Shown piece after piece: positions 1-64,000 of a stretch of 64,000 nt of DNA. The translations under genes and the position numbers were made by a program. Source of the stretch: Deuterostichococcus epilithicus (taxonomy: Eukaryota; Chlorophyta; Trebouxiophyceae; Prasiolales; Stichococcaceae); NCBI GenBank assembly GCA_033439295.1, contig JAVTLE010000008.1, positions 62,001 through 126,000 of the forward strand, read 5' to 3'. The notes below the pieces were generated by a model. It was not told the origin of the DNA. It worked only from the letters and a program-made list of their open reading frames with translations, and ran no database searches. Numbering within the stretch: the stretch's first letter is position 1; each line of letters starts with the position of its first letter.

Positions 1-3000
1 TGATCAGGGTGTATCCCGTGAACCGTGGCAGCAGGCCAGCAGCTGCGGCATTGCTGCTGGGCCACTGCCTTCAGCTCTGGAGTGGACAGACGTTGTGAGA
101 AAGGCAGCTCGGGAAGAGCCACTCTCTGTTTCTGTGGCGAACGGCACTGCTCGTGAAAGTTTCAGGGACACATGAAGATGCTGCACCTGGCGGCGCAGTC
201 CCGCGAGCTCCTCCTGCAGCACCGCGCCAAAGCGGTCGGTTGTGAGCTTCTCGTTGCTCGGCGCGAGCGTCGCGCTGTGCTTGATCCACTGCCACACCTG
301 CGAATCGGGAGCCGGAAAGTGGGAAGAGGTGGGCCTGCGCCTCAGGCCGGACAGGTTCGGTGTCCCGGATCCCTGCGGTCCCAAGAATGCAGGCGCCTCA
401 CGAAAAGATCACGAGGCAACGGCGAGGCACACCTGCAGCGACAGGAGTGGGACTGCAGCAAGAGGCTCTTGAACCTGCGGGCACGGGCATGTGGACATGC
501 AGGGGGCGAGGCAGCAGGATGCAGGATGCAGGATGCGTGCCTGGGTGCGCGCAATCTCCGCCGTCGCAGCGTCCTCCATCATGTTGTGGATGGGGATGCA
601 GCCGTTGCCGCCCAGCCAGGCCTCCAGGTACGTCAGCCCCACACTGATGTTGGTGCGCAGCCCCGCCTCCGTGCGCGGGCCCTGCGGCGCAGTGCAGAGG
701 TGATGGAAGCAGGGTGGGGAAGGAAGCAGGGGAGGAGTCGACAGCCTGTGGAGGGGAGGCGAGGCCAGGCGTGAGCTGCAGGCCGGCCTGCATGCGCAGG
801 CTCTGCGCACGGCGGCGGTCCAGGCGACAATAGAACATGTTACGGCGGCCGGCGCCCAGTGGCGCGGCCGCCCATCGGGAGTCAGGCAGTGATGCACTGC
901 GGCTGCAGGGAGGCAGCAGGGTACTCACGCTCCGAGGCTGCAGGAGTGCACCAGGACACACAGGGCGCCTTGCAAAGAGGCTCTTCGCAGAGAGTCAAAA
1001 CCTGCTGCGGGCATGGCTGCGCATACCTGTGGCACCGCCAGCAGCGCATCCGGGTCAGCCTGCACGTCCTCCCGCATCTTGCCCAGCTGGTTGGGCCCCG
1101 GCATGTGCTCGTCAAACACCTGGCGGGCAGCGATCGGGGGTTTGGCCAGATGTTGGACGTCTACGAGCAGCAGGGTGCGCCTTGTTGTGACTGCAGCACC
1201 AGCGACGCCGCCAGCCGGCGATGCCGCCAGTGGGCGCCGCATGTGGGCTGCAAGCCTGACACCGGCAGCGTTTGCTTTGCTCCGAGGCCACAGATTTCAA
1301 GGCACGCGGCACATGATGCTGCGGCACAGCAGCAGGCGCGGCTGCCATGGCGCCCAGGGCGCCACCCTGACATGGCCGACGCTCGCTGCTCCGCGGCCGC
1401 CGGGCATGCGGCCCCTCCCACCTCCCACCTGCAGCATCGCTCCACCGTGCAGCACGCTGGGATAGGACGTGGGGCAGGGAGGGCGGCAGCGCGGACCTGC
1501 TTGGCGATGGGCAGCAGGGCGGGGTGCGCGATCCAGGTGCCGTCGTGGCCGTCGAGCACCTCCCGCAGCTTGTCCGCCCGCACCTTCTCCATCGCCGCCT
1601 GCGTCCCCACAGGGTGGGGGCGAGTCAGCTCGCAGCACGCTACAGACGGTCTGCTGTAAGAGGGTTTCCTGAAGCACCCGCTGCACCGACTGGCTGGCTG
1701 TGCGCTGCAGACGCTGCAGTTCCAGTTGTTCCGGTGGACGTCGACGCAAATGCCAGCATGGCCGGGCCAGCTCGGGACTGCCTGGAGCAGCTGCAGAGCG
1801 CCTGCATGCCTGTGCCAGCCTAAGGAGGCCTCTCAATTGAAGGGAGGATTGTGAGAACGACACACACGTTGTTGGCGGCTGGGTCGCCCTTGATGGGGAT
1901 CTGGGCGGCCATGCCGCCCATGGCGTGCACGCCGCGCTTGTGGCACGTCTTGATGACCAGTTGCGTGTAGGCGCGCATGCACGGCTGCGTCATGCCCACC
2001 TCCGCGCTGCAGGACACCAGGGATTATGTCATCGTTAGACTCCCCAGCGGGAGTATGTGGACTTGCGGTCATGCATGTGTATGGCTGCATTGCGCGCGCC
2101 TCCCCCGAGAGCAGGAGGCCGGCAGCAGGCCGGCAGGAAGGTCCATGCAGACAGTGCTGCAAGGCTGGTTGGCCGCAGCAGCTGGAACCCTGCTTGATTG
2201 CAGGCGGCAATACCGCACATTCACCCACACCGACAGAGGTGCACCATGCGTGGCAATGTCACCGCACATTCACCCACACTGCAGGTACGCAGGAGGAGAC
2301 TGCAAGGGGCAGAACTGCGCACCGGTCGGGCATGACGTAGGCCGGGTCTGCACGCATGGTCTTGATGAAGCTGAAGATGTAGTCCCAGCGGCCGCAGTTG
2401 AGGCCCGCCGAGTGCTGCCGAAGCTCGTACAGGATCTCGTCCATCTCGAAGGCCGCTGGCAGCGTCTCAATGAGCACCGTGGCCTTGATACTGCCCTGCG
2501 GGATGCCCAGCGCCGCCTGCGGGCAGGGCGGAAAGGAGTCATCGCCATGACAATTCCATGGTGGATCGCTTCGTGTCAGTGACTGCGAGAGCCGCACGTG
2601 TGCTGCAGGTTGCAGGTTGCTGCTCAAGCGAGAGTGTCAATGAGGAGATTTGGACACAGGGCGGCTGTGCACGGTCCAGGTCCAGGCTGCACGGGCTTGC
2701 TGCTAACCGGCCCATAGGATCTTCAGGAGGCTCTCAGCTTCTGGCAAGAGCGCACCTGGGCGTCGGTAAAGACGGTGTTCCACAGGCGTGCCTCCAGGTG
2801 ACTCTGCATCTTGGGCAGGTAGAAGTAGGGGCCTGCAATGCCAGAGCACAACTCTGTCGGCAGAGAGAGGATAGGATACTGCACTGGACCGTCGGCACAA
2901 GCGGAGACTGGTGTTATGCTGCAAGACTGCGCTTGCGCACATCTCCCTGCCACAGCCTGGCCATCGTCAGCAACGTCTGGCATCGACCACAGGTGTGCAT

Positions 3001-4262
3001 TGCCGGCACACGCATGGCAACCATCTGACGCTGACGCTGACGCTGTCGCGCTCGAAGGCAATCTCTCGAGGCAACGACACCCACCTGAGCCCCTGTCCAG
3101 CAGCACGCGTGCGTTGTGGAAGAAGAAAAGCGCAAAGTCGAAGATGCCGCCCGGCACCGGGCGACCATCCACCAGCACATGCTTCTCCCACAGGTGCCAC
3201 CCCCGCGGCCGCACCTGCACGTCAAGCTGAACGGTCACTGAACGGTCACTCAAGTTTGAATCGTGTGAGGTGGGCAGCGTCAGCTCAGGGTAGGTTTGCA
3301 ACCCATTCTCCTCTCCGGGCGGCCTCACAAGAGCCGGCAGCGATGCAAAACGTTGCATGCACACAACGACTGCACATCGGCTTGCGCGCCTTGAGGGTGG
3401 CGAGCTTCTCGCCGAGGGCGTACTTCTTTCCGGTCTTAGGGTCTCTGAAGGCCAGCGACCCACGGGCCGCGCCACGCATGTTCATCTGGCCCTGCAGTTG
3501 AAGGGACAGAAGAATGTGAGAGGGGAGGAGAGCACAGAAAGTTAATCGGCACTGTCCCTGCTCAAGTCCAGGATTTCCACGACTTTCAGCGCAAGACATG
3601 ATTGCCCCTGACAGCACATGCGCATTCCACCGGCCAGCTTACGCCCACAACTCTGGACCACATGCAGACTACCACACATGAAGGTTGCTGACACTGACAT
3701 GGCGACACAGGCAGCAGGTAGGAGGCTGTCTTGGAAGGCGCTGCCAGTGCCGCGTCGACTGCCTCAGCTGAGGTAAACTCAGCCTAGGGCAGCTGCGGTC
3801 GTTTGCAGTACACCTGTGCAGCCTGATGTAATCCTCCAGGACGTCACGACATGCGATTTCGCTCACGACCCCACCTCGTTAGACTTGACATCTGGTGTCT
3901 GATTGGGGGAGCAGGACCAAAAAAGCTCGACCAGCTCCCCCCGCGGGAGCGCTGCTTCACACCAAACTGGCCAGAGGAGGGGCAGCAGGGGGCAGGGGGC
4001 ACAGGCCATGTGCCTGTCCCTCGAATTGGAACAGTCCATGGCCCCGTCTCCAGCACTTCGGCCCGGACGGGGCAGTCGACAGCCTCAAAGTCGGCCACGC
4101 ACAGGCTGCCGCCACTCACTCCCCCTCTGCAGCCTCTGTAACCCTCTCGGAAGGCCGATCTGACGTTCGTCTCGGCAGCAGGGGCACAACACGGCCTCCC
4201 ACCTCCAGCAGGTTGGCCCAGGTGGGGCAGTTGGAGTCCTCGAAATCCGCCATGTACAGCGA

Positions 4263-4296
<34 letters not shown>

Positions 4297-5085
4297 GCGT
4301 CCGTGGGCCCCGTGATCTCCACGCGTCGATCCCGCAGGTCCGCCGGCAGCGGCGCCACCTTCCAGTCGCCCTCACGCACCTATGCTGGGAGGCAAAGCAT
4401 TCATCAGCCAGGGTTTGATGCGCAAATCAGACCTTTGTGCTTGACAGCGGGCTAGTTGTAGGCAGATGCGTGTCCCTGAACGCAGTCCACCGCCATGCTG
4501 TGCACGGCGCCTTGGTCTGGAGGCTGCAGCATCGCGCTCGCGTGGCAACCGTGGGGAGTCCTGTCGATGCCTGATGTGCACACTGCGGAGGCATTGAATT
4601 TGGGCCAGGGCCGCAGCCCGCCTACCATCGCGCACCTCGCGAGTGTGCGGCAGAAAGTGCGGCTTCTGGCCGGCGTCGAAGCGCGCCTGCACCGTGCGGC
4701 GCCGCGCCAGCAGCTCGTGCACCGTGGCCGTGTGCTTCCTGCATTCAGACAGCAGAAGCTCGAGTCTGCGGCTGCTCAAGTCTGCTACTGACCACATCTC
4801 AAATGCGCAGGCCTTCCTGCGCACATCGCCAGCTGCATTGCAGAGACGTGCAGAGCTGCATCCGCCTGTCACAGCTCCGTGAGGAATTTCGACTCGAGAC
4901 AGCCGTCTTGCATGCTTGCAAACATGGCCTGCACACATGCCAAGTACATCAGAGATCGTCTGCGCGAGGGAGGGAGGAGCGCCGCACCGCGCCAGCATGG
5001 CAACGAACTCGAGGGCGTCCGGCGTCAGGATGGTGCGCATAGCCGGATGCGGCGTCCCAACGACGCCAACGCCCGCAACGCCCAT
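1..5085 (-). CDS. MAS1: Malate synthase, 3' end beyond the window
   Basis: Condenses glyoxylate and acetyl-CoA to malate in the glyoxylate cycle. Twelve exons can be read in phase: 4988-5085, 4636-4738, 4203-4379, 3390-3491, 3085-3214, 2756-2832, 2323-2516, 1868-2006, 1497-1598, 1027-1119, 541-681 and 187-297, about 489 codons. Landmarks in order: [11 protein letters not shown] near the N-terminus, [89 protein letters not shown], and [14 protein letters not shown] with the expected catalytic Asp. Plant enzymes have about 560 residues, so roughly the last 60 lie left of base 1 and any C-terminal peroxisomal signal cannot be seen. The start is the ATG at 5085, 14 codons before the first family match. 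Two introns appear to use GC donors (3389 and 540). The next gene upstream is isocitrate lyase, its pathway partner. The symbol follows Chlamydomonas usage. Confidence 0.93.
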
Positions 5086-6724
5086 GCTTGGTATTGTGGC
5101 GCTGCTGTGTGTTGGAGTTGAAAAAAGTCCAATCGACAGCAAGCCTGCGAACGTCAGCAGTTTGTTATGGCATGGCGGCAGGGTCTCTGCAAGTCGAGAA
5201 AAGATTTGCAAAGCGGTACTTTGACGTGAGCCATGTCAACTCGCTGTCCGGTAGCGTGCTGCATCTGCAGGGCACAGGTGAGCCCACGGCGCGAGGAACT
5301 GGGGCAGACGAGAAGATGTTTCACAGGATGGATTGCAATTCACTCAGAACGACTGCACTGAAACGTTGCAAAAGACGACGTCAATCAGATCAAGAGCTGC
5401 CCCGGATACAAGCGATTGCTGAGTCAAGCAGGCGACAATGATTGTCGTCTGACACATGCGCGATGCATGCAACACATAAAGACGCATCATCCGGTGCAGA
5501 TTCAAAAACAACCTGATGCTAATTGGCTGGCCGCAAGCAAGTTTGAGCCCTGGTGCACCGTCATAGCCGCCGAACCAATACGAATTGGAGACGGTGATAC
5601 GCACCTGCCTTGGTGGTGCAACGCGACGCCTCTTGCGAGGAAGCAAAGAAGCTGGAAACCAAGCAGCCGCGACTTGCTGCGGCGCGGGTGAATCAGTGCA
5701 CATGTAAATCGCCGTTGATGCTGACGAGGATGTCGGAAGGGGAATGACCGAGCCTCTTGTGGGGAAAAAATCTCATGGAAAGACATTATTGTTGTCGAGC
5801 CGGTCGTAAGCCGTGAAGCAATTTTCACGGCGGCAATCAGGAGAGCGGTGGTGCGGGTCCACCAGTCTACTTTCAGAGCGAGAACATCGCTGCCTCATCC
5901 GTCAATCAGAGCCGCTGACGGCAGTGGGAAATAACACATCATGGCAATGGTGGCATGCCGGCCGGCGGCGGCCATTTCACTCTCTGAGCAGCTTACCTTG
6001 ATGTCCATTCATACTGTTGCCTGCTAGTGCAGCAACTACCTACCTACTTAGCAGCCTTGAACCAGCTACTGCTTTGTTAACTGCGAGGGCAAGTTGAAAG
6101 CATGATATATCATGTGCCGCTGGCGAGGAAGCGCAATTTGTTTTGCAGCCATCAGAATCAGGGCTTCGTCTTCATTATTACAAGACAACAGGACGGACCA
6201 ACAAATTACCGACGTGCGCCAGCAGCTGCTGGCCGCAGTCGCAGCAGTGAGGCACGGCGGCGACGCAGGACCTATGTACTCAACCTAAGTAGTTTCTAAA
6301 GCATAACACTGAGAACCCGTTTTGGCTATCCTAGACCGAGGCCTATCAAAATTTGCTGCCGCAATGGAAGGTGAAACACCCATTGCACAAGTGATGTCGC
6401 CTGCTCAAAAACGTTGCGCAGCTCCAAGTGAGAGTGCGCAACACGGTCCACGGATCTTGTCCTAAATTCCTAAACAGGTGGCGATGGCACCAAAAGCTGC
6501 TGGGAGACGGCAGGCATGACCAGCCTACATGGCCACGCATTGCTCAATCACGCACCTACACAGTGTCCTAATATCCTAGACATGATTGTGCATGGTTTGT
6601 ACGCATCTGTCGCCTCGTTACCAGCCGCCCCAGGGCTCCTGGGACCGCTGGGGCCGGCTCATGTAAACTTTGCGGCAGAAGCTGAAGGTCGTCAGCCGGC
6701 GCACTGCTCCGCACCGTTGCCGCT
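5086..6724. other. Intergenic region between the isocitrate lyase stop and the malate synthase start
   Basis: About 1.6 kb without a convincing reading frame. It must hold the isocitrate lyase 3' UTR and the malate synthase promoter and 5' UTR. A minus-strand TGTAA (TTACA on the plus strand near 6178) is a possible but distant poly(A) signal. No shared regulatory motif could be identified by eye. Confidence 0.6.
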
Positions 6725-9700
6725 TCAGTGGAACTGCGCGGTCTCGGTGGAGTCCTTCAGCGCGGTGGTCGACGAGGTGTTGGAGACGGTGGTGGAGATG
6801 GCATCGAAGTAGCCGGTGCCGACCTCGCGCTGGTGCCTGCGCGCCAAGTGGGGAATGCAACATTCAGCATAGTGTAGGAACCGAAGCTCGTCCGCGGACA
6901 CGCACTTCGTCGAGGTAGGACGGGCATTTGGACCGCCCCCAGAGCATCAGCGCTACTTCTCCAACTCCGGCGCAAGAGGATGGCTCATCCGTGTCGATTC
7001 CAGACCAACAAAACCAAGGCGAGGTCCAACCCTGGCAGAATAAGAACATAAAGCCTCCAGTCACGTACCGGGTGGCGGTGTAGCCGTCCTTCTCGGAGGC
7101 AAACTCGCGCTGCTGCAGCTCGGAGTAGGCGGCCATGCCGCGCTCGGCGTAGCCGCGCGACAGCTCGAACATGGAGTGGTTGAGCGCATGGAAGCCCGCC
7201 AGCGTCACGAACTGGAACTTGTAGCCCATCTGGCCCAGCTCCTGCAAGGTGTGCATGAAGAGGACGCGTCAGGATGTTGGCAAGTCGAGAAGATGTTGAT
7301 TGCTGGATGAGACACGAGGTACTGCAAGCAGCGACGCAACAAGACGCGAGGCTGACCTGCTGCCGGCTGCTGCTGCACAGGCATGCGGGCCGCCCAGCTT
7401 CACATCTCGAGAGCTGGAAAGCAGTGCATCCAGCACTGTTTCATCAACGCACTGTTTCAAGTGGCTTTTGGATGCAGCAAATAATGGCACCGTACCTGCT
7501 GGAAGGTGGCGATCTGCTCCTCGCTCAGGTTCTTGCGCCAGTTGAAGGAAGGCGAGCAGTTGTACGACAGCAGCTTGCCCGGGAACTTGGCGTGCACGCC
7601 GTCAGCAAACGCCTTGGCCTGCATGGATGCAAGCACAGTGCATGAGAGGAGCAGCGCCAGGGTTTTGGTCCTGAGACTCAGACCCGCAAGGTCCTTGGCT
7701 GGTAAGGACACTGCCATGTCAGCTCGCAAGATTGCAGCAGCCAGCGAGTGTGTGTGGTTGTGATGCTGCAGGGCTGGTTGGCCAGTGGTCATCTCATGTG
7801 GCAGTTCAATGTCATCAAGCGCGCCTGGCTTTCTCCAGTCATGTCATGCGACAGCTATCGAGTGTGCCTGACCAGACGAAACAGCAAAGCTATATGCATG
7901 CACACCTGCTCCAGGGATGGGTTGGACGTCTCCATCCAGATCATGTCGCAGTATGGCGCATACGCGCACGCCCGTGCGATGCACGACTGCAAACAGCACG
8001 ACACCCTAACTCAGGATACAGACCTCGGCTTGGGCCGTCCCCAGATGCATCGAGAGAGCTGTGCATCCACGGGGCACTACAAAGAGGCACAGCACGCACT
8101 TGGCGAGGGAAACCACATTGTGTGAACAAAGCTATCAGGTCCCGCGCAGCCGCACCTCGACGCCGCAGTTGACCTTGAAGAAGCCCTCCGGCGTGCGCTC
8201 GCCGGTGCAGAAAGCCTTGTCGGTCTCGTCGATGTCGGAGGTCAGCAGCGTGGCCGAGTCAGCGTCCGTGCGCGCGATGAGCACCGTCGGCACGCCCGCG
8301 ACGTCGGCCGCCAGCCGCGCCGCCACCAGCGTGCGGATGAAGTGGCTGGTCGGGATCAGCACCTTGCCTGCAGCAGAGCACGGGGCCAGTCGTTTCGCGT
8401 TGGTAGGCAGCTTGGTGAGGCGAAGCTGCAGCACCAGCAGGACCAGCATGTCTCTGCCCAGATCCTGGACCCCAAATGCAAGTGGCACCTTGCCGCGTAG
8501 CATCAGCTGGCCGGCCCAGAATCAACAACACTATGCACGATCATGTGGATGATCTCTGGACAGGTGCAGGTGGCAAAGACCGCACCGCCAAGGTGGCCGC
8601 ACTTCTTCTCAGAGGACAGTTGGTCCTCAAAGTGCACGCCGGCTGCGCCTGCCTCGATCATGGCCTGCATGCCAGGCATCCCGGGGTACTCACATAATGG
8701 GCTGGACGAGAGTGATTCCGGGCTATAGCAAAGTGCATGAGGTGCTGCAGGAGGATGCACGATGCAGCGAGGAGGGGCCTCCCAGCAGACAGGTGCAATG
8801 CTCACAACGTAGCTAGCACAGCAGATGCAAAAGTGCATGTGAGGCGCATGCACTGCACTGCACGCAGTGGCAGTGCCAGACCTTCATCATCTCGTAGGCG
8901 TTCAGGGGACCGCCGAAGCCGGCCTCGGCGTCAGCCACGATGGGCGCATACCTATGTTTCAAGAGAGGCCACTCAGTACTGACGCCTGCTAGACAATGTA
9001 CGGGTTGTTGCAGAGTGACTTGGAATGTTGAATTCAGGATTCACTGCTTCAGAACGACCTTGGACGAAGTTGCACGGGACATACCAGTCGCGGGTGACGC
9101 GCCCCTCGGCGCACTCGATCTGGTCGGCGCGGCGCAGCGCCTGGACACAGATCGAGAAACAATCAGCACAGGGGCCACAACAGGTCCGTGAGCCGTCCAG
9201 CAGGTCCTGCCGCTGTGCTGCAGCACGCTGCAAGGGCGCGGGGAGAGGCCGCACGGCTGGCGTCAGCAGTGCTGCGCGGGTCGCGGCAAAGGGCGCATGC
9301 AGCGCTAGGAAGCACCTTGTTGAGCTTGCGGACGAGCTCGGGCACGGCGTTGGCGGGATACAGCGACTGGTCGGGGTACACATCGCCGGCGGTGTTGGCA
9401 TCGCCCGCCACCTGCCAGCCGGAGCAGTAGATGGCCTTGAGGCCGCCGCGCACCTGCGCGAAGTCAAGTGAAGAACACGGCGTCAGCAGAATATAGGCAG
9501 GAGATGGACGCAGGCACAAATGCTGACCTGTGCTGTGCTGTGCTGTGCTATGCATCGTGCAACGTCGTCTGCATGCAAAACCGGTGGTCTGCATGCAATG
9601 TCGAAAGCCAAGAGAGGCGGCTGCAAACATGCAGAGCGTAGATGCGCAGCCAGCAGTGCGAACCTGCTGCATCGCCATGTTGCCAGTGAGGGCGCCCAGG

Positions 9701-10099
9701 GCATGCACGTACGGCTCGGAGTGCATCAGAGCCTGCAATTGTAAACATACACAAGTCGAGAAATGAGCTAGGATTTCAGTGCCCATTCTGAACGTTCAGA
9801 ATATGCACATTCCGCATGTGCCGGTCACAGCAGCTGTGAAACACTGTGCTGCGAGTTTCGTGCCCCTGCAAACGCAAGTTCCGTATGACATGCACATCGG
9901 ACCCTGCGCTTCAGGGCAGCTTGCATGCTTGCAACGAAGCTCAGCGCACCCAGAGTTTCTTGGAGCCCTCCAGAGCAAGCGTGTGCTCGATCTGCAGGGA
10001 GCCCTGCAGCCGCTTGACATCGGCCTCGGTGTAGGGGCGGGTGATGCCCTCGAAGCGGGGCGCCTCCACGCCATTAGATGCTCTGGTAGTGGGAGCCAT
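6725..10099 (-). CDS. ICL1: Isocitrate lyase
   Basis: Cleaves isocitrate to succinate and glyoxylate, the first committed step of the glyoxylate cycle. About eleven exons span 10099 to 6725. The start ATG at 10099 opens [20 protein letters not shown]. Family blocks follow in order: [16 protein letters not shown] (about 9990-10030), [20 protein letters not shown] (9340-9430), [20 protein letters not shown] (8880-8945), then the active-site signature KKCGHLGG near 8590-8610. [29 protein letters not shown] and ITGER-like [10 protein letters not shown] lie at 8180-8368. [19 protein letters not shown] is at 7910-7985, [15 protein letters not shown] at 7520-7580, and [20 protein letters not shown] at 7150-7215. 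The stop is the TGA at 6725-6727. The protein ends in AQFH, not an SKL-type peroxisomal signal, consistent with the cytosolic enzyme reported in Chlamydomonas. Start, active site and stop all look intact. Confidence 0.95.
9529..9552. repeat. (TGTGC)n pentamer microsatellite in an isocitrate lyase intron
   Basis: About four or five head-to-tail TGTGC/CTGTG units lie in the intron between the [13 protein letters not shown] exon and the preceding HALGALTGN exon. Seen directly; no function is implied. Confidence 0.7.
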
Positions 10100-12521
10100 C
10101 TTCACTGCTGCGGACGTCTTCTGAGGGTAGATTCGCCGGCGGGAAGTGGACCTGCAGCACCAAAGAAGGAGAAATGTAACTTAAAATGCGCCGAGCCTGC
10201 GGGGGTGTCAAGATCCAACAGGTTGCTGCAAGGAGAACCTCAGTGATTTCTGGGACCAACAGGGCGCCAGTCACTGGACCGCCGCCGCTGCGTGATTTGT
10301 CATGTGGGGATCATGTCTGACGAGTCATTGATGCTGTCAGGCTGTCGGTCAGGAGTCCTCGTCAGCACGGTCAAACCCAGCAGCGAGGCAGGGCTTCATC
10401 CAAGGCTCCGCGGCCCTGCTGGCCCATACATATAAGTTTGCAAAGCGGCTGGAAAAAGCCCGCTGCACGTCGCAGAGGCCACACAGGGCTGGCAAGACCC
10501 GGCTGCCGGTCTGCTGTTTCAAGGCAGTTCGAAGCAAACAGACTGACAGTGCAAGCGCTCAGGCGGGCGCAAAGCATCAGAAGCTGCTGCGGCAGGCCTG
10601 CTGGAAGCAATCACACGCACGAAGATCTGTCACTGCTACTGTTGGCATCTGCGGGTGCCGGGGAATCGAGGCGATGACACCACAGACACCCGGGCCAGCC
10701 TGCAATAGCTAACCGCTCTGCAGGATCGTGGCATAAATATTACAGTTTCAACACATGCCAGATGCAGGTATGAAGCAGGGCACCCGGTGGCAAACGCCGA
10801 CCGCCGCCATTGAGGTGCTTCAAGATCCTCAGGAAATGGGTGTCCACCCCAAGCTACCGATACGCGTGGCCATGCGTGCGCTGAGTTTGCGAGCACGCAC
10901 CTAGAGCTTTGAAGTAGGTGACGAGCAGTGTAGCGAGCGGAAATGGAAGTTTGTGAGCGCAGGCGTTGAATGCAGGCCTTTCAGGCTGTGCTGACTCGGA
11001 CGTTAGGGTTTCTTTGAGGGCACCCTGAAGCGAACATTCATACAGCCCCTTGCACAGCCAACAAGTGCACTTTCAGTCACCCCTGCTACTGCCGTCAAAA
11101 TATACAGCAGCGAGACGGCCTTTGCCCAGCATGCAAGGATGCTGTGCCATCACACAGTCAGATGCGGCATACAGCAGTCATGTTGTCAGTTCTTGGACCG
11201 CCCAACAGGTTTGGGGCATGCATGCATGTGAAAGTGGCGCCCACGTTAAGGTGGCGATCATGTGAAGGTGGGCACTCCTCTCGTTTTAGCCTCCGTCCCG
11301 CTGCGGCAGCTGCTTGCTGACAGCCTGCTGGTACAACCCTGCGACGGGCGCTGGCTCACTTCGACCGCGCCGCTCTTTCGGGTGATCATTCGTGCTACCA
11401 TTACTTTGTAACACGAGTTGTTACAAATGTTGCATTGCAGGTGGATGACAGTAGGTGCAGTTGGTCACGCAAGGAGTGGGCAGCGCATAATGGCAGCAGC
11501 GGCAGCCTGCCGCCCCGCGTGCGATCCTGTGTAGCTGTCCACTAGCGTTGTGTGCATCTTCAGTTTGCAGTCAGATTTTGCTGCCGTAGCAAGTGAGTCT
11601 GGAATCGCCGAGGTGCATGAGCGGGGATACGCACTCCTTACTGATGCGCAGGTCATGCTGCGCACGCTCATCCTGACGCATGTTATCAGCGCAGGAGGCA
11701 CTTGCAGATGCATGTCCCACGCCCTTTGACGCGGCATAGGAAGGCGACTGCGATTCTTGGTGCCTCCAGAGCGAGTTGCAGACAGCACGTATAAGCGCCG
11801 GCAGGCCCAGCGGCATCATGCACGTGTACGGTTTCAGCGACAATCCCAAGCAAAGCGATGTTCGAGCTGCAAAGCTTCAGTTCCTGCCTGAGTCCTGCAT
11901 GGACACAACACAATTTCACTGGACAATCGTCGTGTTCCTATGCTTGTTCGATGGCGACCACACCATCCGTCCTCCCCTACTTCAGTGGGACAAGACATGG
12001 TGTCCCACAATGGTGCCAACTTCATGACTTTCTTAACCCCAATAATGCACCAGGCGAAGCAGCCACTCAGGCTGTGATGTTCCAGTGTGTCGCCGGAAGT
12101 AGCTTGGCATCACGAGCGCACACGTGACAGGCAAGCTCGGCAGCGCTTGCGACCCGCCGCATGTGGGGGTTTAGGTACGCCCACATGCAATGCTCCGTCT
12201 CCAGCCGACAAGCAGCCGCAGCCCCATTGCTCGCTGTGCTCGGCATTGGGAGTCACTACTGGAAAAGCTTCCACCAACAAAATTGCCAGCGCCCCGGCCC
12301 GCTGCCGACCTGCCGCACAGCAGCCTCCGCTGCCTCGCCCGCTGCTAGCCCCTGCTGCAGCCATCCGCCGCTGCCGCCGCCGCCGCGGCCGCCACCTGAC
12401 ACAAAGAGCTGCTGTGTGCCCTGCCGAGCAGCGCTAGGCGCGAGCATGGCGCGTGATAGCACGAGGTCTGACGAGCTGCCCAACTTGCACAAGCAGACGA
12501 TTTTTAGTTCTGGCCTTCGAC
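10100..12521. other. Intergenic region upstream of isocitrate lyase
   Basis: About 2.4 kb between the isocitrate lyase start and the stop of the two-span membrane protein. It should contain the isocitrate lyase promoter and the 3' UTR of the membrane-protein gene. Reading frames here are short, alanine- or cysteine-rich and match no family I know. TTACA (TGTAA on minus) occurs near 11421, with TGTAA on plus close by at about 11408. Confidence 0.5.
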
Positions 12522-15500
12522 CTAGACCATGATCCGCCCATGGCCGGCGGGCAGCAGCAGGTCCACCAGAAACCACGCTGTGAAGCCGATGCCAAGGAAG
12601 GTGGTGTAGAGACCGCCGAGCAGCCCCAGAAACTCTGTGAGCCGGCTCCAAGCGCTCTTCCTCTGCGGGTGGGCAGCAAGGTCGTTGCCGTCAGGGGGCG
12701 CTGCTGGTCAGCAGCGGCTGCAGCGGGCGGCGACGCGCAAGCCATAATGCCGCTATGCCGAATGATGCAGCAGAGCTGGCTGTCAGGCGCGACTGCCAGG
12801 ACGGGCAGAAGGTGTTTAGACTGTTGCGAGGTCGGCAGGCAACTGTTAGCAAGTGCTGGAAAGTAGGTGCGACAACCAACCCATCTTGAACACCGCCTCC
12901 GTAGTGCAAGTCAGATCTACAGCAGACAGGTTCAGGCTGGCCTGATGAAGACAGAGGGCAGCGCCAGTTAAATAAGAGCATACCCGCCTCAGTGTACTGA
13001 GCAGAGAGAGGCTCGGAGGATGCGAAACAGATGCCAATGAACCCTGCGTGCCTGGGTGTAGTCGCAGTAGAAGGGCATGCAGGCATCGGCGTACTTGTCG
13101 TAGTCAATGGCCACTGCCGCCTTGAGCGTGTTGAGCAGCCGGTCGACGTATGCCTGGTCCGATGCCGTGTTCTGCAGCAGCACAGAGGGTCAACGATGGT
13201 CATTCGCGCCTGTTTCAGAAGTGCCCAAATGCTTGCGGGCGACGGTGCGCCGAAAGGGGCATCTGCATCTCCTCACCACCCTTGCAGGCGCCCGAGCATG
13301 GGGACGTACCGGGCGGACAGATGCAAAGTAGAATGGCGGTGCCAAACGACGCAGCTAATCGCTGTGGAGTCTGCTCTGACTGACAGCAGGGCTGCACCGA
13401 ATTGCCACATGCGCGGCCTGCATTGGAGGCAGGTCATGCCATGCTGCACTGCGAGGGTATCGGCTACCTGTAGCTCCAGCCTGCGGGGCCTGCAAACTAA
13501 CAGCAGCAGGATGCAAGATCTACGATGTGAATACGGCATTTAGGCCCAGCTCTCCAGCTGACGCCTTGCTTGCGCCATTCCGTAGGATTTCCGGGCAGAA
13601 GCAAGGTCGTGTACTGTCAGCAGCAAAGCTGCTTTGTTTTCGGGAACGTCTGTTTGGAAGCTCACCTGCAGCGTGGTCAGCGCGTCGTTGGTGATATTGG
13701 CATACAAGTCGAAGCTGTAGGCCGCCGCCTCGACGGCGTTGACAACGCTGGTGTCGTTTGAGTCCATGGCGGCGGACACCACGTTGGTCAGGTTGGTCTG
13801 CAGCTGGCTGAGGATGAGGCGCTGCACCGCCAGCTGGCTGGAGAAGCCGGTGGAGTACACCAACGTCTTACCGCCTGCGCAGGCAGCAAAGTCCCGTGGT
13901 CAGCCGTATTACTGCAAGTGCGCAGCTCTTGGTTTTGACGGTGTGCTTGTCTGACAGTATCGAGAACCTTCAGGAGTCTGACAGTATAGAGCTCACAGCT
14001 CTATGCTCCATGCTGCTGCCGCCGCTGCCGCCGCTGCCACCGTCGCTGCTGCTGCTGCTGCTGCTACCGCTGCTGACGCCGCCGCAGCTACAGCTGCGCT
14101 AGAGCTACTGGGCGTTTCCATCCCATTGTCAGCGCCAGCTGGGCTTCGCATGGCTGCATGCCATCCAAATACGTCAACCGACGCAAAAGGGTGTGCAGGT
14201 GCAAATTCAAACCCGGCTGCAACACCCAGGGCCGCAGAGGCCTCAGGTCTGACAACGAGAGCAATCCCACCTATGAAGGTGTCCACGCGCTGGCGCGCCT
14301 GTCGCTCGCTCAGCAGCTCGGTGCTGTAGAAGTTGTCTCCCAGCCCGATGATGTGCGCCTCAGGGTCCGGATTCAGCGCCTGAAGAATCTCTTGCACAGC
14401 TCTGCACAGCAGCGCATACATACGGCAGTCAGTCTTGTCACACGTCTGCAGGACGGGTCTGTGGGAGGCCAACGCATGCTTGGAAATAGGCGTCCTCGCG
14501 CCAGGTATCTGCGCAGCAGGCACGATGGGGCGAGCCGATCAGACTTCGATGGGTTCGTGTGTACCGCGGCCAGCAGCTCCTTCAGAGGAACAAAGGCGTC
14601 ATGTTGCCTGCAATCCTTTGCGCTGGCGCTGCATTGCAAAGAAAGATGACGAACCGAACGGGAGCCATACCCAGGACTGTAGGAATTGCCCGTCACCAGG
14701 TTTGCAATCAGAAGGCCGAGTTTGGGCTGCGCACATGCCATTCTATGGTGCACATGAGGCTGCAAACTAAGCAACCATGAGGCACCTCGAAGCCGCATTG
14801 TCCTTCGACTCGCGCGCCGGAGCATTATACTGTCGCCAATTCACAAAGGCTTCAGGAGTTGTGGGCTGGCCGGTGGGCGGCACAATGCCGTGCTGTCATC
14901 TGCGCGAGAGGAGCTACAAACGTGGTGTGCTACATACGGAGCATCCACGATGCAGTTGGTGCAGAAGCTTCAGTAATAAGCCGACGATGCAGCTCGCCCA
15001 CGCAAAGGAAGAAGCTGCGACCGTACAGCGGATTCCAGATGGCTTCAGAGAAGGGCGCCACCAGCGGAAGATGTGTTGGGTCGAATGTGTAGCTCGGTAG
15101 CGAGTATATGAGAATTGTGAGACGCAACAAAGTGTGACTCACATGGAGCAGGCGACTTGCGTGGCCACGTTTTCTCGCAAAGTGTCCAGGTAAGTGATGT
15201 ATGCCTGGACGTCCTCGATCGGAGAGGTCGGCGTCGGTGGCGCAGCCGTCTTGAGCTCCGGTACAATTGCCTGCTGGCACAGCTGCACCTGCAGGGGGAG
15301 GCAGGAGACAGACGGTGTTACGTGCTCTTGCAGAGTGTGCTGGTCTGGCGAACAAGGACGAAAGCAAGGGGAAGCCCCAAAATTGGGGGTGGGGCGGACA
15401 TCAGCATCAGATCTACTGAATGCTTCTGGAGGAGTTGGTTTTAAGTGAGCAACTGACGGAAGGCAGGTTTCGGAAGCGAATGGGCAGTGCGTGCCGCGCC

Positions 15501-17059
15501 TGCTCCGTATAGTTTGTGTTGAGCGGCTCTTTGTATGTCACGAACGTCGACCAGAAGAACGTCTCATTGCGGCAGGGGCACAGCGCCACCTCGATCTTGT
15601 CCTGCGCGGTGCCAGGAATGGACGCAGGATGTCATGATGGGGTTTTGGTGTCCCGACAGAGGGCGCGTATTGAGCATGCGCCCAGGCCCCAGGGCCTGTG
15701 ACGCATCTGACTTCTACAAACTGCAGCAAGCAAGGCTGCTTTCGGAAGCTTTGTCGCGCCACCAAGCTTGCTGCCAACACTCCTTGTCCTGATGTGCAGC
15801 GCCTGGTGGCCGCTGCTGATGCATGTTTCTTCACCGGGGTGCTCGGCCATGTCCGTGTGACAGCCCAAAAGCTGAATGGCTGACTGCTGGGCATCCAACC
15901 GAGCAGCAGCTACTGGTCTGCGCCCAGGGCAGGCGGAGGCCGATAGTGGCACCATTAGGACCCCAGAACATGAAGTGGGTCATCAACAAGTAAAATCGTC
16001 CTTCCAGTGTGGCACCTGGCTCAGGTCCTTGTAGTTGTCCTCCCGCACAGTCTCCGTGCTGTTGCGCAGGGAGTCGTCCGTCACGTACTTGACGACAATG
16101 AAAGATATCGTCGCGCCGAACACCGCCAACACGATGAGCGCGCGCAGTACATTGCGGATGCGGCTGTGCACCACATAATCCTGCCTTTGCAGACAGCAAT
16201 GGTTTGAACATTTGCAGGAGGAAAGGCGGATGAGAGCAACACATCTCATGGTATCGTGAATGTGTCGAGGATGGTTGATGCAGGTTGCGAGGTGCGCGCA
16301 GCGAGCGCGTGAACAGTGGCGCCGATGCGCCTGCAGTGCCAGCGGCCTCATGCGCACAGCAACATGTGGGGCACGAGGACCTCGGACGCGGCATGTGCAT
16401 CGCTTGGTTGCACAATATGGCGACAGAGCCGTACTCTGAGGGTCTGTGGGTTGATGTCACAAATGCACTGCTTGGACAATGTTGATGAGTCTGCATGCCG
16501 CGATGGAAGGTGCCAGCGTAGGCGCACGAAACAGAAACTGCTGGCTGAACAGCCTGCCATCATTCTGGTCTCTGATTGCTGTGAAATCTCATGATGGTGG
16601 GCAAGCTACATGCTGCATGCCACCTTGGCTCACTGCAGGACCGCCCGCCGTGCGATGCAGAGGACCGCCCGCCGTGCGCTGCGCAGCGCATCCTGACAGC
16701 CACGGTGCACAGCTACGGTCCGTTGCCCAGAGTTGAACGTCTCACAACTCCGATTCCATCAAGAAGGAGGCTGGCAGGACTGAGTGCACAGCGCAGTACC
16801 CCAGTCCCACCTGGACGCAACGCCAGCCGCACCGGAAGCCTGAAGCAGACGCTGTGGCTCGGCGACATGCCACACCGCAAGATTGGCGGAGGATATTATC
16901 GTGATCTTGCTATTCGCATATCTGCAAGGCACCAGCGCGACGCACCTGGTGCGAGTCTGCAAGCACAAAGGCTGTCGCCCGGTTGAAGACGTGGTTCCCT
17001 TTCGGCGGGTCTTGCGCCGGTGCGTATGGATCCGACGCCGGAGACGCCTGGCGCTTCAT
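12522..17059 (-). CDS. Unrecognised protein with two membrane spans and a Cys-containing ectodomain
   Basis: I do not recognise the family. Exons that keep phase: 16946-17059, 16016-16180, 15458-15601, 15143-15288, 15092 to about 14950, about 14560-14680 (uncertain), about 14271-14395, 13666-13874, 13052-13171 and 12522-12662, giving roughly 450 residues. The N-terminus (MKRQASPASDPYAPAQD) is hydrophilic. A first hydrophobic span follows in exon 2 (LRALIVLAVFGATISFIVV). A long middle region carries Cys and NxT/S sites (CPCRNETFFWST, NTNYTEQ, NLTNVV, NDTS, NITND). Near its end is MPFYCDYTQ, then a last span (FLGLLGGLYTTFLGIGFTAW) and a short tail ending GHGRIMV. The shape, with both ends cytosolic and one large outer domain, recalls DEG/ENaC or P2X channels, but only in topology. 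The intron before exon 10 probably has a GC donor at 13051. Confidence 0.72.
14006..14100. repeat. CTG/CCG-rich low-complexity tract in an intron
   Basis: A run of interrupted GCTGCC, GCCGCTGCC and (CTG)6-like units lies between exons 7 and 8 of the two-span membrane protein (intron 13875-14270). It makes long artificial Ala or Leu stretches in several frames. Phase-consistent splice sites on both sides remove it from the message. Confidence 0.7.
16633..16685. repeat. Two-copy tandem duplication, unit about 24 bp
   Basis: GGACCGCCCGCCGTGCGATG and GGACCGCCCGCCGTGCGCTG follow one another in the first intron of the two-span membrane protein. Confidence 0.8.
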
Positions 17060-18318
17060 CTTTCACCGCCTGAATGCTCGCGCTGCGGCGAGGCGAGCTC
17101 GAGTCGACCAGTGATTTGGGTACTACCAGACCTGCACCCAGTACGCGCCCGAACGTCGCTGACACAGAACTCGAGCGGCGCGGACGAGCAGCTGCGAGGG
17201 TCCTACCACTCAAGCAAAGCTTCGCAGCAGCTGGGTCATGCTCTCCGGGCTGCTGCGTCGTCGCCTACTTGGCAGGTTACCCTTCACGCGGTGCCGCCCA
17301 CTCAGCACAGGACGTGAGCATTCAGGACGCCGAGACGCTCTCAAACTCTGAGTAGTGACCATGTATGGCATTTCTACCTGGGCGCGGGCCGCCCTGGTGG
17401 ATGCTGGGACCACGGGGAATTGCTCCGCACACCGGTACCACCGGGCTGCAGGACAGCCTGTCTTTGGCAGTTCCGGTTGGCTTGCGCGGCTGCGACCTGC
17501 CCAAAATCACCCCGCGACAAAAAGGCTCCTAAACAAAGGTGGAGCCTCCGGTAGGCTGGATCGCTGAAGGGCCAGGGGCAAGGGCTAGCCAAGGTTCATC
17601 ACGTTATTGATCGGCTGAACGTCCTTTACACCCTGACTAGCCTGATAGACCCGTCGATGGTCCCATACGAGATTAGCCCCTCAGGGCTTGCGACATGGGT
17701 GCAACATCTTTCTCTCTCGAGGTTACGAGCCTTCGGCGTAGCTTGAAGCGACGCCACCAGGAAGGTGTTTGACTGCGGGCACCGGCCAGCCGGCGCATCG
17801 CCGCCAGGTGTCTCTGCCGCGCCACACGCGCAGCTGATGCAGGTGGCGGCAGCATGCACCGTCCCCGCACTCACAGGCCGCCAGCCCCGCCGACGCCGTC
17901 AGCAACTGCCAACCTCGGTCGCCCATGCTTTGACATGCGCCAATCATCACTCCACCAGGCCGAGCTTGTCGGGCATGAAGGCCTCCCACCACCCTGCAGC
18001 GGCAGCAGAGATTGTCACTCGTGCACTACAACTTGACGGCATTGCAGCAGCTAGCACCGTGAGCTGCGTATGTCACGCAGACATCGCCGCAATCTGGCAT
18101 CAACAGGCGGGTTGCGCATAGCTAGCGGCTGCCGGTCGGGCAGACCTAGGCACTCCTGTGCCACTCCAACTCGGCATCATTTCTGTACCGAGCAACAGCG
18201 ACACCACTGAATGCATGCTACATGTGCTGCAGCATAGCAGGGTGCTTCAGCCTGCCATTTTTTCCGGTAGCTCCTCAGCGCCGCCACTGTAGGGCGTGAG
18301 TCATGCTACTGCAACAAT
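17060..18318. other. Intergenic region between the membrane protein and YCF54
   Basis: About 1.26 kb between the start of the two-span protein gene and the YCF54 stop, both on minus. It should hold the promoter of the former and the 3' UTR of the latter. I see no convincing frame or repeat. Confidence 0.55.
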
Positions 18319-20393
18319 CTAGGTGCCACACTCGCACATCGAGGATTGAGAACCCTGCGTCACCATTGGCGCTTCAGCAGTTTCCAGGAACATCTCACCC
18401 TTGCGGTAGGGTGAGTAGGGCGCCGTCCACTTCTCTGGCGGTGTGAAGTCAGGCACCGGGCCGGCGCTCTTGAACACTTGCTGCCGGTCCAGCCCTGTGA
18501 GCTCCAGCTTCAGCACGCGGTCCAACCGCAGCTTCATGAACCTGAGACAGGCATGGGGCACAGCGAATTGAGTCGTCGACATCATCCCAATTACTGTGCC
18601 ATCAGAACCCCATACCATCCAGCTCCAGCTTTACCATGGCAGCCGCAAGTTGCTAAACCCACACGGGGCGGGGGAACGCATTCCCGCGCGTGCACGCGTC
18701 AGAAGTTTCGCTATGCTGTGACCCGTCCCATGTGCGAGCACACAAATCAAGGCATGCTGCTGCTGCCACACGCTGGGCTGCACTCCAGACCCTGCACGCC
18801 GCAGCCAGAGCTCGATGCACAGGAAGCCCAGGGCGGGCGGAGGAGCATGCAAAGAGGGCACTCACGTGATCCACATCTGGTCGGTGGAGACGAGGGCGGC
18901 GCACGGCCGCCGCACCTGCTTCGCCAGCGAGGAAAACTTCTCGTCCAGCCACGCTGGCTCGCTGACGATGAAGAAGTCCAGCTCCTTGTTCTGCGGCGGC
19001 AGCATTTGCGGTTGAGGGTGCAGGGCAGTCTGAGGCAGCAGTACCAGCACATCAGGCCCGGGAACCTGTCACAGACGCCTTGGCCGCCAACCCCCTGAGG
19101 TGGCACCCCGCAAGCGCCCGCAGCGCCCGGCATGCGGTGTCATGACGGCGGGCGGCGCGCCTCTGCTGCCCCACGATGCAAGCTTAAGCACAGGCAGGCT
19201 GGCAAGGAGCTGGCCGCGTGTGGTGCCTGTGAACCAGCCGCCAGGCATGGGGCGACGTCTTGCTGTGCGTCATTGCGCCTGCTCCACGATACAAGGCTGA
19301 CTCATCCCCGGCCGCGCAGTGGCCAAGCAGGCGGGCAGCTGCTGCATGAGCACAGCAGGCCAGCAGCTTATCGTTGGCTGGACCAGTCAAAATGCGCTCC
19401 AGCCACCCCCCTTTTCTCTCATCTGCACCGCCAGAGTGCGCGTCCGCAGACCGAGCAGTGGTGCAAGGCAGCATGGCAGGCCGCATGCGGCGAGATGGCC
19501 CCACCTGCTCGCCGTAGAAGCGCTTCTTCTCGCGCAGCTGCTCTGCCAGCGCCTCGTTTTGTACATCGTTGAACATGAACTCCGAATTCGCAACCAGCGC
19601 ATACCATGTCTCCTGCAGCAATGCGGCGGCAGCACCGTCAGTGCAACTGTGTATGGCGCATGACGTACAAACGCCATGGAGACCTGCTGTCCAGATGTCT
19701 CCTTATTCCAGCTTGTAATTTCCTCTGCCGGCGCTGCAACCTTGCCAGAGCTGCCTGCAGAGCCACGTCAGCATTGTTGGGCTCTGCTTCCAGGGGTTGG
19801 TGCCGCCGCATGGCAGGGATGGCGGGCGGGGTGCGGCGTGCATGACAGCAAACTCGCCACCAGGCATATCGACCTGGCCATGGATCTCTCCACAAAGTCC
19901 CAATGTGCATCTCTAGCCAGTGATTCTGTTGTGATGATGGTGCCTCAGTGCAAAGCAGTGTTGATGGAGGCGACCATCACGATCGGCCCAGACGTTACAT
20001 TCGGTGCTTGCCCAAGACCCGCCAAACGTTTCACCAGCAGGAGCTGGCTGCAGATCGATGTCGAATTCTGGGCACTGGTAGCATGAATACCCGATCCTTC
20101 CGGATCCGCGTGTCAGACCCTGTAAGCACTCGGTCTGCATTGAAGCCGCTCACCGGCTGCGAGCTGCCGCCCTGCTGCGCCGCTGGAGCCTCCTGCTGCT
20201 GTGCAGTGGCCCTCGACACGCTCAGCCTCTGCGCTCGGTGCTGCGTGCTGGCGCCGAGCCTGCAACACCTGGCAAGCTCCCGGCCGTGCAGCCGGCTGTG
20301 TCGGAGTGGTGCTGTCGGGCTGCACTTCCTCTCTGCAGCGCACTTATGTGACGGCTGCAATGCTGTCGGAGCAAAGGCGCCAACGTGCGCCAT
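18319..20393 (-). CDS. YCF54: YCF54-like subunit of the Mg-protoporphyrin IX monomethyl ester cyclase, plastid precursor
   Basis: Ycf54 (LCAA in plants, CGL78 in Chlamydomonas) is needed by the aerobic cyclase that forms ring E of chlorophyll. Four exons keep phase: 20154-20393, 19505-19612, 18866-18990 and 18319-18541, about 231 residues. Exon 1 (ATG at 20393) is Ala/Arg/Ser-rich with few acids, like a chloroplast transit peptide, and ends in an AQQQEAPAAQQGG linker. The mature core shows WYALVANSEFMFND, REKKRFYGEQNKELDFFIV, RRPCAALVSTDQMWITFMKL and RLDRVL, matching the Ycf54 core of cyanobacteria and plants from memory. EKWTAPYSPYRKGE follows, then a short tail ending SSMCECGT. Length and domain order fit a whole gene. 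It is nuclear and intron-split here. Confidence 0.9.
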
Positions 20394-21006
20394 GGTGGCC
20401 TGAGTGTCTGGTTGTGCCCGAGGTGATCAGTCGAGTTGCAGACTGCTGATGCACTGTCTGTGCATCAAGAGACCAGCAAGGTGCAAATTTGCAAAACACT
20501 GATGATCCAGGATGATCTGGAGGGTGATCCGGCGTAAAAACTACACCAGCAAAACCCTCGAGATGCAGTACTTCCACGGCAAGGCATCGGGGTCCCACTC
20601 CAAAGCATTGTCGAATCTGGCCCCCAACTTCATGCCTCCTGCGCATGATCTATTCTGTGCCTCCTGCTGTAAATTCTGGGAGCCAATTCTGGGAACCAAT
20701 TCTGGGAGCCAACGCCAGAAGGCCGCCGGCGTCGGCATATTGGCGATACCGCAGCAAGCGGTGCAGACCGTCACTGCCGCTTGCATCATCGGGCAGCCAG
20801 GCACAGCCTGGTGAACGTTGGTCGCGGTCCTTGCTTAAGTGCATCTGCTGTTCTGTTTCAACAACCTTCGTGCCAGAGGTCATGCCGCTAGCTAGCTAGC
20901 TTCCAACGGAAAGGTGTAATTTCTCCCGCCGCAATGAGTCGCCCATCTTCAAGTCCTCGCCATTGATGTTCGACTGCATCAGGCGGCGCGAATAAGCTGA
21001 TATTTT
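20394..21006. other. Intergenic region upstream of YCF54
   Basis: About 0.6 kb holding the YCF54 promoter and the 3' UTR of the U-box gene. No gene is seen. A three-copy tandem repeat lies at about 20671-20712, and GCTAGCTAGCTAGC-like sequence at about 20887-20900. Confidence 0.5.
20671..20712. repeat. Three-copy tandem repeat, unit about 13-14 bp
   Basis: AATTCTGGGAGCC, AATTCTGGGAACC and AATTCTGGGAGCC stand head to tail with at most single-base differences. It lies between YCF54 and the U-box gene. Confidence 0.8.
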
Positions 21007-21606
21007 TTAGCTGAGCAGCGAGTAATTGGCCAGCAGGTGTCTATCTTCAACGGGCAGCCCCGTCGTGGGTGACGTCCCATGCTGCTCCAGCCATGAGGCG
21101 ATGGTGCCGCGCTGGTAGGTGTGGCCGTCCGTGCACAGCACTGGGTCCCGCCGTCATGACGACCTGCGGACAGTGCCACTGAGAGCATTGCCAGCAGCTC
21201 TTTGCTGGCATGCCTGCCAGAAGGACGCTTTTGAAGCCTACACGAGATGTATGCAGCCTCAAGATGTCTCGAGTGTCCAGGCCAGCAGCCTTCATGGCTG
21301 TTGACGCTCGCTGGGTCGGGTAGACGACGAAAGGGTCAGAATGCCTGCAACTTGTCCACGAAGGATGCCTGCAACTTGCCCACGAACGCGCACCTTGCTG
21401 ATCGGGCAGAGCATCCACTCTGGCGCTGTGGGCGGGCTGCCGGCAGCCACAGGCTGTCGCCCACCGCCGCTGGCGTCTGCCGGTGCAGAGGCCCCGCCGC
21501 CGCGTGCGCCGCCTGCTGTTGTGTCAGAGGGCACAGGCCGCGGCAGCGCATGCGCGTGCACCCGGCCAGGAGCTGCATGATCCAGATCAAAACCCTCTGC
21601 GCTTGG

Positions 21607-21671
<65 letters not shown>

Positions 21672-24400
21672 ATGCTGCTGCTGCCCCAGTTCCATCACCC
21701 CTGCTGCTGTGCGGAGCCCTCTCCGCTGTCGCTTGGCACTGCAGCAGTCGCTGAGGGGTGTGGCCGCACTGCGTCGCCGCTTGGCGCGGCCGCCTTCCTG
21801 TGCGCCTTCTTGGCGCGCTTTAGGGCTGCCTTCGCTGCCGCCTGCTGTTAGGCTGCGCTGGTGCCCTCCTCCTCCTGTCGGCAGCCGACACATACGGGGA
21901 ATCGGAGGTGGGCTGACCAATGGAACAAATGGTGTGCTCTAGGGCTGCAACCTGCCTTGCAGCAGGACTGCAGCACATGCAAGCAGCCACACCTCGCAGG
22001 GTGGGAATGCAGGCCGCCGAGACAGGAACGTAGTCCAAGGCGATGATGCTGCTATATATGGAATATCACGCTGCCCATCCAGGAGGTGAAAGCGTGTGCA
22101 AGTGGATACCACCTGATGGTGAGTTGGTAGACTCCCTCGAAGCGCGCACCTGTAGCAAGTCCTGCATGGCTGCCTCTGCGGCCGCGACTGGGTTCACCGG
22201 TGCAGCCGCGCCGCCGCCGCGCCGCCGCCGCGCCGCCGGTACAGCGGCGGCACTTTCTTCATGACCAGGTGCATGCGAGCAATATGCTGCTCGCAGGCTG
22301 GCGGGTCGACGCCACGGAAGGCCAAGAGATGTTCACGAACGTCATGACAGTCTTGGCGGCTGTGCGCGCCTGTTGCAGCAGCAGAAATTTGGGCGCCTTG
22401 GCCGACTGGACCTCGGCCAGCCACATGACGTGGTCTAGCAGCACCTGCAGCGCCTGAAAAGCACGCACATTGTTATGCGTGCGCTTTGCAAAGGTCGGAA
22501 CGGGACTGCATGCCGGGGCCCGGGCGCAAGGGGCGTGAGACCAGCAGCTCATCCACGCAGTCAGCATCCCCCAGCATTGCATTGCCCTTGGCAATCATCC
22601 ACTTTGACAATCTTGCCAAGGCCCCTTGTCCGATGAAGAAATTTATGTACCTCAACCGCTCGACACGTGCTTCCTGCTGCCCAGCGCATTGTTCTGGCAG
22701 CCTCCTCATCCGCGTGTGCAGATGCATGCGCATTGTGCTGGCTTCAGTGCAACAAGTGCATTAGATGGATCCGCGGGATCCGCCTCCGCGGCAATGCACG
22801 CAGGTTTTCGAGTAGACGGTAGAGCCAGTCCCTCACCTCGGCCGTGGAGTGCTCCAGGAGTGCTGTGGCACCGAGGGGTTGGAGCGCCATGGCTGTCAAG
22901 GCGGCACAAACTCGCGGGGTGACCTCCCGCTCGCGGTGCACGCCTGGCGGGTCGATGCCGAAAAGCTGCTCATAGGACATGAGCCCCGCAGCTGCGCAGG
23001 CGGCGTTGACATGCTGCGCGCAAGGACTCGACGAGTGAGTGACGCCACCAGCAGGCTAGCATTCAACTGACGGCACGAGGAAGGCTATGGCAACCGCGGC
23101 ATGGCCTCTACGAATGGACTACAGATGGGTGCAGTGCGATCAGCACATTTGACATGCCGAAGGCCGCAACATGACGTGACGGCGCCGTCAGACTCAGTTG
23201 GAGTCTGACGGCCCTAAAATTGTCGGCATCCGCAATGGGTCAGCGGCTGCGCACCAGCTGCATCCCTGGCGCCCTGGCACGCCGCGGCGGCACCTTTGGC
23301 GGCAGCTCCAGCGCCGTGAGCAGCACCGCGGCCGCCGTCCGCGTGCCTGGGCAGGGCTTGTGTTTAGCAGGAGCATTGGAAGCAGGGCTGGGCATTGCAC
23401 CTGACCAACGGGTGCACTGCACCGGGCACGGATGTCAGCGCCGCCACAGCGTGCAGGTGGCCGGCGATGCCCCCAGGGCGGGCAGCGATAGCCGCTTGCA
23501 GCTGTGGATCCGTCTCGCCGGCTGCCGCGCCCCTGCACTCCGCCTGCAGCACCGTCAAGGCAGTGCCGAGCTAGCCCTCGAGGGCGGCAGCCGGTAGCGC
23601 GGCGGCAAGGCACAGCGGGATAAGCCGACAGCCACCTTACAATGTCGCAGTGACGTCTTGCAGGCCTCGCCCGAGAGGGTCGCCGATGTACGCCACGGCG
23701 CGGCTCAGAACGTCCAGCACCACGTCTGCAGCTGAAAAGCCCGGCGGCAGCGGGTCGGCGGCGGCGGGCATGGCCGCCACCAGCGCCTCCACGGCCGCCC
23801 TCAGTGCAAACGCCAGCTGATCGAGCTCGGGTGGCGCCTGCTCGCCATCCTGCTGCATGCGTTCCCCGCTGCCCCCAGTAAATGGCGCTGACCCGAGCAA
23901 GGTGCTTCGAGTGCTGGCAGCCAGCTTGAGCGCGGCGACGAAGCTGTCCGTCGGCATCAGACCAGCGTCTGCCGGCTGCTGCGCGGCAGCCCGCAGCAGC
24001 ACCGCTGCATATTTGTAGATGTTTAGATGCTGGCTAACTTGATGCGCTCTTCGGCTGTGTATAGCTGCAAGTCCGCGCGGCTCGTGGCGGCTACAAAGAC
24101 TGCGGCGGAGCAGCAGCAGGCGCCAGGCTGGCGGCCTCCGGCTGGGTGCCCAGGTGTGAGGGCCGACGGCACATGCTGGATAGCCCCATCGCCATGAAAC
24201 CCAGCAGGTCGCCACTCTGGTCGTCGCAATGGGCAGCCTGTGCGACAAACCCGTCGAGGCGGAGCACGCTTCCCACCGCCGGCACCACCTGCGTGCCGGA
24301 ACACAGTGCAGCATGTTGCACACTGTGCGGTAAGAGGGCTGATCTATCCGTTGCGGGCGATGCACCGCTAGCACGCTGGGTTTGACCCCGCACAAAGGAG
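21007..24400 (-). CDS. U-box domain protein with helical N-terminal region; frame disturbed
   Basis: Probable E3 ubiquitin ligase. The C-terminus is a U-box split over two exons: WMLCPISK (about 21390-21420), then DPVLCTDGHTYQRGTIASWL and a tail ending ANYSLLS (21007-21155; stop TAA at 21007-21009). Upstream is a basic, Q-rich linker with a 21-copy CAG run, then helical, armadillo-like stretches: MQDLLQ (22151-22200), VLLDHVMWLAEVQS (22400-22450), RYINFFIGQGALARLSKW (22600-22660), LTAMALQPLGATALLEHS (22850-22900) and VVPAVGSVLRLDGFVAQAAH (24200-24290). The 5' end is uncertain. Several adjacent stretches continue in a different frame with no clear splice site between them: around 24020-24100, near 22330, and at the start of the U-box exon at about 21150-21165, where four extra bases seem present. 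It is either a decaying gene or carries assembly indels. Confidence 0.65.
21341..21388. repeat. Two-copy tandem duplication, unit about 23-24 bp
   Basis: ATGCCTGCAACTTGTCCACG and ATGCCTGCAACTTGCCCACG follow each other with one substitution. They lie in the intron between the two U-box-coding exons, just downstream of the WMLCPISK donor. Confidence 0.75.
21609..21671. repeat. (CTG)21 trinucleotide repeat, read as poly-Gln on the minus strand
   Basis: Twenty-one uninterrupted CTG units on plus are followed by GATG and three more units. On minus the stretch reads QQQHQ(21) in the basic, Q-rich linker of the U-box gene. The uninterrupted length suggests recent slippage. Confidence 0.9.
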
Positions 24401-24932
24401 GCTAATCCGTGGTTTGAGTGACTTCCCCAGTCGACTCAAGTACAGTCAGAAGCCAGCGCGACCAGCGTTGCTGTGCCAGCTCTGACCTTCAGAAGTTGAG
24501 CGGTCCTGCAGCAGAAATTGTGGGAGGAGCGGCTGCACTGGGCTGCAATCGAAGCTGCACAATTGATCTGTCCGACAGGGGGTGAACACAACGGGGTGAT
24601 GACTTTGAAGGTGCAGACGCTCGCAGCGTCGCGCTGGCCACTGCAGCTCCCTCGAATGCCTCAATAACAAAGTCACCATTCTGCGCGTAGCCTCGCTGCG
24701 GCTCAGTCGCACCATTCTGCGCCAACCTGGTCGGACACTCGTCCCCTCGAAACCATACAAGCTGGGGTCCGCACATGGCATTGGCACGTCCTGGCCAGCA
24801 GTCGCGAGGGCTTCCATTGCACACAGCTCCCGGCTAGCGGGACTGCTGCCGAGGCAGCGCGTTCCGGTTGCCCTAACAAGCAAGCCCGCCTGCGGCGCCG
24901 CTCGCATGCCACACGCTGGCCCTGCTGGCACG
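24401..24932. promoter_or_regulatory. Divergent promoter region between the U-box gene and the exonuclease gene
   Basis: About 0.5 kb separates the probable 5' end of the minus-strand U-box gene from the ATG at 24933 of the plus-strand exonuclease, so both promoters must share it unless the U-box gene begins further right. No core element is evident. Minus-strand frames run through it but match no family I know. Confidence 0.45.
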
Positions 24933-27900
24933 ATGGAAACAGCCGCACGAACGTCAACAACGACGCTGGACGCAGACGCGCTGCTGAGCTTGGCCTCTGC
25001 GGGCGAAGCCGATCAGTTCGTGACGCTGCTGTGCAGCGACCTGGCGCAGAGCAAGTCGCAGTACCACAAACTGCTAGTGCGCCTGCGCGATGAGCGTGCC
25101 GCGCTGCAGGTGATCATGTTTCCGCTTGCAATACTCGGAGTGGGACACTAAAATTTGTCTAATCTTGGATCACGTACATCTATCTGTGGCTTTGACCAAG
25201 CGTAAGACTCGAGCGCAATGCAGGCCCGCCCGGAGCACATCACGGTGTTCATCCTGGATTGCCTGGAGGCGCTGCTGCCGCACGCGGCACTGCAGCCAGA
25301 CACTGCCGGAGGCGATGCCGTATTGAACGGGACGCAAGTGACTGCACAGCAGCAGCCGCAACTGGATCAGTGCATACCCGGCGGCGGAACAGCCTCAGAC
25401 GACAGCGGCAGAATGGCACAGCCGCCTGAGCCGTCAAGCACCCTCGATGCCGGCACGGCGGCGACCGCCATGCACCTGCTGCTGGACCTCACCCCCGGCT
25501 GCCTGGACCGCGTCTCGGTGGAGGCGCAGGCCTGCGTCCGCCGGCGGGCCGCGGCGCTGCTGCGCGCCATGCTGGTGGTTGGCGCGCCGCCGCGGCCGGC
25601 GCTGAAGGTCGCCCAGGTCTTCCAGCTGCGCCTGGCGGACGTGACGGCGTGGCGGGGGGAGCTGCTCTCCACAATCAGGGAGCTGCTGTGTGCCGCGGCG
25701 ACGGCCACGCCCGCCGTCGGCCTGCTGCAGCACTTCCAGGCGAGTCGGCGGGCCAGGACTCAGGAAGCAGGAGAAGGAGCGAAGTACGCTGCTGTGCTGT
25801 GCTGCTTTATGGTGCATCTGCCCCACAGGCCACGACATGCCACCGGGGCTCTCGACCTCTGCACCAATCGGTGTCCACTCTAGGCGCGAACAGCACGCGA
25901 TGTCAAACTTCCCAACGTCACGGCACACGCCGCAAATGGAGCATTTCTCTGTGGTGAGGTGTGCCGGCTGGCTGATCTTCTACCGAGGGCCTGCAGCGGG
26001 CGTCCTGCTCACACCGCCGCCCCCGGCGCCTCAGCAGTATGAAGTCACCAGCAGGCTCATTGACCTTCCGCGTGAGAGAATTGTGTACGCCGGCCACTGA
26101 ACGAGGACCAGCACTGCCGGCCGCGACAGAAACAACCCATCTGGAAAGCGGCGCCGCCGCTGCCAACGACAGCTGCCAGTAGGCGTTTGTCGAAGTCTTG
26201 ATGAGCAAGGGCAAGGAGGGCGGCAATCACACCGGCATTTGCGGAGACCGCAGCAATTACACTACAAGGATGTGCACGCGCTTGCCCATCGTGATGGTAT
26301 TCGTCGTGCGACTCCTCACCAGGAGCTGCAGCAGGGTGTTGATGTCGACGCGACGCTGGGGCTGTTGGTGGAGCACCGGCACCACGGCCTGGCGGAACAC
26401 TGGGCGGCGGATTTGGGCCGCGACCGGCAGGTGCTTGGCCTGTGCAGTCACTACGAACCTGCTTGCCCGTGCATCTGCTACGTAATGGATGTTTCGCGAG
26501 CCCAAACATGCAAGCCACGCCCCACCCTGCGGCGCGCTAACGGCTCCCAGCGCCTCTGCGTGGCTGCACAGCACCTGGCTGTGGCGTCGACCCTTTTTGA
26601 ATGAAAAGCCGTGGCAGGCCTTGCGCCTGCACTGCTTGGGGCAGGCAGGCGAGCCATTCGCTCAGGCTGGCGCGGGTTGAGCTCGCACCCGGCTGTGCAA
26701 GCGTGCACCAGACCATGTTCATGTCGGACCGTGCAGGGCACTCGAGTGCAGCTACTTCTTGGCCAGGTTTGCACACAGAACCAGGTTCCCCCAAACATCA
26801 GATGGCTCCGGTTGGCTCGTGCTGCTAAACCCTAAACCCTTGGGCGCAGGTTGCGCTGGTGGAGTATTGCATAGAGGCGGACGACCTGAAGCAGGCGGTG
26901 CAGGCGGGACGGCGCTTCGGGCTGCTGCAGGACGCATTTCCCGGCTTGGAACGCGCCTACAAGCAGCGCACGGTCGGCAGGCTGGCCGGCAAGCGGCAGT
27001 GGGCGGTCGCAGCAGCCATCGCCGGCGAGGACGGCCAGCTGCAGGCAAGGGCTTCCTGCTTCCTCAAAGCGGCTACGAATGGACGCTGTTGCTGCGAAAA
27101 GCAGACTCAGCGCATATCACTTCAACACAGCTCTGCCCCAGCTGTGTGGCAGCCCCTTGTTGACCATGCTGAGCGACCCTAGCTGTGTGACGGCCCCCCT
27201 GCTGCTTGTGCTGAGCAAGTTTCGAACCCTACTTCCACCGTAAACCTGCTCCGTCTGACCCAAAAACAGGAGCAGCTGGTGCTGTCGCTGATGGAGGCGG
27301 CGGAGCCGGCACTGGCGGAGACCTACCGGGAGCAGTTCGGGCTGCCGGCCGGGCTGGTGGACGCCGCTCCTGCGGCTGTCGCGGCGGCAGCAGCTGCGCG
27401 GGCCGCGGCGCACCTGCCACTAAATCTGCCGCCGGGGCGCGTGCTCCTGGCAGACAGCGAAGCCCAGCTAGACGAGTGAGCCGTTTGCGACCGCTGCAGA
27501 GTTCCCGGCTTTTCTGTTGCTGCACGAAGTCTCTCTATCGCAGCATGGTGGGGACCTCCCCCAGCCTGCGTTCAACGCGGGTGCTCTTGGCCGAGCCGAT
27601 GCCGCAGCGCCCGCGCAGCTTGCTGCGTCCGGCAGCATTTATACCAGCTGCGTCATTCGATCAGTACCACCGGCAGCCACCTGTTGCCGCCGCCCTCATC
27701 TCTCAAGGTCGTCTGAGCCTGGCAGCAAGCAAGGCAACTGCAGCGGCTCGATCCTCCCCTGTTCCTCTGCGCGTTGACAAGCTCGCTTCACCAGCAATTC
27801 TTCCCACTCGTGCAGCGCGGCGGCGCTGCTGGCAGGCGCTCCCGTGCTGGGCATCGACTGCGAGTGGCAGCCGGACATGCGCGGCGGCGGCGGCCGCGAC

Positions 27901-29456
27901 AGCTCGCAGTGCCGCGCCCCTGTGTCCATCCTGCAGGTCGGTCGCCGCCCCTGCCGCGCGTTCTGCCTTTCTGCTTGCTATCAATCGACCTTTGTGGCTG
28001 AGTCTGGGTTGTCGCCAGGCAAAGGGTTGAACGCAGGCAGCACACATGAACAGGCTCCTCTACAATCGCCAATACCCGATACCGCCTTGCAGGTGGCCAG
28101 CGCAAGCGCGGCGGTCATCTTCGACCTGCAGGCGCTTGGACTGTGCCCCGCGCTGGAGGCCTGCCTGGCGCGCGTGCTGGGCGGGGCCGGCTGCGGCAGC
28201 GGCACGAGCGGCAGTAGCAGCGGCAGCGGCGCGGACGGCGGCGGCGATGCCGCAGGCGCAGGCGGTGGCGACTGCACGGCTCGCTCGTCGTCCGCAACGG
28301 CAGGCGTCAGCACGGCGTCTGCCGCTGCGGGCACCGCGCTACCGTTGCAGAAACAACGGCGATCAGATGTCAGCGCCGCATCACCCTCCTGCCCAGCAGC
28401 CGCGGAGCCGCAGCGGCAGCGGCAGCATCCGCCGGGGCGGCCTGAGCCCGCGGCAGAGCCGGCGGCAGATCCGGCAGCGGGCCCGGCAGCGTCCTGCGAG
28501 CCGCCGCTGAAGTGCGGCGTCGGCATCGCGGATGACCTGAGGCGCCTCGCGAGGACGCACCCGCACGTGCGGGCCTTCCAGAGCGTGTCCCGCGTCCTGG
28601 ACCTGCGCCACCCCTGGCAGGCGGTGCAGGCCGCCAAGGTGCGGCTGTTGAGCGCGTGCAGACCTGCTGCCTTCAAGCGTCCGCTGAGCCCGGCAGCACA
28701 GCTCTTCAAGGAGCACATGTGTAAACCGCACATCCTGTCTGAAGAGGCAACCCGAAGACTGCTTCGTGGAAGTGGCCGTCGTACTCGGGTGATCATGACC
28801 GGCGCAGGCAGGCGGCGGCGGGCAGCGGAGGGGCGCCGTCGCGGCAGGGCTGTCCGCCATGGCCCTGGGTCTGCTGGGCAAGCCGCTGGACAAGAGCCAG
28901 CAGGTGCGCCAGGGTTCTGCGCAAGCGGTTTGTGCCAGATCTCATGAGGTCTGTGACTGTTTATCATGCTCAGCCTCGCTCTGCCGCCTGCCCATTGCAA
29001 GCTTCCGCAGGACGTCCTGCCATGCGGATGCTGCCGATGCGCATTTGGCGAGATCCGTTTCCGAAGAAGCTGCAGCACACGCAAGGGACTCCACGCCTGA
29101 ACGCCCCGACCTGCGCGTCGCAGGTGAGCCCGTGGGGGGCGCGCCCGCTGACGCCGGCGCAGCTGCGCTACGCCGCTCTGGACGCGCATGCCGCCGTTCT
29201 GGTGAGCCCCATCTCGCACTTTGATTTCGTCGCAGGGTGACTATCCTGCTGGCGGCTGTCTCGTGCGGCATCTTGTTGTGTATCACGCCGTGCACGGAAA
29301 CGTCTGCTTGCTGGTGGTGTACGTGGGTATGTCGTTCCCAGCTTCCTCATACACCTGCCTTGTCTGCAGATCTATGCGGCACTAGCGGAGCGGGGCGTTC
29401 TGGATGCCAAGCAGCAGGCGGGCTGGGTGATTGACTATAGATACAAAAAGGGCTGA
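24933..29456 (+). CDS. mut-7/EXD3-like 3'-5' exonuclease (DnaQ/RNase D fold)
   Basis: Predicted 3'-5' nucleic-acid exonuclease. An alpha-helical N-terminal region is followed by a DEDDy exonuclease domain. The start METAARTSTTTLDADALL (ATG 24933; an in-frame ATG lies at 24906) leads to ARPEHITVFILDCLEALLP (25220-25738). Next are GLLVEHRHHGLAEHWAADLG (about 26360-26425), VEYCIEADDLKQAVQAGRRF (26858-27042) and LVLSLMEAAEPALAETYREQ (27272-27478). The catalytic motifs are all present: LGIDCEWQPD (Exo I, D-x-E) at 27847-27876, CGVGIADDLRRL (Exo II) at 28514-28549, and LRYAALDAHAAVL (Exo III, Y-x3-D) at 29164-29202. AALAERGVLDAKQQAG and the stop TGA at 29454-29456 follow. A Ser/Gly/Ala-rich insert of about 100 residues sits between Exo I and Exo II. 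No C-terminal Mut7-C domain is present. Some internal exon borders are unresolved. Confidence 0.87.
26826..26840. repeat. Two telomere-like CCCTAAA heptamers in an exonuclease intron
   Basis: TAAACCCTAAACCCT lies about 20 bp before the acceptor of the exon VEYCIEADDLKQ. The unit equals the plant/Chlorella-type telomere repeat. Confidence 0.85.
27133..27225. repeat. Diverged tandem duplication, unit about 43 bp, in an exonuclease intron
   Basis: AGCTGTGTGGCAGCCCCTTG and AGCTGTGTGACGGCCCCCCT start two similar stretches, each ending in a TGCTGAGC-type sequence. They lie between the exons ending near 27042 and beginning near 27272. Confidence 0.55.
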
Positions 29457-29520
29457 AGGGTCACAGCCGCTGTTCGACAGCTCCAGCACGCTTTGCGCCG
29501 CAGGCCGGCACACATACCTA

Positions 29521-29525
29521 TGTAA
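29521..29525 (+). terminator. Probable poly(A) signal TGTAA of the exonuclease gene
   Basis: TGTAA is the usual green-algal nuclear polyadenylation signal. This copy lies 65 bases after the TGA stop, a plausible distance. Confidence 0.6.
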
Positions 29526-29772
29526 CGATGCTTGCCTTACACTGGCTGGCCTTGCTGTTCATTCTTCGTCTAGCCTCAGTGCCCCGATCCTGGTGATCAT
29601 GCACCATCATGGCAGGCACAAAGCACACAGTGTATGCAAAGTGTGGGAGCGGCTGACAGCACTATGGGATGTTGCACCTAGACTATATACCGTGAGTCCA
29701 AATTTCAACCACCAGGGATATGCAGGCTCCTTACCTACGACCACAGCATGTCAACTCGACAGGATAAAGCAA

Positions 29773-29777
29773 TTACA
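29773..29777 (-). terminator. Probable poly(A) signal TGTAA of the small Cys-motif gene
   Basis: Plus-strand TTACA, so TGTAA on minus, about 170 bases past the stop at 29948-29950. Confidence 0.5.
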
Positions 29778-29947
29778 CATCCAATGTATCTAATGTCTGG
29801 CATCTGCAGCAACAGCATGATGCATTGTCTGAAGCTGCGGTCTGCTCCAGCAACTGCCAGAGTTGTCCACGCTGTCAGTATGCCAACGCTGTCGCCGCAC
29901 CCACGCCGCACCCGCGCCCACTCTGGGCCGACATTCCCCATGGCTGC

Positions 29948-30864
29948 TCAGCTGCCCCACCGCAGCATCTCCGGCGTGCGGCGCCAGGCCACCATCCATT
30001 CGTCGTACTCCACCACCGTGCAGCCGCACGCCTTGCAGAACCCGGGCTCTGCAGCGGCCAGGTGGTTCAGACTCGGACACAGACGTGCAAGGGCGGTGCC
30101 TGCGCACCACCTGATGGGCCCGAAGGTGGTGTTCTCAAACTTGGCTGGAGCAAATGGTGGTCTCTTACCATGCATGGCAGTGTGCAGCTGCGGGCAGCGG
30201 GTGTCAGCATGTGCGGCGGGCATTTGGGCATAGTTGTTGAGGGACTCCCCTGAGAGGGCGAAGGGCGTTGCTGTGTCGAGCAAGTCCTGTGCTTTTTCAT
30301 CTGGCCGTCCACGGCCCCTGCCGGCGGCCCCTTGGCGCGCCGTTTCTACACCGCCGTCTCGCCGTGCTCAGTTGTAGCGGCACCGCCGTCGCCGCCAACA
30401 CTCTCGTGCTGGGCGTGCGATGGCGACCACTCCGTCTGGGAGCTGCCTCCCAGCCTGCATGCTGGTCCCGGATTCTCAGTGTACCGGATTGGTCCATTTG
30501 AGCATTGTCTCTTTATTTTCGGCGGCGAGCAGGTCGCCACCTCCAACTCGGCGCGCTTGACATCAACGGCCTGCGGACGCCCGCTAGGCGTAGCCTGTGC
30601 GAGCAGCGGGACTAACAGCTTATCCTCCAAAATCTTTGCACCGTCTGCCAGCCTTGCCGGCCAACGGGCTCTCATTTTCGGTCCGCCGCTGCCGACCTGT
30701 GACGGCGTACTACCCCTCCCAGAGGTATGTAGCCGGGCCCCTTGGAGGCCCTCTCCCACCGGCGTCCAAGGCATGGCCTCGTCAGCGTCAGCATCAGTCA
30801 ATGCATCCCGTGCTGCAGTATGCAGCTTCGTGCATGCCGCGATCCCCATGCAGATCGCCCACAC
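29948..30864 (-). CDS. Small unrecognised protein with a C-terminal Cys motif
   Basis: The last two exons are clear in phase. One has a donor GTAAGA at about 30168 and carries DEKAQDLLDTATPFALSGES, NNYAQMPAAHADTRCPQLHT and AMH. The final one (29948 to about 30061) continues EPGFCKACGCTVVEYDEWMV and ends PEMLRWGS, stop TGA. The spacing CPxLH(T)xMH...C-K-A-C-G-C resembles a zinc-binding ribbon, but I cannot name the family. Upstream coding (about 30500-30864, with LEDKLLVPLLAQ and KRAELEVATCSPPKIK) is plausible but its joins and the start codon are uncertain. The gene converges on the exonuclease and probably diverges from UAP56. Confidence 0.5.
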
Positions 30865-31148
30865 CCCCTGTGCTTCTTCAACGGGGTGCGGATGTTCAGC
30901 GAGACTCGCTCACCCGCTGAGATGCGCTAGCTTCCCGCAGCGAGTTTCGACTTGACACAGGACCAGCAGCGCGGCAGTGCCTGCTTCTACCTTTTGAATT
31001 AGTTGGTGCGCACAAGCTTTTACCGCGTTCCGTCAGCCTGCGTAATCAGCGCCCAGCCACCGTCTCGTGGGCACAGTCCGGCTCGCATCAGAGGGGCAGC
31101 AGGCAGTTGTTTTCCCCCTCCAGGCGGCCTCTCGCAGCGGCAGCCAGC
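30865..31148. promoter_or_regulatory. Probable divergent promoter region upstream of UAP56
   Basis: About 280 bp between the likely 5' end of the minus-strand small gene and the UAP56 ATG. It should hold both promoters and the UAP56 5' UTR, including pyrimidine-rich TTTTCCCCCTCC just upstream of the start. No TATA box stands out. Confidence 0.45.
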
Positions 31149-34100
31149 ATGGCGGACCCGACAAACGGTGCCGAGGCTGAGGAGGAGCTGGTCGACTACG
31201 AGGAGGAGGAGGCAGAGGCCGTGACAGACGTGCGTTGGCGGGGAGGCGCTGTGTGATTGAACATCAACCTACTGCGCGACAGTATGGGGGCAGGGCTTAG
31301 CGTCCGCTGTGTGCTTATGCAGGCCAAGGGTGGCGAGCAGGTCAAAAAGGGCTATGTGGGCATCCACTCATCCGGCTTCAAGGACTTTCTGCTGAAGCCG
31401 GAGTTGCTGCGGGTAAGCGGGGGCGTCCAGTTCGTCTCGTGTGTCAAGCGCCCGGGTCATGCACCAAGTGCTTTGATGGTAAACCTTCCTGCCGGGCCTG
31501 CCTTCGCAGGCCATTAAGGACTGCGGCTTTGAGCACCCATCAGAAGGTGACCGTGCGATCTGCACCACGCTTTCCCTGGGACGAACAAACCTCATTCAAC
31601 GCAGTGCACGTCCTGCTGAACCTGCAGGCCGACGCCCAGTTGTGCTGTTTCCTTGACCGTGCCCCTGCTGACTTGATTATGGATTGTGTCGTGCAGTTCA
31701 ACACGAGTGCATCCCTCAGGCCATCCTGGGCATGGACGTGCTGTGCCAGGCCAAGTCGGGCATGGGCAAGACTGCCGTGTTCGTGCTTAGCACACTGCAG
31801 CAGATCGAGCCGACGACACCGGCCGAGGTTGCCGCCATTGTGCTGTGCCACACGCGCGAGCTCGCCTACCAGGTGAGAACTGTATTTCCTGCGTCTCCCT
31901 GGCCGTCTGCGTCGCTGTTCGCAGCCCAACTCGAGAAGAGCTGGCTCTCAATGAGCTTGCGAATGCTCGACGCCATTAACCATGTGGCCTTGCATGACAT
32001 GACGTGCTTTGATAGCAGGCTTGCGAGCCCATGCAGCTTGCAAATCCTTTATGTCCGCACGACCATGCGATGTCTGAACGGCACAACCCTGTCATTGGGC
32101 CCAGCACCCGCCATGCAAGTGTGTCGGTCGGATGCCGGCGCCCGCCCGGCACTCCGACCAACCAATCCGAATCGCGTCTGAAAACGCTGGCATCCCTACC
32201 CCCCGCAGATCTGCCACGAGTTCGAGCGCTTCTCGGTACACATGCCCAACGTGAAGGTGGCCAACTTTTACGGCGGCATCCCCATCAAGAACCACAAGGA
32301 GCAGCTGGAGAATGACCCGCCGCACATTGTCGTCGGCACCCCTGGCCGCATCAAGCAGGTGAGGCTTGGCTCACAGTTAAAGTATGTTTGCAGGCTCTGG
32401 CAGCGCCAGCTGAAAGGTGTGGCTCACACACTCGGCGAGCAGGCGACGACCAGGCCACAGCCGTTGTCGGTCTGCACCAGCTGCAGACAGCAGATGGCTG
32501 AGTCTGGGCAGCGGCGGCTCGTGGTGGAAAATCTGTGCGCGAGCCTTTTCAAGCCTGTCTGCTGCCTGCACGGCATCTTCTGGCCTTCCGGCAGCCTGTT
32601 CCGTCCGCTTTCGAGACTCAAGTCAGCTTTGTTTGGATGTGCTGACACCGTCCCCCTGCCTGCTCCCCCTTGCGCAGCTGGGCAAGGAGAACAAGCTGAA
32701 GCTGGGCTCCGTGCGGCACTTCATCCTGGACGAGTGCGACAAGATGCTGGACAAGCTGGGTGTGTTTCCTAAAGCGCACCTGTTTCCCAGTCTCTGCACT
32801 GCCCGCGCGGCTGCTGCTGGGCCTGAAGTTTCAGGTCCTGACCGTTGTGTGCGCCGGCTGCGACCTGCACTGCGCCAGGCAGTCCCTGTGAACCCAGCTG
32901 TCTATGCATTTTAGCTCGGACAACAGCAGTATGCTTTTGTCCCCCAATCCCTCCTGATAGACTCCGCGGCGCTGACGCCCACATCCTGTGCTGTGCTGCA
33001 GACATGCGGGGCGACGTGCAGGACATCTTCAAGATGACGCCGCACGACAAACAAGTCATGATGTTCTCCGCGACGCTGTCCAAGGAGATCCGCCCCGTCT
33101 GCAAGAAATTTATGTCCGACGTGAGTGCCCCACGGCGCGCAGCGGCAGCTGCGGCACCGCCGGCTTCCACTCCTGTTCCGCAGCTCCCTGTCAGTCCGAC
33201 AGGCCGCCCTGCAGCGCCCGGCAGCAGTCCGCTCACTGCTGCGGCGGCGCGGCGGCAATGGTGCAGCATGGCAGCCGCTGCCGCCCTGCCAGGCCAGCGC
33301 CCCAGCCTCAGCGTCTGCTAGCCAGTCTCGTCCAGTCCAGCATCCGTCCGGGAAGCAGTCAAGGACCGATGCCCTCCCAAGCCTTGTGGTGGTCCCACCT
33401 GCGGCGGCGGCGCCGGAAGAGGGGGGACCCGCACCAAGAGGGCGGGCTGCCCTGAGGCCCCGCCGCATCATCGCTTGGCGGCTGGCGCTGCATGCCTGGC
33501 CTGTCCCGTGTGTGCTTTGCCTGTATGAGCTGTATGAGCGAAAGAGAGTCTCCTGCCTGTCGGACCCTAGCTGCCTTGCCGCTGTATTGGTTGTTGGTTC
33601 ACATCGCCCCAAAAAATCAAGTGCCCAAGCGCACAGCGACGCTGCAGCCAGCAGGGCGAGCGTCGGCGGGCTCTGTTTGCCTTGGCCCGGCTGTGCTGCG
33701 TTCGTCGCTGCCCGGCTGGCAGGAGTCTGGCAGCGGGGCGGCCCTGCCCCGGCCGCTTCCGCACTTACGGCCGCGGTGCTGACGGGCGGGCGCGTGCCGC
33801 GTTTGTGTGCTGCGCAGCCGATGGAGATCTTCGTGGACGATGAGGCCAAGCTCACGCTGCACGGCCTGGTGCAGCACTACATCATGCTGCAGGTGGGTCT
33901 GTTCCTCCTGCTGTCTGTCGAGGTCCTCAACGCATGCAACTGCCGAGGGCCTGAACTTGTGCGCCGGCTTGGTGCCGGCCGTGGGCTTCCCGCGCTTGTC
34001 AGCTCAGCCGCAACCTGATGCCCATGTGGTCGTGGGCTTCTGGCTCCCCACCGACTGCGAGCGCCTTCGGGCAGACGCAAGCTTTGGGCTGCGCACGCAA

Positions 34101-35616
34101 CCTGCGTCCCGTGCAGCTGCTCAGTAGGGTTTGTACAGCGGCCAGACTCCTGACGAGTCCTGCCCCCTGTGACGTTCTGCATTGCACACCGCAGGAGGAG
34201 GAGAAGAACCGGAAGCTGAACGACCTGCTGGACGCCCTGGACTTCAACCAGGTGGGTGTGCGAGAAGGCACCCATCCTGCTTCGCATTAGCGTGTGGCTG
34301 AGGTTTAGGTTTGTGCTTGTGTGGCACGGTGGATCCAGGCGCAGTGGGCCGTTGAGCTGGACGTGGAGATGCAGTGCAGCTTGCTGGTTTCTGCTCATTG
34401 AAGGCGGAGCCGGCTGGGTGGCGTCCCCGCCGGCCGGTCTGCAGACGCCTCTGTGTTTAGAACTCCCGGCTGCACCGCCTGTACCGACGCCCGCCGCCCT
34501 GCTGCCTGCCGCAGGTGGTCATCTTCGTGAAGTCCGTGATGCGGGCGAAGGAGCTGAACAAGCTGCTGGTGGAGTGTAACTTCCCCTCCATCTGCATCCA
34601 CTCCGCCATGAAGCAGGACGAGCGGCTCCAGGTGCGGTGGCGGCGGTGTGCTTTTCAGTCCCAGAGGCGCTGTGGGCCTCTGGAAGAAAGACGCTTGACC
34701 AAGCTCGATTGTCTGTCTTCATCAGCAATAATATGTGCCTGCGTTAGCACACATCTGAGCGCCCGCCGGCTCCTGCGGCCCCCGCGCAGGTGTATAAGGC
34801 CTTCAAGGAGGGCCAGAAGCGCATCCTGGTGGCCACCGACCTCGTGGGCCGCGGCATTGACATCGAGCGGGTGAACATCGTCATCAACTACGACATGCCG
34901 GAGACGGACGAGAAGAAGGGCAACGGCGCCGACACCTACCTGCACCGGGTGAGTCCCACGAACCCTGACGGATAGGAAATCCCGAGGACACCTGGACGGC
35001 CGCGCCTTTCGCCTGTCAACCCACCTGTCGGGTCTCGAGCTGCCTGTCACCAGCAGGTTGCTGCTGAGTATGAAGTGAGCGAAGGGCAGCAGGCGCGCTC
35101 GATCTCCGTGCGTCTCAGTTGCAGCCTCTTCCGGCGATGCACGCAGCTGCCGAAAGCGGCCCGCTGGTCTTGGAAATGTTCGTTCGTGCTGCGATGCTGT
35201 CTGACTGCATCGCCGTTCTGATGAAGTCATACGGCTGCGTAGGTGGGCCGCGCAGGGCGTTTCGGCACCAAGGGCCTGGCTATCACCTTCGTTGCCTCTG
35301 AGACCGACAGTGGCGTGCTCAACAGCGTGCAGGTGCGCACGCTGCAGGGGACACGTCAGCATGTTTGTACCTGTTGTTGGCCTTGCTTGAATCAGCCACG
35401 ATTGCTGCCGGTGTTGCACAGGCTGCTGGGCATTGCAAACTGTACGTGTGCCTTCTCTTCACCCCTCCATGTGGCCGCCCCATCGCGCATTGCAGCAGGA
35501 TTTTGTGTGCACGCGGCTCAACTGTGCGCTGCTGGAATGCGCAGGAGCGGTTCGATGTGGACATCAAGCCGTTGCCCGACCAGATTGACGCCTCGACGTA
35601 CATGAGCACTTCTTAG
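31149..35616 (+). CDS. UAP56: DECD-box RNA helicase UAP56/SUB2 (DDX39 family)
   Basis: ATP-dependent RNA helicase of the TREX complex, acting in spliceosome assembly and mRNA export in the nucleus. The start [20 protein letters not shown] (31149-31229) is the acidic N-terminus typical of the family. Next is [18 protein letters not shown] (31340-31412), then the Q-motif region [12 protein letters not shown] (31511-31548) and [20 protein letters not shown] with GMGKT (Walker A, 31697-31772). Further along are [14 protein letters not shown] (32326-32352), LDECDKML (the DECD box, 32727-32750) and [11 protein letters not shown] (SAT motif, 33064-33096). The helicase C domain follows with [15 protein letters not shown] (34825-34869) and HR joined by splicing to [11 protein letters not shown] (35240-35275). 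It ends [20 protein letters not shown] (stop TAG 35614-35616). All motifs are intact and length is normal. The splice sites I checked are GT-AG. Confidence 0.96.
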
Positions 35617-36695
35617 AGCGACGGATGTTCTGCACCTTGTGACAGATCGTTCCGGATACCTGTCCTGTGGCCTCAACGTTGTGTCTACGCAGCAATTTTG
35701 TTCACATCGAGTTGTTAGAAGAAATCCGAAGCAAGTCGAAGAACATCACCACTTTTGGCTCCACGAACCGCAGTGCCAGTTCTGCACCCCTACTCACCTC
35801 CATTCCTCTGAAAACATGTCCGGAGGTACATTTTGGCGCTAGGGTTCCAAAAGCACATGAGATTGTTGTAGGTGGGTAGGTTGCCAAGGCAAAGGAGATA
35901 CCAGATTCTCCTTGCCGCCGCACACCGACCACTGCAAAGCCAGGGTTGTGTCCACTTTCCGAAGGCACCGCATGCAGGACTAAGCAGGCGGCGGGATGCC
36001 GTCAACTGTAAGACAGCCAGCGACAGCACTGCTGCCACCTGTGCCACCTGCCACGCCATTGCGTCCCGGCCACCGCCGCCGCCGCCGCAGGACCTCTGTA
36101 TCTTAGCTTTGCTTGGCGAGTGTGCTGTGGGGCTCTGCTCCTCGGCAGCTGAGCCCGTTGCTGTGGCGACACCATAGCACAGCAGGCGCAGCCACGAACG
36201 CCGCGGCAGTGCTGCCAGTGCGGTGACGTGCACAGTGCGCCGCTGGTCGTGGCTGCGTGAGCACCACGCTTGGTCGTGGTGCTCACGCAGCAGCGGCCAC
36301 CAGCAAGCGGCACACCCACCCGCCGGAGGCGCTTCCGGCGGCGCTGGAGCACCAGATATCGAATATCTTGGCGCCACCACTGTGCTGCAGGCTGCCGCCG
36401 GCGGCCAAGTGCAGCTCTTTTACATCCTCCGGCCCACCCAGCCTGCCCAACAGCTGCCGCCGGCAGCTGGGAGGTGTGCGGCACCGCCGGCCGATCTGTC
36501 GCTGCATCCGCACAGCCAGCTACCTCTGCCCGGCAGCAGCCGCGCGCACCCAGCGGCAGCGAACAGCCGTCCAGCGCCACTTGCGCAGCGGCAATTGCGG
36601 TTCACCAGCGGAATGTTCTGCTTGTCTGCCTTGTCGGTGGTGCCCCTGTCAAGCGGTGAATACAGCCGGTGGTGGCGCGCCACACAGAAGGGCCG
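35617..36695. other. 3' region of UAP56 and flanking spacer
   Basis: About 1.1 kb. TGTAA on plus at about 36007 is a possible but distant UAP56 poly(A) signal. A perfect inverted repeat lies at 36252-36291, and TGTAA on minus (TTACA 36420-36424) may serve the small gene starting at 37190. Long Ala/Pro-rich frames occur on both strands but share no family feature. Confidence 0.5.
36252..36291. repeat. Perfect 17-bp inverted repeat with 6-base loop
   Basis: The left arm GCTGCGTGAGCACCACG (36252-36268) and right arm CGTGGTGCTCACGCAGC (36275-36291) are exact reverse complements around CTTGGT. It could form a strong hairpin in DNA or RNA. It lies downstream of UAP56 and of the minus-strand small gene. 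Confidence 0.9.
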
Positions 36696-37190
36696 TCAGA
36701 CCGCGTAGACCTGCTGCGACGCCGGCGCCGCAAGCTTACCCATCGGACCTGTCAGCTCCGATGCCTCGGCAGGAAGCACCCGCTTCCGTCGCTGTCTTGA
36801 CTCGATGTCGGAAGCTGAGTCTGACTCTGACAGAGCCAAGTGCAAGTCCCTGCCAGGGACAGCTGCAGGCGGCTGTGCCGCCTGCTTCGGCAGCTGCGCC
36901 TCCTGCTTGGGCTGCTGCACTGCTGCAGTAGGTGCAACCTGGGCTGCTTGCGCACAGATTGCGACCTGAGATGCTTGTGCCGCCGCCGCCGCCTCCTCCG
37001 CCTCCTCCTGCACCACGAGTTCTGCATGCGCCGCATTGCCGTGGGCTTCCGCAAACATCACGATCGGTGCCGGGGTCGGCAGGTCCACGAATTCGCCCGT
37101 GGCCGGGTCGAGGACCTGGTGGCTGCCTGGACGGACCACATAGCCGTCCTGCGCCTTCCGGTTGCGCTTGCATGGCCGCCACTTCCACAT
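36696..37190 (-). CDS. Small hypothetical protein, low complexity
   Basis: An open frame of about 164 residues from the ATG at 37190 (MWKWRPCKRNRKAQDGYVV) to TGA at 36696-36698. The N-terminal third is basic and orderly (RPGSHQVLDPATGEFVDLPT). The rest is Ala/Gln-rich with an acidic patch (ALSESDSASDIES) and a basic one (RQRRKR), as in nuclear or disordered proteins. An intron acceptor (CACAG) lies just before the ATG, so the true start could be in an upstream exon. TGTAA on minus lies at 36420-36424. Family unknown; it could be a chance frame in this GC-rich DNA. Confidence 0.4.
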   Translation of the reverse strand: MWKWRPCKRNRKAQDGYVVRPGSHQVLDPATGEFVDLPTPAPIVMFAEAHGNAAHAELVVQEEAEEAAAAAQASQVAICAQAAQVAPTAAVQQPKQEAQLPKQAAQPPAAVPGRDLHLALSESDSASDIESRQRRKRVLPAEASELTGPMGKLAAPASQQVYAV

Positions 37191-37562
37191 GGTTTGCCTG
37201 TGCGAAGGGGGAAGACTAGTAGATTCGCAGAGTATCTTTTGAGGCGTATGCGGTTGTAGCACACGTGAGTGCGGAGAGGAAAGCATGGTGTCTGTGTGAT
37301 GCCAAGGTCGAATCAAGCAAGGATTGAATTTTCGTAAAGTGGAAATCGACACCTTTGACGCACCGTTTTGAAGTCTTGTACATATCGCAGTGCCAGAATG
37401 GTCAATGAACCCCGCCTCGGGGTGATTTCATTATGTGGCGAACATAGACGCTGCACTTGGTGTTGGATGTCATGTTGTCGGCAGTGTTTGCATTGTGCAC
37501 AGGGAGGTTGCCGTTTGCGACAAGCGATGGATTTGTTCTGTTTTGAAGATGACGCTTGGCTA

Positions 37563-37567
37563 TTACA
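37563..37567 (-). terminator. Probable poly(A) signal TGTAA of the CCB4-like gene
   Basis: Plus-strand TTACA lies about 31 bases past the CCB4-like stop codon on the minus strand. The distance is short but within the range of green-algal genes. Confidence 0.45.
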
Positions 37568-37597
37568 TCCACTCTTGCTGATTATTTCAGCGCAATA

Positions 37598-39679
37598 CTA
37601 TCGTGATGCTGCCGCCTCTACCTCCCTCGGCGCCGCCTCGGCATCTTCGTCTGAGAGCGTGCTCTCCAACTTGTCCGCCAGCGTCGCCAGCCACGCCTGC
37701 ATGAAACGCATGACGTCACCCGAATCCGCTCCGTTTCCCCTTCAAATGTCGCATTCCTGCACATGCAATGCTGTTAGTGACCGGGCACTATCGACACCTT
37801 TCAAAGACGAAACCATCTATCCCTTCGCGTCCGCACGGCGCACCTGGTCCAGCCGGCTGAAGCCGCGCACGGCGTCGACGGCAGCCACCAGACAGCCGCG
37901 ATCGCCCAGCGGCGCGAGCGCGACGCCCTGTGTGCTGCTCGGGAAGTACTGGAAGAACTCGAATCGGCCTGCGCAGGGCATTTTTTGGTGATGGCAGCCC
38001 CCGATTACCCAACCTCCGTGTGATTGGCTCTGCAGCTGCAGCACGATGCATCTTTCATCCTCAAAGTCTCAATGTCATTCGGTCACACCCCGTCAACGGC
38101 CTTTCAGCAGAGACTGGGGTTCACATGAAACGACGCCAGCCGGCAGCTTTGCTCACATCAGGGGCCGGCAGCTGCATTCCCCAGGACACTGCCCAGGAAC
38201 TCCACCTGGATACAGCGTCAGGTTGGCCAGGTAGTTGCCGCGCTGCGACGCCAGGGCGCCGGCCACCAGGTCACCAACTGCAGCGCCGCCCTCCGCCAGG
38301 CCGGGTGCCGCGGCGCCTAGCTGCCCGATGGCGGCGCCATCCCAAAACAGCACCAGCCCGCAGCAGCGGGTGGACGCCGACAGCGCGCGCCACGCCCTGG
38401 CAGAGTTTCAAGTCCCAGGACTGCATCAAGTTTCAGAGGGATCCGCAGCCTGGCTGGCGCTGCTGGCGCAGGGCTCCTCACATCGCGGTGAGGCCAAGGC
38501 AGCAGCTGACAGATGGCGGGGCAGCGGGTGGCTGCGGTGCCGTGCAGGCAACCGGACCAGGACATGTGAGCGTCACGCCGCAGAGGACAGAAGCAAGGGC
38601 GCCAGCCGACTGCCGCCTTCCTTCTGCCCTCCTGCATGGCGCATGGCAGCCTGGCATCCGCCGCGGGTGCGGTCAGAGACCAGCGTTTGGCACTGGCAGT
38701 TCAAATTTCGGGGCTTAAGGCAGCAGCCAGACGCGACCCGTTCTCATGCAGCGTCCTCAGCACTCACCACCGGACCTCCGCCTGCGTGGCCGCCGGCAGC
38801 TGCGGATTCACCCAGTCCAGTGCCTGGCCGCCGGGGGCCACCACCTCCGCCTCCTTTGGCGCCAGCGCCAGCCACTGCAGCCCCGTCAGCACCAGCACGC
38901 CGCACATGCCGATGAGCAGCACGTCGGCGCGGCTCTGCGCCGAGCTCGCGTCCGCTACTGGCGCAATCTGTCAAGGAAGCACAAGGGCAGGCTCATAGCT
39001 GGCCAAGAATCCCGTACGCTTGCATGTACAGATGTTGTGCTTGAAGCAGATTTCCTGTGTGCCGTAGGTACTGCTGCTGATGCTGGTGCGACCCATCCCG
39101 GCCAGGTGCAGGTGGTAAGTGCAGGTCCGTCGGGCCCTGACGACGCTGCAACCATGTCCGTCAAGACTTCAAGAGCAGCGCCAATGACGTCCTCGCTGAC
39201 CCTTCATGCAAGCACTCACGCCTGAAAGCACGCGGTTCAGCAGCACGGCGGCGATGCCAGTGGCGCCGGCCGCCAGCGGCAGGCCGCGCAGCACCGCCTC
39301 ATATCGAGCCAGAGGATTGAACTCTGCGTCTGGCAGCGCCTGTGCAGTCAACCAAAGTGTGTCACCAACGCATGGCTGTGAGAAGCACCATGTCACAGAA
39401 AGAGCACCTGCGATGCACAGCCGCATGCAGCCTGCAGATGTGCGTCGCTGAAAGGATGCCCAGCCCAGTGCGTGAACTCTGCACCTCAGGGCCTGCTCGG
39501 CATTGCAGCCTGGCGCAGCGGCGCGCGAGCCTGTGCCCGACACAAGCCGGCGCGCACGCCAGAGCCCTGGGCCCGCTCCAGGAATGTCGCAGGCCGGGGA
39601 GGCGTACTGCATCAGGCGTGGCTGCTGCTGTATGGGGAGGGCTTGCAGCTCCGGCCAAGGCGCAGCCCAGGCGAACCAT
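37598..39679 (-). CDS. CCB4: CCB4-like cytochrome c6/b6f cofactor assembly protein, plastid precursor
   Basis: CCB4 helps attach heme c(i) to cytochrome b6 in the thylakoid membrane. Probable exons are: transit peptide about 39487-39679 (ATG 39679; Ala/Arg/Cys-rich), about 39227-39346, about 38781-38968, about 38215-38400, about 37845-37975 and 37598 to about 37700. In order: NPLARYEAVLRGLPLAAGAT (first span), AVLLNRVLSG, SRADVLLIGMCGVLVLTGLQ (second span), LDWVNPQLPAATQAE, LVLFWDGAAIGQLG, NYLANLTLYPG, FEFFQYFPSSTQGVALAPLG, AVDAVRGFSRLDQ and AWLATLADKLESTL. The order matches the CCB2/CCB4 (DUF2930) family as I recall it, CCB4 rather than CCB2 by the TLYPG...RGFTRLDQ blocks. The first exon is the least certain. 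The stop is TAG at 37598-37600. The gene lies between an uncertain small ORF and NC2-alpha on the same strand. Confidence 0.86.
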
Positions 39680-40269
39680 GCCGCCCAACGGACCAGCGCA
39701 CTGTGTTGAATGGCTGCTGCCCCTCGGAATATTGAGACGTAGACTGACTGCGCTAATGCTGCGGCTGTATAATACGTTGATGCCCAGGACTGGCTTGAAG
39801 ACTGTGCAGCGCAAAATGCAAGGCTGCACGTCAGGTACCGCTAGCACCACACTCGATCGGAGCTACACGCTTGATACAGGCAGTAGTCCTCAGCAAGGCG
39901 CATGTCAAGTTTCAGCGTTCGACAATCCACGGTGTATGATGCAATCGAGGGGCCAGTCCATATCCAGGCTAAAAATTCGATGCTGCAGCGGGGCTGGAAT
40001 AATAACGCGTTGGCGGTTGTCGATTCTCGTCAATTTGCTGCGTGCAGCGGTGCAAGTCGCGACCTGGCTATTTTTGCTCCATCGCATACGATGACGTCAG
40101 CGCATGGAGCCCATGACACCTGATGAATCATCATCACGGCGATGCCAGGTGCGGAGCCGGAGGTGCTCTCGATCGTCCACACCTGTCAGAATTCCAGGAA
40201 CCAGTTCTGTGCGCCGCCCAGCATTGTTCACGAGAAGCGCGCTGCCATGTCACGGGCACACACATAGCA
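39680..40269. other. Spacer between CCB4 and NC2-alpha
   Basis: About 590 bp holding the CCB4 promoter and the NC2-alpha 3' UTR. A minus-strand frame runs through part of it, but nothing matches a known family. Confidence 0.5.
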
Positions 40270-42100
40270 TCATTCCTCATCATAGTCATCCTCCTCGGCC
40301 GCTGGCACCAGTGACGCAGCCAGCGGGAATAGCGGCAGCCCCAAACTGGGATCTGCGAGCCTCGGCGCCGCCTCTTCCCGCTCTCCAGACGCCGGCACAT
40401 CGCCAGCTGTCGCCGCTGGCTCGCTGAATGGTGCAGAGACCCAGCCGCCGGAGGCTGTTGCATCCTCTGCTGGTGGTGCTGTCGGCGGCGCCTCTGCCCC
40501 ATCACCTGCAGCACGCCAGCCAAGCACTTGAAGAGTTGGCGAGTTGCCTCTGGAATGCATATTGTTTTTTCGGCAATGCCACATCGGGCAATCGCACCCA
40601 TGGAAACCCCTGTTCAGCATTATGGGATGTGTTGCATGCTTAGTTTTACTTGCCCCGCAGCAAGGGCCAGCAGTCTTGCAGCACCCACCATTTGTCACAA
40701 CCAATCTAACCGGCAGCGCACCTTCATCCAGGTCAGACAGCTCGACGTCCGCCTCCCGCGCCTTTTCTGCCTTTGCCGCCCTGCTGCCACGGCCGCCGCC
40801 CGCCCTGCCGCCGCCGCGGCCCGCCGCCCTTGGGACTCGCGGCTTCCGTGGCGCCGCCGGCTTCCGCTTCTTCTTCGGGGCGCCCTCCGCAAAGTCAGGG
40901 TCCGACTCCACCCCAGAGTCCGGCTGCGCATCATTGCCGTCCTCAGTGTCTGACGACTCCGGCTTGCGCTTGCGCGCCCGTTGCCGCCTCGGCTTTGGTG
41001 GCGCCGCATCCACGTCGCCGTCATCAGCCGCAGCGGCAGCCTTCTTCCTGCCACCGACAGACGATGACACTGGGATGCACGGCATCAAGCATGGCGTGCT
41101 GTTCTTACGCTGCAAGGAGCAGCCGCCCTGAACTAGCCAGGCTGTCTCGTACCAGCCTTTCGGGATGCGCATGAGCAGAAGAGTAGCTGCGCAGCCGTCG
41201 CAGCAAGCCGTCACCTCAACCCCATGCGTCCTGTTGTGGGAGCAGGCGTTATCCACGAAAGGCCAGCATGGCAGGGGAATGGAACCTCTTGGACCCCTTC
41301 AGAATGGATGTCCCATCCACCTCCAGATGACGCGGGCACATATCCTGCTGATCATCCAGTACGAAGAAAATACTAGAGAGCTTTCGAGGAATTTGCTCAC
41401 CGCTGGCGCTTTGGCTTGGGCGGCTGTTCGGATGGCGGCGGCAGGTCTGCCACATCCGCCACCGAGTCCTTCAGAAAGTCCAGCATGGAGTCTGCACCCA
41501 CCGCCGCCTTGCTGCGGGGCGCACGGAACCCAAAAGGCGTGAGCAATGCCTTCTCAGCGCCCCCAGGGGACGCATGACAGCAGACCTGGTGCAGTTCCCG
41601 CATGTGGGCGTGCAGGCAACGTGGAAAGTGATCGTGCTCAGCATGTGGCAAGAGTGTGGGAGAAAGCTGACATGTGGCCCGGTGCCAGCAGCTTGGTGTG
41701 ATGCTGCTCGGCGACCGCGGCGGCGCCGCTGCACAGGCGTCCCAGAAACAGCTCCAGCGCCCGGCCTGCGGCACGAACGGCGGCTGCATTGCCACGAGCG
41801 GGCTGCACGTACTCTTGCGCGCCCGTGGGGCCATCTGCTTGCCGTGCACAGCAACGGCAGCGGCGCACTGTGCCGCGCTCAAGATTTTTCCGCGCGGTAT
41901 ACTGCCGCTCAAGCTTTCGCACCAATCATGCCCGGCGTGGCCTGCGCGATCTTGCCGACGTCCTCGTCCGTCTGCATGAGGCGCTTGATGCGGCTGGCCA
42001 GCGGGTTCTGTCTCCGCGAACGCTTCGCTGCGGCGGCGGCGGCGGCGGCGCCCTGCGGCAAGCCGCCCTCGCCATTGCCGCCACCTCCCAGGTCCGCCAT
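40270..42100 (-). CDS. DRAP1: NC2-alpha / DRAP1-like histone-fold transcription corepressor subunit
   Basis: NC2-alpha pairs with NC2-beta (Dr1) through a histone fold and binds TBP on promoters in the nucleus. Start MADLGGGGNGEGGLP at 42100 (a poly-Ala stretch follows). The histone fold is PLASRIKRLMQTDEDVGKIA then QATPGMI, joined in phase to RALELFLGRLC (about 41675-41795) and KAAVGADSMLDFLKDSVADV (about 41401-41502), the standard NC2-alpha order. A long charged tail follows: KPRRQRARKRKPESSDTEDG, PKKKRKPAAPRKPRVPRAAG and an RGGG-rich segment (about 40727-41065). A last exon (40270 to about 40520) ends acidic, AAEEDDYDEE, stop TGA. The tail is much longer than the fold and contains NLS-like and AT-hook-like basic runs. 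The gene is divergent from TPS1. Confidence 0.9.
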
Positions 42101-43116
42101 GGCAGGGTTTCCGTCAGTAGGCACTGCCACGTCACTCTAACAGCAGTCTTGAACGATGCAGAGGAGCTGACCGTCTGATCTGGCGGATTCTGAGGATGGA
42201 GCAGCCCGATCTTGACAACGCAGTGCAAGGCGATCTCGGAGCCCAGAAGACTCGTTGACAAAGCCAGGAGTCCACAAAGCTGTCCTCAAGCCAGGCGCGT
42301 ACGACAGCCTTGTATAAACCAGTTTCAATTCAGCCACTGCCGCACAAGCTGGCGTCGGCTTGGGCCGCTCTGCGCTGTTGCATCCGAGAGCAGGCAGCAT
42401 GTGGGATGTGCATCCAGCGCAGGCTGCAGTTGTCGAGTCTGCAGCAGGGGGCACAAGCAGATTGCAGACACACCACGTCAGCAACCGGCCTTGCGGAAAG
42501 CATTGGCCATTGCTGGCGCAGTGCTAGTAGAACAGCATCGGCTACCTTCACTCAGATAGTCGGCATGCAGTAGCAGCAGACCTGCGCATGCTCCGAAGCA
42601 TCAGCAGACCCGACATCTCCAAGTTGCCGGTGATAGCACCGGTCGTGCTTGCGTTTGCCCGCAAAAACGCCGCTCGACACATCGCTCTCGGCCACTTTGG
42701 AAGCGTATGAAGTGATTTGAAGGCATCTCCCAGGCTGCACAGCCATTCCATCTTGGCAGCATATGCAGCCAGTGCAGCCATTAAGCATCGGCCAAGCCTT
42801 CGCTGTACCGCAGCCTGCGCGCCTTGGCGAGTTTCAGCCGATAATGTGGCGAGATTGACGCATCTGAGGCAGTTGTCACACTCGTGGCGCCCCTGGAGAC
42901 CCCATCAACTTCAGCCTTTTCAGATCGTTCAACACACGTTTCAATTGTCCGGTAGCATAGTTAGACAGCCTCTCTCGTGACGTGCAGCCGCTCCGTCCCT
43001 GAGGCGTGCCATGAGACCTGCTGATCTGCGATCGAGCTCTTCACGGTGCACCAGCACTGCAGCCTGACGCCAGCCTCGGCCTCGGCAGCGGCCGGCTGCA
43101 ACGCGAACCAGCCCGC
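42101..43116. promoter_or_regulatory. Divergent promoter region between NC2-alpha and TPS1
   Basis: About 1 kb between two start codons pointing away from each other (42100 minus, 43117 plus). It must hold both promoters and 5' UTRs. A minus-strand frame at 42548-42781 is short and unsupported. No core motif could be assigned. Confidence 0.55.
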
Positions 43117-46100
43117 ATGTCGGAATCTGGCCTGAGCCGGTCTGCCAGCGAGACCTGCGTCCAGGATGTCGATGCCCAGGACCCGCAGCGCGACGGGACC
43201 GATGACACGGTGCGCCAGCAGCGGATTATGGTGTCAATGCAGGGTCAGCAATTGACACGCGTGAATGCAGACGGCCTGTGTGACCATCTCAGTTGAGCGC
43301 CACAAAAACGCCGACGTCATGCGCAGGCAGTGCCTGCAGCCCGCATGATAGCAGCGCATGGCACTGGCACAAAGTTCACCAGCAATTCCTCGTTCCACAG
43401 CGACAGCAATCGCTGCTCTGCACCAGCTCCATTTGCCTGCCAACCAGTGTCACCTCTGTGTCTAGGTGGGCACGCAGTCGGTGGGCGATGCCGACGAGCG
43501 CGGCTCCATGGTCAGCCTGGCGACGGGGCTGCAGTCCGTCGGCAGCGGCCCGCCGCGCACAGTCTCCACTTCCCGTGTCGGTGCGACGAGCCTATGTCCA
43601 TGCAGCTTGCTTTCACGCGCACAGCACAGCTCCAATTTGCATCCGGAAAGGAGTTCACATCAGGACCGCGCATGGCAGCGGCTCTGCAGGCTGACTGAAT
43701 CTCACCGGCTGACGCCTGTTGCATCCTGGCAGTGCATCGCTCAAACGGTCGGAATGCACCTGTCCAGCCATGAGGTGGCCCAGTGCCGATGCGTCGGTCA
43801 AGAGTCCCTGCAGGTTTGCAAATCTTTTGCCCATTGGAAGTAAAGCATGCACTTTCGCGTGCAGACCGGCTGCTGCTGCAGCGGCTGAAGCGCAGCCAGA
43901 GCCAGACGCAGCTGTGGGGCGACGCCGCGCCGTCGCTTCCGCCCGCCGCGCTCGCCTCGCAGGCAGGCAGCAGCGCTGCTGCGGCGGCGCCGCCGCCTTG
44001 GGTTGGCGGCAGCTCTCTCCTGCCATCCTCAGCCAGCGCCTTTCTGGCGACCAGCCAGCCGCCGGCGTCTGCCACGGCGACCGCCACGGAGCCGTCGGAG
44101 ATGTCCGCAGCCACGTCGGCGCCCGGCGCAGCGTCGTCCCGCGAGCCCGGCGGCAGCGCCGCCCCNCGCTCGGCGGCGCCGGTGGTGGCGCGCCGCCGCC
44201 GCTGAACCTGCACGGCAGCGGCGGCGGGATGCAGGGGTCGGACCAGCTGCCGCAGCGGCTGCTGGTGGTCGCCAACCGGCTGCCAGTGTCGGCGTACAAG
44301 GACAAAGAGGGGCAGTGGCAGTTCGAGGTGCAGAATTCCGATGAGATGAGCGGGTTGCCCCGGCCCTCCTCCCTCTCCCCTCCTCCACGTGGGCTTGCTT
44401 GCAACGAACTTGGCGCCGCTGCGTCGGCGGCTGTTGACAGCGACGCGGGGGGCTGCTTCACTTGGCCAGGCGCTCGGTGCAGGCTGCACCGGGCCGTAAC
44501 GGCCGGAGCGCATCCTGTAGATGGACAACTGGTCTGGCATTCCTCAGGCGCCAGACACATTTGCGCCTGCATTCGCCTTGCATCTGCAGTCGCACCCAGA
44601 GCTCTGCTGCACCTCTGACACAATGCAGCCTTTAACATTCCAATCGGAGTCCTCTGACACCACAACAGAATGACAGGCCTGCAGCACCTCAGGAGAGGTG
44701 GGGCTAGCCGGCAGTCGCACAGCTGCACATCTTGGAATGGGCTGACCTACCTCCTGTGCAGTTCTGTGCGCCTCCGAGTGCACTCCGCGTTCGCACAGCT
44801 GCCTCGAAGTGTTTCGATGCCTCCTCTGTGCAGGTCAGCGCGGGCGGCCTGGTGTCGGCGCTCATGGGCGTCCACAACTTTCGCGCCACCTGGATCGGCT
44901 GGCCGGGTGCGCTGCTTTGCGAGGTCTTGCTGGACGAACTGTCACAACGAAGTGCAGTCCAAGAGCTCCGCAGTATCAGCTCACATGACCGCAGCCCCTG
45001 TGGCGTTGCTGGCCAGTCGGCCACCCATCTTCTGTGGACCGAGACCGGCTGGGTTGTTGAACCCTGAGCCCAAGGCGGCGTGCAGGTGTGCATGCAGAGG
45101 CCAGACCAGCATCACCACGCAGCTGCTCTCTGGACCTATTACCAAGCATCACTTCTGCGCCCCAATCAAACCGCAGGCGTGTACGTGGAGGAGGGTCCGG
45201 ACCGGGACAACCTCACGGCGGCGCTCAGCAAAGAGGGCTACATACCCGTCTACCTGGACGAGAAGACGGTGCGCAGCCCCCCGCCAAGGGGAATGGAAGA
45301 GGGGAAGTGAAAGCTTTTTCAATTCCCCGTGCCCCTGCGAGACCTGCATGTGCCAGGCTTGCTGGTGGATGTCGATGGGCAGGGCCGCTCACCATTGTTC
45401 GGGAGATGCAGTGGATGCCGGGAGGGCGCCGCTGCGCTCAGCGCGTCTCGGAGCACTTGGTGCATTGCTCTTTGAACCTGCTGCCCTGGTGAACAGGGAA
45501 ATCCTTCCTTCAATCTCCATTCCGTGCAGCCTCGCCAGTGCCCAGCGTCGCCGCATCGCGCCGCCCCCGGCGCTGCGGCTGCAGCATGTTGGAGCGCCCG
45601 GCCGACTCCATGTTCTCAGAAAATCCTGCCCGACTGCTCCAAACCCTGACACCCCTCCCATCAGGTGGATCTGCACTACAACGGCTTCTGCAACAGCGTA
45701 CTGTGGGCACTGTTCCACTACGTGCCCCTCAACATCGAGACCAAGCTGTCCGAGACGCGCACGCTGCAGTTCCAGTGGGCCGCCTACCAGGACGCCAACC
45801 GGTGCGTGATGACCCTTGGGTTTTCCGGGCTCCGGAAGCCGAGGGTTTCTGGAGGGGCTGACACCCTTGAAATTGCTGGAACCCTGTGAAAAGCTGCGAT
45901 GCCCACCAGCTGCATCGCACACGCTGCAGAAGTCGAACTTCAGCAGATGCCGGTGCACAGCTGCAGAGGGCCATGGCTGCTGTCAAATGCCAAGCTTCGC
46001 CTGCCAGTCCTAACAGCAAGAAACACTGGCTCTGTTCCCTCCACCCTGCAGCAAGTTTGCGGAGGGCGTGTTCGACATCTACCAGGAGGGGGACGTCGTG

Positions 46101-49100
46101 TGGGCGCAGGACTACCACCTCATGCTGCTGCCCGCGATGCTCAAGAAGCAGCACCCCAAGATGAAGGTGCGGCGTGAATTACGAGCCACGTGCACGCATG
46201 GGGGTTGTGAGGCAGCAGTCGCAGTCGCTTCCCTGGCAACACAGTGCAGCCCATCCCGGGGACCAGCCTGCAGGCGGGTTGGTCCGTCCCTGCGCACGCA
46301 CGTAGCACCAAAGTCGGCTCATCAAGCACCCACAGGCCTGCTGCCCGCTTCTCGGCGGTGGGTCAGTCGAGCCCTGAACTTCAAACCCTGAACCTGGCCC
46401 CGGACCCCCCGAGCAGGTGGGCTGGTTCCTGCACACGCCCTTCCCCAGCTCCGAGATCTACCGCACGCTGCCGGTGAGGGAGGAGGTGCTGCGGGCGGTG
46501 CTGCGCGCCGACCTCATCGGCTTCCACACCTACGACTACGCCCGCCACTTTGTGTCGGCCGGCACCCGCATCCTGGGCCTGGAGGTGGGTCGGGTTGGGG
46601 GTCGCCCCTGCACCGGCTGCTGGCACCTCCTGCCGCACGTCGCTCTCTGCAGGTGGAACATTCCTGCGAAAGCAGTGCAATTGAATGCACGGAGCATGTA
46701 CCCATCAAAAGGCTGTCGTCGGAGTAACCCATCCATTGGATGTTCGTGCTGCAATGAAGCTCCAGCTGTATCAGAGGGCTGAGAGGACAATGGCAGCCTG
46801 ACGCCACAGCACAAAATACAAGTCCCAACTCGGGCCTTTGTGGTTGACCTCCTGCAGGGCACCCCGGAGGGAGTGGAGGACAACGGCAGCCTGACGCGCG
46901 TGGCGGCCTTCCCCATTGGCATCGACCCGGAGCGCTTTGCAGCGGCACTGGAGGAGGACTCCGTGCGCGCCTCGATCGCGCAGCTGCTCAACAAGTACGC
47001 CGGGCGCAAGGTGAGGGCTGGAACAGGTCAGCTGACATGAGGAAGAGGACTCTGTCCCGCGCCTCAATCGCGCAGCTGCTCAGCAAGTGCGCTGGGCGCA
47101 AGGTGAGGGTGGAAACGGGTCACGCCGGGACGTTGAGATGGGAGGTGTTGGGAGGGAAACCTTGTGCAAGCCAGCACCGCGCAGCAGCTCCGCGAGCATG
47201 CCGGGCGCGAGGTGACAGCGGCGGCCGGTGGAAGCTCTCGCAAAGTGTGTGTGTGCTGGCAAGGATGGGATGATGCGGTTCTCTGCGAGCGTCGTCACGC
47301 AGGACAGAGATTTGGTCTGTCTCTCCTGTGTGAAAACGGCGCTGCGCGCTGGCAGTGTGCGACTGCTCGACAAGAAGCTGTGCAGATCCGTGGTGAAAGC
47401 CCCCCAAGCCCATTCGCTTCCTGTGCATGGGGCCGTGCATCCGCATCATGGGCTTGCAGCCACTGCCACAAACTGTAGGATTGAACCAGCCGTGCACGAA
47501 GCCTTTGCAGGCGTGCAAAGAGCATGCCCGTGAGGCCTGCTCTGAGCGACTTGTGTGTGATTTTCGCTCACGGCATCGACAGGAACGTCTTTCGCAAGCA
47601 TCAACCATCGAGCTCGCAGCAGCAGGGCTTGACTTGCCCAGACTGACGTCAGGCAGATCATGTTGGACGCAGACGAGTGCGAGCAAACAGAGTGTACCCT
47701 GGATTTTACCCTGATGTCACACTCTCTCCTGCCGCCGAAGGTCATGCTGAGCATCGATTGGCCGGACTACATGTTCCCAAGGACACTGCGCGGGACGTAT
47801 TTTAGCATCTTCGAGGAGAAGCTGAGGACCCTTAACCCTACCGTGCCCGGCGCAGGTCGTGCGGGGCGACTACCGGCCGCGGCGCCAGATATGGCAAAGA
47901 ACCCATGAAGTATGACCCTGCATCCCCAGACGCGGCCACCAATGCTGAGTCCTCCCCTGAACCCCAAACCATGAATTCCGCAGGTCATGCTGGGCGTGGA
48001 CCGCCTGGACATGATCAAGGGCATCCCGCAGAAGCTCCTAGCGTTCGAAAAGTTCCTGGAGGAGAACCAGGAGTGGCGGGACCGGGTGCTGCTGGTGCAG
48101 ATTGCGGTGCCCAGCCGCACCGACGTGCCCGAGTACCAGGTGCCTTTATTGGTTTTGAACCAACATGGTCGACCGTGGTCGTTCTGCCCTGGGCACCCTG
48201 CCTCCCCTCTTCTGGATGCTGTGCCCCGGAGGATCGGCCCTGGAGCGTGCCTGGCGCGGCTGCCGCTGTCGAGCAGGGCCTGTCCGGCGGTGTGTGGCGC
48301 AGGCGGCCTTCAGGGTTCACGGTCTAGGGTTTAGGGTTGCATCAGGCACAGGGACCGACGGCGCATCTGGCTGGGCATGTGTCCCAGCTGCCGGTGCTGC
48401 TGTCAGAGCCTGCAATCGTGTCGGCCTTCGGCAGCAAGTCATCCAGCTGGGGGTGGCAGCATGACTTGCAGCCCATTCTATTGCCAGCTTGAAAGCAGTG
48501 CCGTGCCGGGGGTCCCCTTGCCGCACGCAAAAGCTCCAACCTACCTGCGAACCGGCGCTGCCTGCCAGGCGGCCTAAGCCAGCCTGTGCATGCTCGACTG
48601 CCCTGGGGCATGCCTGCCCGTTGCAGTGTGCCGACACGCCCACTGCAGGCCCATATACGGCAGCACACGATTGGCACTCACGTTTATGTCCCCCTGGTGC
48701 AGCGGCTGCGGTCCATGGTGCACGAGATCGTGGGCCGCATCAACGGGCGCTATGGCACGCTCACAGAGAACCCCATCCACCACCTGGACCGGCAGCTGTC
48801 CTTTCACGAGGTGTGCAGCGCATTCCCTGCCAAAGTTCACTTTGAACTGAAAACACATGCCAAGTCCTTGGGGGAACCTTTCGAAGGGCATGGTTTCGTC
48901 GCTGCCATGTGTCCCAGCCACCGTGCCAGACCCAACTTTGGCGAAACGGGATGGGCGATGTCTTCCCAAGGCTGAAGTCTTTCACTCCGTGGGCATGCAC
49001 GCTGTGCGCCATGTTGGCTGGTGCTGGTTCAGCCTGCAGGACGGCAGCTCATGCCAGTGTCGGACGAAAGGAGCTCGAGCACTCTGTCCAGGACGAAACC

Positions 49101-52100
49101 TACAAGCTGAGCGAATTTCCTTGCACCCCGCAGCTGTGTGCGCTGTACGCGGTGACGGATGTGGCGCTGGTGACCAGCCTACGGGACGGCATGAATCTGG
49201 TGTCCTATGAGTACGTTGCCTGCCAGTCTGACAACGCTGGTGCGTTCTCGGGCTGCTTGGGATGTCTCTTCCGAAACAGATGGCGCCCTCGCAAAGCCAG
49301 CGTGTTTCTGTGCCATGGGTCTGGTGCCGTGGGGTTTCGGGCGCCAGCAGCAATGCCACAGGAGACGCTTCAGCTGCTTGGCCCATGACCCCGCCGGCGT
49401 GAGTCTCCTCCCCAGCGGGTTTATGTCTATGGGCGCCTGTTGGGCTGGCGTCCAAGGAGACGACGCACGAGCCGCATCGCGAGGAGCCTGTGCGTGCGGG
49501 GCTGCCCAACAGCAACGTGCACATACCGAGGGAGGAGGCGTTCCTGTTGCGCAAGTCCCAGGCGTGCTGGTGCTGTCGGAGTTTGCGGGTGCGGCGCAGT
49601 CCCTGGGCGCCGGCGCCATCCTGGTCAACCCCTGGAACATCACCGACATGGCGGCCGCCATCGAGGACGCCCTCACCATGTCCGAGCAGGTGTGATCCAA
49701 AATACCATATCGTGTCATCCATCCGGCCTCCTGCCTGATGCATAGCAGATGCCAGCATGCCGCGGGCCGTGGGGTCGTGACAGGTTGTCCACAGAAATGT
49801 CAGGTCAACGTTGATCACTACATATAGGCAGGACAGGAGCCTAGACAGTCACACTCAGGCTTGTGACTGATTGTCCAGGCCGAGGGGATGTCACCCTTTG
49901 AAAGGGGAGCGGCACTTGTCAGGATCGCATGCGTCTGTGTTGCGCTACATGGCGATTCCCCCAGGGTGTGCGCTCTAAACCCTGTTCTGTTGCCCCCAAC
50001 AGGAGCGGCGGGAGCGGCACCGGCAGAACTACATGCACATCACCATCCACACCAGCCAGACGTGGGCGGACACCTTCATCAGCGAGCTCAACGACACGCA
50101 CGTGGAGGCGGAGCTGCGCACCCGCCACATCCCGCCGCTGGTGCGCCCGCCCCCTTACACCCTTATCGCTTTTGTGATGACACGGCCAAAATTCGGGCAA
50201 CACAAACAAGCAAGTCGGGCTGCATACCTGCCACACCCCGCCGCTGGGGGCGTTTTGGCCGAGCATCTGTTTGATGAAGTGCCTGGAGTCAGGTCGACCC
50301 GTCCTCGCCTGCACAGCCAGCTCAGCGAGCTGACATCAGTGACGCGTCCTACACTGCGGCTGGCAGCCGTTCCTGCAGCAGGGTGCGCTGCTGTTGAAGT
50401 TCCTAGGTCAGACCTACCAACACCTGGACCCCGCAGCTGCGTGTGGAGGACACTAAGTGCAGGGACCGAATAGCCGCCCGACGGGTGCGGGAGGAATGTG
50501 AGCAGGTTCATCACAACACGATTTAGACCCTGAGGACATCGGCGGCGGCCATGCCCGAGGAGTGGCGTGCCCAGCGGCCGCACCTGCTGCCAGGTTTACT
50601 CCATCGGAAACCCACATGGGCTTGATACCCATAGATGATCATCGGTGCTCACCTGCGGCTGAACGTGGGAGGAGGTGGTGCAAGAGTGCCAGGTCGCCTC
50701 AAAGCGGCCTCAACTGCTGGCAGTCTCTCAATCGGCTTACCTGGGCTTGGTACATCTTCACTTGTTGTCACACCTGCAGCTAGACGTGGAGGAGGTGGTG
50801 CACGAGTACCAGGTCGCGTCCAAGCGGCTGCTGGTGTTTGGCTACAACGCGACGCTCACAACGGGGGTGGACGTCCCCCGGCAGCAGCCCAAGCGCCACT
50901 TCGACAGCCTCACGGTGAGGGGACTGCTGTGCGGGAAGCGTTTTCGTGAAATCCTAAACCCTGATCACTGTCATGACTCTGGACGGCAAGCGCATGTGGC
51001 ACTTGCAGCCTAGCTAGCCCAGCGCAAACAAATCGTGATTGATGAGGTTTCGTCAGACGATCGGTATCGGAATGGCATACCAATTCTCAAGCGAATCGTC
51101 ATCGGCCATGGCTCGCTGCACTGGGCTAGGCTGCAAGCGACTTCGCACCCGGCGGTCCAGGCGCATGGCAGCCCGAGCGCCACCCTGCGGCGGCTCCGCG
51201 AGCGTGGAAGCGGCGGTCTAACCGCGGCCTTCTCACTGATGGCTGCTACATGGCGTTAGCGATGCAATGGGCATTGGATCCCTTGCATTTGTGGTTTGCA
51301 GCCTGGAACAGGGTTTCGGGGTGTTGGCCTGCCGCGCGCTCGTCCTCTAGCAGGGCTGCGCTCGACGGCATCACAAGCCAGGGCTGCAAGCAGCAGCGCT
51401 GGGCGTTGGAGCTCCTTTGGCGTCCACGTGTGCCCCGACGCAGCTCCCGAAGCATGGCGCCATTTGTGCTGCGCCGCCCAGAAAAGCGTGCCCACCCACA
51501 GGCGCACACCAAACCCTAAAACCTTCAAAACTCTGAGGGCGCCTGCCCCCCTGTCGGCTTCCAAACTGTGACCACACCGTTTCTCATGTCCGGCGCGCGC
51601 AGTCGATGGCGCGCGTCAACCCGCAGACGTACAATAGCATCAAGGGCCTGACGGAGGACCCTAACACCGTCATCGTCATCTTCAGCGGCTCTGCCAAGGT
51701 ATAAACTCTAAAAACTTGACACACTGCGGTGCTGCAGCAGGGTTTGGGTGTTGTGTCCGTGTCTGCGTTGCTCCCGAAGACCACCAGCTGTGAAAGCGCT
51801 GCACCCACTGCCACCCACAGCAACAGGCTCTCTCCCCGAAATTGGCCCGACTGCGTCGGGCCAATTCCCCAGCCGCACTGGGGCATCGTGATGGTGTCAC
51901 AGATGCCTGATAATGGCTGTGAAGGGGGTCTGAATGTCGGAACAGAATCGCTGGGTGCACGCCTTGATGTCGCCCACCACACCTCGTCAATTTTGAGACT
52001 GCTGCTGTCGTCGCAGCTTACGGTAACCAGCTGACATGATGCGCCACACATGGCCCGTTTCCGTTAATGCTGTGTGAGGTTACATTGCGACGATTGACCA

Positions 52101-55100
52101 GTGGTGTCCTTTACCTCAAAACAGGATCAGCTTGAGGAAACGTTCGGCGCGTTGTCGGTGTGGCTGGCCGCGGAGAACGGCATCTTCATGCGGCCGCCGC
52201 CGACCGCCTCAGAACCGCACCCGGTGCGCGGTCTCCTTTCCTATAGACACAGTTTCAAAAACAGGATCTCGTCCAATGGAAGAGAGTGGATGCAAGCGCT
52301 GACGCCGGTGTCTGGCCACTGTACTGCTGTCCGTTCTTGCTTCAGTACGTCCCGTGTACCGCCAACTTGCAGAGACGGGTCCAGGTGAAAGAGGGAGCGG
52401 ATGGAGGATGGAGGCAGCAGCAAACCCTGACCCTGATCTTCCCAGCGCTCATGTCTGTCCGTTTCTCGGAGCGCATGCCGTGCTGCTCTCGAGGAGAGCA
52501 GCTTGAGCTGCAATGTGACTGAGGTCGACAAGGGCCACTCTGCCTCCCTGGGCACACTGCAGAAGTGGCCGTGAAGGAGTGGATGCAGGCGGTGGCGCTA
52601 CGGCTGCTTTCCTCCTGCCGATGCATGTCGTCATGCTGGAGTGCCGCTGCCGGCAGGACCAGGCCCGCTGGTGGACGTCAGGAACTGGATGGGCGGCGGT
52701 GGCGCTGGCGTGCGACGCCTTCCCTCCTGCCGAGATACATGCCATCATGCTGATAGAAAGATGCTGCTGCCGGCAGGACTGGGTCCCGCTTGTGGACGTC
52801 AAGAAGAAGGAGTGGATGGAGGCGGTGGCGCTCGTGTTCGACTACTTCCGGGAGCGCACGCCTAGGTCCTTCGTGGAGCCGCGGGAGGCGTCCATCGTGT
52901 GGAACTACAAGTCCGCCGACATCGAGTTTGGCCGCCTGCAGGCAGGCTTTGTTTCAATATTATCATTTTATGACAATGTATCCCATTCAGCGCTGGTTGC
53001 GGGTGCCAGCGGCAGGCCCCTGGACGCCTTTTTGCTGCTTGTCGGAGCTGCAGCGTCGCAAGGCCGGCTCAGGCCTTGCCTGCAGCGACCGGTGGTCGTT
53101 GCATCAAAGCCTGTTACGGGTCTGTGCATGCTGCAGCTTGGACAACATCGCTCGCTGCACAAGACTTGCGTCCCTGCTGTGCCTCGCCCAATCTACTGAC
53201 TTGGGTCGTGTCCTCAGGCTTGCGGTGCCCGCGCTGTAGGCTGTGCAGCTCCTGGCACTGCCTGCATGACGGCAGAGTTTTGACCGCCAACCTGTTGCTC
53301 GCCTCCTCTGGGCACATCCTCGAATTCTTGCCTGCTTGCATTTTACTCTATCTTTGTTTTCACAGGCGCGTGACCTGCTGCAGCACCTGTGGACGGGCCC
53401 CATCAGCAACGCGCCGGTCGACATAGTGCAGGGCTCCAAGTCGGTGGAGGTCCGCCCCGTGGGCATCTCCAAGGTGCGCTGACTTGTCATCCGTAATCAC
53501 AAGCCTGACGCGAGCCGCAGAGGACGAGCCCGCCTGCTTCCTCGGATGCCCATGCCATCTCGATAGGGAACTCACGCACGCAAGGCTGCCTGGCGAAGGG
53601 TGCAGCACAAGGCTGAGCCACTGCGCCGAAGGATGTCCTCACTGTACATGGGCGTACCTGCAGCCGTTCGAGCCTCCTTGCCTTTCACCTTTGTGCAGAA
53701 GCGAATTGCCATGAGATGCCATTGCGCTCCCGGTCTTGGGAAAATTGATGTTTTTACTCCCCCTGCAGGGCATCGCCATGCAGTCCATCCTGCACGCCAT
53801 GGTGGAGCAAGGTGGGGCGCCGGCCATCGACTTCGACTTCGTACTGGTAGTCGGCCACTTCCTGACGCGCGACGAGAACATCTTCACCTTCTTCGAGGTG
53901 AGCAGTCCTTCCCCATGACGTTGAGCTCGTCGTGAAGACGGGACGCGGTCACTGACGCGGCCTTCCAGATGCAGGGTGCCAGGAGCAGCGCATGGCCGCA
54001 GCTCATCCGCGACATGCATGGAGTCTGGCATCGCTTCTTGGCGTACCAGCTGCTGGGTGTCGCCTGCTCGAGCTATGTGTAAAAGCCTTACTGCGCATGG
54101 CCCCACAGGCTACTATAGCCCGGCGGGAGAGGATTGATCAGACGCGCCCTGGCTGGTCTGCTCTGAAGGTGTTTTGTGCCAGACAGCCTTGGAGCTCGCT
54201 GAAGGGGGCAGCTTCTTGTCTGTATCAGGGTTAGGGTTCGGCACTACCAACCCCTTTTGTTGGCGGTGGCGTCCGGCCGCCAGCTGCCAGTCCTGCCCCG
54301 AAGTCTCACCCGCATCGTGCTCTGTGCCGGCGCAGGGCCGGGCCACTGCTAGAGGGCGAGGCTGGCATTGCGGCGGTGCTGTGATGAGGGCTTGCACATG
54401 CTGCGGCTTAGTCTGCAGTCGATACAGCCTCCTGCTTTGTGGGGTGCAGGGCCAGACGGTGCTTGAAGGCAAGGCGGGCATGGCGGCAGCGCTCTCGGTC
54501 ATGGGGAGTTCCGCGGTCAGCCTGCCGGCGCTGGCGCAGCTGCCGCACAGCGGACCGTCGATGCAGCGCCTGGCGGAGGAGGCGGAGTCGGCCACCGAGT
54601 CCGGCGGTGGCAGCAGCTGCATCCTGGCGCCAGGCGAGTCCCCACCAGCTGGATGGCTGCAACTGCTAGCTGCATTGCGATGGCGTCACAATACGGCTTG
54701 CACTTCGTGAATCTCGCATGCAAGACGAGAACCCAGCTCTGCTTCCCTGATTTCATAAGGGATAAAGACCGCACACGCTGGTCGGCCTGGCATGCGGCGG
54801 TCTTGGCTGGGGCTCAGTATTTGCCTGCTGTGGTACAGGCGGCGAGCCGCTGATCGCCAGCCCGCTGTCGGCCGCACCGGGCTACGTCAAGGCCGCGGCC
54901 GCGGCGCCGCCGGCAGTGTCGCCGCCCAAGGCCGGGCCGTTGGCGTCCGTCGCCGAGCACACCAACGCGGCGGCGGCATTGGCACGGGAGAATGGGCTCG
55001 CCTCGGCGCATGGCTCGGCGTCCGCCCTGGCCTGGGACGCCGGCAGCATCTTCACGAAAGACAGCTCCTCGGCGGCGCAGCAGGCGTCAGGGCCGCCGGC

Positions 55101-57406
55101 GGCGGAGCAGCAGTCGGTGGCGCAGCGGCTGGCGGCGGTGCAGGCGGCGGCCCGCGAAGCGGCGGCGCGGCACGCGGCGGCGGCGGCGGCGGAGGCGCCG
55201 CAGCTGCCGCCGCCGCCGCTGCAGCTGAAGCGGGAGCACAGCGCGCCGTCCGTGATCCAGGCGGGGAGCGCCGGCGCTGCAGGGGGGCTGCCGGCTCTGT
55301 CGCGCTACAGCATGCTGGCGGCGTTGCCGCCGGGCGGCGTGGACCGGTCGGGTGGCTCGGGCATTCCCACCCTGCAGCGCGACAGCATGCCGGCCGCCAT
55401 GCCGGTGCGGCTGCCCGTGCGCTTACTCAACCGCTTGGACCCAGATTCCCTGCGCTGTTGGCAGGTCCCTGCTCCTCAGGGGCTCACACGATAAGCGATG
55501 TGGTGTGACGGCAAACCACAGCAGCGGACCTAGGTGTCTGGCCAACCCACGTTGGCAAGGTGGGCATGCGCTGTCGCTGGGAACTGGCGCTGCCACGATC
55601 GGTGACGGCCCATGCTGCTGGGTACTGTGCGCCCTGAGGTCTCACTGCTGTCGCAGCAGACAAGGCGGAAAGCGCTGACGTTCCAGTGTCATATGTGCAC
55701 AAGTGTCATGACGAGGCATGCCACATCGGGCTCCGAGGAGCCATAAGTCAATTTTCTGCGCCCACACGTGTCCAAGCGTGCGCCGCCGCATCGTCGGCTT
55801 CTGAGCATCCCAAATCCCGCCGCCGCAGGGCGGACCCAGCCTGCACCGGGACAGCGGCCAGAGCAAGGGCAGCGCCACGGCAATCACGGCACCGCTGCCA
55901 TCCAGTGTGCCGCCCAGCCCCGCGGCCGGCAGCTCCGCGGCGCGCGCCGCCTTCACCTCCAGCGACCTGCCCTACAGCCAGCAGCTGCTAGCGGCAGCTG
56001 CGGCGGCGTCGAGCCACCCGCAGCCGCAGGCGGCGCGGCTGCCGCCGCGGCGGGCGCCGCTGCCGGACGGGGCCCCGCGCCTCAACCAGTTCCCAAGAGG
56101 TGCCCCGATCCTCATGCAACAGTGACACTGCCGCAACTCACAGCATCAGCGCCGGGCGGTGCTTCCAGCCGCCCGCGCGGCTGTTCCGATGCGCGCGCGC
56201 ATGAGCCGTACTTCCCTCCTGCATGCGTCCTGTTTGATGCAGCACCCAGCATTTTTGGGATTGCGTGCTGTGCGTCGCTCCTGCGCCAATATGGCACATG
56301 CACTGCGAGCTGCATCACACACGGCATGTGCACGGTGTGCTGATGCTCTTTCGAGGTTTGGGTCACAGGCGATGGCCGGCTGCCGGGCGACCACGCATCG
56401 CCGCCCATGTACATCCCCGGCAGGCGAGTCCAGTAAACCTTGTCCTGGACGGATGCACTTGTACCACCCCTACTCCCGGCTGGCTGCCTGCCATTCCTGC
56501 CATGCTGCGCTGCCCTGCCAGCCCGCATGCCTCGCCAGCGTCCAAGCACTCGTGGGCGGCGCCTACCGTCCTAGCGATTTGTGCACGTTGGCGATGCTGC
56601 GGCCTGGCGGGGCGTGCCTTGAATCTTAAATTCTAACATCTGCATGTGCAGTGCGATTAGGCCACCGTGGCAGCATCTGCATGTACAATGCTGTGTAGCA
56701 ACTGCCCACCGCCCACCGCGGCGGCTCCCGCCTCACGCAGCCCCCCGCGCCGCAGTTTTTGGCCCCCTGCGGGCAGCGCCCCAGCAGCTGCCAGCAACCT
56801 GTCTCAGGATGCAGCCCCTAAACATCCTGCCACCCTGCCCAGGTCGAACAGCGTGCCGCTAGGCGCCGACCGGGGCGACCTGCGCATCGGCAGCGGGCCG
56901 CCTGCGACGCCCAACGGCGGCACGAACGTCTTCTTCAACTCGGACTGCGACCTGCCCATGCGGCTGCCGCCGGAGCACTTGTACACCTGCACCGTCGGCC
57001 GCCAGCGATCACAGGCCAAGTGCGTGTCCTGTCCCCTTGACCGACTCAGTCTGGGACCTGCCGAGTTTGGCCTGCCGCGCGAGAAACCCCAACCCTACAC
57101 CCTACGCTTGCACCCTCGGGCGCAAGCGCTCGCAGGCCGACTGCGCCTCCGCTGCGGCCCGCTGCAGCGCGGCCTGTGAGAGGCAATGCCAAGAACGCTG
57201 CCCCTGCAGCTGCTGCACGCACCGCCTGCCGACGGTCCTGCCCGGACAGGTCCTCGGCGGCCGCCATGGCGTGGCTGCCAGGCAGACCAATGACTCGATG
57301 ACTTGTGGTTGTAAGGGTCCAAGCGCTGCTCCTGCGCAGGGGCTTCCTCAACTCGTCCGCCGAGGTCGGCACGCTTCTGGCCAAGCTGGCCAACCGGCGA
57401 GTGTAG
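43117..57406 (+). CDS. TPS1: Class I (TPS1-type) trehalose-6-phosphate synthase with inactive phosphatase-like domain
   Basis: Makes trehalose 6-phosphate from UDP-glucose and glucose 6-phosphate. First exons: 43117-43209 ([17 protein letters not shown]), 43467-43590 and 43863-44327. The GT20 domain shows [166 protein letters not shown] and [20 protein letters not shown]. The phosphatase-like domain has [11 protein letters not shown] where active TPPs have DYDGT, and [15 protein letters not shown] instead of GDDRSDED. Plant TPS1 carries the same loss. [20 protein letters not shown] and [13 protein letters not shown] match TPS1. A low-complexity region of several hundred residues (about 54450-56960) precedes the TPS1-type C-terminus [12 protein letters not shown]...[10 protein letters not shown], stop TAG 57404-57406. 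An N at 44165 breaks the frame in exon 3. Confidence 0.95.
46783..46900 (+). repeat. Intronic echo of the downstream TPS1 exon edge (spacing 93 bp)
   Basis: GAGGACAATGGCAGCCTGAC at 46783 lies in the intron. GAGGACAACGGCAGCCTGAC at 46876 is coding (EDNGSLT). One base differs over 20. Confidence 0.85.
46960..47217 (+). repeat. Two intronic echoes of an upstream TPS1 exon end
   Basis: The exon ends [15 protein letters not shown] followed by the donor GTGAGG at 47011. Near-copies follow at 47058-47108 (reading [15 protein letters not shown], again before GTGAGG) and, weaker, at 47170-47217 ([11 protein letters not shown] before GTGACA). The GT positions lie at 47011, 47103 and 47212, so spacing is 92 and 109 bp. 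Confidence 0.85.
47739..48035 (+). repeat. Two intronic echoes before the TPS1 exon [12 protein letters not shown]
   Basis: The real exon begins AG|GTCATGCTGGGCGTGGAC at 47984. Earlier copies begin AGGTCATGCTGAGCATCGAT (47739) and AGGTCGTGCGGGGCGACTAC (47854). Spacing is 115 and 128 bp. The first copy still reads [12 protein letters not shown] against the exon's [12 protein letters not shown]. Confidence 0.75.
48324..48337. repeat. Two telomere-like TTTAGGG heptamers in a TPS1 intron
   Basis: TAGGGTTTAGGGTT lies within the intron following [11 protein letters not shown]. Opposite orientation to the copies near 26830, 50953, 51511 and 61842. Confidence 0.85.
49002..49195 (+). repeat. Intronic echo of the TPS1 exon carrying [16 protein letters not shown]
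   Basis: A stretch at 49002-49055 (ends TGCAGGACGGCAGCTCATG) aligns with gaps to the coding 49143-49195 (ends TACGGGACGGCATGAA). Spacing is about 141 bp. More diverged than the other copies. Confidence 0.55.
49898..50045 (+). repeat. Intronic echo of the TPS1 exon starting [10 protein letters not shown]
   Basis: GGGAGCGGCACTTGTCAGGA at 49905 resembles GGGAGCGGCACCGGCAGAAC at 50010 in the exon, and both continue into an ATGCRY-type stretch. Spacing is 105 bp. Confidence 0.6.
50651..50835 (+). repeat. Intronic echo of the TPS1 exon [16 protein letters not shown] (spacing 120 bp)
   Basis: ACCTGCGGCTGAACGTGGGA with GGAGGTGGTGCAAGAGTGCC (from 50651) is repeated 120 bp later as ACCTGCAGCTAGACGTGGA with GGAGGTGGTGCACGAGTACC, the acceptor and start of the real exon. 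Similarity runs about 60 bp. Confidence 0.85.
52255..52850 (+). repeat. Array of decayed echoes of the TPS1 exon [18 protein letters not shown]
   Basis: The real exon begins near 52776 and includes GAGTGGATGGAGGCGGTGGC (52810). Copies are GAGTGGATGCAAGCGCTGAC (about 52284), GAGTGGATGCAGGCGGTGGC (about 52578) and a GGATGGGCGGCGGTGGCG form (about 52687). The preceding block CGGCAGGACC at 52651 and CGGCAGGACT at 52771 are exactly 120 bp apart and both continue into TGGACGTCA. The whole 560-bp intron is largely built of such copies. Confidence 0.8.
56978..57155 (+). repeat. Duplicate of the penultimate TPS1 exon end (spacing 121 bp)
   Basis: The exon TACACCTGCACCGTCGGCCG (56982, reading [14 protein letters not shown]) is followed 121 bp later by TACGCTTGCACCCTCGGGCG (57103, reading [14 protein letters not shown]). 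The second copy still reads the motif and may be an unused or alternative exon end. Confidence 0.85.
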
Positions 57407-58560
57407 CTGCTGGTAGGTTTAGGTAGCCGGCGCAGTACGCAGCCGCTGTCGGGGAGCCATCACATGCGGTCGCAGCGCACCGGCGGCGGCACGGAGGCAG
57501 TCACATGGCCTGCCCATCCAGGCCGCCAGGCTGTGCAATAGTACACCTGCTGCAAGGGAGGGCAGGCAGCACGCTGCAGCATGCTGACATAAAGGCAGGC
57601 TGCCAGGATGCCGCCGCAGCTCGCTGCGATGCGGCTCGAGCCGTGGCGTGCCTGGCATTGCAGTGCCAGCAGTGAGGTGACAAGGCGCTTCATCTAGCAT
57701 GGCGGCAGCGCAGTGGGCTTGCCAGGCACAAACGCCTCGCTGTCGCCAAGATAGTAGATTGTTTTCGGCAGACAGGGTGCTCGAGCGCCAGTTCATTGTC
57801 CCAGCGTGCGTGATTTCAGCTGACGCCAAATGTCCAGTGGCCTCACTTGTGAATGCGTGCGATCTAGCGAGGGACTCCAGGATGTTCGAGAGCAAAGTCG
57901 CGGTGTGAACAGCGAGTGACTTGATGAACTTGAAGCCAGCGTTCAGATGTTCGGGCAGGCCATAAGTGCAAGAACAGAGGAGCGATGAACCAAGTGCAGA
58001 CAAGTACCCATCATGCGGCGCTTGTGCACAGGCAGGCCTGCTTCAGCTTTGATTTCAAGGTGTTCAATCAAAGATAGGTACTCACATCGTTGCAATGTCA
58101 CTCACAAGTATCTGTCCAACGGTGGGACTGATAAGCCATCAGTGCCGACTCTGAACAGAGATAATACGGGAAAAAAATTTGTCGCACTGCTCTCCCCATT
58201 GCCCCTCACATCTCCAGATGTCTGATGGCTCAATTGAATCTCGCGATAGGAGGTGCTGAAGGCCTCTCTTCGTCACAAGCCAATGACTCACCCTCGCGAA
58301 TACGTTTGCAATGCTGGCCGAAACCCCGACCGAACCCACCCCCAAAATTGCGGCTGCTCCGCCTCAATGCGCCGCAGGCGCCGCCGCTGAGAGCGGCAAT
58401 GTTGCCGGCTGTTGTGCGCATCGGCGCCCACGAACGACCGCGTAGCATGCCCTTGTCTGGTGCGTCTGCCGGCTGACGGTGCCGCCGAGGTGCCTCCGAG
58501 GACGCAGGCACCATCGTTCCATCACGCTACGCTGCCCAGTCGCTTCGTGTGAAACGGTTT
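57407..58560. other. Convergent spacer between TPS1 and sucrose phosphorylase
   Basis: About 1.15 kb holding the 3' UTRs of both genes. I see no clear TGTAA on either strand and no convincing additional gene. Confidence 0.5.
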
Positions 58561-61500
58561 TCACTCGTCGGAGCTTTCCCCGGCGGAGCTGTCCCCGGAG
58601 GGCGCCGGGTCAGCAAACTCCTCCACGTGGTCCTCCAGGTCGCAGCGCAGCCCCAGCAGCAGGTCCGTGGGCACCAGCTCGTTGTCGTCGAGGCTGCTGC
58701 GGCCCCAGCTCAGCGTCTCGTCGTGCAGCTCAAACCTGTGGCGGGCAAGTGAGAAGCTTCCGAATTAGCGCCCGGCGCGTCCGGCGCGTCCGCCAGCGTG
58801 ACCGCGGCACAAAAGGCAACCGATGCGGGTTTGAAGGCAAGGCGTGGGTGGCGGTGGCGGGTCGCCGCACGCACAGGATGCGGGCAGAGGCCCCCGACTC
58901 GTGCCACGCAGTCGAGCCAGGGCAGCGGCATCGGCGTTGGGATTGCGGCTCAGCGGCGCTTGCGGGATTGCGTCAAGGCAGGGTGAAAGGCTGGAAGCGC
59001 TGCGCTCGCCTCGTGGTGCGCTCGAGGTCGGCGTCGGAGATTGCGGACGCCACGACGTCAAAGGCGAAGGTCTCCAGGTTGGCGCACAGCGTCGCGTGGT
59101 GGCCGCCGTTGCGCCACGTCACCTGCAACAGGTGCTCCTCCCCAGGGTCCTCGTACTTGATGCCGATCTGCAGGGGAACGTGGGTTGTGGGTACACAACT
59201 TCTCAGCAACAGAGATATCGATTGCCGCCTGTCGCCTGCAGCATCGCCTGCAGCAGGTGCTCTATTCCCAGAGTGCTTGATGCGGATCTGCGGAGGACAT
59301 CGCGTGACATGATTTCTCAGCGATGGGGACGCGGTTGCCACGCCATCTGCAGCAGGTACTCTCCCGGAATGCTTGTTGCAGGTCTGCGGCGGGCTAATGC
59401 TGGGGGTGTACTAACGTGTGACACACTACAAACCCCTGCCACCCACGCGTCGCACGGACAACCTGGCAGAGAGGGCTGCGAGCGCCTGAGGGGCTGGAGA
59501 TCACACTGCCCCCCCGGGCGCAGTGGGGCCGGCGTGGCATGTGCGGCAGGGCGACAGAACCCTCAAACACTAAATTGCGCCCTGCGACACCTGTGACCTG
59601 CATACATGGGCCCGGCACCACGTAGTGGGCAGAGATTCCAAGTCCAATCTAGGCAGCCGCAGCCCACCTGGCCGTTGAAGGCGGGGTGCTGGTTGCGGAA
59701 GCGGCACAGCTGGTACAGCGCCTTGTTGACGGGGCGCTCCATCTCCTGAGCCGCCTCCTCCGGCGTGTACCGGTGCCGGTTGACGCCACGCGGCCCCTCC
59801 CGCGCGATGCCCTGCGGAGGAGAGGTCAGCGAGAGGTGAACCCTGAACCCTGAAGAGGGGCGGCCCCACCTCAGGTCCGCTGCAGTGCGAGTCGGGATTC
59901 TCGTGCGAGAGAGGTTCCTGAGAGGATGTCGTGTTCAGAAAGTCTGCTGCAATGTAGGACGAGTGATGGATTGACTGGACTCGGTCGCTTTTGACCTTCT
60001 TGTTGTTTTCAATAAATTGAGAAAAAAAGAACATGCATGGTCGACTGCGCGCACCTCCTCGTCATTGGCTCCACTGAGAAGGCCGACGTAGTAGACCATG
60101 GGGATGCCGGGAGTCCAAAACTGGATGGCCCTCGCCAGCAGGTATGCCTACAACACGATGGAACACTCCGAGAGTTGGAGGCTGCGGAAGCGGTAGTGCA
60201 GGTTGCAGGATCCAGATACGAATTGCGAGGGTGTTTCCTCAAATGCGCAGGGTGGCATTTATGGCCACAGGCCCGCAGACGGCTATTTTGAAACTCTACG
60301 CTGCATGAGGCCATCTCAGAAGTTGAAATGAGTGCTTCAAACGCACCCGCGGCGACTCGCTGCAGGCAGAGAAGTAGGTGGCGTTGTACTGGTGGGGAAA
60401 GCCCTTGTACTTGCCGCCCTCCCGCTTGTACTTGAAGTTGGGCAGCGCACCCAGCTGGTGCTCCACCACTTCCTGCAGCTCCTCCACGTGACACACCTGC
60501 CGACAAACGCGGATGATGCTCAGAGCTTCAGCCCCGCCGCAGCGTTTCGGCACTTCAGGTGAGTGAGTTCAGTTCCCGACGCCGGGACTGGTGTGTGCTG
60601 CGTCCGCCATCCCCACCAGGTCGTTCTGCTGATCATCTATGGCTCCTGATGCAGAGTTCTCTCGTGTCCGGGCGGCACTGGAGTTTGCTGGCTTCGGACG
60701 CCTGCCTGCTGTGTGCAGCACCATCGGTGCAGAGCCTATCCCGTGTTATGGCCCATGCAAGCAGCTCCGCCAGGAGCGAGCCCTCGCATACGTGTTGATG
60801 CTCCGCTGCCAAGCCACCCACACCTGCTGAGGGATATTGAGTGTGCAATGCTGCGGGGCGACGCCCCTTCTGAAACCAGATGATGGGACAGAACCCTACC
60901 GAGGCCAAGCCCGCGATATCGTCGATGCCCATGCCATCGTGCGTGTCGAGCACCGTGATCTGGCGCCGCGGACAGATGCGCAGCCAGTCCCGCAGCACGT
61001 CCCCCGTCTTGAAGTAGAATGCGTGCAGCACCAGGAGTGGCAGCGCGAAATCATACACCTGCGGTGCAGGCCCACGGTCAGCGACCCTGAAAGCCCACCA
61101 CAGCCTGCGACACCACTTCGTTCCTCCAACTGTAGATTCCGGCGCGGGGGGGGTTCGGGGGCAATGTTAGGACGGTCAGCAGCCGCCTGGCACGGGGCGG
61201 TGCGCAGCAAATGCCAAGTGTGCGGCAGGGTGGTGCACCGGGTTGCTGCCGGCAGCATGCCTGTCCGGCTCAGGCCTGAGTGGCGCACCCAGTAGCCATG
61301 GGCAGCCAGTGTCACGTTGAGCTGGAAGTCTTCGTGCACCTCGCACAGCAGCCTGCGAGCAGGCAAGACACGTGATACCGCAGACTGTTTCGGACAGTGC
61401 TACTTTTGTGAATGTGGCTGCTGAGACTGCCTGCCGGCCCAAAGTGCTCGGCGGCGTCAGGTGCTGACGCACTGGAAAGGAGTGCCCTGCTCGTGAAGCG

Positions 61501-64000
61501 AGCCTGCCGCTGGCCACGCCGGCGATTGTGCATGGAAGTGGCGATGGCAGGGCGTCGCCGCAGGCTGCGGCAGCGGCGGCCACATCCTTCGCCAGGTCGC
61601 CAACGACCCAGGCGGCAAGTCGACAGGCGGTTTGCTGCTCGGCTTCCTGGGGCTTAGGGTTTGCACCTGGTGCCGTGGTCCTTGGCGATGGTGTTGAGCC
61701 GGTCCAGCAGCTCCCAAACATCTGGCTCCTGCATGGAGGATACCAGATGTTAGGTGTATGCTCTGCGACAGACACGCGGCAGGGCTCCCGCTCCAGCACA
61801 GGCGCTCTCCTGTGCAGGGCGTCCCTGCCCAGATCCTAGACCCTAAACCCTCTGTTCTCAACACCTCTGCATCTCAACACCATCAAAGGGGCAGCGGTGG
61901 GCTCGGCAGGCAGGGCCGCGGCGCACCTCGAAGAAGCAGCGGGTGCCGGCTTTCTTGGTTGCGTAGCCGAACGCGTCCAGGCGCACGACCTTGGCGCCCG
62001 AGCGGCACAGCGACGCCAGCGAGTCCTCCACAAACTTGCGGCCTGCAGTCCCATCTAAGATTGGTTCGGCGCCGTTCTGATTCGCATGTGCATGCTGGAC
62101 GTGTCGCAGTTCCTGGCATATCGCTGCGGCTTCAGTCACACGGGCAGGCGCAGACATGGTGATAAAAGGTGACATCAAACAGGCGTCAGGTGGTCACTGC
62201 AGGGTTCCTCTTGGACAGGGGCGGCATGGACTTCGTTGACAGGCGCGTCGTGCAGCAGTGTGCCACACAACAAACGCACCCGGAACGGAGAACGGGTCGA
62301 TGTCGATCTGCTGGGCGCCAAAGGTGCACCACACACGGCGGGTGCTGCCGTCGCCCATGGTCACCTCCAGCACCGGGCGCTCGGGCTTTCGGGTGCGGAT
62401 CTTCATCAGGTCCTCCTCACTGGGGTCGCCTGCACCAGCCAGGCGACTCCATTCAAGGGGAAAGAAGCCCTGGGGTGGCCTCGACAGAACGGACTGCGCT
62501 TGGATGGAGAACCGACGCAGCCCGTCGCCGACTCCGTGAGTGGACGAGCGCTGCTGCAGGCGGCTAGCGGTCGCGCACCTCCAGCTGCTGCTGAGGCGGC
62601 GCACAGCCGAGGGCCCGCACAGGGTGTGCATGCTCTGACGGAGGCCAGCAGCCGCGTCTGCGTTTGCTGGCCGCACGGAGGTTTGCAGGGAGGGCTGCAC
62701 CGACAGCTGCCAGCGCCTCACCGCCCGGCCAGAAGGCGTCCCAGTCGACGAACATGTCCGCGAACTCGGAGTCGTCGCCCTTCGCCAGAAAGTCCTGAAA
62801 CTCGTGCGAGGCCGGCGATATGTGGTTGACCATGAGCTCCAGCTCCAGGTCTACCTTGTCGGCCAGTGCGCCAACATCCTCCCAGCTTCCGAGCCGCGGG
62901 TCCACCTCCTGCGCAGGCAGATGGCATATATCAGGGTCAGGCGTTGACTGGCACACAGACCTGAGACGACTATACCGGCTATACGCGTGAGCTTCAGAGC
63001 TCCATTGGGGCTGATCCGGAAGGCTCCCAGATGCTGCACGCCCACAGATGTTCGCTTGGGATTGCCGCCGTGTTGTCTGGCAGACGCAGGAGAGCACCAG
63101 GGTAGCCTGGTGCCTCTGCAACCGAGAAGAGGCAACATCCCCTGCCTGATAAGTGATGGGTGCAAAGCCGCCATCCCCTGATGACGGGTAAATGGGCAGC
63201 AGGTGCAGCCCCGCCACCACGCCTGTGCCGAATGACCAACCCAAAGATGAAGCAAACCGATAACTCGACTCACTGGGTCTGTATTCTGTGTTCTACATCA
63301 CAGGAGCGTGGGTGCAGTGCCGGCACAGGCCTGCCGTGTGTGCAACTGCAAGTGCAAGTGCAAGGTTGTCTGGGCTGACTCACCATCCAGGTGCTCGTCC
63401 ATGAACCGCCGCAGCGTCGGTAGGTCCGACCCGATGGAGTCGGCATAACAGCTCAGCTGCACCTACACGAGCGAGGGCGCACCAGGGTCAGGCGGTGCTG
63501 TCGGCGCTGGCTGCACGGCGCGACTAAGCCCTGNATGACCGCCAGAACGAGAGGGGGGAGCACAGTNTTGTACGCAGTGGGCTGCCGCAGCACGAGGCAG
63601 AGGCTCTGGCGTTCAACAGAGGCTGCAAAGGCGGCCATGGACTCGCCTGGTTGCGCAGCCGGCGCTGGGGCTTCTTGGTCTCAAACGCGGTGTGGCTCGG
63701 GAACGGGTTGGACTCCTGGTCGAGGAGGGTGGCGGCATCGACATTGCTGTCGAGGGTCGGGCTCGCCGTTTCGGCTGTGCCCGAAGGCGCCGCCACAGCG
63801 CCATACGCGCTGTCAACCACTGCCGCCTCTGCAACGGCGCTGTCGGCGGCAGCCCGCGGCATGCACACTGCGCCATATGCCCGGCGTGGGCGGCACGTCC
63901 AGCCCGCATGAAATCTTGCCGGGTGACCGCTGGCGTGCTTCAGCGGCAGCGGCTGCCGCAATGGGGAGCCATCGCTGCGGTACTGGTGCGGCGCCGCCTG
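58561..64000 (-). CDS. Sucrose phosphorylase (GH13 subfamily 18), 5' end at or beyond the window edge
   Basis: Phosphorolyses sucrose to glucose 1-phosphate and fructose. The first visible exon (about 63647-63961) is Ala-rich and may be a targeting leader. It joins [20 protein letters not shown] (63391-63462), then [20 protein letters not shown] (63150-63215) and [20 protein letters not shown] with [20 protein letters not shown] (about 62750-62910). Next come [15 protein letters not shown] (62290-62340), [20 protein letters not shown] (nucleophile Asp, 61935-61995) and LLCEVHEDF (acid/base Glu, about 61330-61356). [20 protein letters not shown] and [15 protein letters not shown] (about 60915-61060) follow. 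[32 protein letters not shown] and [20 protein letters not shown] complete the family order, which matches Bifidobacterium/Streptococcus sucrose phosphorylases as I recall them. Stop TGA 58561-58563 after an acidic tail ([12 protein letters not shown]). The donor at 63646 is GC. Two Ns (63534, 63567) are intronic. About a dozen introns argue for a resident eukaryotic gene. Confidence 0.92.
59115..59395 (-). repeat. Two intronic echoes of a sucrose phosphorylase exon start
   Basis: On minus the exon begins CAG|ATCGGCATCAAGTACGAG (exon start 59170). Copies in the intron upstream of it carry GCAGATCCGCATCAAGCACTC (59265-59290 region) and a weaker one near 59390. On plus, CTTGATGCCGATCTG and CTTGATGCGGATCTG are exactly 120 bp apart, and the third copy (GCTTGTTGCAGGTCTGCGG) another 96 bp on. 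Each also carries the CAGGTGCTC/CAGGTACTC part of the exon. Confidence 0.85.

Follow-up and report, generated by a model that had tools for sequence, protein, structure and literature searches.

The window, that is the whole 64,000-nucleotide stretch of the alga Deuterostichococcus epilithicus analysed here, carries on the plus strand (43117..57406) a TPS1-like gene whose predicted protein joins a GT20 trehalose-6-phosphate synthase domain to a trehalose-phosphatase domain (Pfam PF00982, E 4.8e-181, and PF02358, E 1.9e-41; query cut at 909 aa). On the minus strand (58561..64000), a sucrose-phosphorylase-like gene runs off the window end, with PDB entry 7qqj as its best match (E 1.8e-112). A first-pass annotation made from the letters alone had named both genes; the name TPS1 is confirmed, and sucrose phosphorylase fits as that of a relative. 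All gene models are ab initio predictions of a two-strand HMM, made without RNA data, which replaced earlier one-strand models in which neighbouring genes were fused. For the TPS1-like gene the HMM gives 27 exons if a miscalled exon at 47076-47102 is left out. The latter is an example of the echoes described below, which the HMM occasionally calls as exons, as the repeated peptides in a second gene (on contig C19) also indicate.

In the TPS1-like gene, exon edges recur as direct copies ("echoes") within the adjacent introns, all on the plus strand. The clearest tandem duplication spans the donor at 47010/47011 (46950..47122; TRF unit 92 bp, 1.9 copies), where the block 47058-47122 copies 46966-47030 at a lag of 92 bp and retains GTGAGG, and a second serial echo follows at 47151..47215, 201 bp from the exon and 109 bp from the first echo (47069/47178). 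The same 973-bp intron contains copies of the downstream exon head, namely of 47978-48010 at 47735..47767 (lag 243) and of 47979-48003 at 47851..47875 (lag 128), and the self-comparison hence agrees with the earlier observation of echoes on both sides of intron 47011-47983. Further exon heads are echoed at 46774..46804 (from 46867-46897; lag 93, 46774/46867), at 52573..52723, where serial echoes of 52785-52849 stand at lags of 233 and 120-126 (52642/52762, 52664/52785), and at 54347..54380 (from 54460-54493; lag 113), while 49000..49046 is a gapped echo of the downstream exon 49141-49191 at lag 141. Copies of upstream exon tails are found at 50200..50247 (from 50094-50141; lag 106) and, with an internal indel, at 57044..57150 (from 56938-57029; lag 106-121, with 56982/57103 = 121). 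At 50590..50708, the start being approximate, an entire unit of intron end and exon head (about 50720-50828) is echoed at lag 120 (50668/50788), and its intron half is homologous too, with gaps. The alignment at this site also points to one more copy, older and beginning at about 50561, which has no separate score.

In the sucrose-phosphorylase-like gene, 59244..59365 (minus strand) echoes the exon 59049-59167 at lags of 120-125 and 223-224 (59153/59273 = 120), and in another gene of the window 4048..4113, likewise on the minus strand, echoes the exon tail 4203-4268 at lag 155. An ungapped self-comparison of positions 43,001-60,500 returned 21 exon-intron repeat segments with a score of at least 13 at lags of 70-259, several segments belonging to one echo; three equally wide lag ranges used as controls gave 4, 2 and 3.

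The analysis was extended to a sample of 304 kb of the 46.8-Mb genome, with 56 ab initio gene models and 626 introns, in which each exon edge was compared with its own adjacent intron and, as a control, with length-matched introns of other genes, an approach that is applicable to any annotated genome. At a score of at least 18, the adjacent intron matched in 54 of 1,252 tests, which form the echo set used hereafter, and introns of other genes in 18 of 12,520, an excess of about thirty-fold; outside the window the figures are 44/1,006 and 12/10,060. Non-adjacent introns of the same gene matched in 5 of 3,242 comparisons, and the reverse complement of the own intron in 5 of 1,252. The claim of the first-pass annotation that exon borders are echoed in adjacent introns thus stands, also against its own proposed check of whether non-adjacent pairs match equally well. 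Chance or a GC-rich coding composition could produce weak matches, which at a score of 10 are about as frequent in unrelated introns, but in view of the excess at higher scores, the few reverse-complement matches and the spacing peak reported below, its probability as an explanation of the echoes is practically negligible. The matches cluster by gene (over-dispersion p = 0.0014), with 8 in the 27 introns of TPS1 and 15 in the 33 introns of a methyltransferase-like gene on contig C19, and the pattern extends beyond the TPS1 and sucrose phosphorylase genes. Within 38 kb of predicted non-genic sequence no repeat pair was found at lags of 80-160, where about three would be expected from the intron density, a difference that is not significant.

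The spacing of the 54 echoes has a median of 122 bp and lies between 80 and 160 bp in 45 of them (13.2 ± 2.9 under uniform placement), and it is hardly related to intron length (r = 0.09). A missing peak had been named as grounds for doubt; instead, the peak is strong, and the near-constant step postulated earlier takes the form of a characteristic step of about 80-140 bp, as corrected for detectability, with a tail to about 160. From the spacings listed originally, 92, 93, 96 (at 59245), 106, 109, 120 (three times), 121, 128 and 141 bp were recovered. The values 105 and 127 did not emerge separately with the thresholds used, and 115 corresponds to the distance that separates the two echoes of a single exon (47735 and 47851, at lags of 243 and 128). 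Larger lags of 190-320 mostly represent two steps, as an intermediate copy is present in 13 of 18 exon-intron pairs, a count made without a chance control. For 46 lags the values modulo 3 are 16, 20 and 10, so the reading frame is not kept; among five periods considered, a period of 10 bp gave R = 0.30 (p ~0.016, uncorrected) for these lags, on which we base no claim.

The copies are in direct orientation, adjacent and arranged head to tail, and the unit length, between some tens and a few hundred bases, is typical of small tandem duplications, as is the arrangement. In a head-to-tail duplication the unit equals the spacing, and the spacer is therefore expected to be homologous as well. This was examined by gapped comparison for the 19 best-preserved pairs (lag 80-180, identity at least 0.84, block at least 30, score at least 20), in which the spacer was set against the sequence beyond the other copy and against 200 random intron stretches each. 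Homology on at least one of the two sides (p <= 0.01) was detected in 12 of the 19, and the other 7 gave no significant spacer homology. An early reading of the ungapped plots, in which sharp-edged repeats of 40-65 bp flank an unmatched spacer, had been that of a long target-site duplication around a unique spacer; it was dropped after the spacer comparison and gapped alignment. A mobile element or introner with such a target-site duplication is, from our point of view, exceedingly improbable, as the spacer proved to be the rest of the duplicated unit in those 12 pairs, the 48 spacers of the 304-kb sample share no common family, and their off-locus matches there number just 10, of 14-19 bp (E 0.012-0.048).

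With regard to preservation, block identities range from about 0.65 to 1.0 and are highest over short stretches; the best copies have 62 bp at 95%, 61 bp at 92% and 31 bp at 100% identity. The longest block among 27 pairs with lags of 80-180 and an identity of at least 0.84 is 65 bp. The range of identities is in line with the earlier suggestion that the duplications are of different ages, whereas the lack of long well-preserved blocks and the misfit of a steady input up to the present with the simulations described below are not. The copies are strongly decayed, and the unit junctions are blurred in gapped alignments. Blocks lie at the splice site and include 12-107 bp of exons whose length is mostly above 90 bp, the exon side seldom exceeding about 70 bp, while uniform placement of 120-bp units would suggest more.

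Several echoes had been said to keep the AG or GT of the splice site, and in fact 23 of the 54 retain the dinucleotide at the corresponding position (donor side 10/22, acceptor side 13/32; background 5.6-5.8%). This retention, together with the fact that the gene finder takes some echoes as exons, could indicate that they are kept as alternative or decoy exons that regulate splicing. However, mismatches between exon and echo differ little by codon position (129/699, 127/700 and 193/700 in an ungapped count, which replaced a first, indel-spoilt count on gapped matches of 310/907, 337/920 and 363/912), a pattern that constraint on the exon copy alone would produce, and the frame is not kept. The echoes show little sign of coding constraint and decay in a nearly codon-blind manner, and we consider a function of this kind quite unlikely.

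The duplications lengthened introns and did not create them. Intron gain by tandem duplication of AGGT-bearing exon sequence, to which the first-pass annotation had linked the echoes, would leave donor and acceptor regions homologous at a lag equal to the intron length. Among the 626 introns this signature is not enriched, with 0/626 at a score of at least 16 (null 0/3,130), 1/626 at 14 or more (null 1/3,130) and 3/626 at 12 or more (null 4/3,130). A single candidate exists, L013:8714-8843, an intron of 130 bp that begins like the downstream exon (lag 130) and has TGGCAG|GTG in both places, but echo-bearing introns in general exceed the lag by far (median 392 vs 122 bp), and gain is a very unlikely source of the pattern. 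The idea that introns grow by serial local duplication is, in contrast, supported in the sense of lengthening. Introns of at least 200 bp that bear echoes have a median of 411.5 bp vs 282.5 bp, longer by about one unit, a comparison in which longer introns also offer more room for echoes.

We consider it probable that introns in genes of this alga have been lengthened stepwise by short tandem duplications whose unit measures about 80-140 bp. Such duplications would strike genes, and those wholly within an exon would normally be removed by selection, a filter that, like the age of the events, we infer. A duplication across a donor or acceptor would leave the intact exon with one complete splice site attached to it, and splicing there would preserve the protein, while the spare copy, consisting of exon edge, splice site and intron end, would land in the intron and decay neutrally. 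The intron would thereby gain one unit, and the same border could undergo repeated rounds. As the exon copy would be under purifying selection, exon-intron pairs should remain recognisable for longer than intron-intron pairs, and the apparent tie to exon borders can, in this model, be explained by survivorship, that is by preservation of the exon copy while intron-intron copies fade.

It is, however, also conceivable that duplication does not strike genes at random but is aimed at exon-intron borders, for instance through breaks linked to splicing or transcription. At lags of 60-160 there are 61 exon-intron pairs, more than in any of 300 annotation shifts (mean 34.3), and 18 intron-intron pairs, fewer than the 37.5 in the shifts; moreover, the blocks are placed at the splice site and reach up to about 70 bp into the exon, and random placement gives ratios of exon-intron to intron-intron pairs near 1 in most simulations, the observed pairs being 57:11 (or 57:14). 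Simulated random duplications with a unit of 120 ± 25 bp and 0.3 indels per substitution nevertheless yielded a ratio of 2.3 at ages of 0.15-0.25 and of 6.5 at ages of 0.2-0.4 substitutions per site; old random duplications with frequent indels can hence attain the observed ratio, although the fit depends on the selected ages and indel rates, since eight other fixed-age simulations with unit 120 gave just 0.9-2.7. Intron-side homology was also detected, though decayed, and aimed duplication appears unlikely. Random duplication with steady-state ages was dropped, as under this model long young blocks should be present and intron-intron pairs should be about as numerous as exon-intron pairs. A related but distinct possibility is that duplication is ongoing at a steady rate and that young copies are absent through recombination of identical neighbours or assembly collapse. 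Near-identical direct repeats are unstable, and the few well-preserved copies would agree with this, but steady-state simulations gave ratios of 0.9-1.3 and many blocks with an identity of at least 0.84, of up to 155-159 bp (median 44-85) against the observed maximum of 65; we regard it as doubtful, yet as the alternative that deserves the most weight. Within the framework of stepwise lengthening by short tandem duplications, the simulations that fit require units that vary little in size and events that are for the most part old. As judged by eye, neither exponential nor uniform (30-200 bp) unit sizes resembled the lag histogram, so the narrow unit size is an additional fact that the explanation does not derive.

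As to the mutational origin, staggered breaks or paired nicks about 100 nucleotides apart, filled in and end-joined, seem most likely, and slippage on the scale of Okazaki fragments would be an alternative. One could speculate further that tandem duplication came in a pulse in the past, with a ruler of about 80-140 bp built into the process, on the nucleosome or Okazaki-fragment scale, and that this pulse wrote between a fifth and two fifths of the intron DNA, in which case intron length would be quantised by a repair or replication step and exon edges would serve as dating fossils, but this broader picture is tentative and we would not expect all of it to hold. The origin of the DNA in long introns has mostly been answered with transposons. 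If the estimate is right, much of it was supplied here by local duplication of pieces of a specific size, and the size band would offer a handle on the causal enzyme step.

The pattern can be set beside several known systems, as far as the available parts of the cited papers describe them. Intron gain by tandem genomic duplication (reviewed in PMC3443670; Drosophila cases in PMC2891723; potato RdRp in PMC4974935) likewise involves splice-site sequence duplicated in tandem with the spare copy spliced out, but here existing introns are extended, the duplication spans a real exon-intron border instead of an internal AGGT, and no enrichment of the gain signature is seen. Small tandem duplications from staggered breaks arise by overhang fill-in and end joining (PMC8355091), and insertions of 10-1000 bp in rice, as recounted in PMC7407515, are often tandem; these share the head-to-tail arrangement and the size of tens to hundreds of bases, whereas the duplications considered here are natural, affect many genes, fall into a narrow 80-140-bp band and appear old. 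With tandem exon duplication and mutually exclusive exons (PMC9013439, PMC5224494) they have in common that the neighbouring intron repeats exon sequence, yet the copies mostly comprise no more than the edge of the exon, and they decay with few traces of coding constraint; in view of the mismatch counts and block lengths above, constrained whole-exon copies with both splice sites were not found. Introners and introner-like elements (PMC9860276, PMC4457414) also add intron sequence in quantity, but the sites studied here have no common sequence, and no similar element recurs at many sites among the 48 spacers of the sample. Among the literature matches listed, no title or abstract start refers to exon-edge echoes in algal introns, and the available part of the Coccomyxa genome paper mentions none; likely sources were outside reach, and we do not claim that the pattern is unpublished.

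From a practical point of view, the conserved exon edge provides an internal reference by which otherwise invisible intron duplications become countable, and echoes with intact splice sites are easily miscalled as exons in annotation. Finally, a 2.4-kb paralogue region, fetched for homology and not for repeats, contained one more echo, with a lag of 103, a length of 61 bp and about 90% identity.

The sample comprised the window, which lies on contig C7, and 240 kb from 17 places on 16 contigs, in total 304 kb or 0.65% of the 46.8-Mb genome (21 contigs). Genes were predicted with a two-strand hidden Markov model for which these same 304 kb served as training set. The gene finder gave 56 gene models; their 626 introns have a median length of 230 bp, and the splice motifs are clean (donor AG|GTGCG-like, acceptor GCAG|G). 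A family or structure check covered two models, namely TPS1 (window 43117..57406, + strand), in which the GT20 domain is complete and the trehalose-phosphatase domain is mostly present (with the query truncated at 909 aa), and sucrose phosphorylase, which aligned to solved enzymes across ~415 residues. The latter is a sucrose-phosphorylase-like gene in an alga (window 58561-64000, - strand), has no Pfam family at E 0.001, and among solved structures its nearest relatives carry the name sucrose phosphorylase or glucosylglycerol phosphorylase.

The first-pass annotation had described decayed copies of exon edges (echoes) in the adjoining introns of TPS1 and sucrose phosphorylase at steps of about 120 bp, and both the copies and a preferred step were borne out. 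At a score of at least 18, exon edges matched their own intron in 54/1,252 cases across the sample, far above introns of other genes (18/12,520), non-adjacent introns of the same gene (5/3,242) and the own intron reversed (5/1,252), so that the existence of the pattern is well supported. Own-intron and control matches were 10/246 and 6/2,460 in the window alone, 44/1,006 and 12/10,060 outside it, and 24/822 and 11/8,220 outside it once the richest block, on contig C19, was removed; the echoes are strongly clustered by gene (p = 0.0014). Their median spacing is 122 bp, and 45 of the 54 fall within 80-160 bp, as against 13.2 ± 2.9 for random placement in the same introns (maximum 24 in 2,000 trials). 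Direct repeats outside the window, scored without gene models, are in excess at every lag below 160 bp and peak at 120-139 bp (21 segments), compared with ~1 for every 20 bp of lag between 400 and 1,000 bp. Corrected for detectability, unit sizes are flat from 80 to 140 bp (with little power below 80) and drop about threefold at 140-160 bp and some sixteen- to nineteenfold at 160-200 bp. The upper end of this band lies near nucleosome length, which we remark on without making a claim, and the echo lags between 70 and 180 bp (46 across the sample) hint weakly at a 10-bp period (p ~0.016 before correction for the five periods examined).

Ungapped plots show the repeats as sharp-ended blocks of 40-65 bp, suggesting an insertion between two repeats, an idea that was dropped after gapped comparison showed homology of the spacer. 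In 12 of the 19 best-preserved pairs, some of these 12 sitting in multi-copy arrays, the spacer is homologous on at least one side to sequence beyond the other copy (p <= 0.01). Since, moreover, the duplicated unit in five alignments extends to the intron side, there with more changes and indels, a 92-bp unit occurs in 1.9 copies at window 46950-47122, and the spacers share no common sequence family within the sample, the echoes would most simply be tandem duplications whose unit equals the lag; there is good support for tandem duplications as the bulk of the pattern. Breaks with overhangs give tandem duplications by fill-in and joining, as described in one study (PMC8355091), and another attributes rice insertions of 10-1000 bp, often tandem, to nicks during excision repair (PMC7407515). 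The echoes agree with such products in direction, adjacency and size and may have arisen from fill-in and joining of overhang breaks, or from nicks; the chief alternative would be slippage on an Okazaki-fragment scale.

Exon-intron pairs at lags of 80-160 bp number 57 compared with 11 intron-intron pairs (14 counting those that brush an exon), and at 60-160 bp the 61 exon-intron pairs exceed all 300 annotation shifts (mean 34.3). A duplication process aimed at splice borders would yield such an excess; decay, however, can also give it. Exon-to-echo mismatches by codon position are 129/699, 127/700 and 193/700, the echo changing almost regardless of codon position while the exon copy is held, and two intronic copies would diverge twice as fast as an exon-echo pair and accumulate indels. 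With chosen rates, simulated random duplication of 120 ± 25 bp units at 0.3 indels per substitution gave exon-intron to intron-intron ratios of 2.3 (0.15-0.25 substitutions per site) and 6.5 (0.2-0.4), both with short blocks roughly as observed, and the remaining eight fixed-age settings gave 0.9-2.7. Constant duplication input to the present fitted poorly (ratio 0.9-1.3, with long fresh blocks absent from the data), and exponential or uniform 30-200-bp unit sizes were unlike the observed lag histogram.

The proposal that introns grow by serial local duplication was supported, whereas its link to intron gain across AGGT was not. Serial duplication is visible, as an intermediate copy lies within 13 of the 18 exon-intron pairs at lags of 190-320 bp, and the copies at window 46950-47215 follow in steps of 92 and 109 bp. 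Median intron length is 392 bp with an echo and 222 bp without, and when introns shorter than 200 bp are left aside the medians are 411.5 and 282.5 bp, a difference of about one unit, although long introns offer more room. Had the intron itself been the unit of duplication, its donor region should match its acceptor region at a lag of exactly one intron length; among the 626 introns such matches show no clear excess over chance, with one candidate for birth by tandem duplication at locus L013 (8702-8869, + strand). There the first bases of a predicted 130-bp intron equal the downstream exon start, with TGGCAG|GTGCTGCC at both ends. The duplications thus appear to have lengthened introns, not to have created them. 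Correction for detectability places ~390-820 duplications in the gene models; taking the accepted share of draws in comparable simulation runs (about three quarters) and ~115 bp each, and with rates that were chosen, they would account for roughly one to two fifths of all intron sequence (176 kb).

A TPS paralogue, of which 2.4 kb (C13:830601-833000) were taken for intron comparison, carries a 61-bp echo, ~90% identical at lag 103, in an intron before an exon. Relative to the protein, this intron lies roughly where TPS1 has intron 47011-47983, which is rich in echoes. Because the two paralogues are 40-56% identical in matching pieces, the echo events are probably independent. A gene on C19 (C19:200001-215160), by its motifs a putative chromodomain and cytosine-methyltransferase-like gene, has 15 echo matches in 33 introns, some so well preserved that the gene finder includes the same exon edge two or three times in the spliced model. 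By eye, short motifs of telomere-like type, among them CCCTGAACC, TAGGGTTTAGGGTT and AGGGTTAGGGTT, are seen in introns at window 46380-46405, 48318-48340 and 54226-54245.
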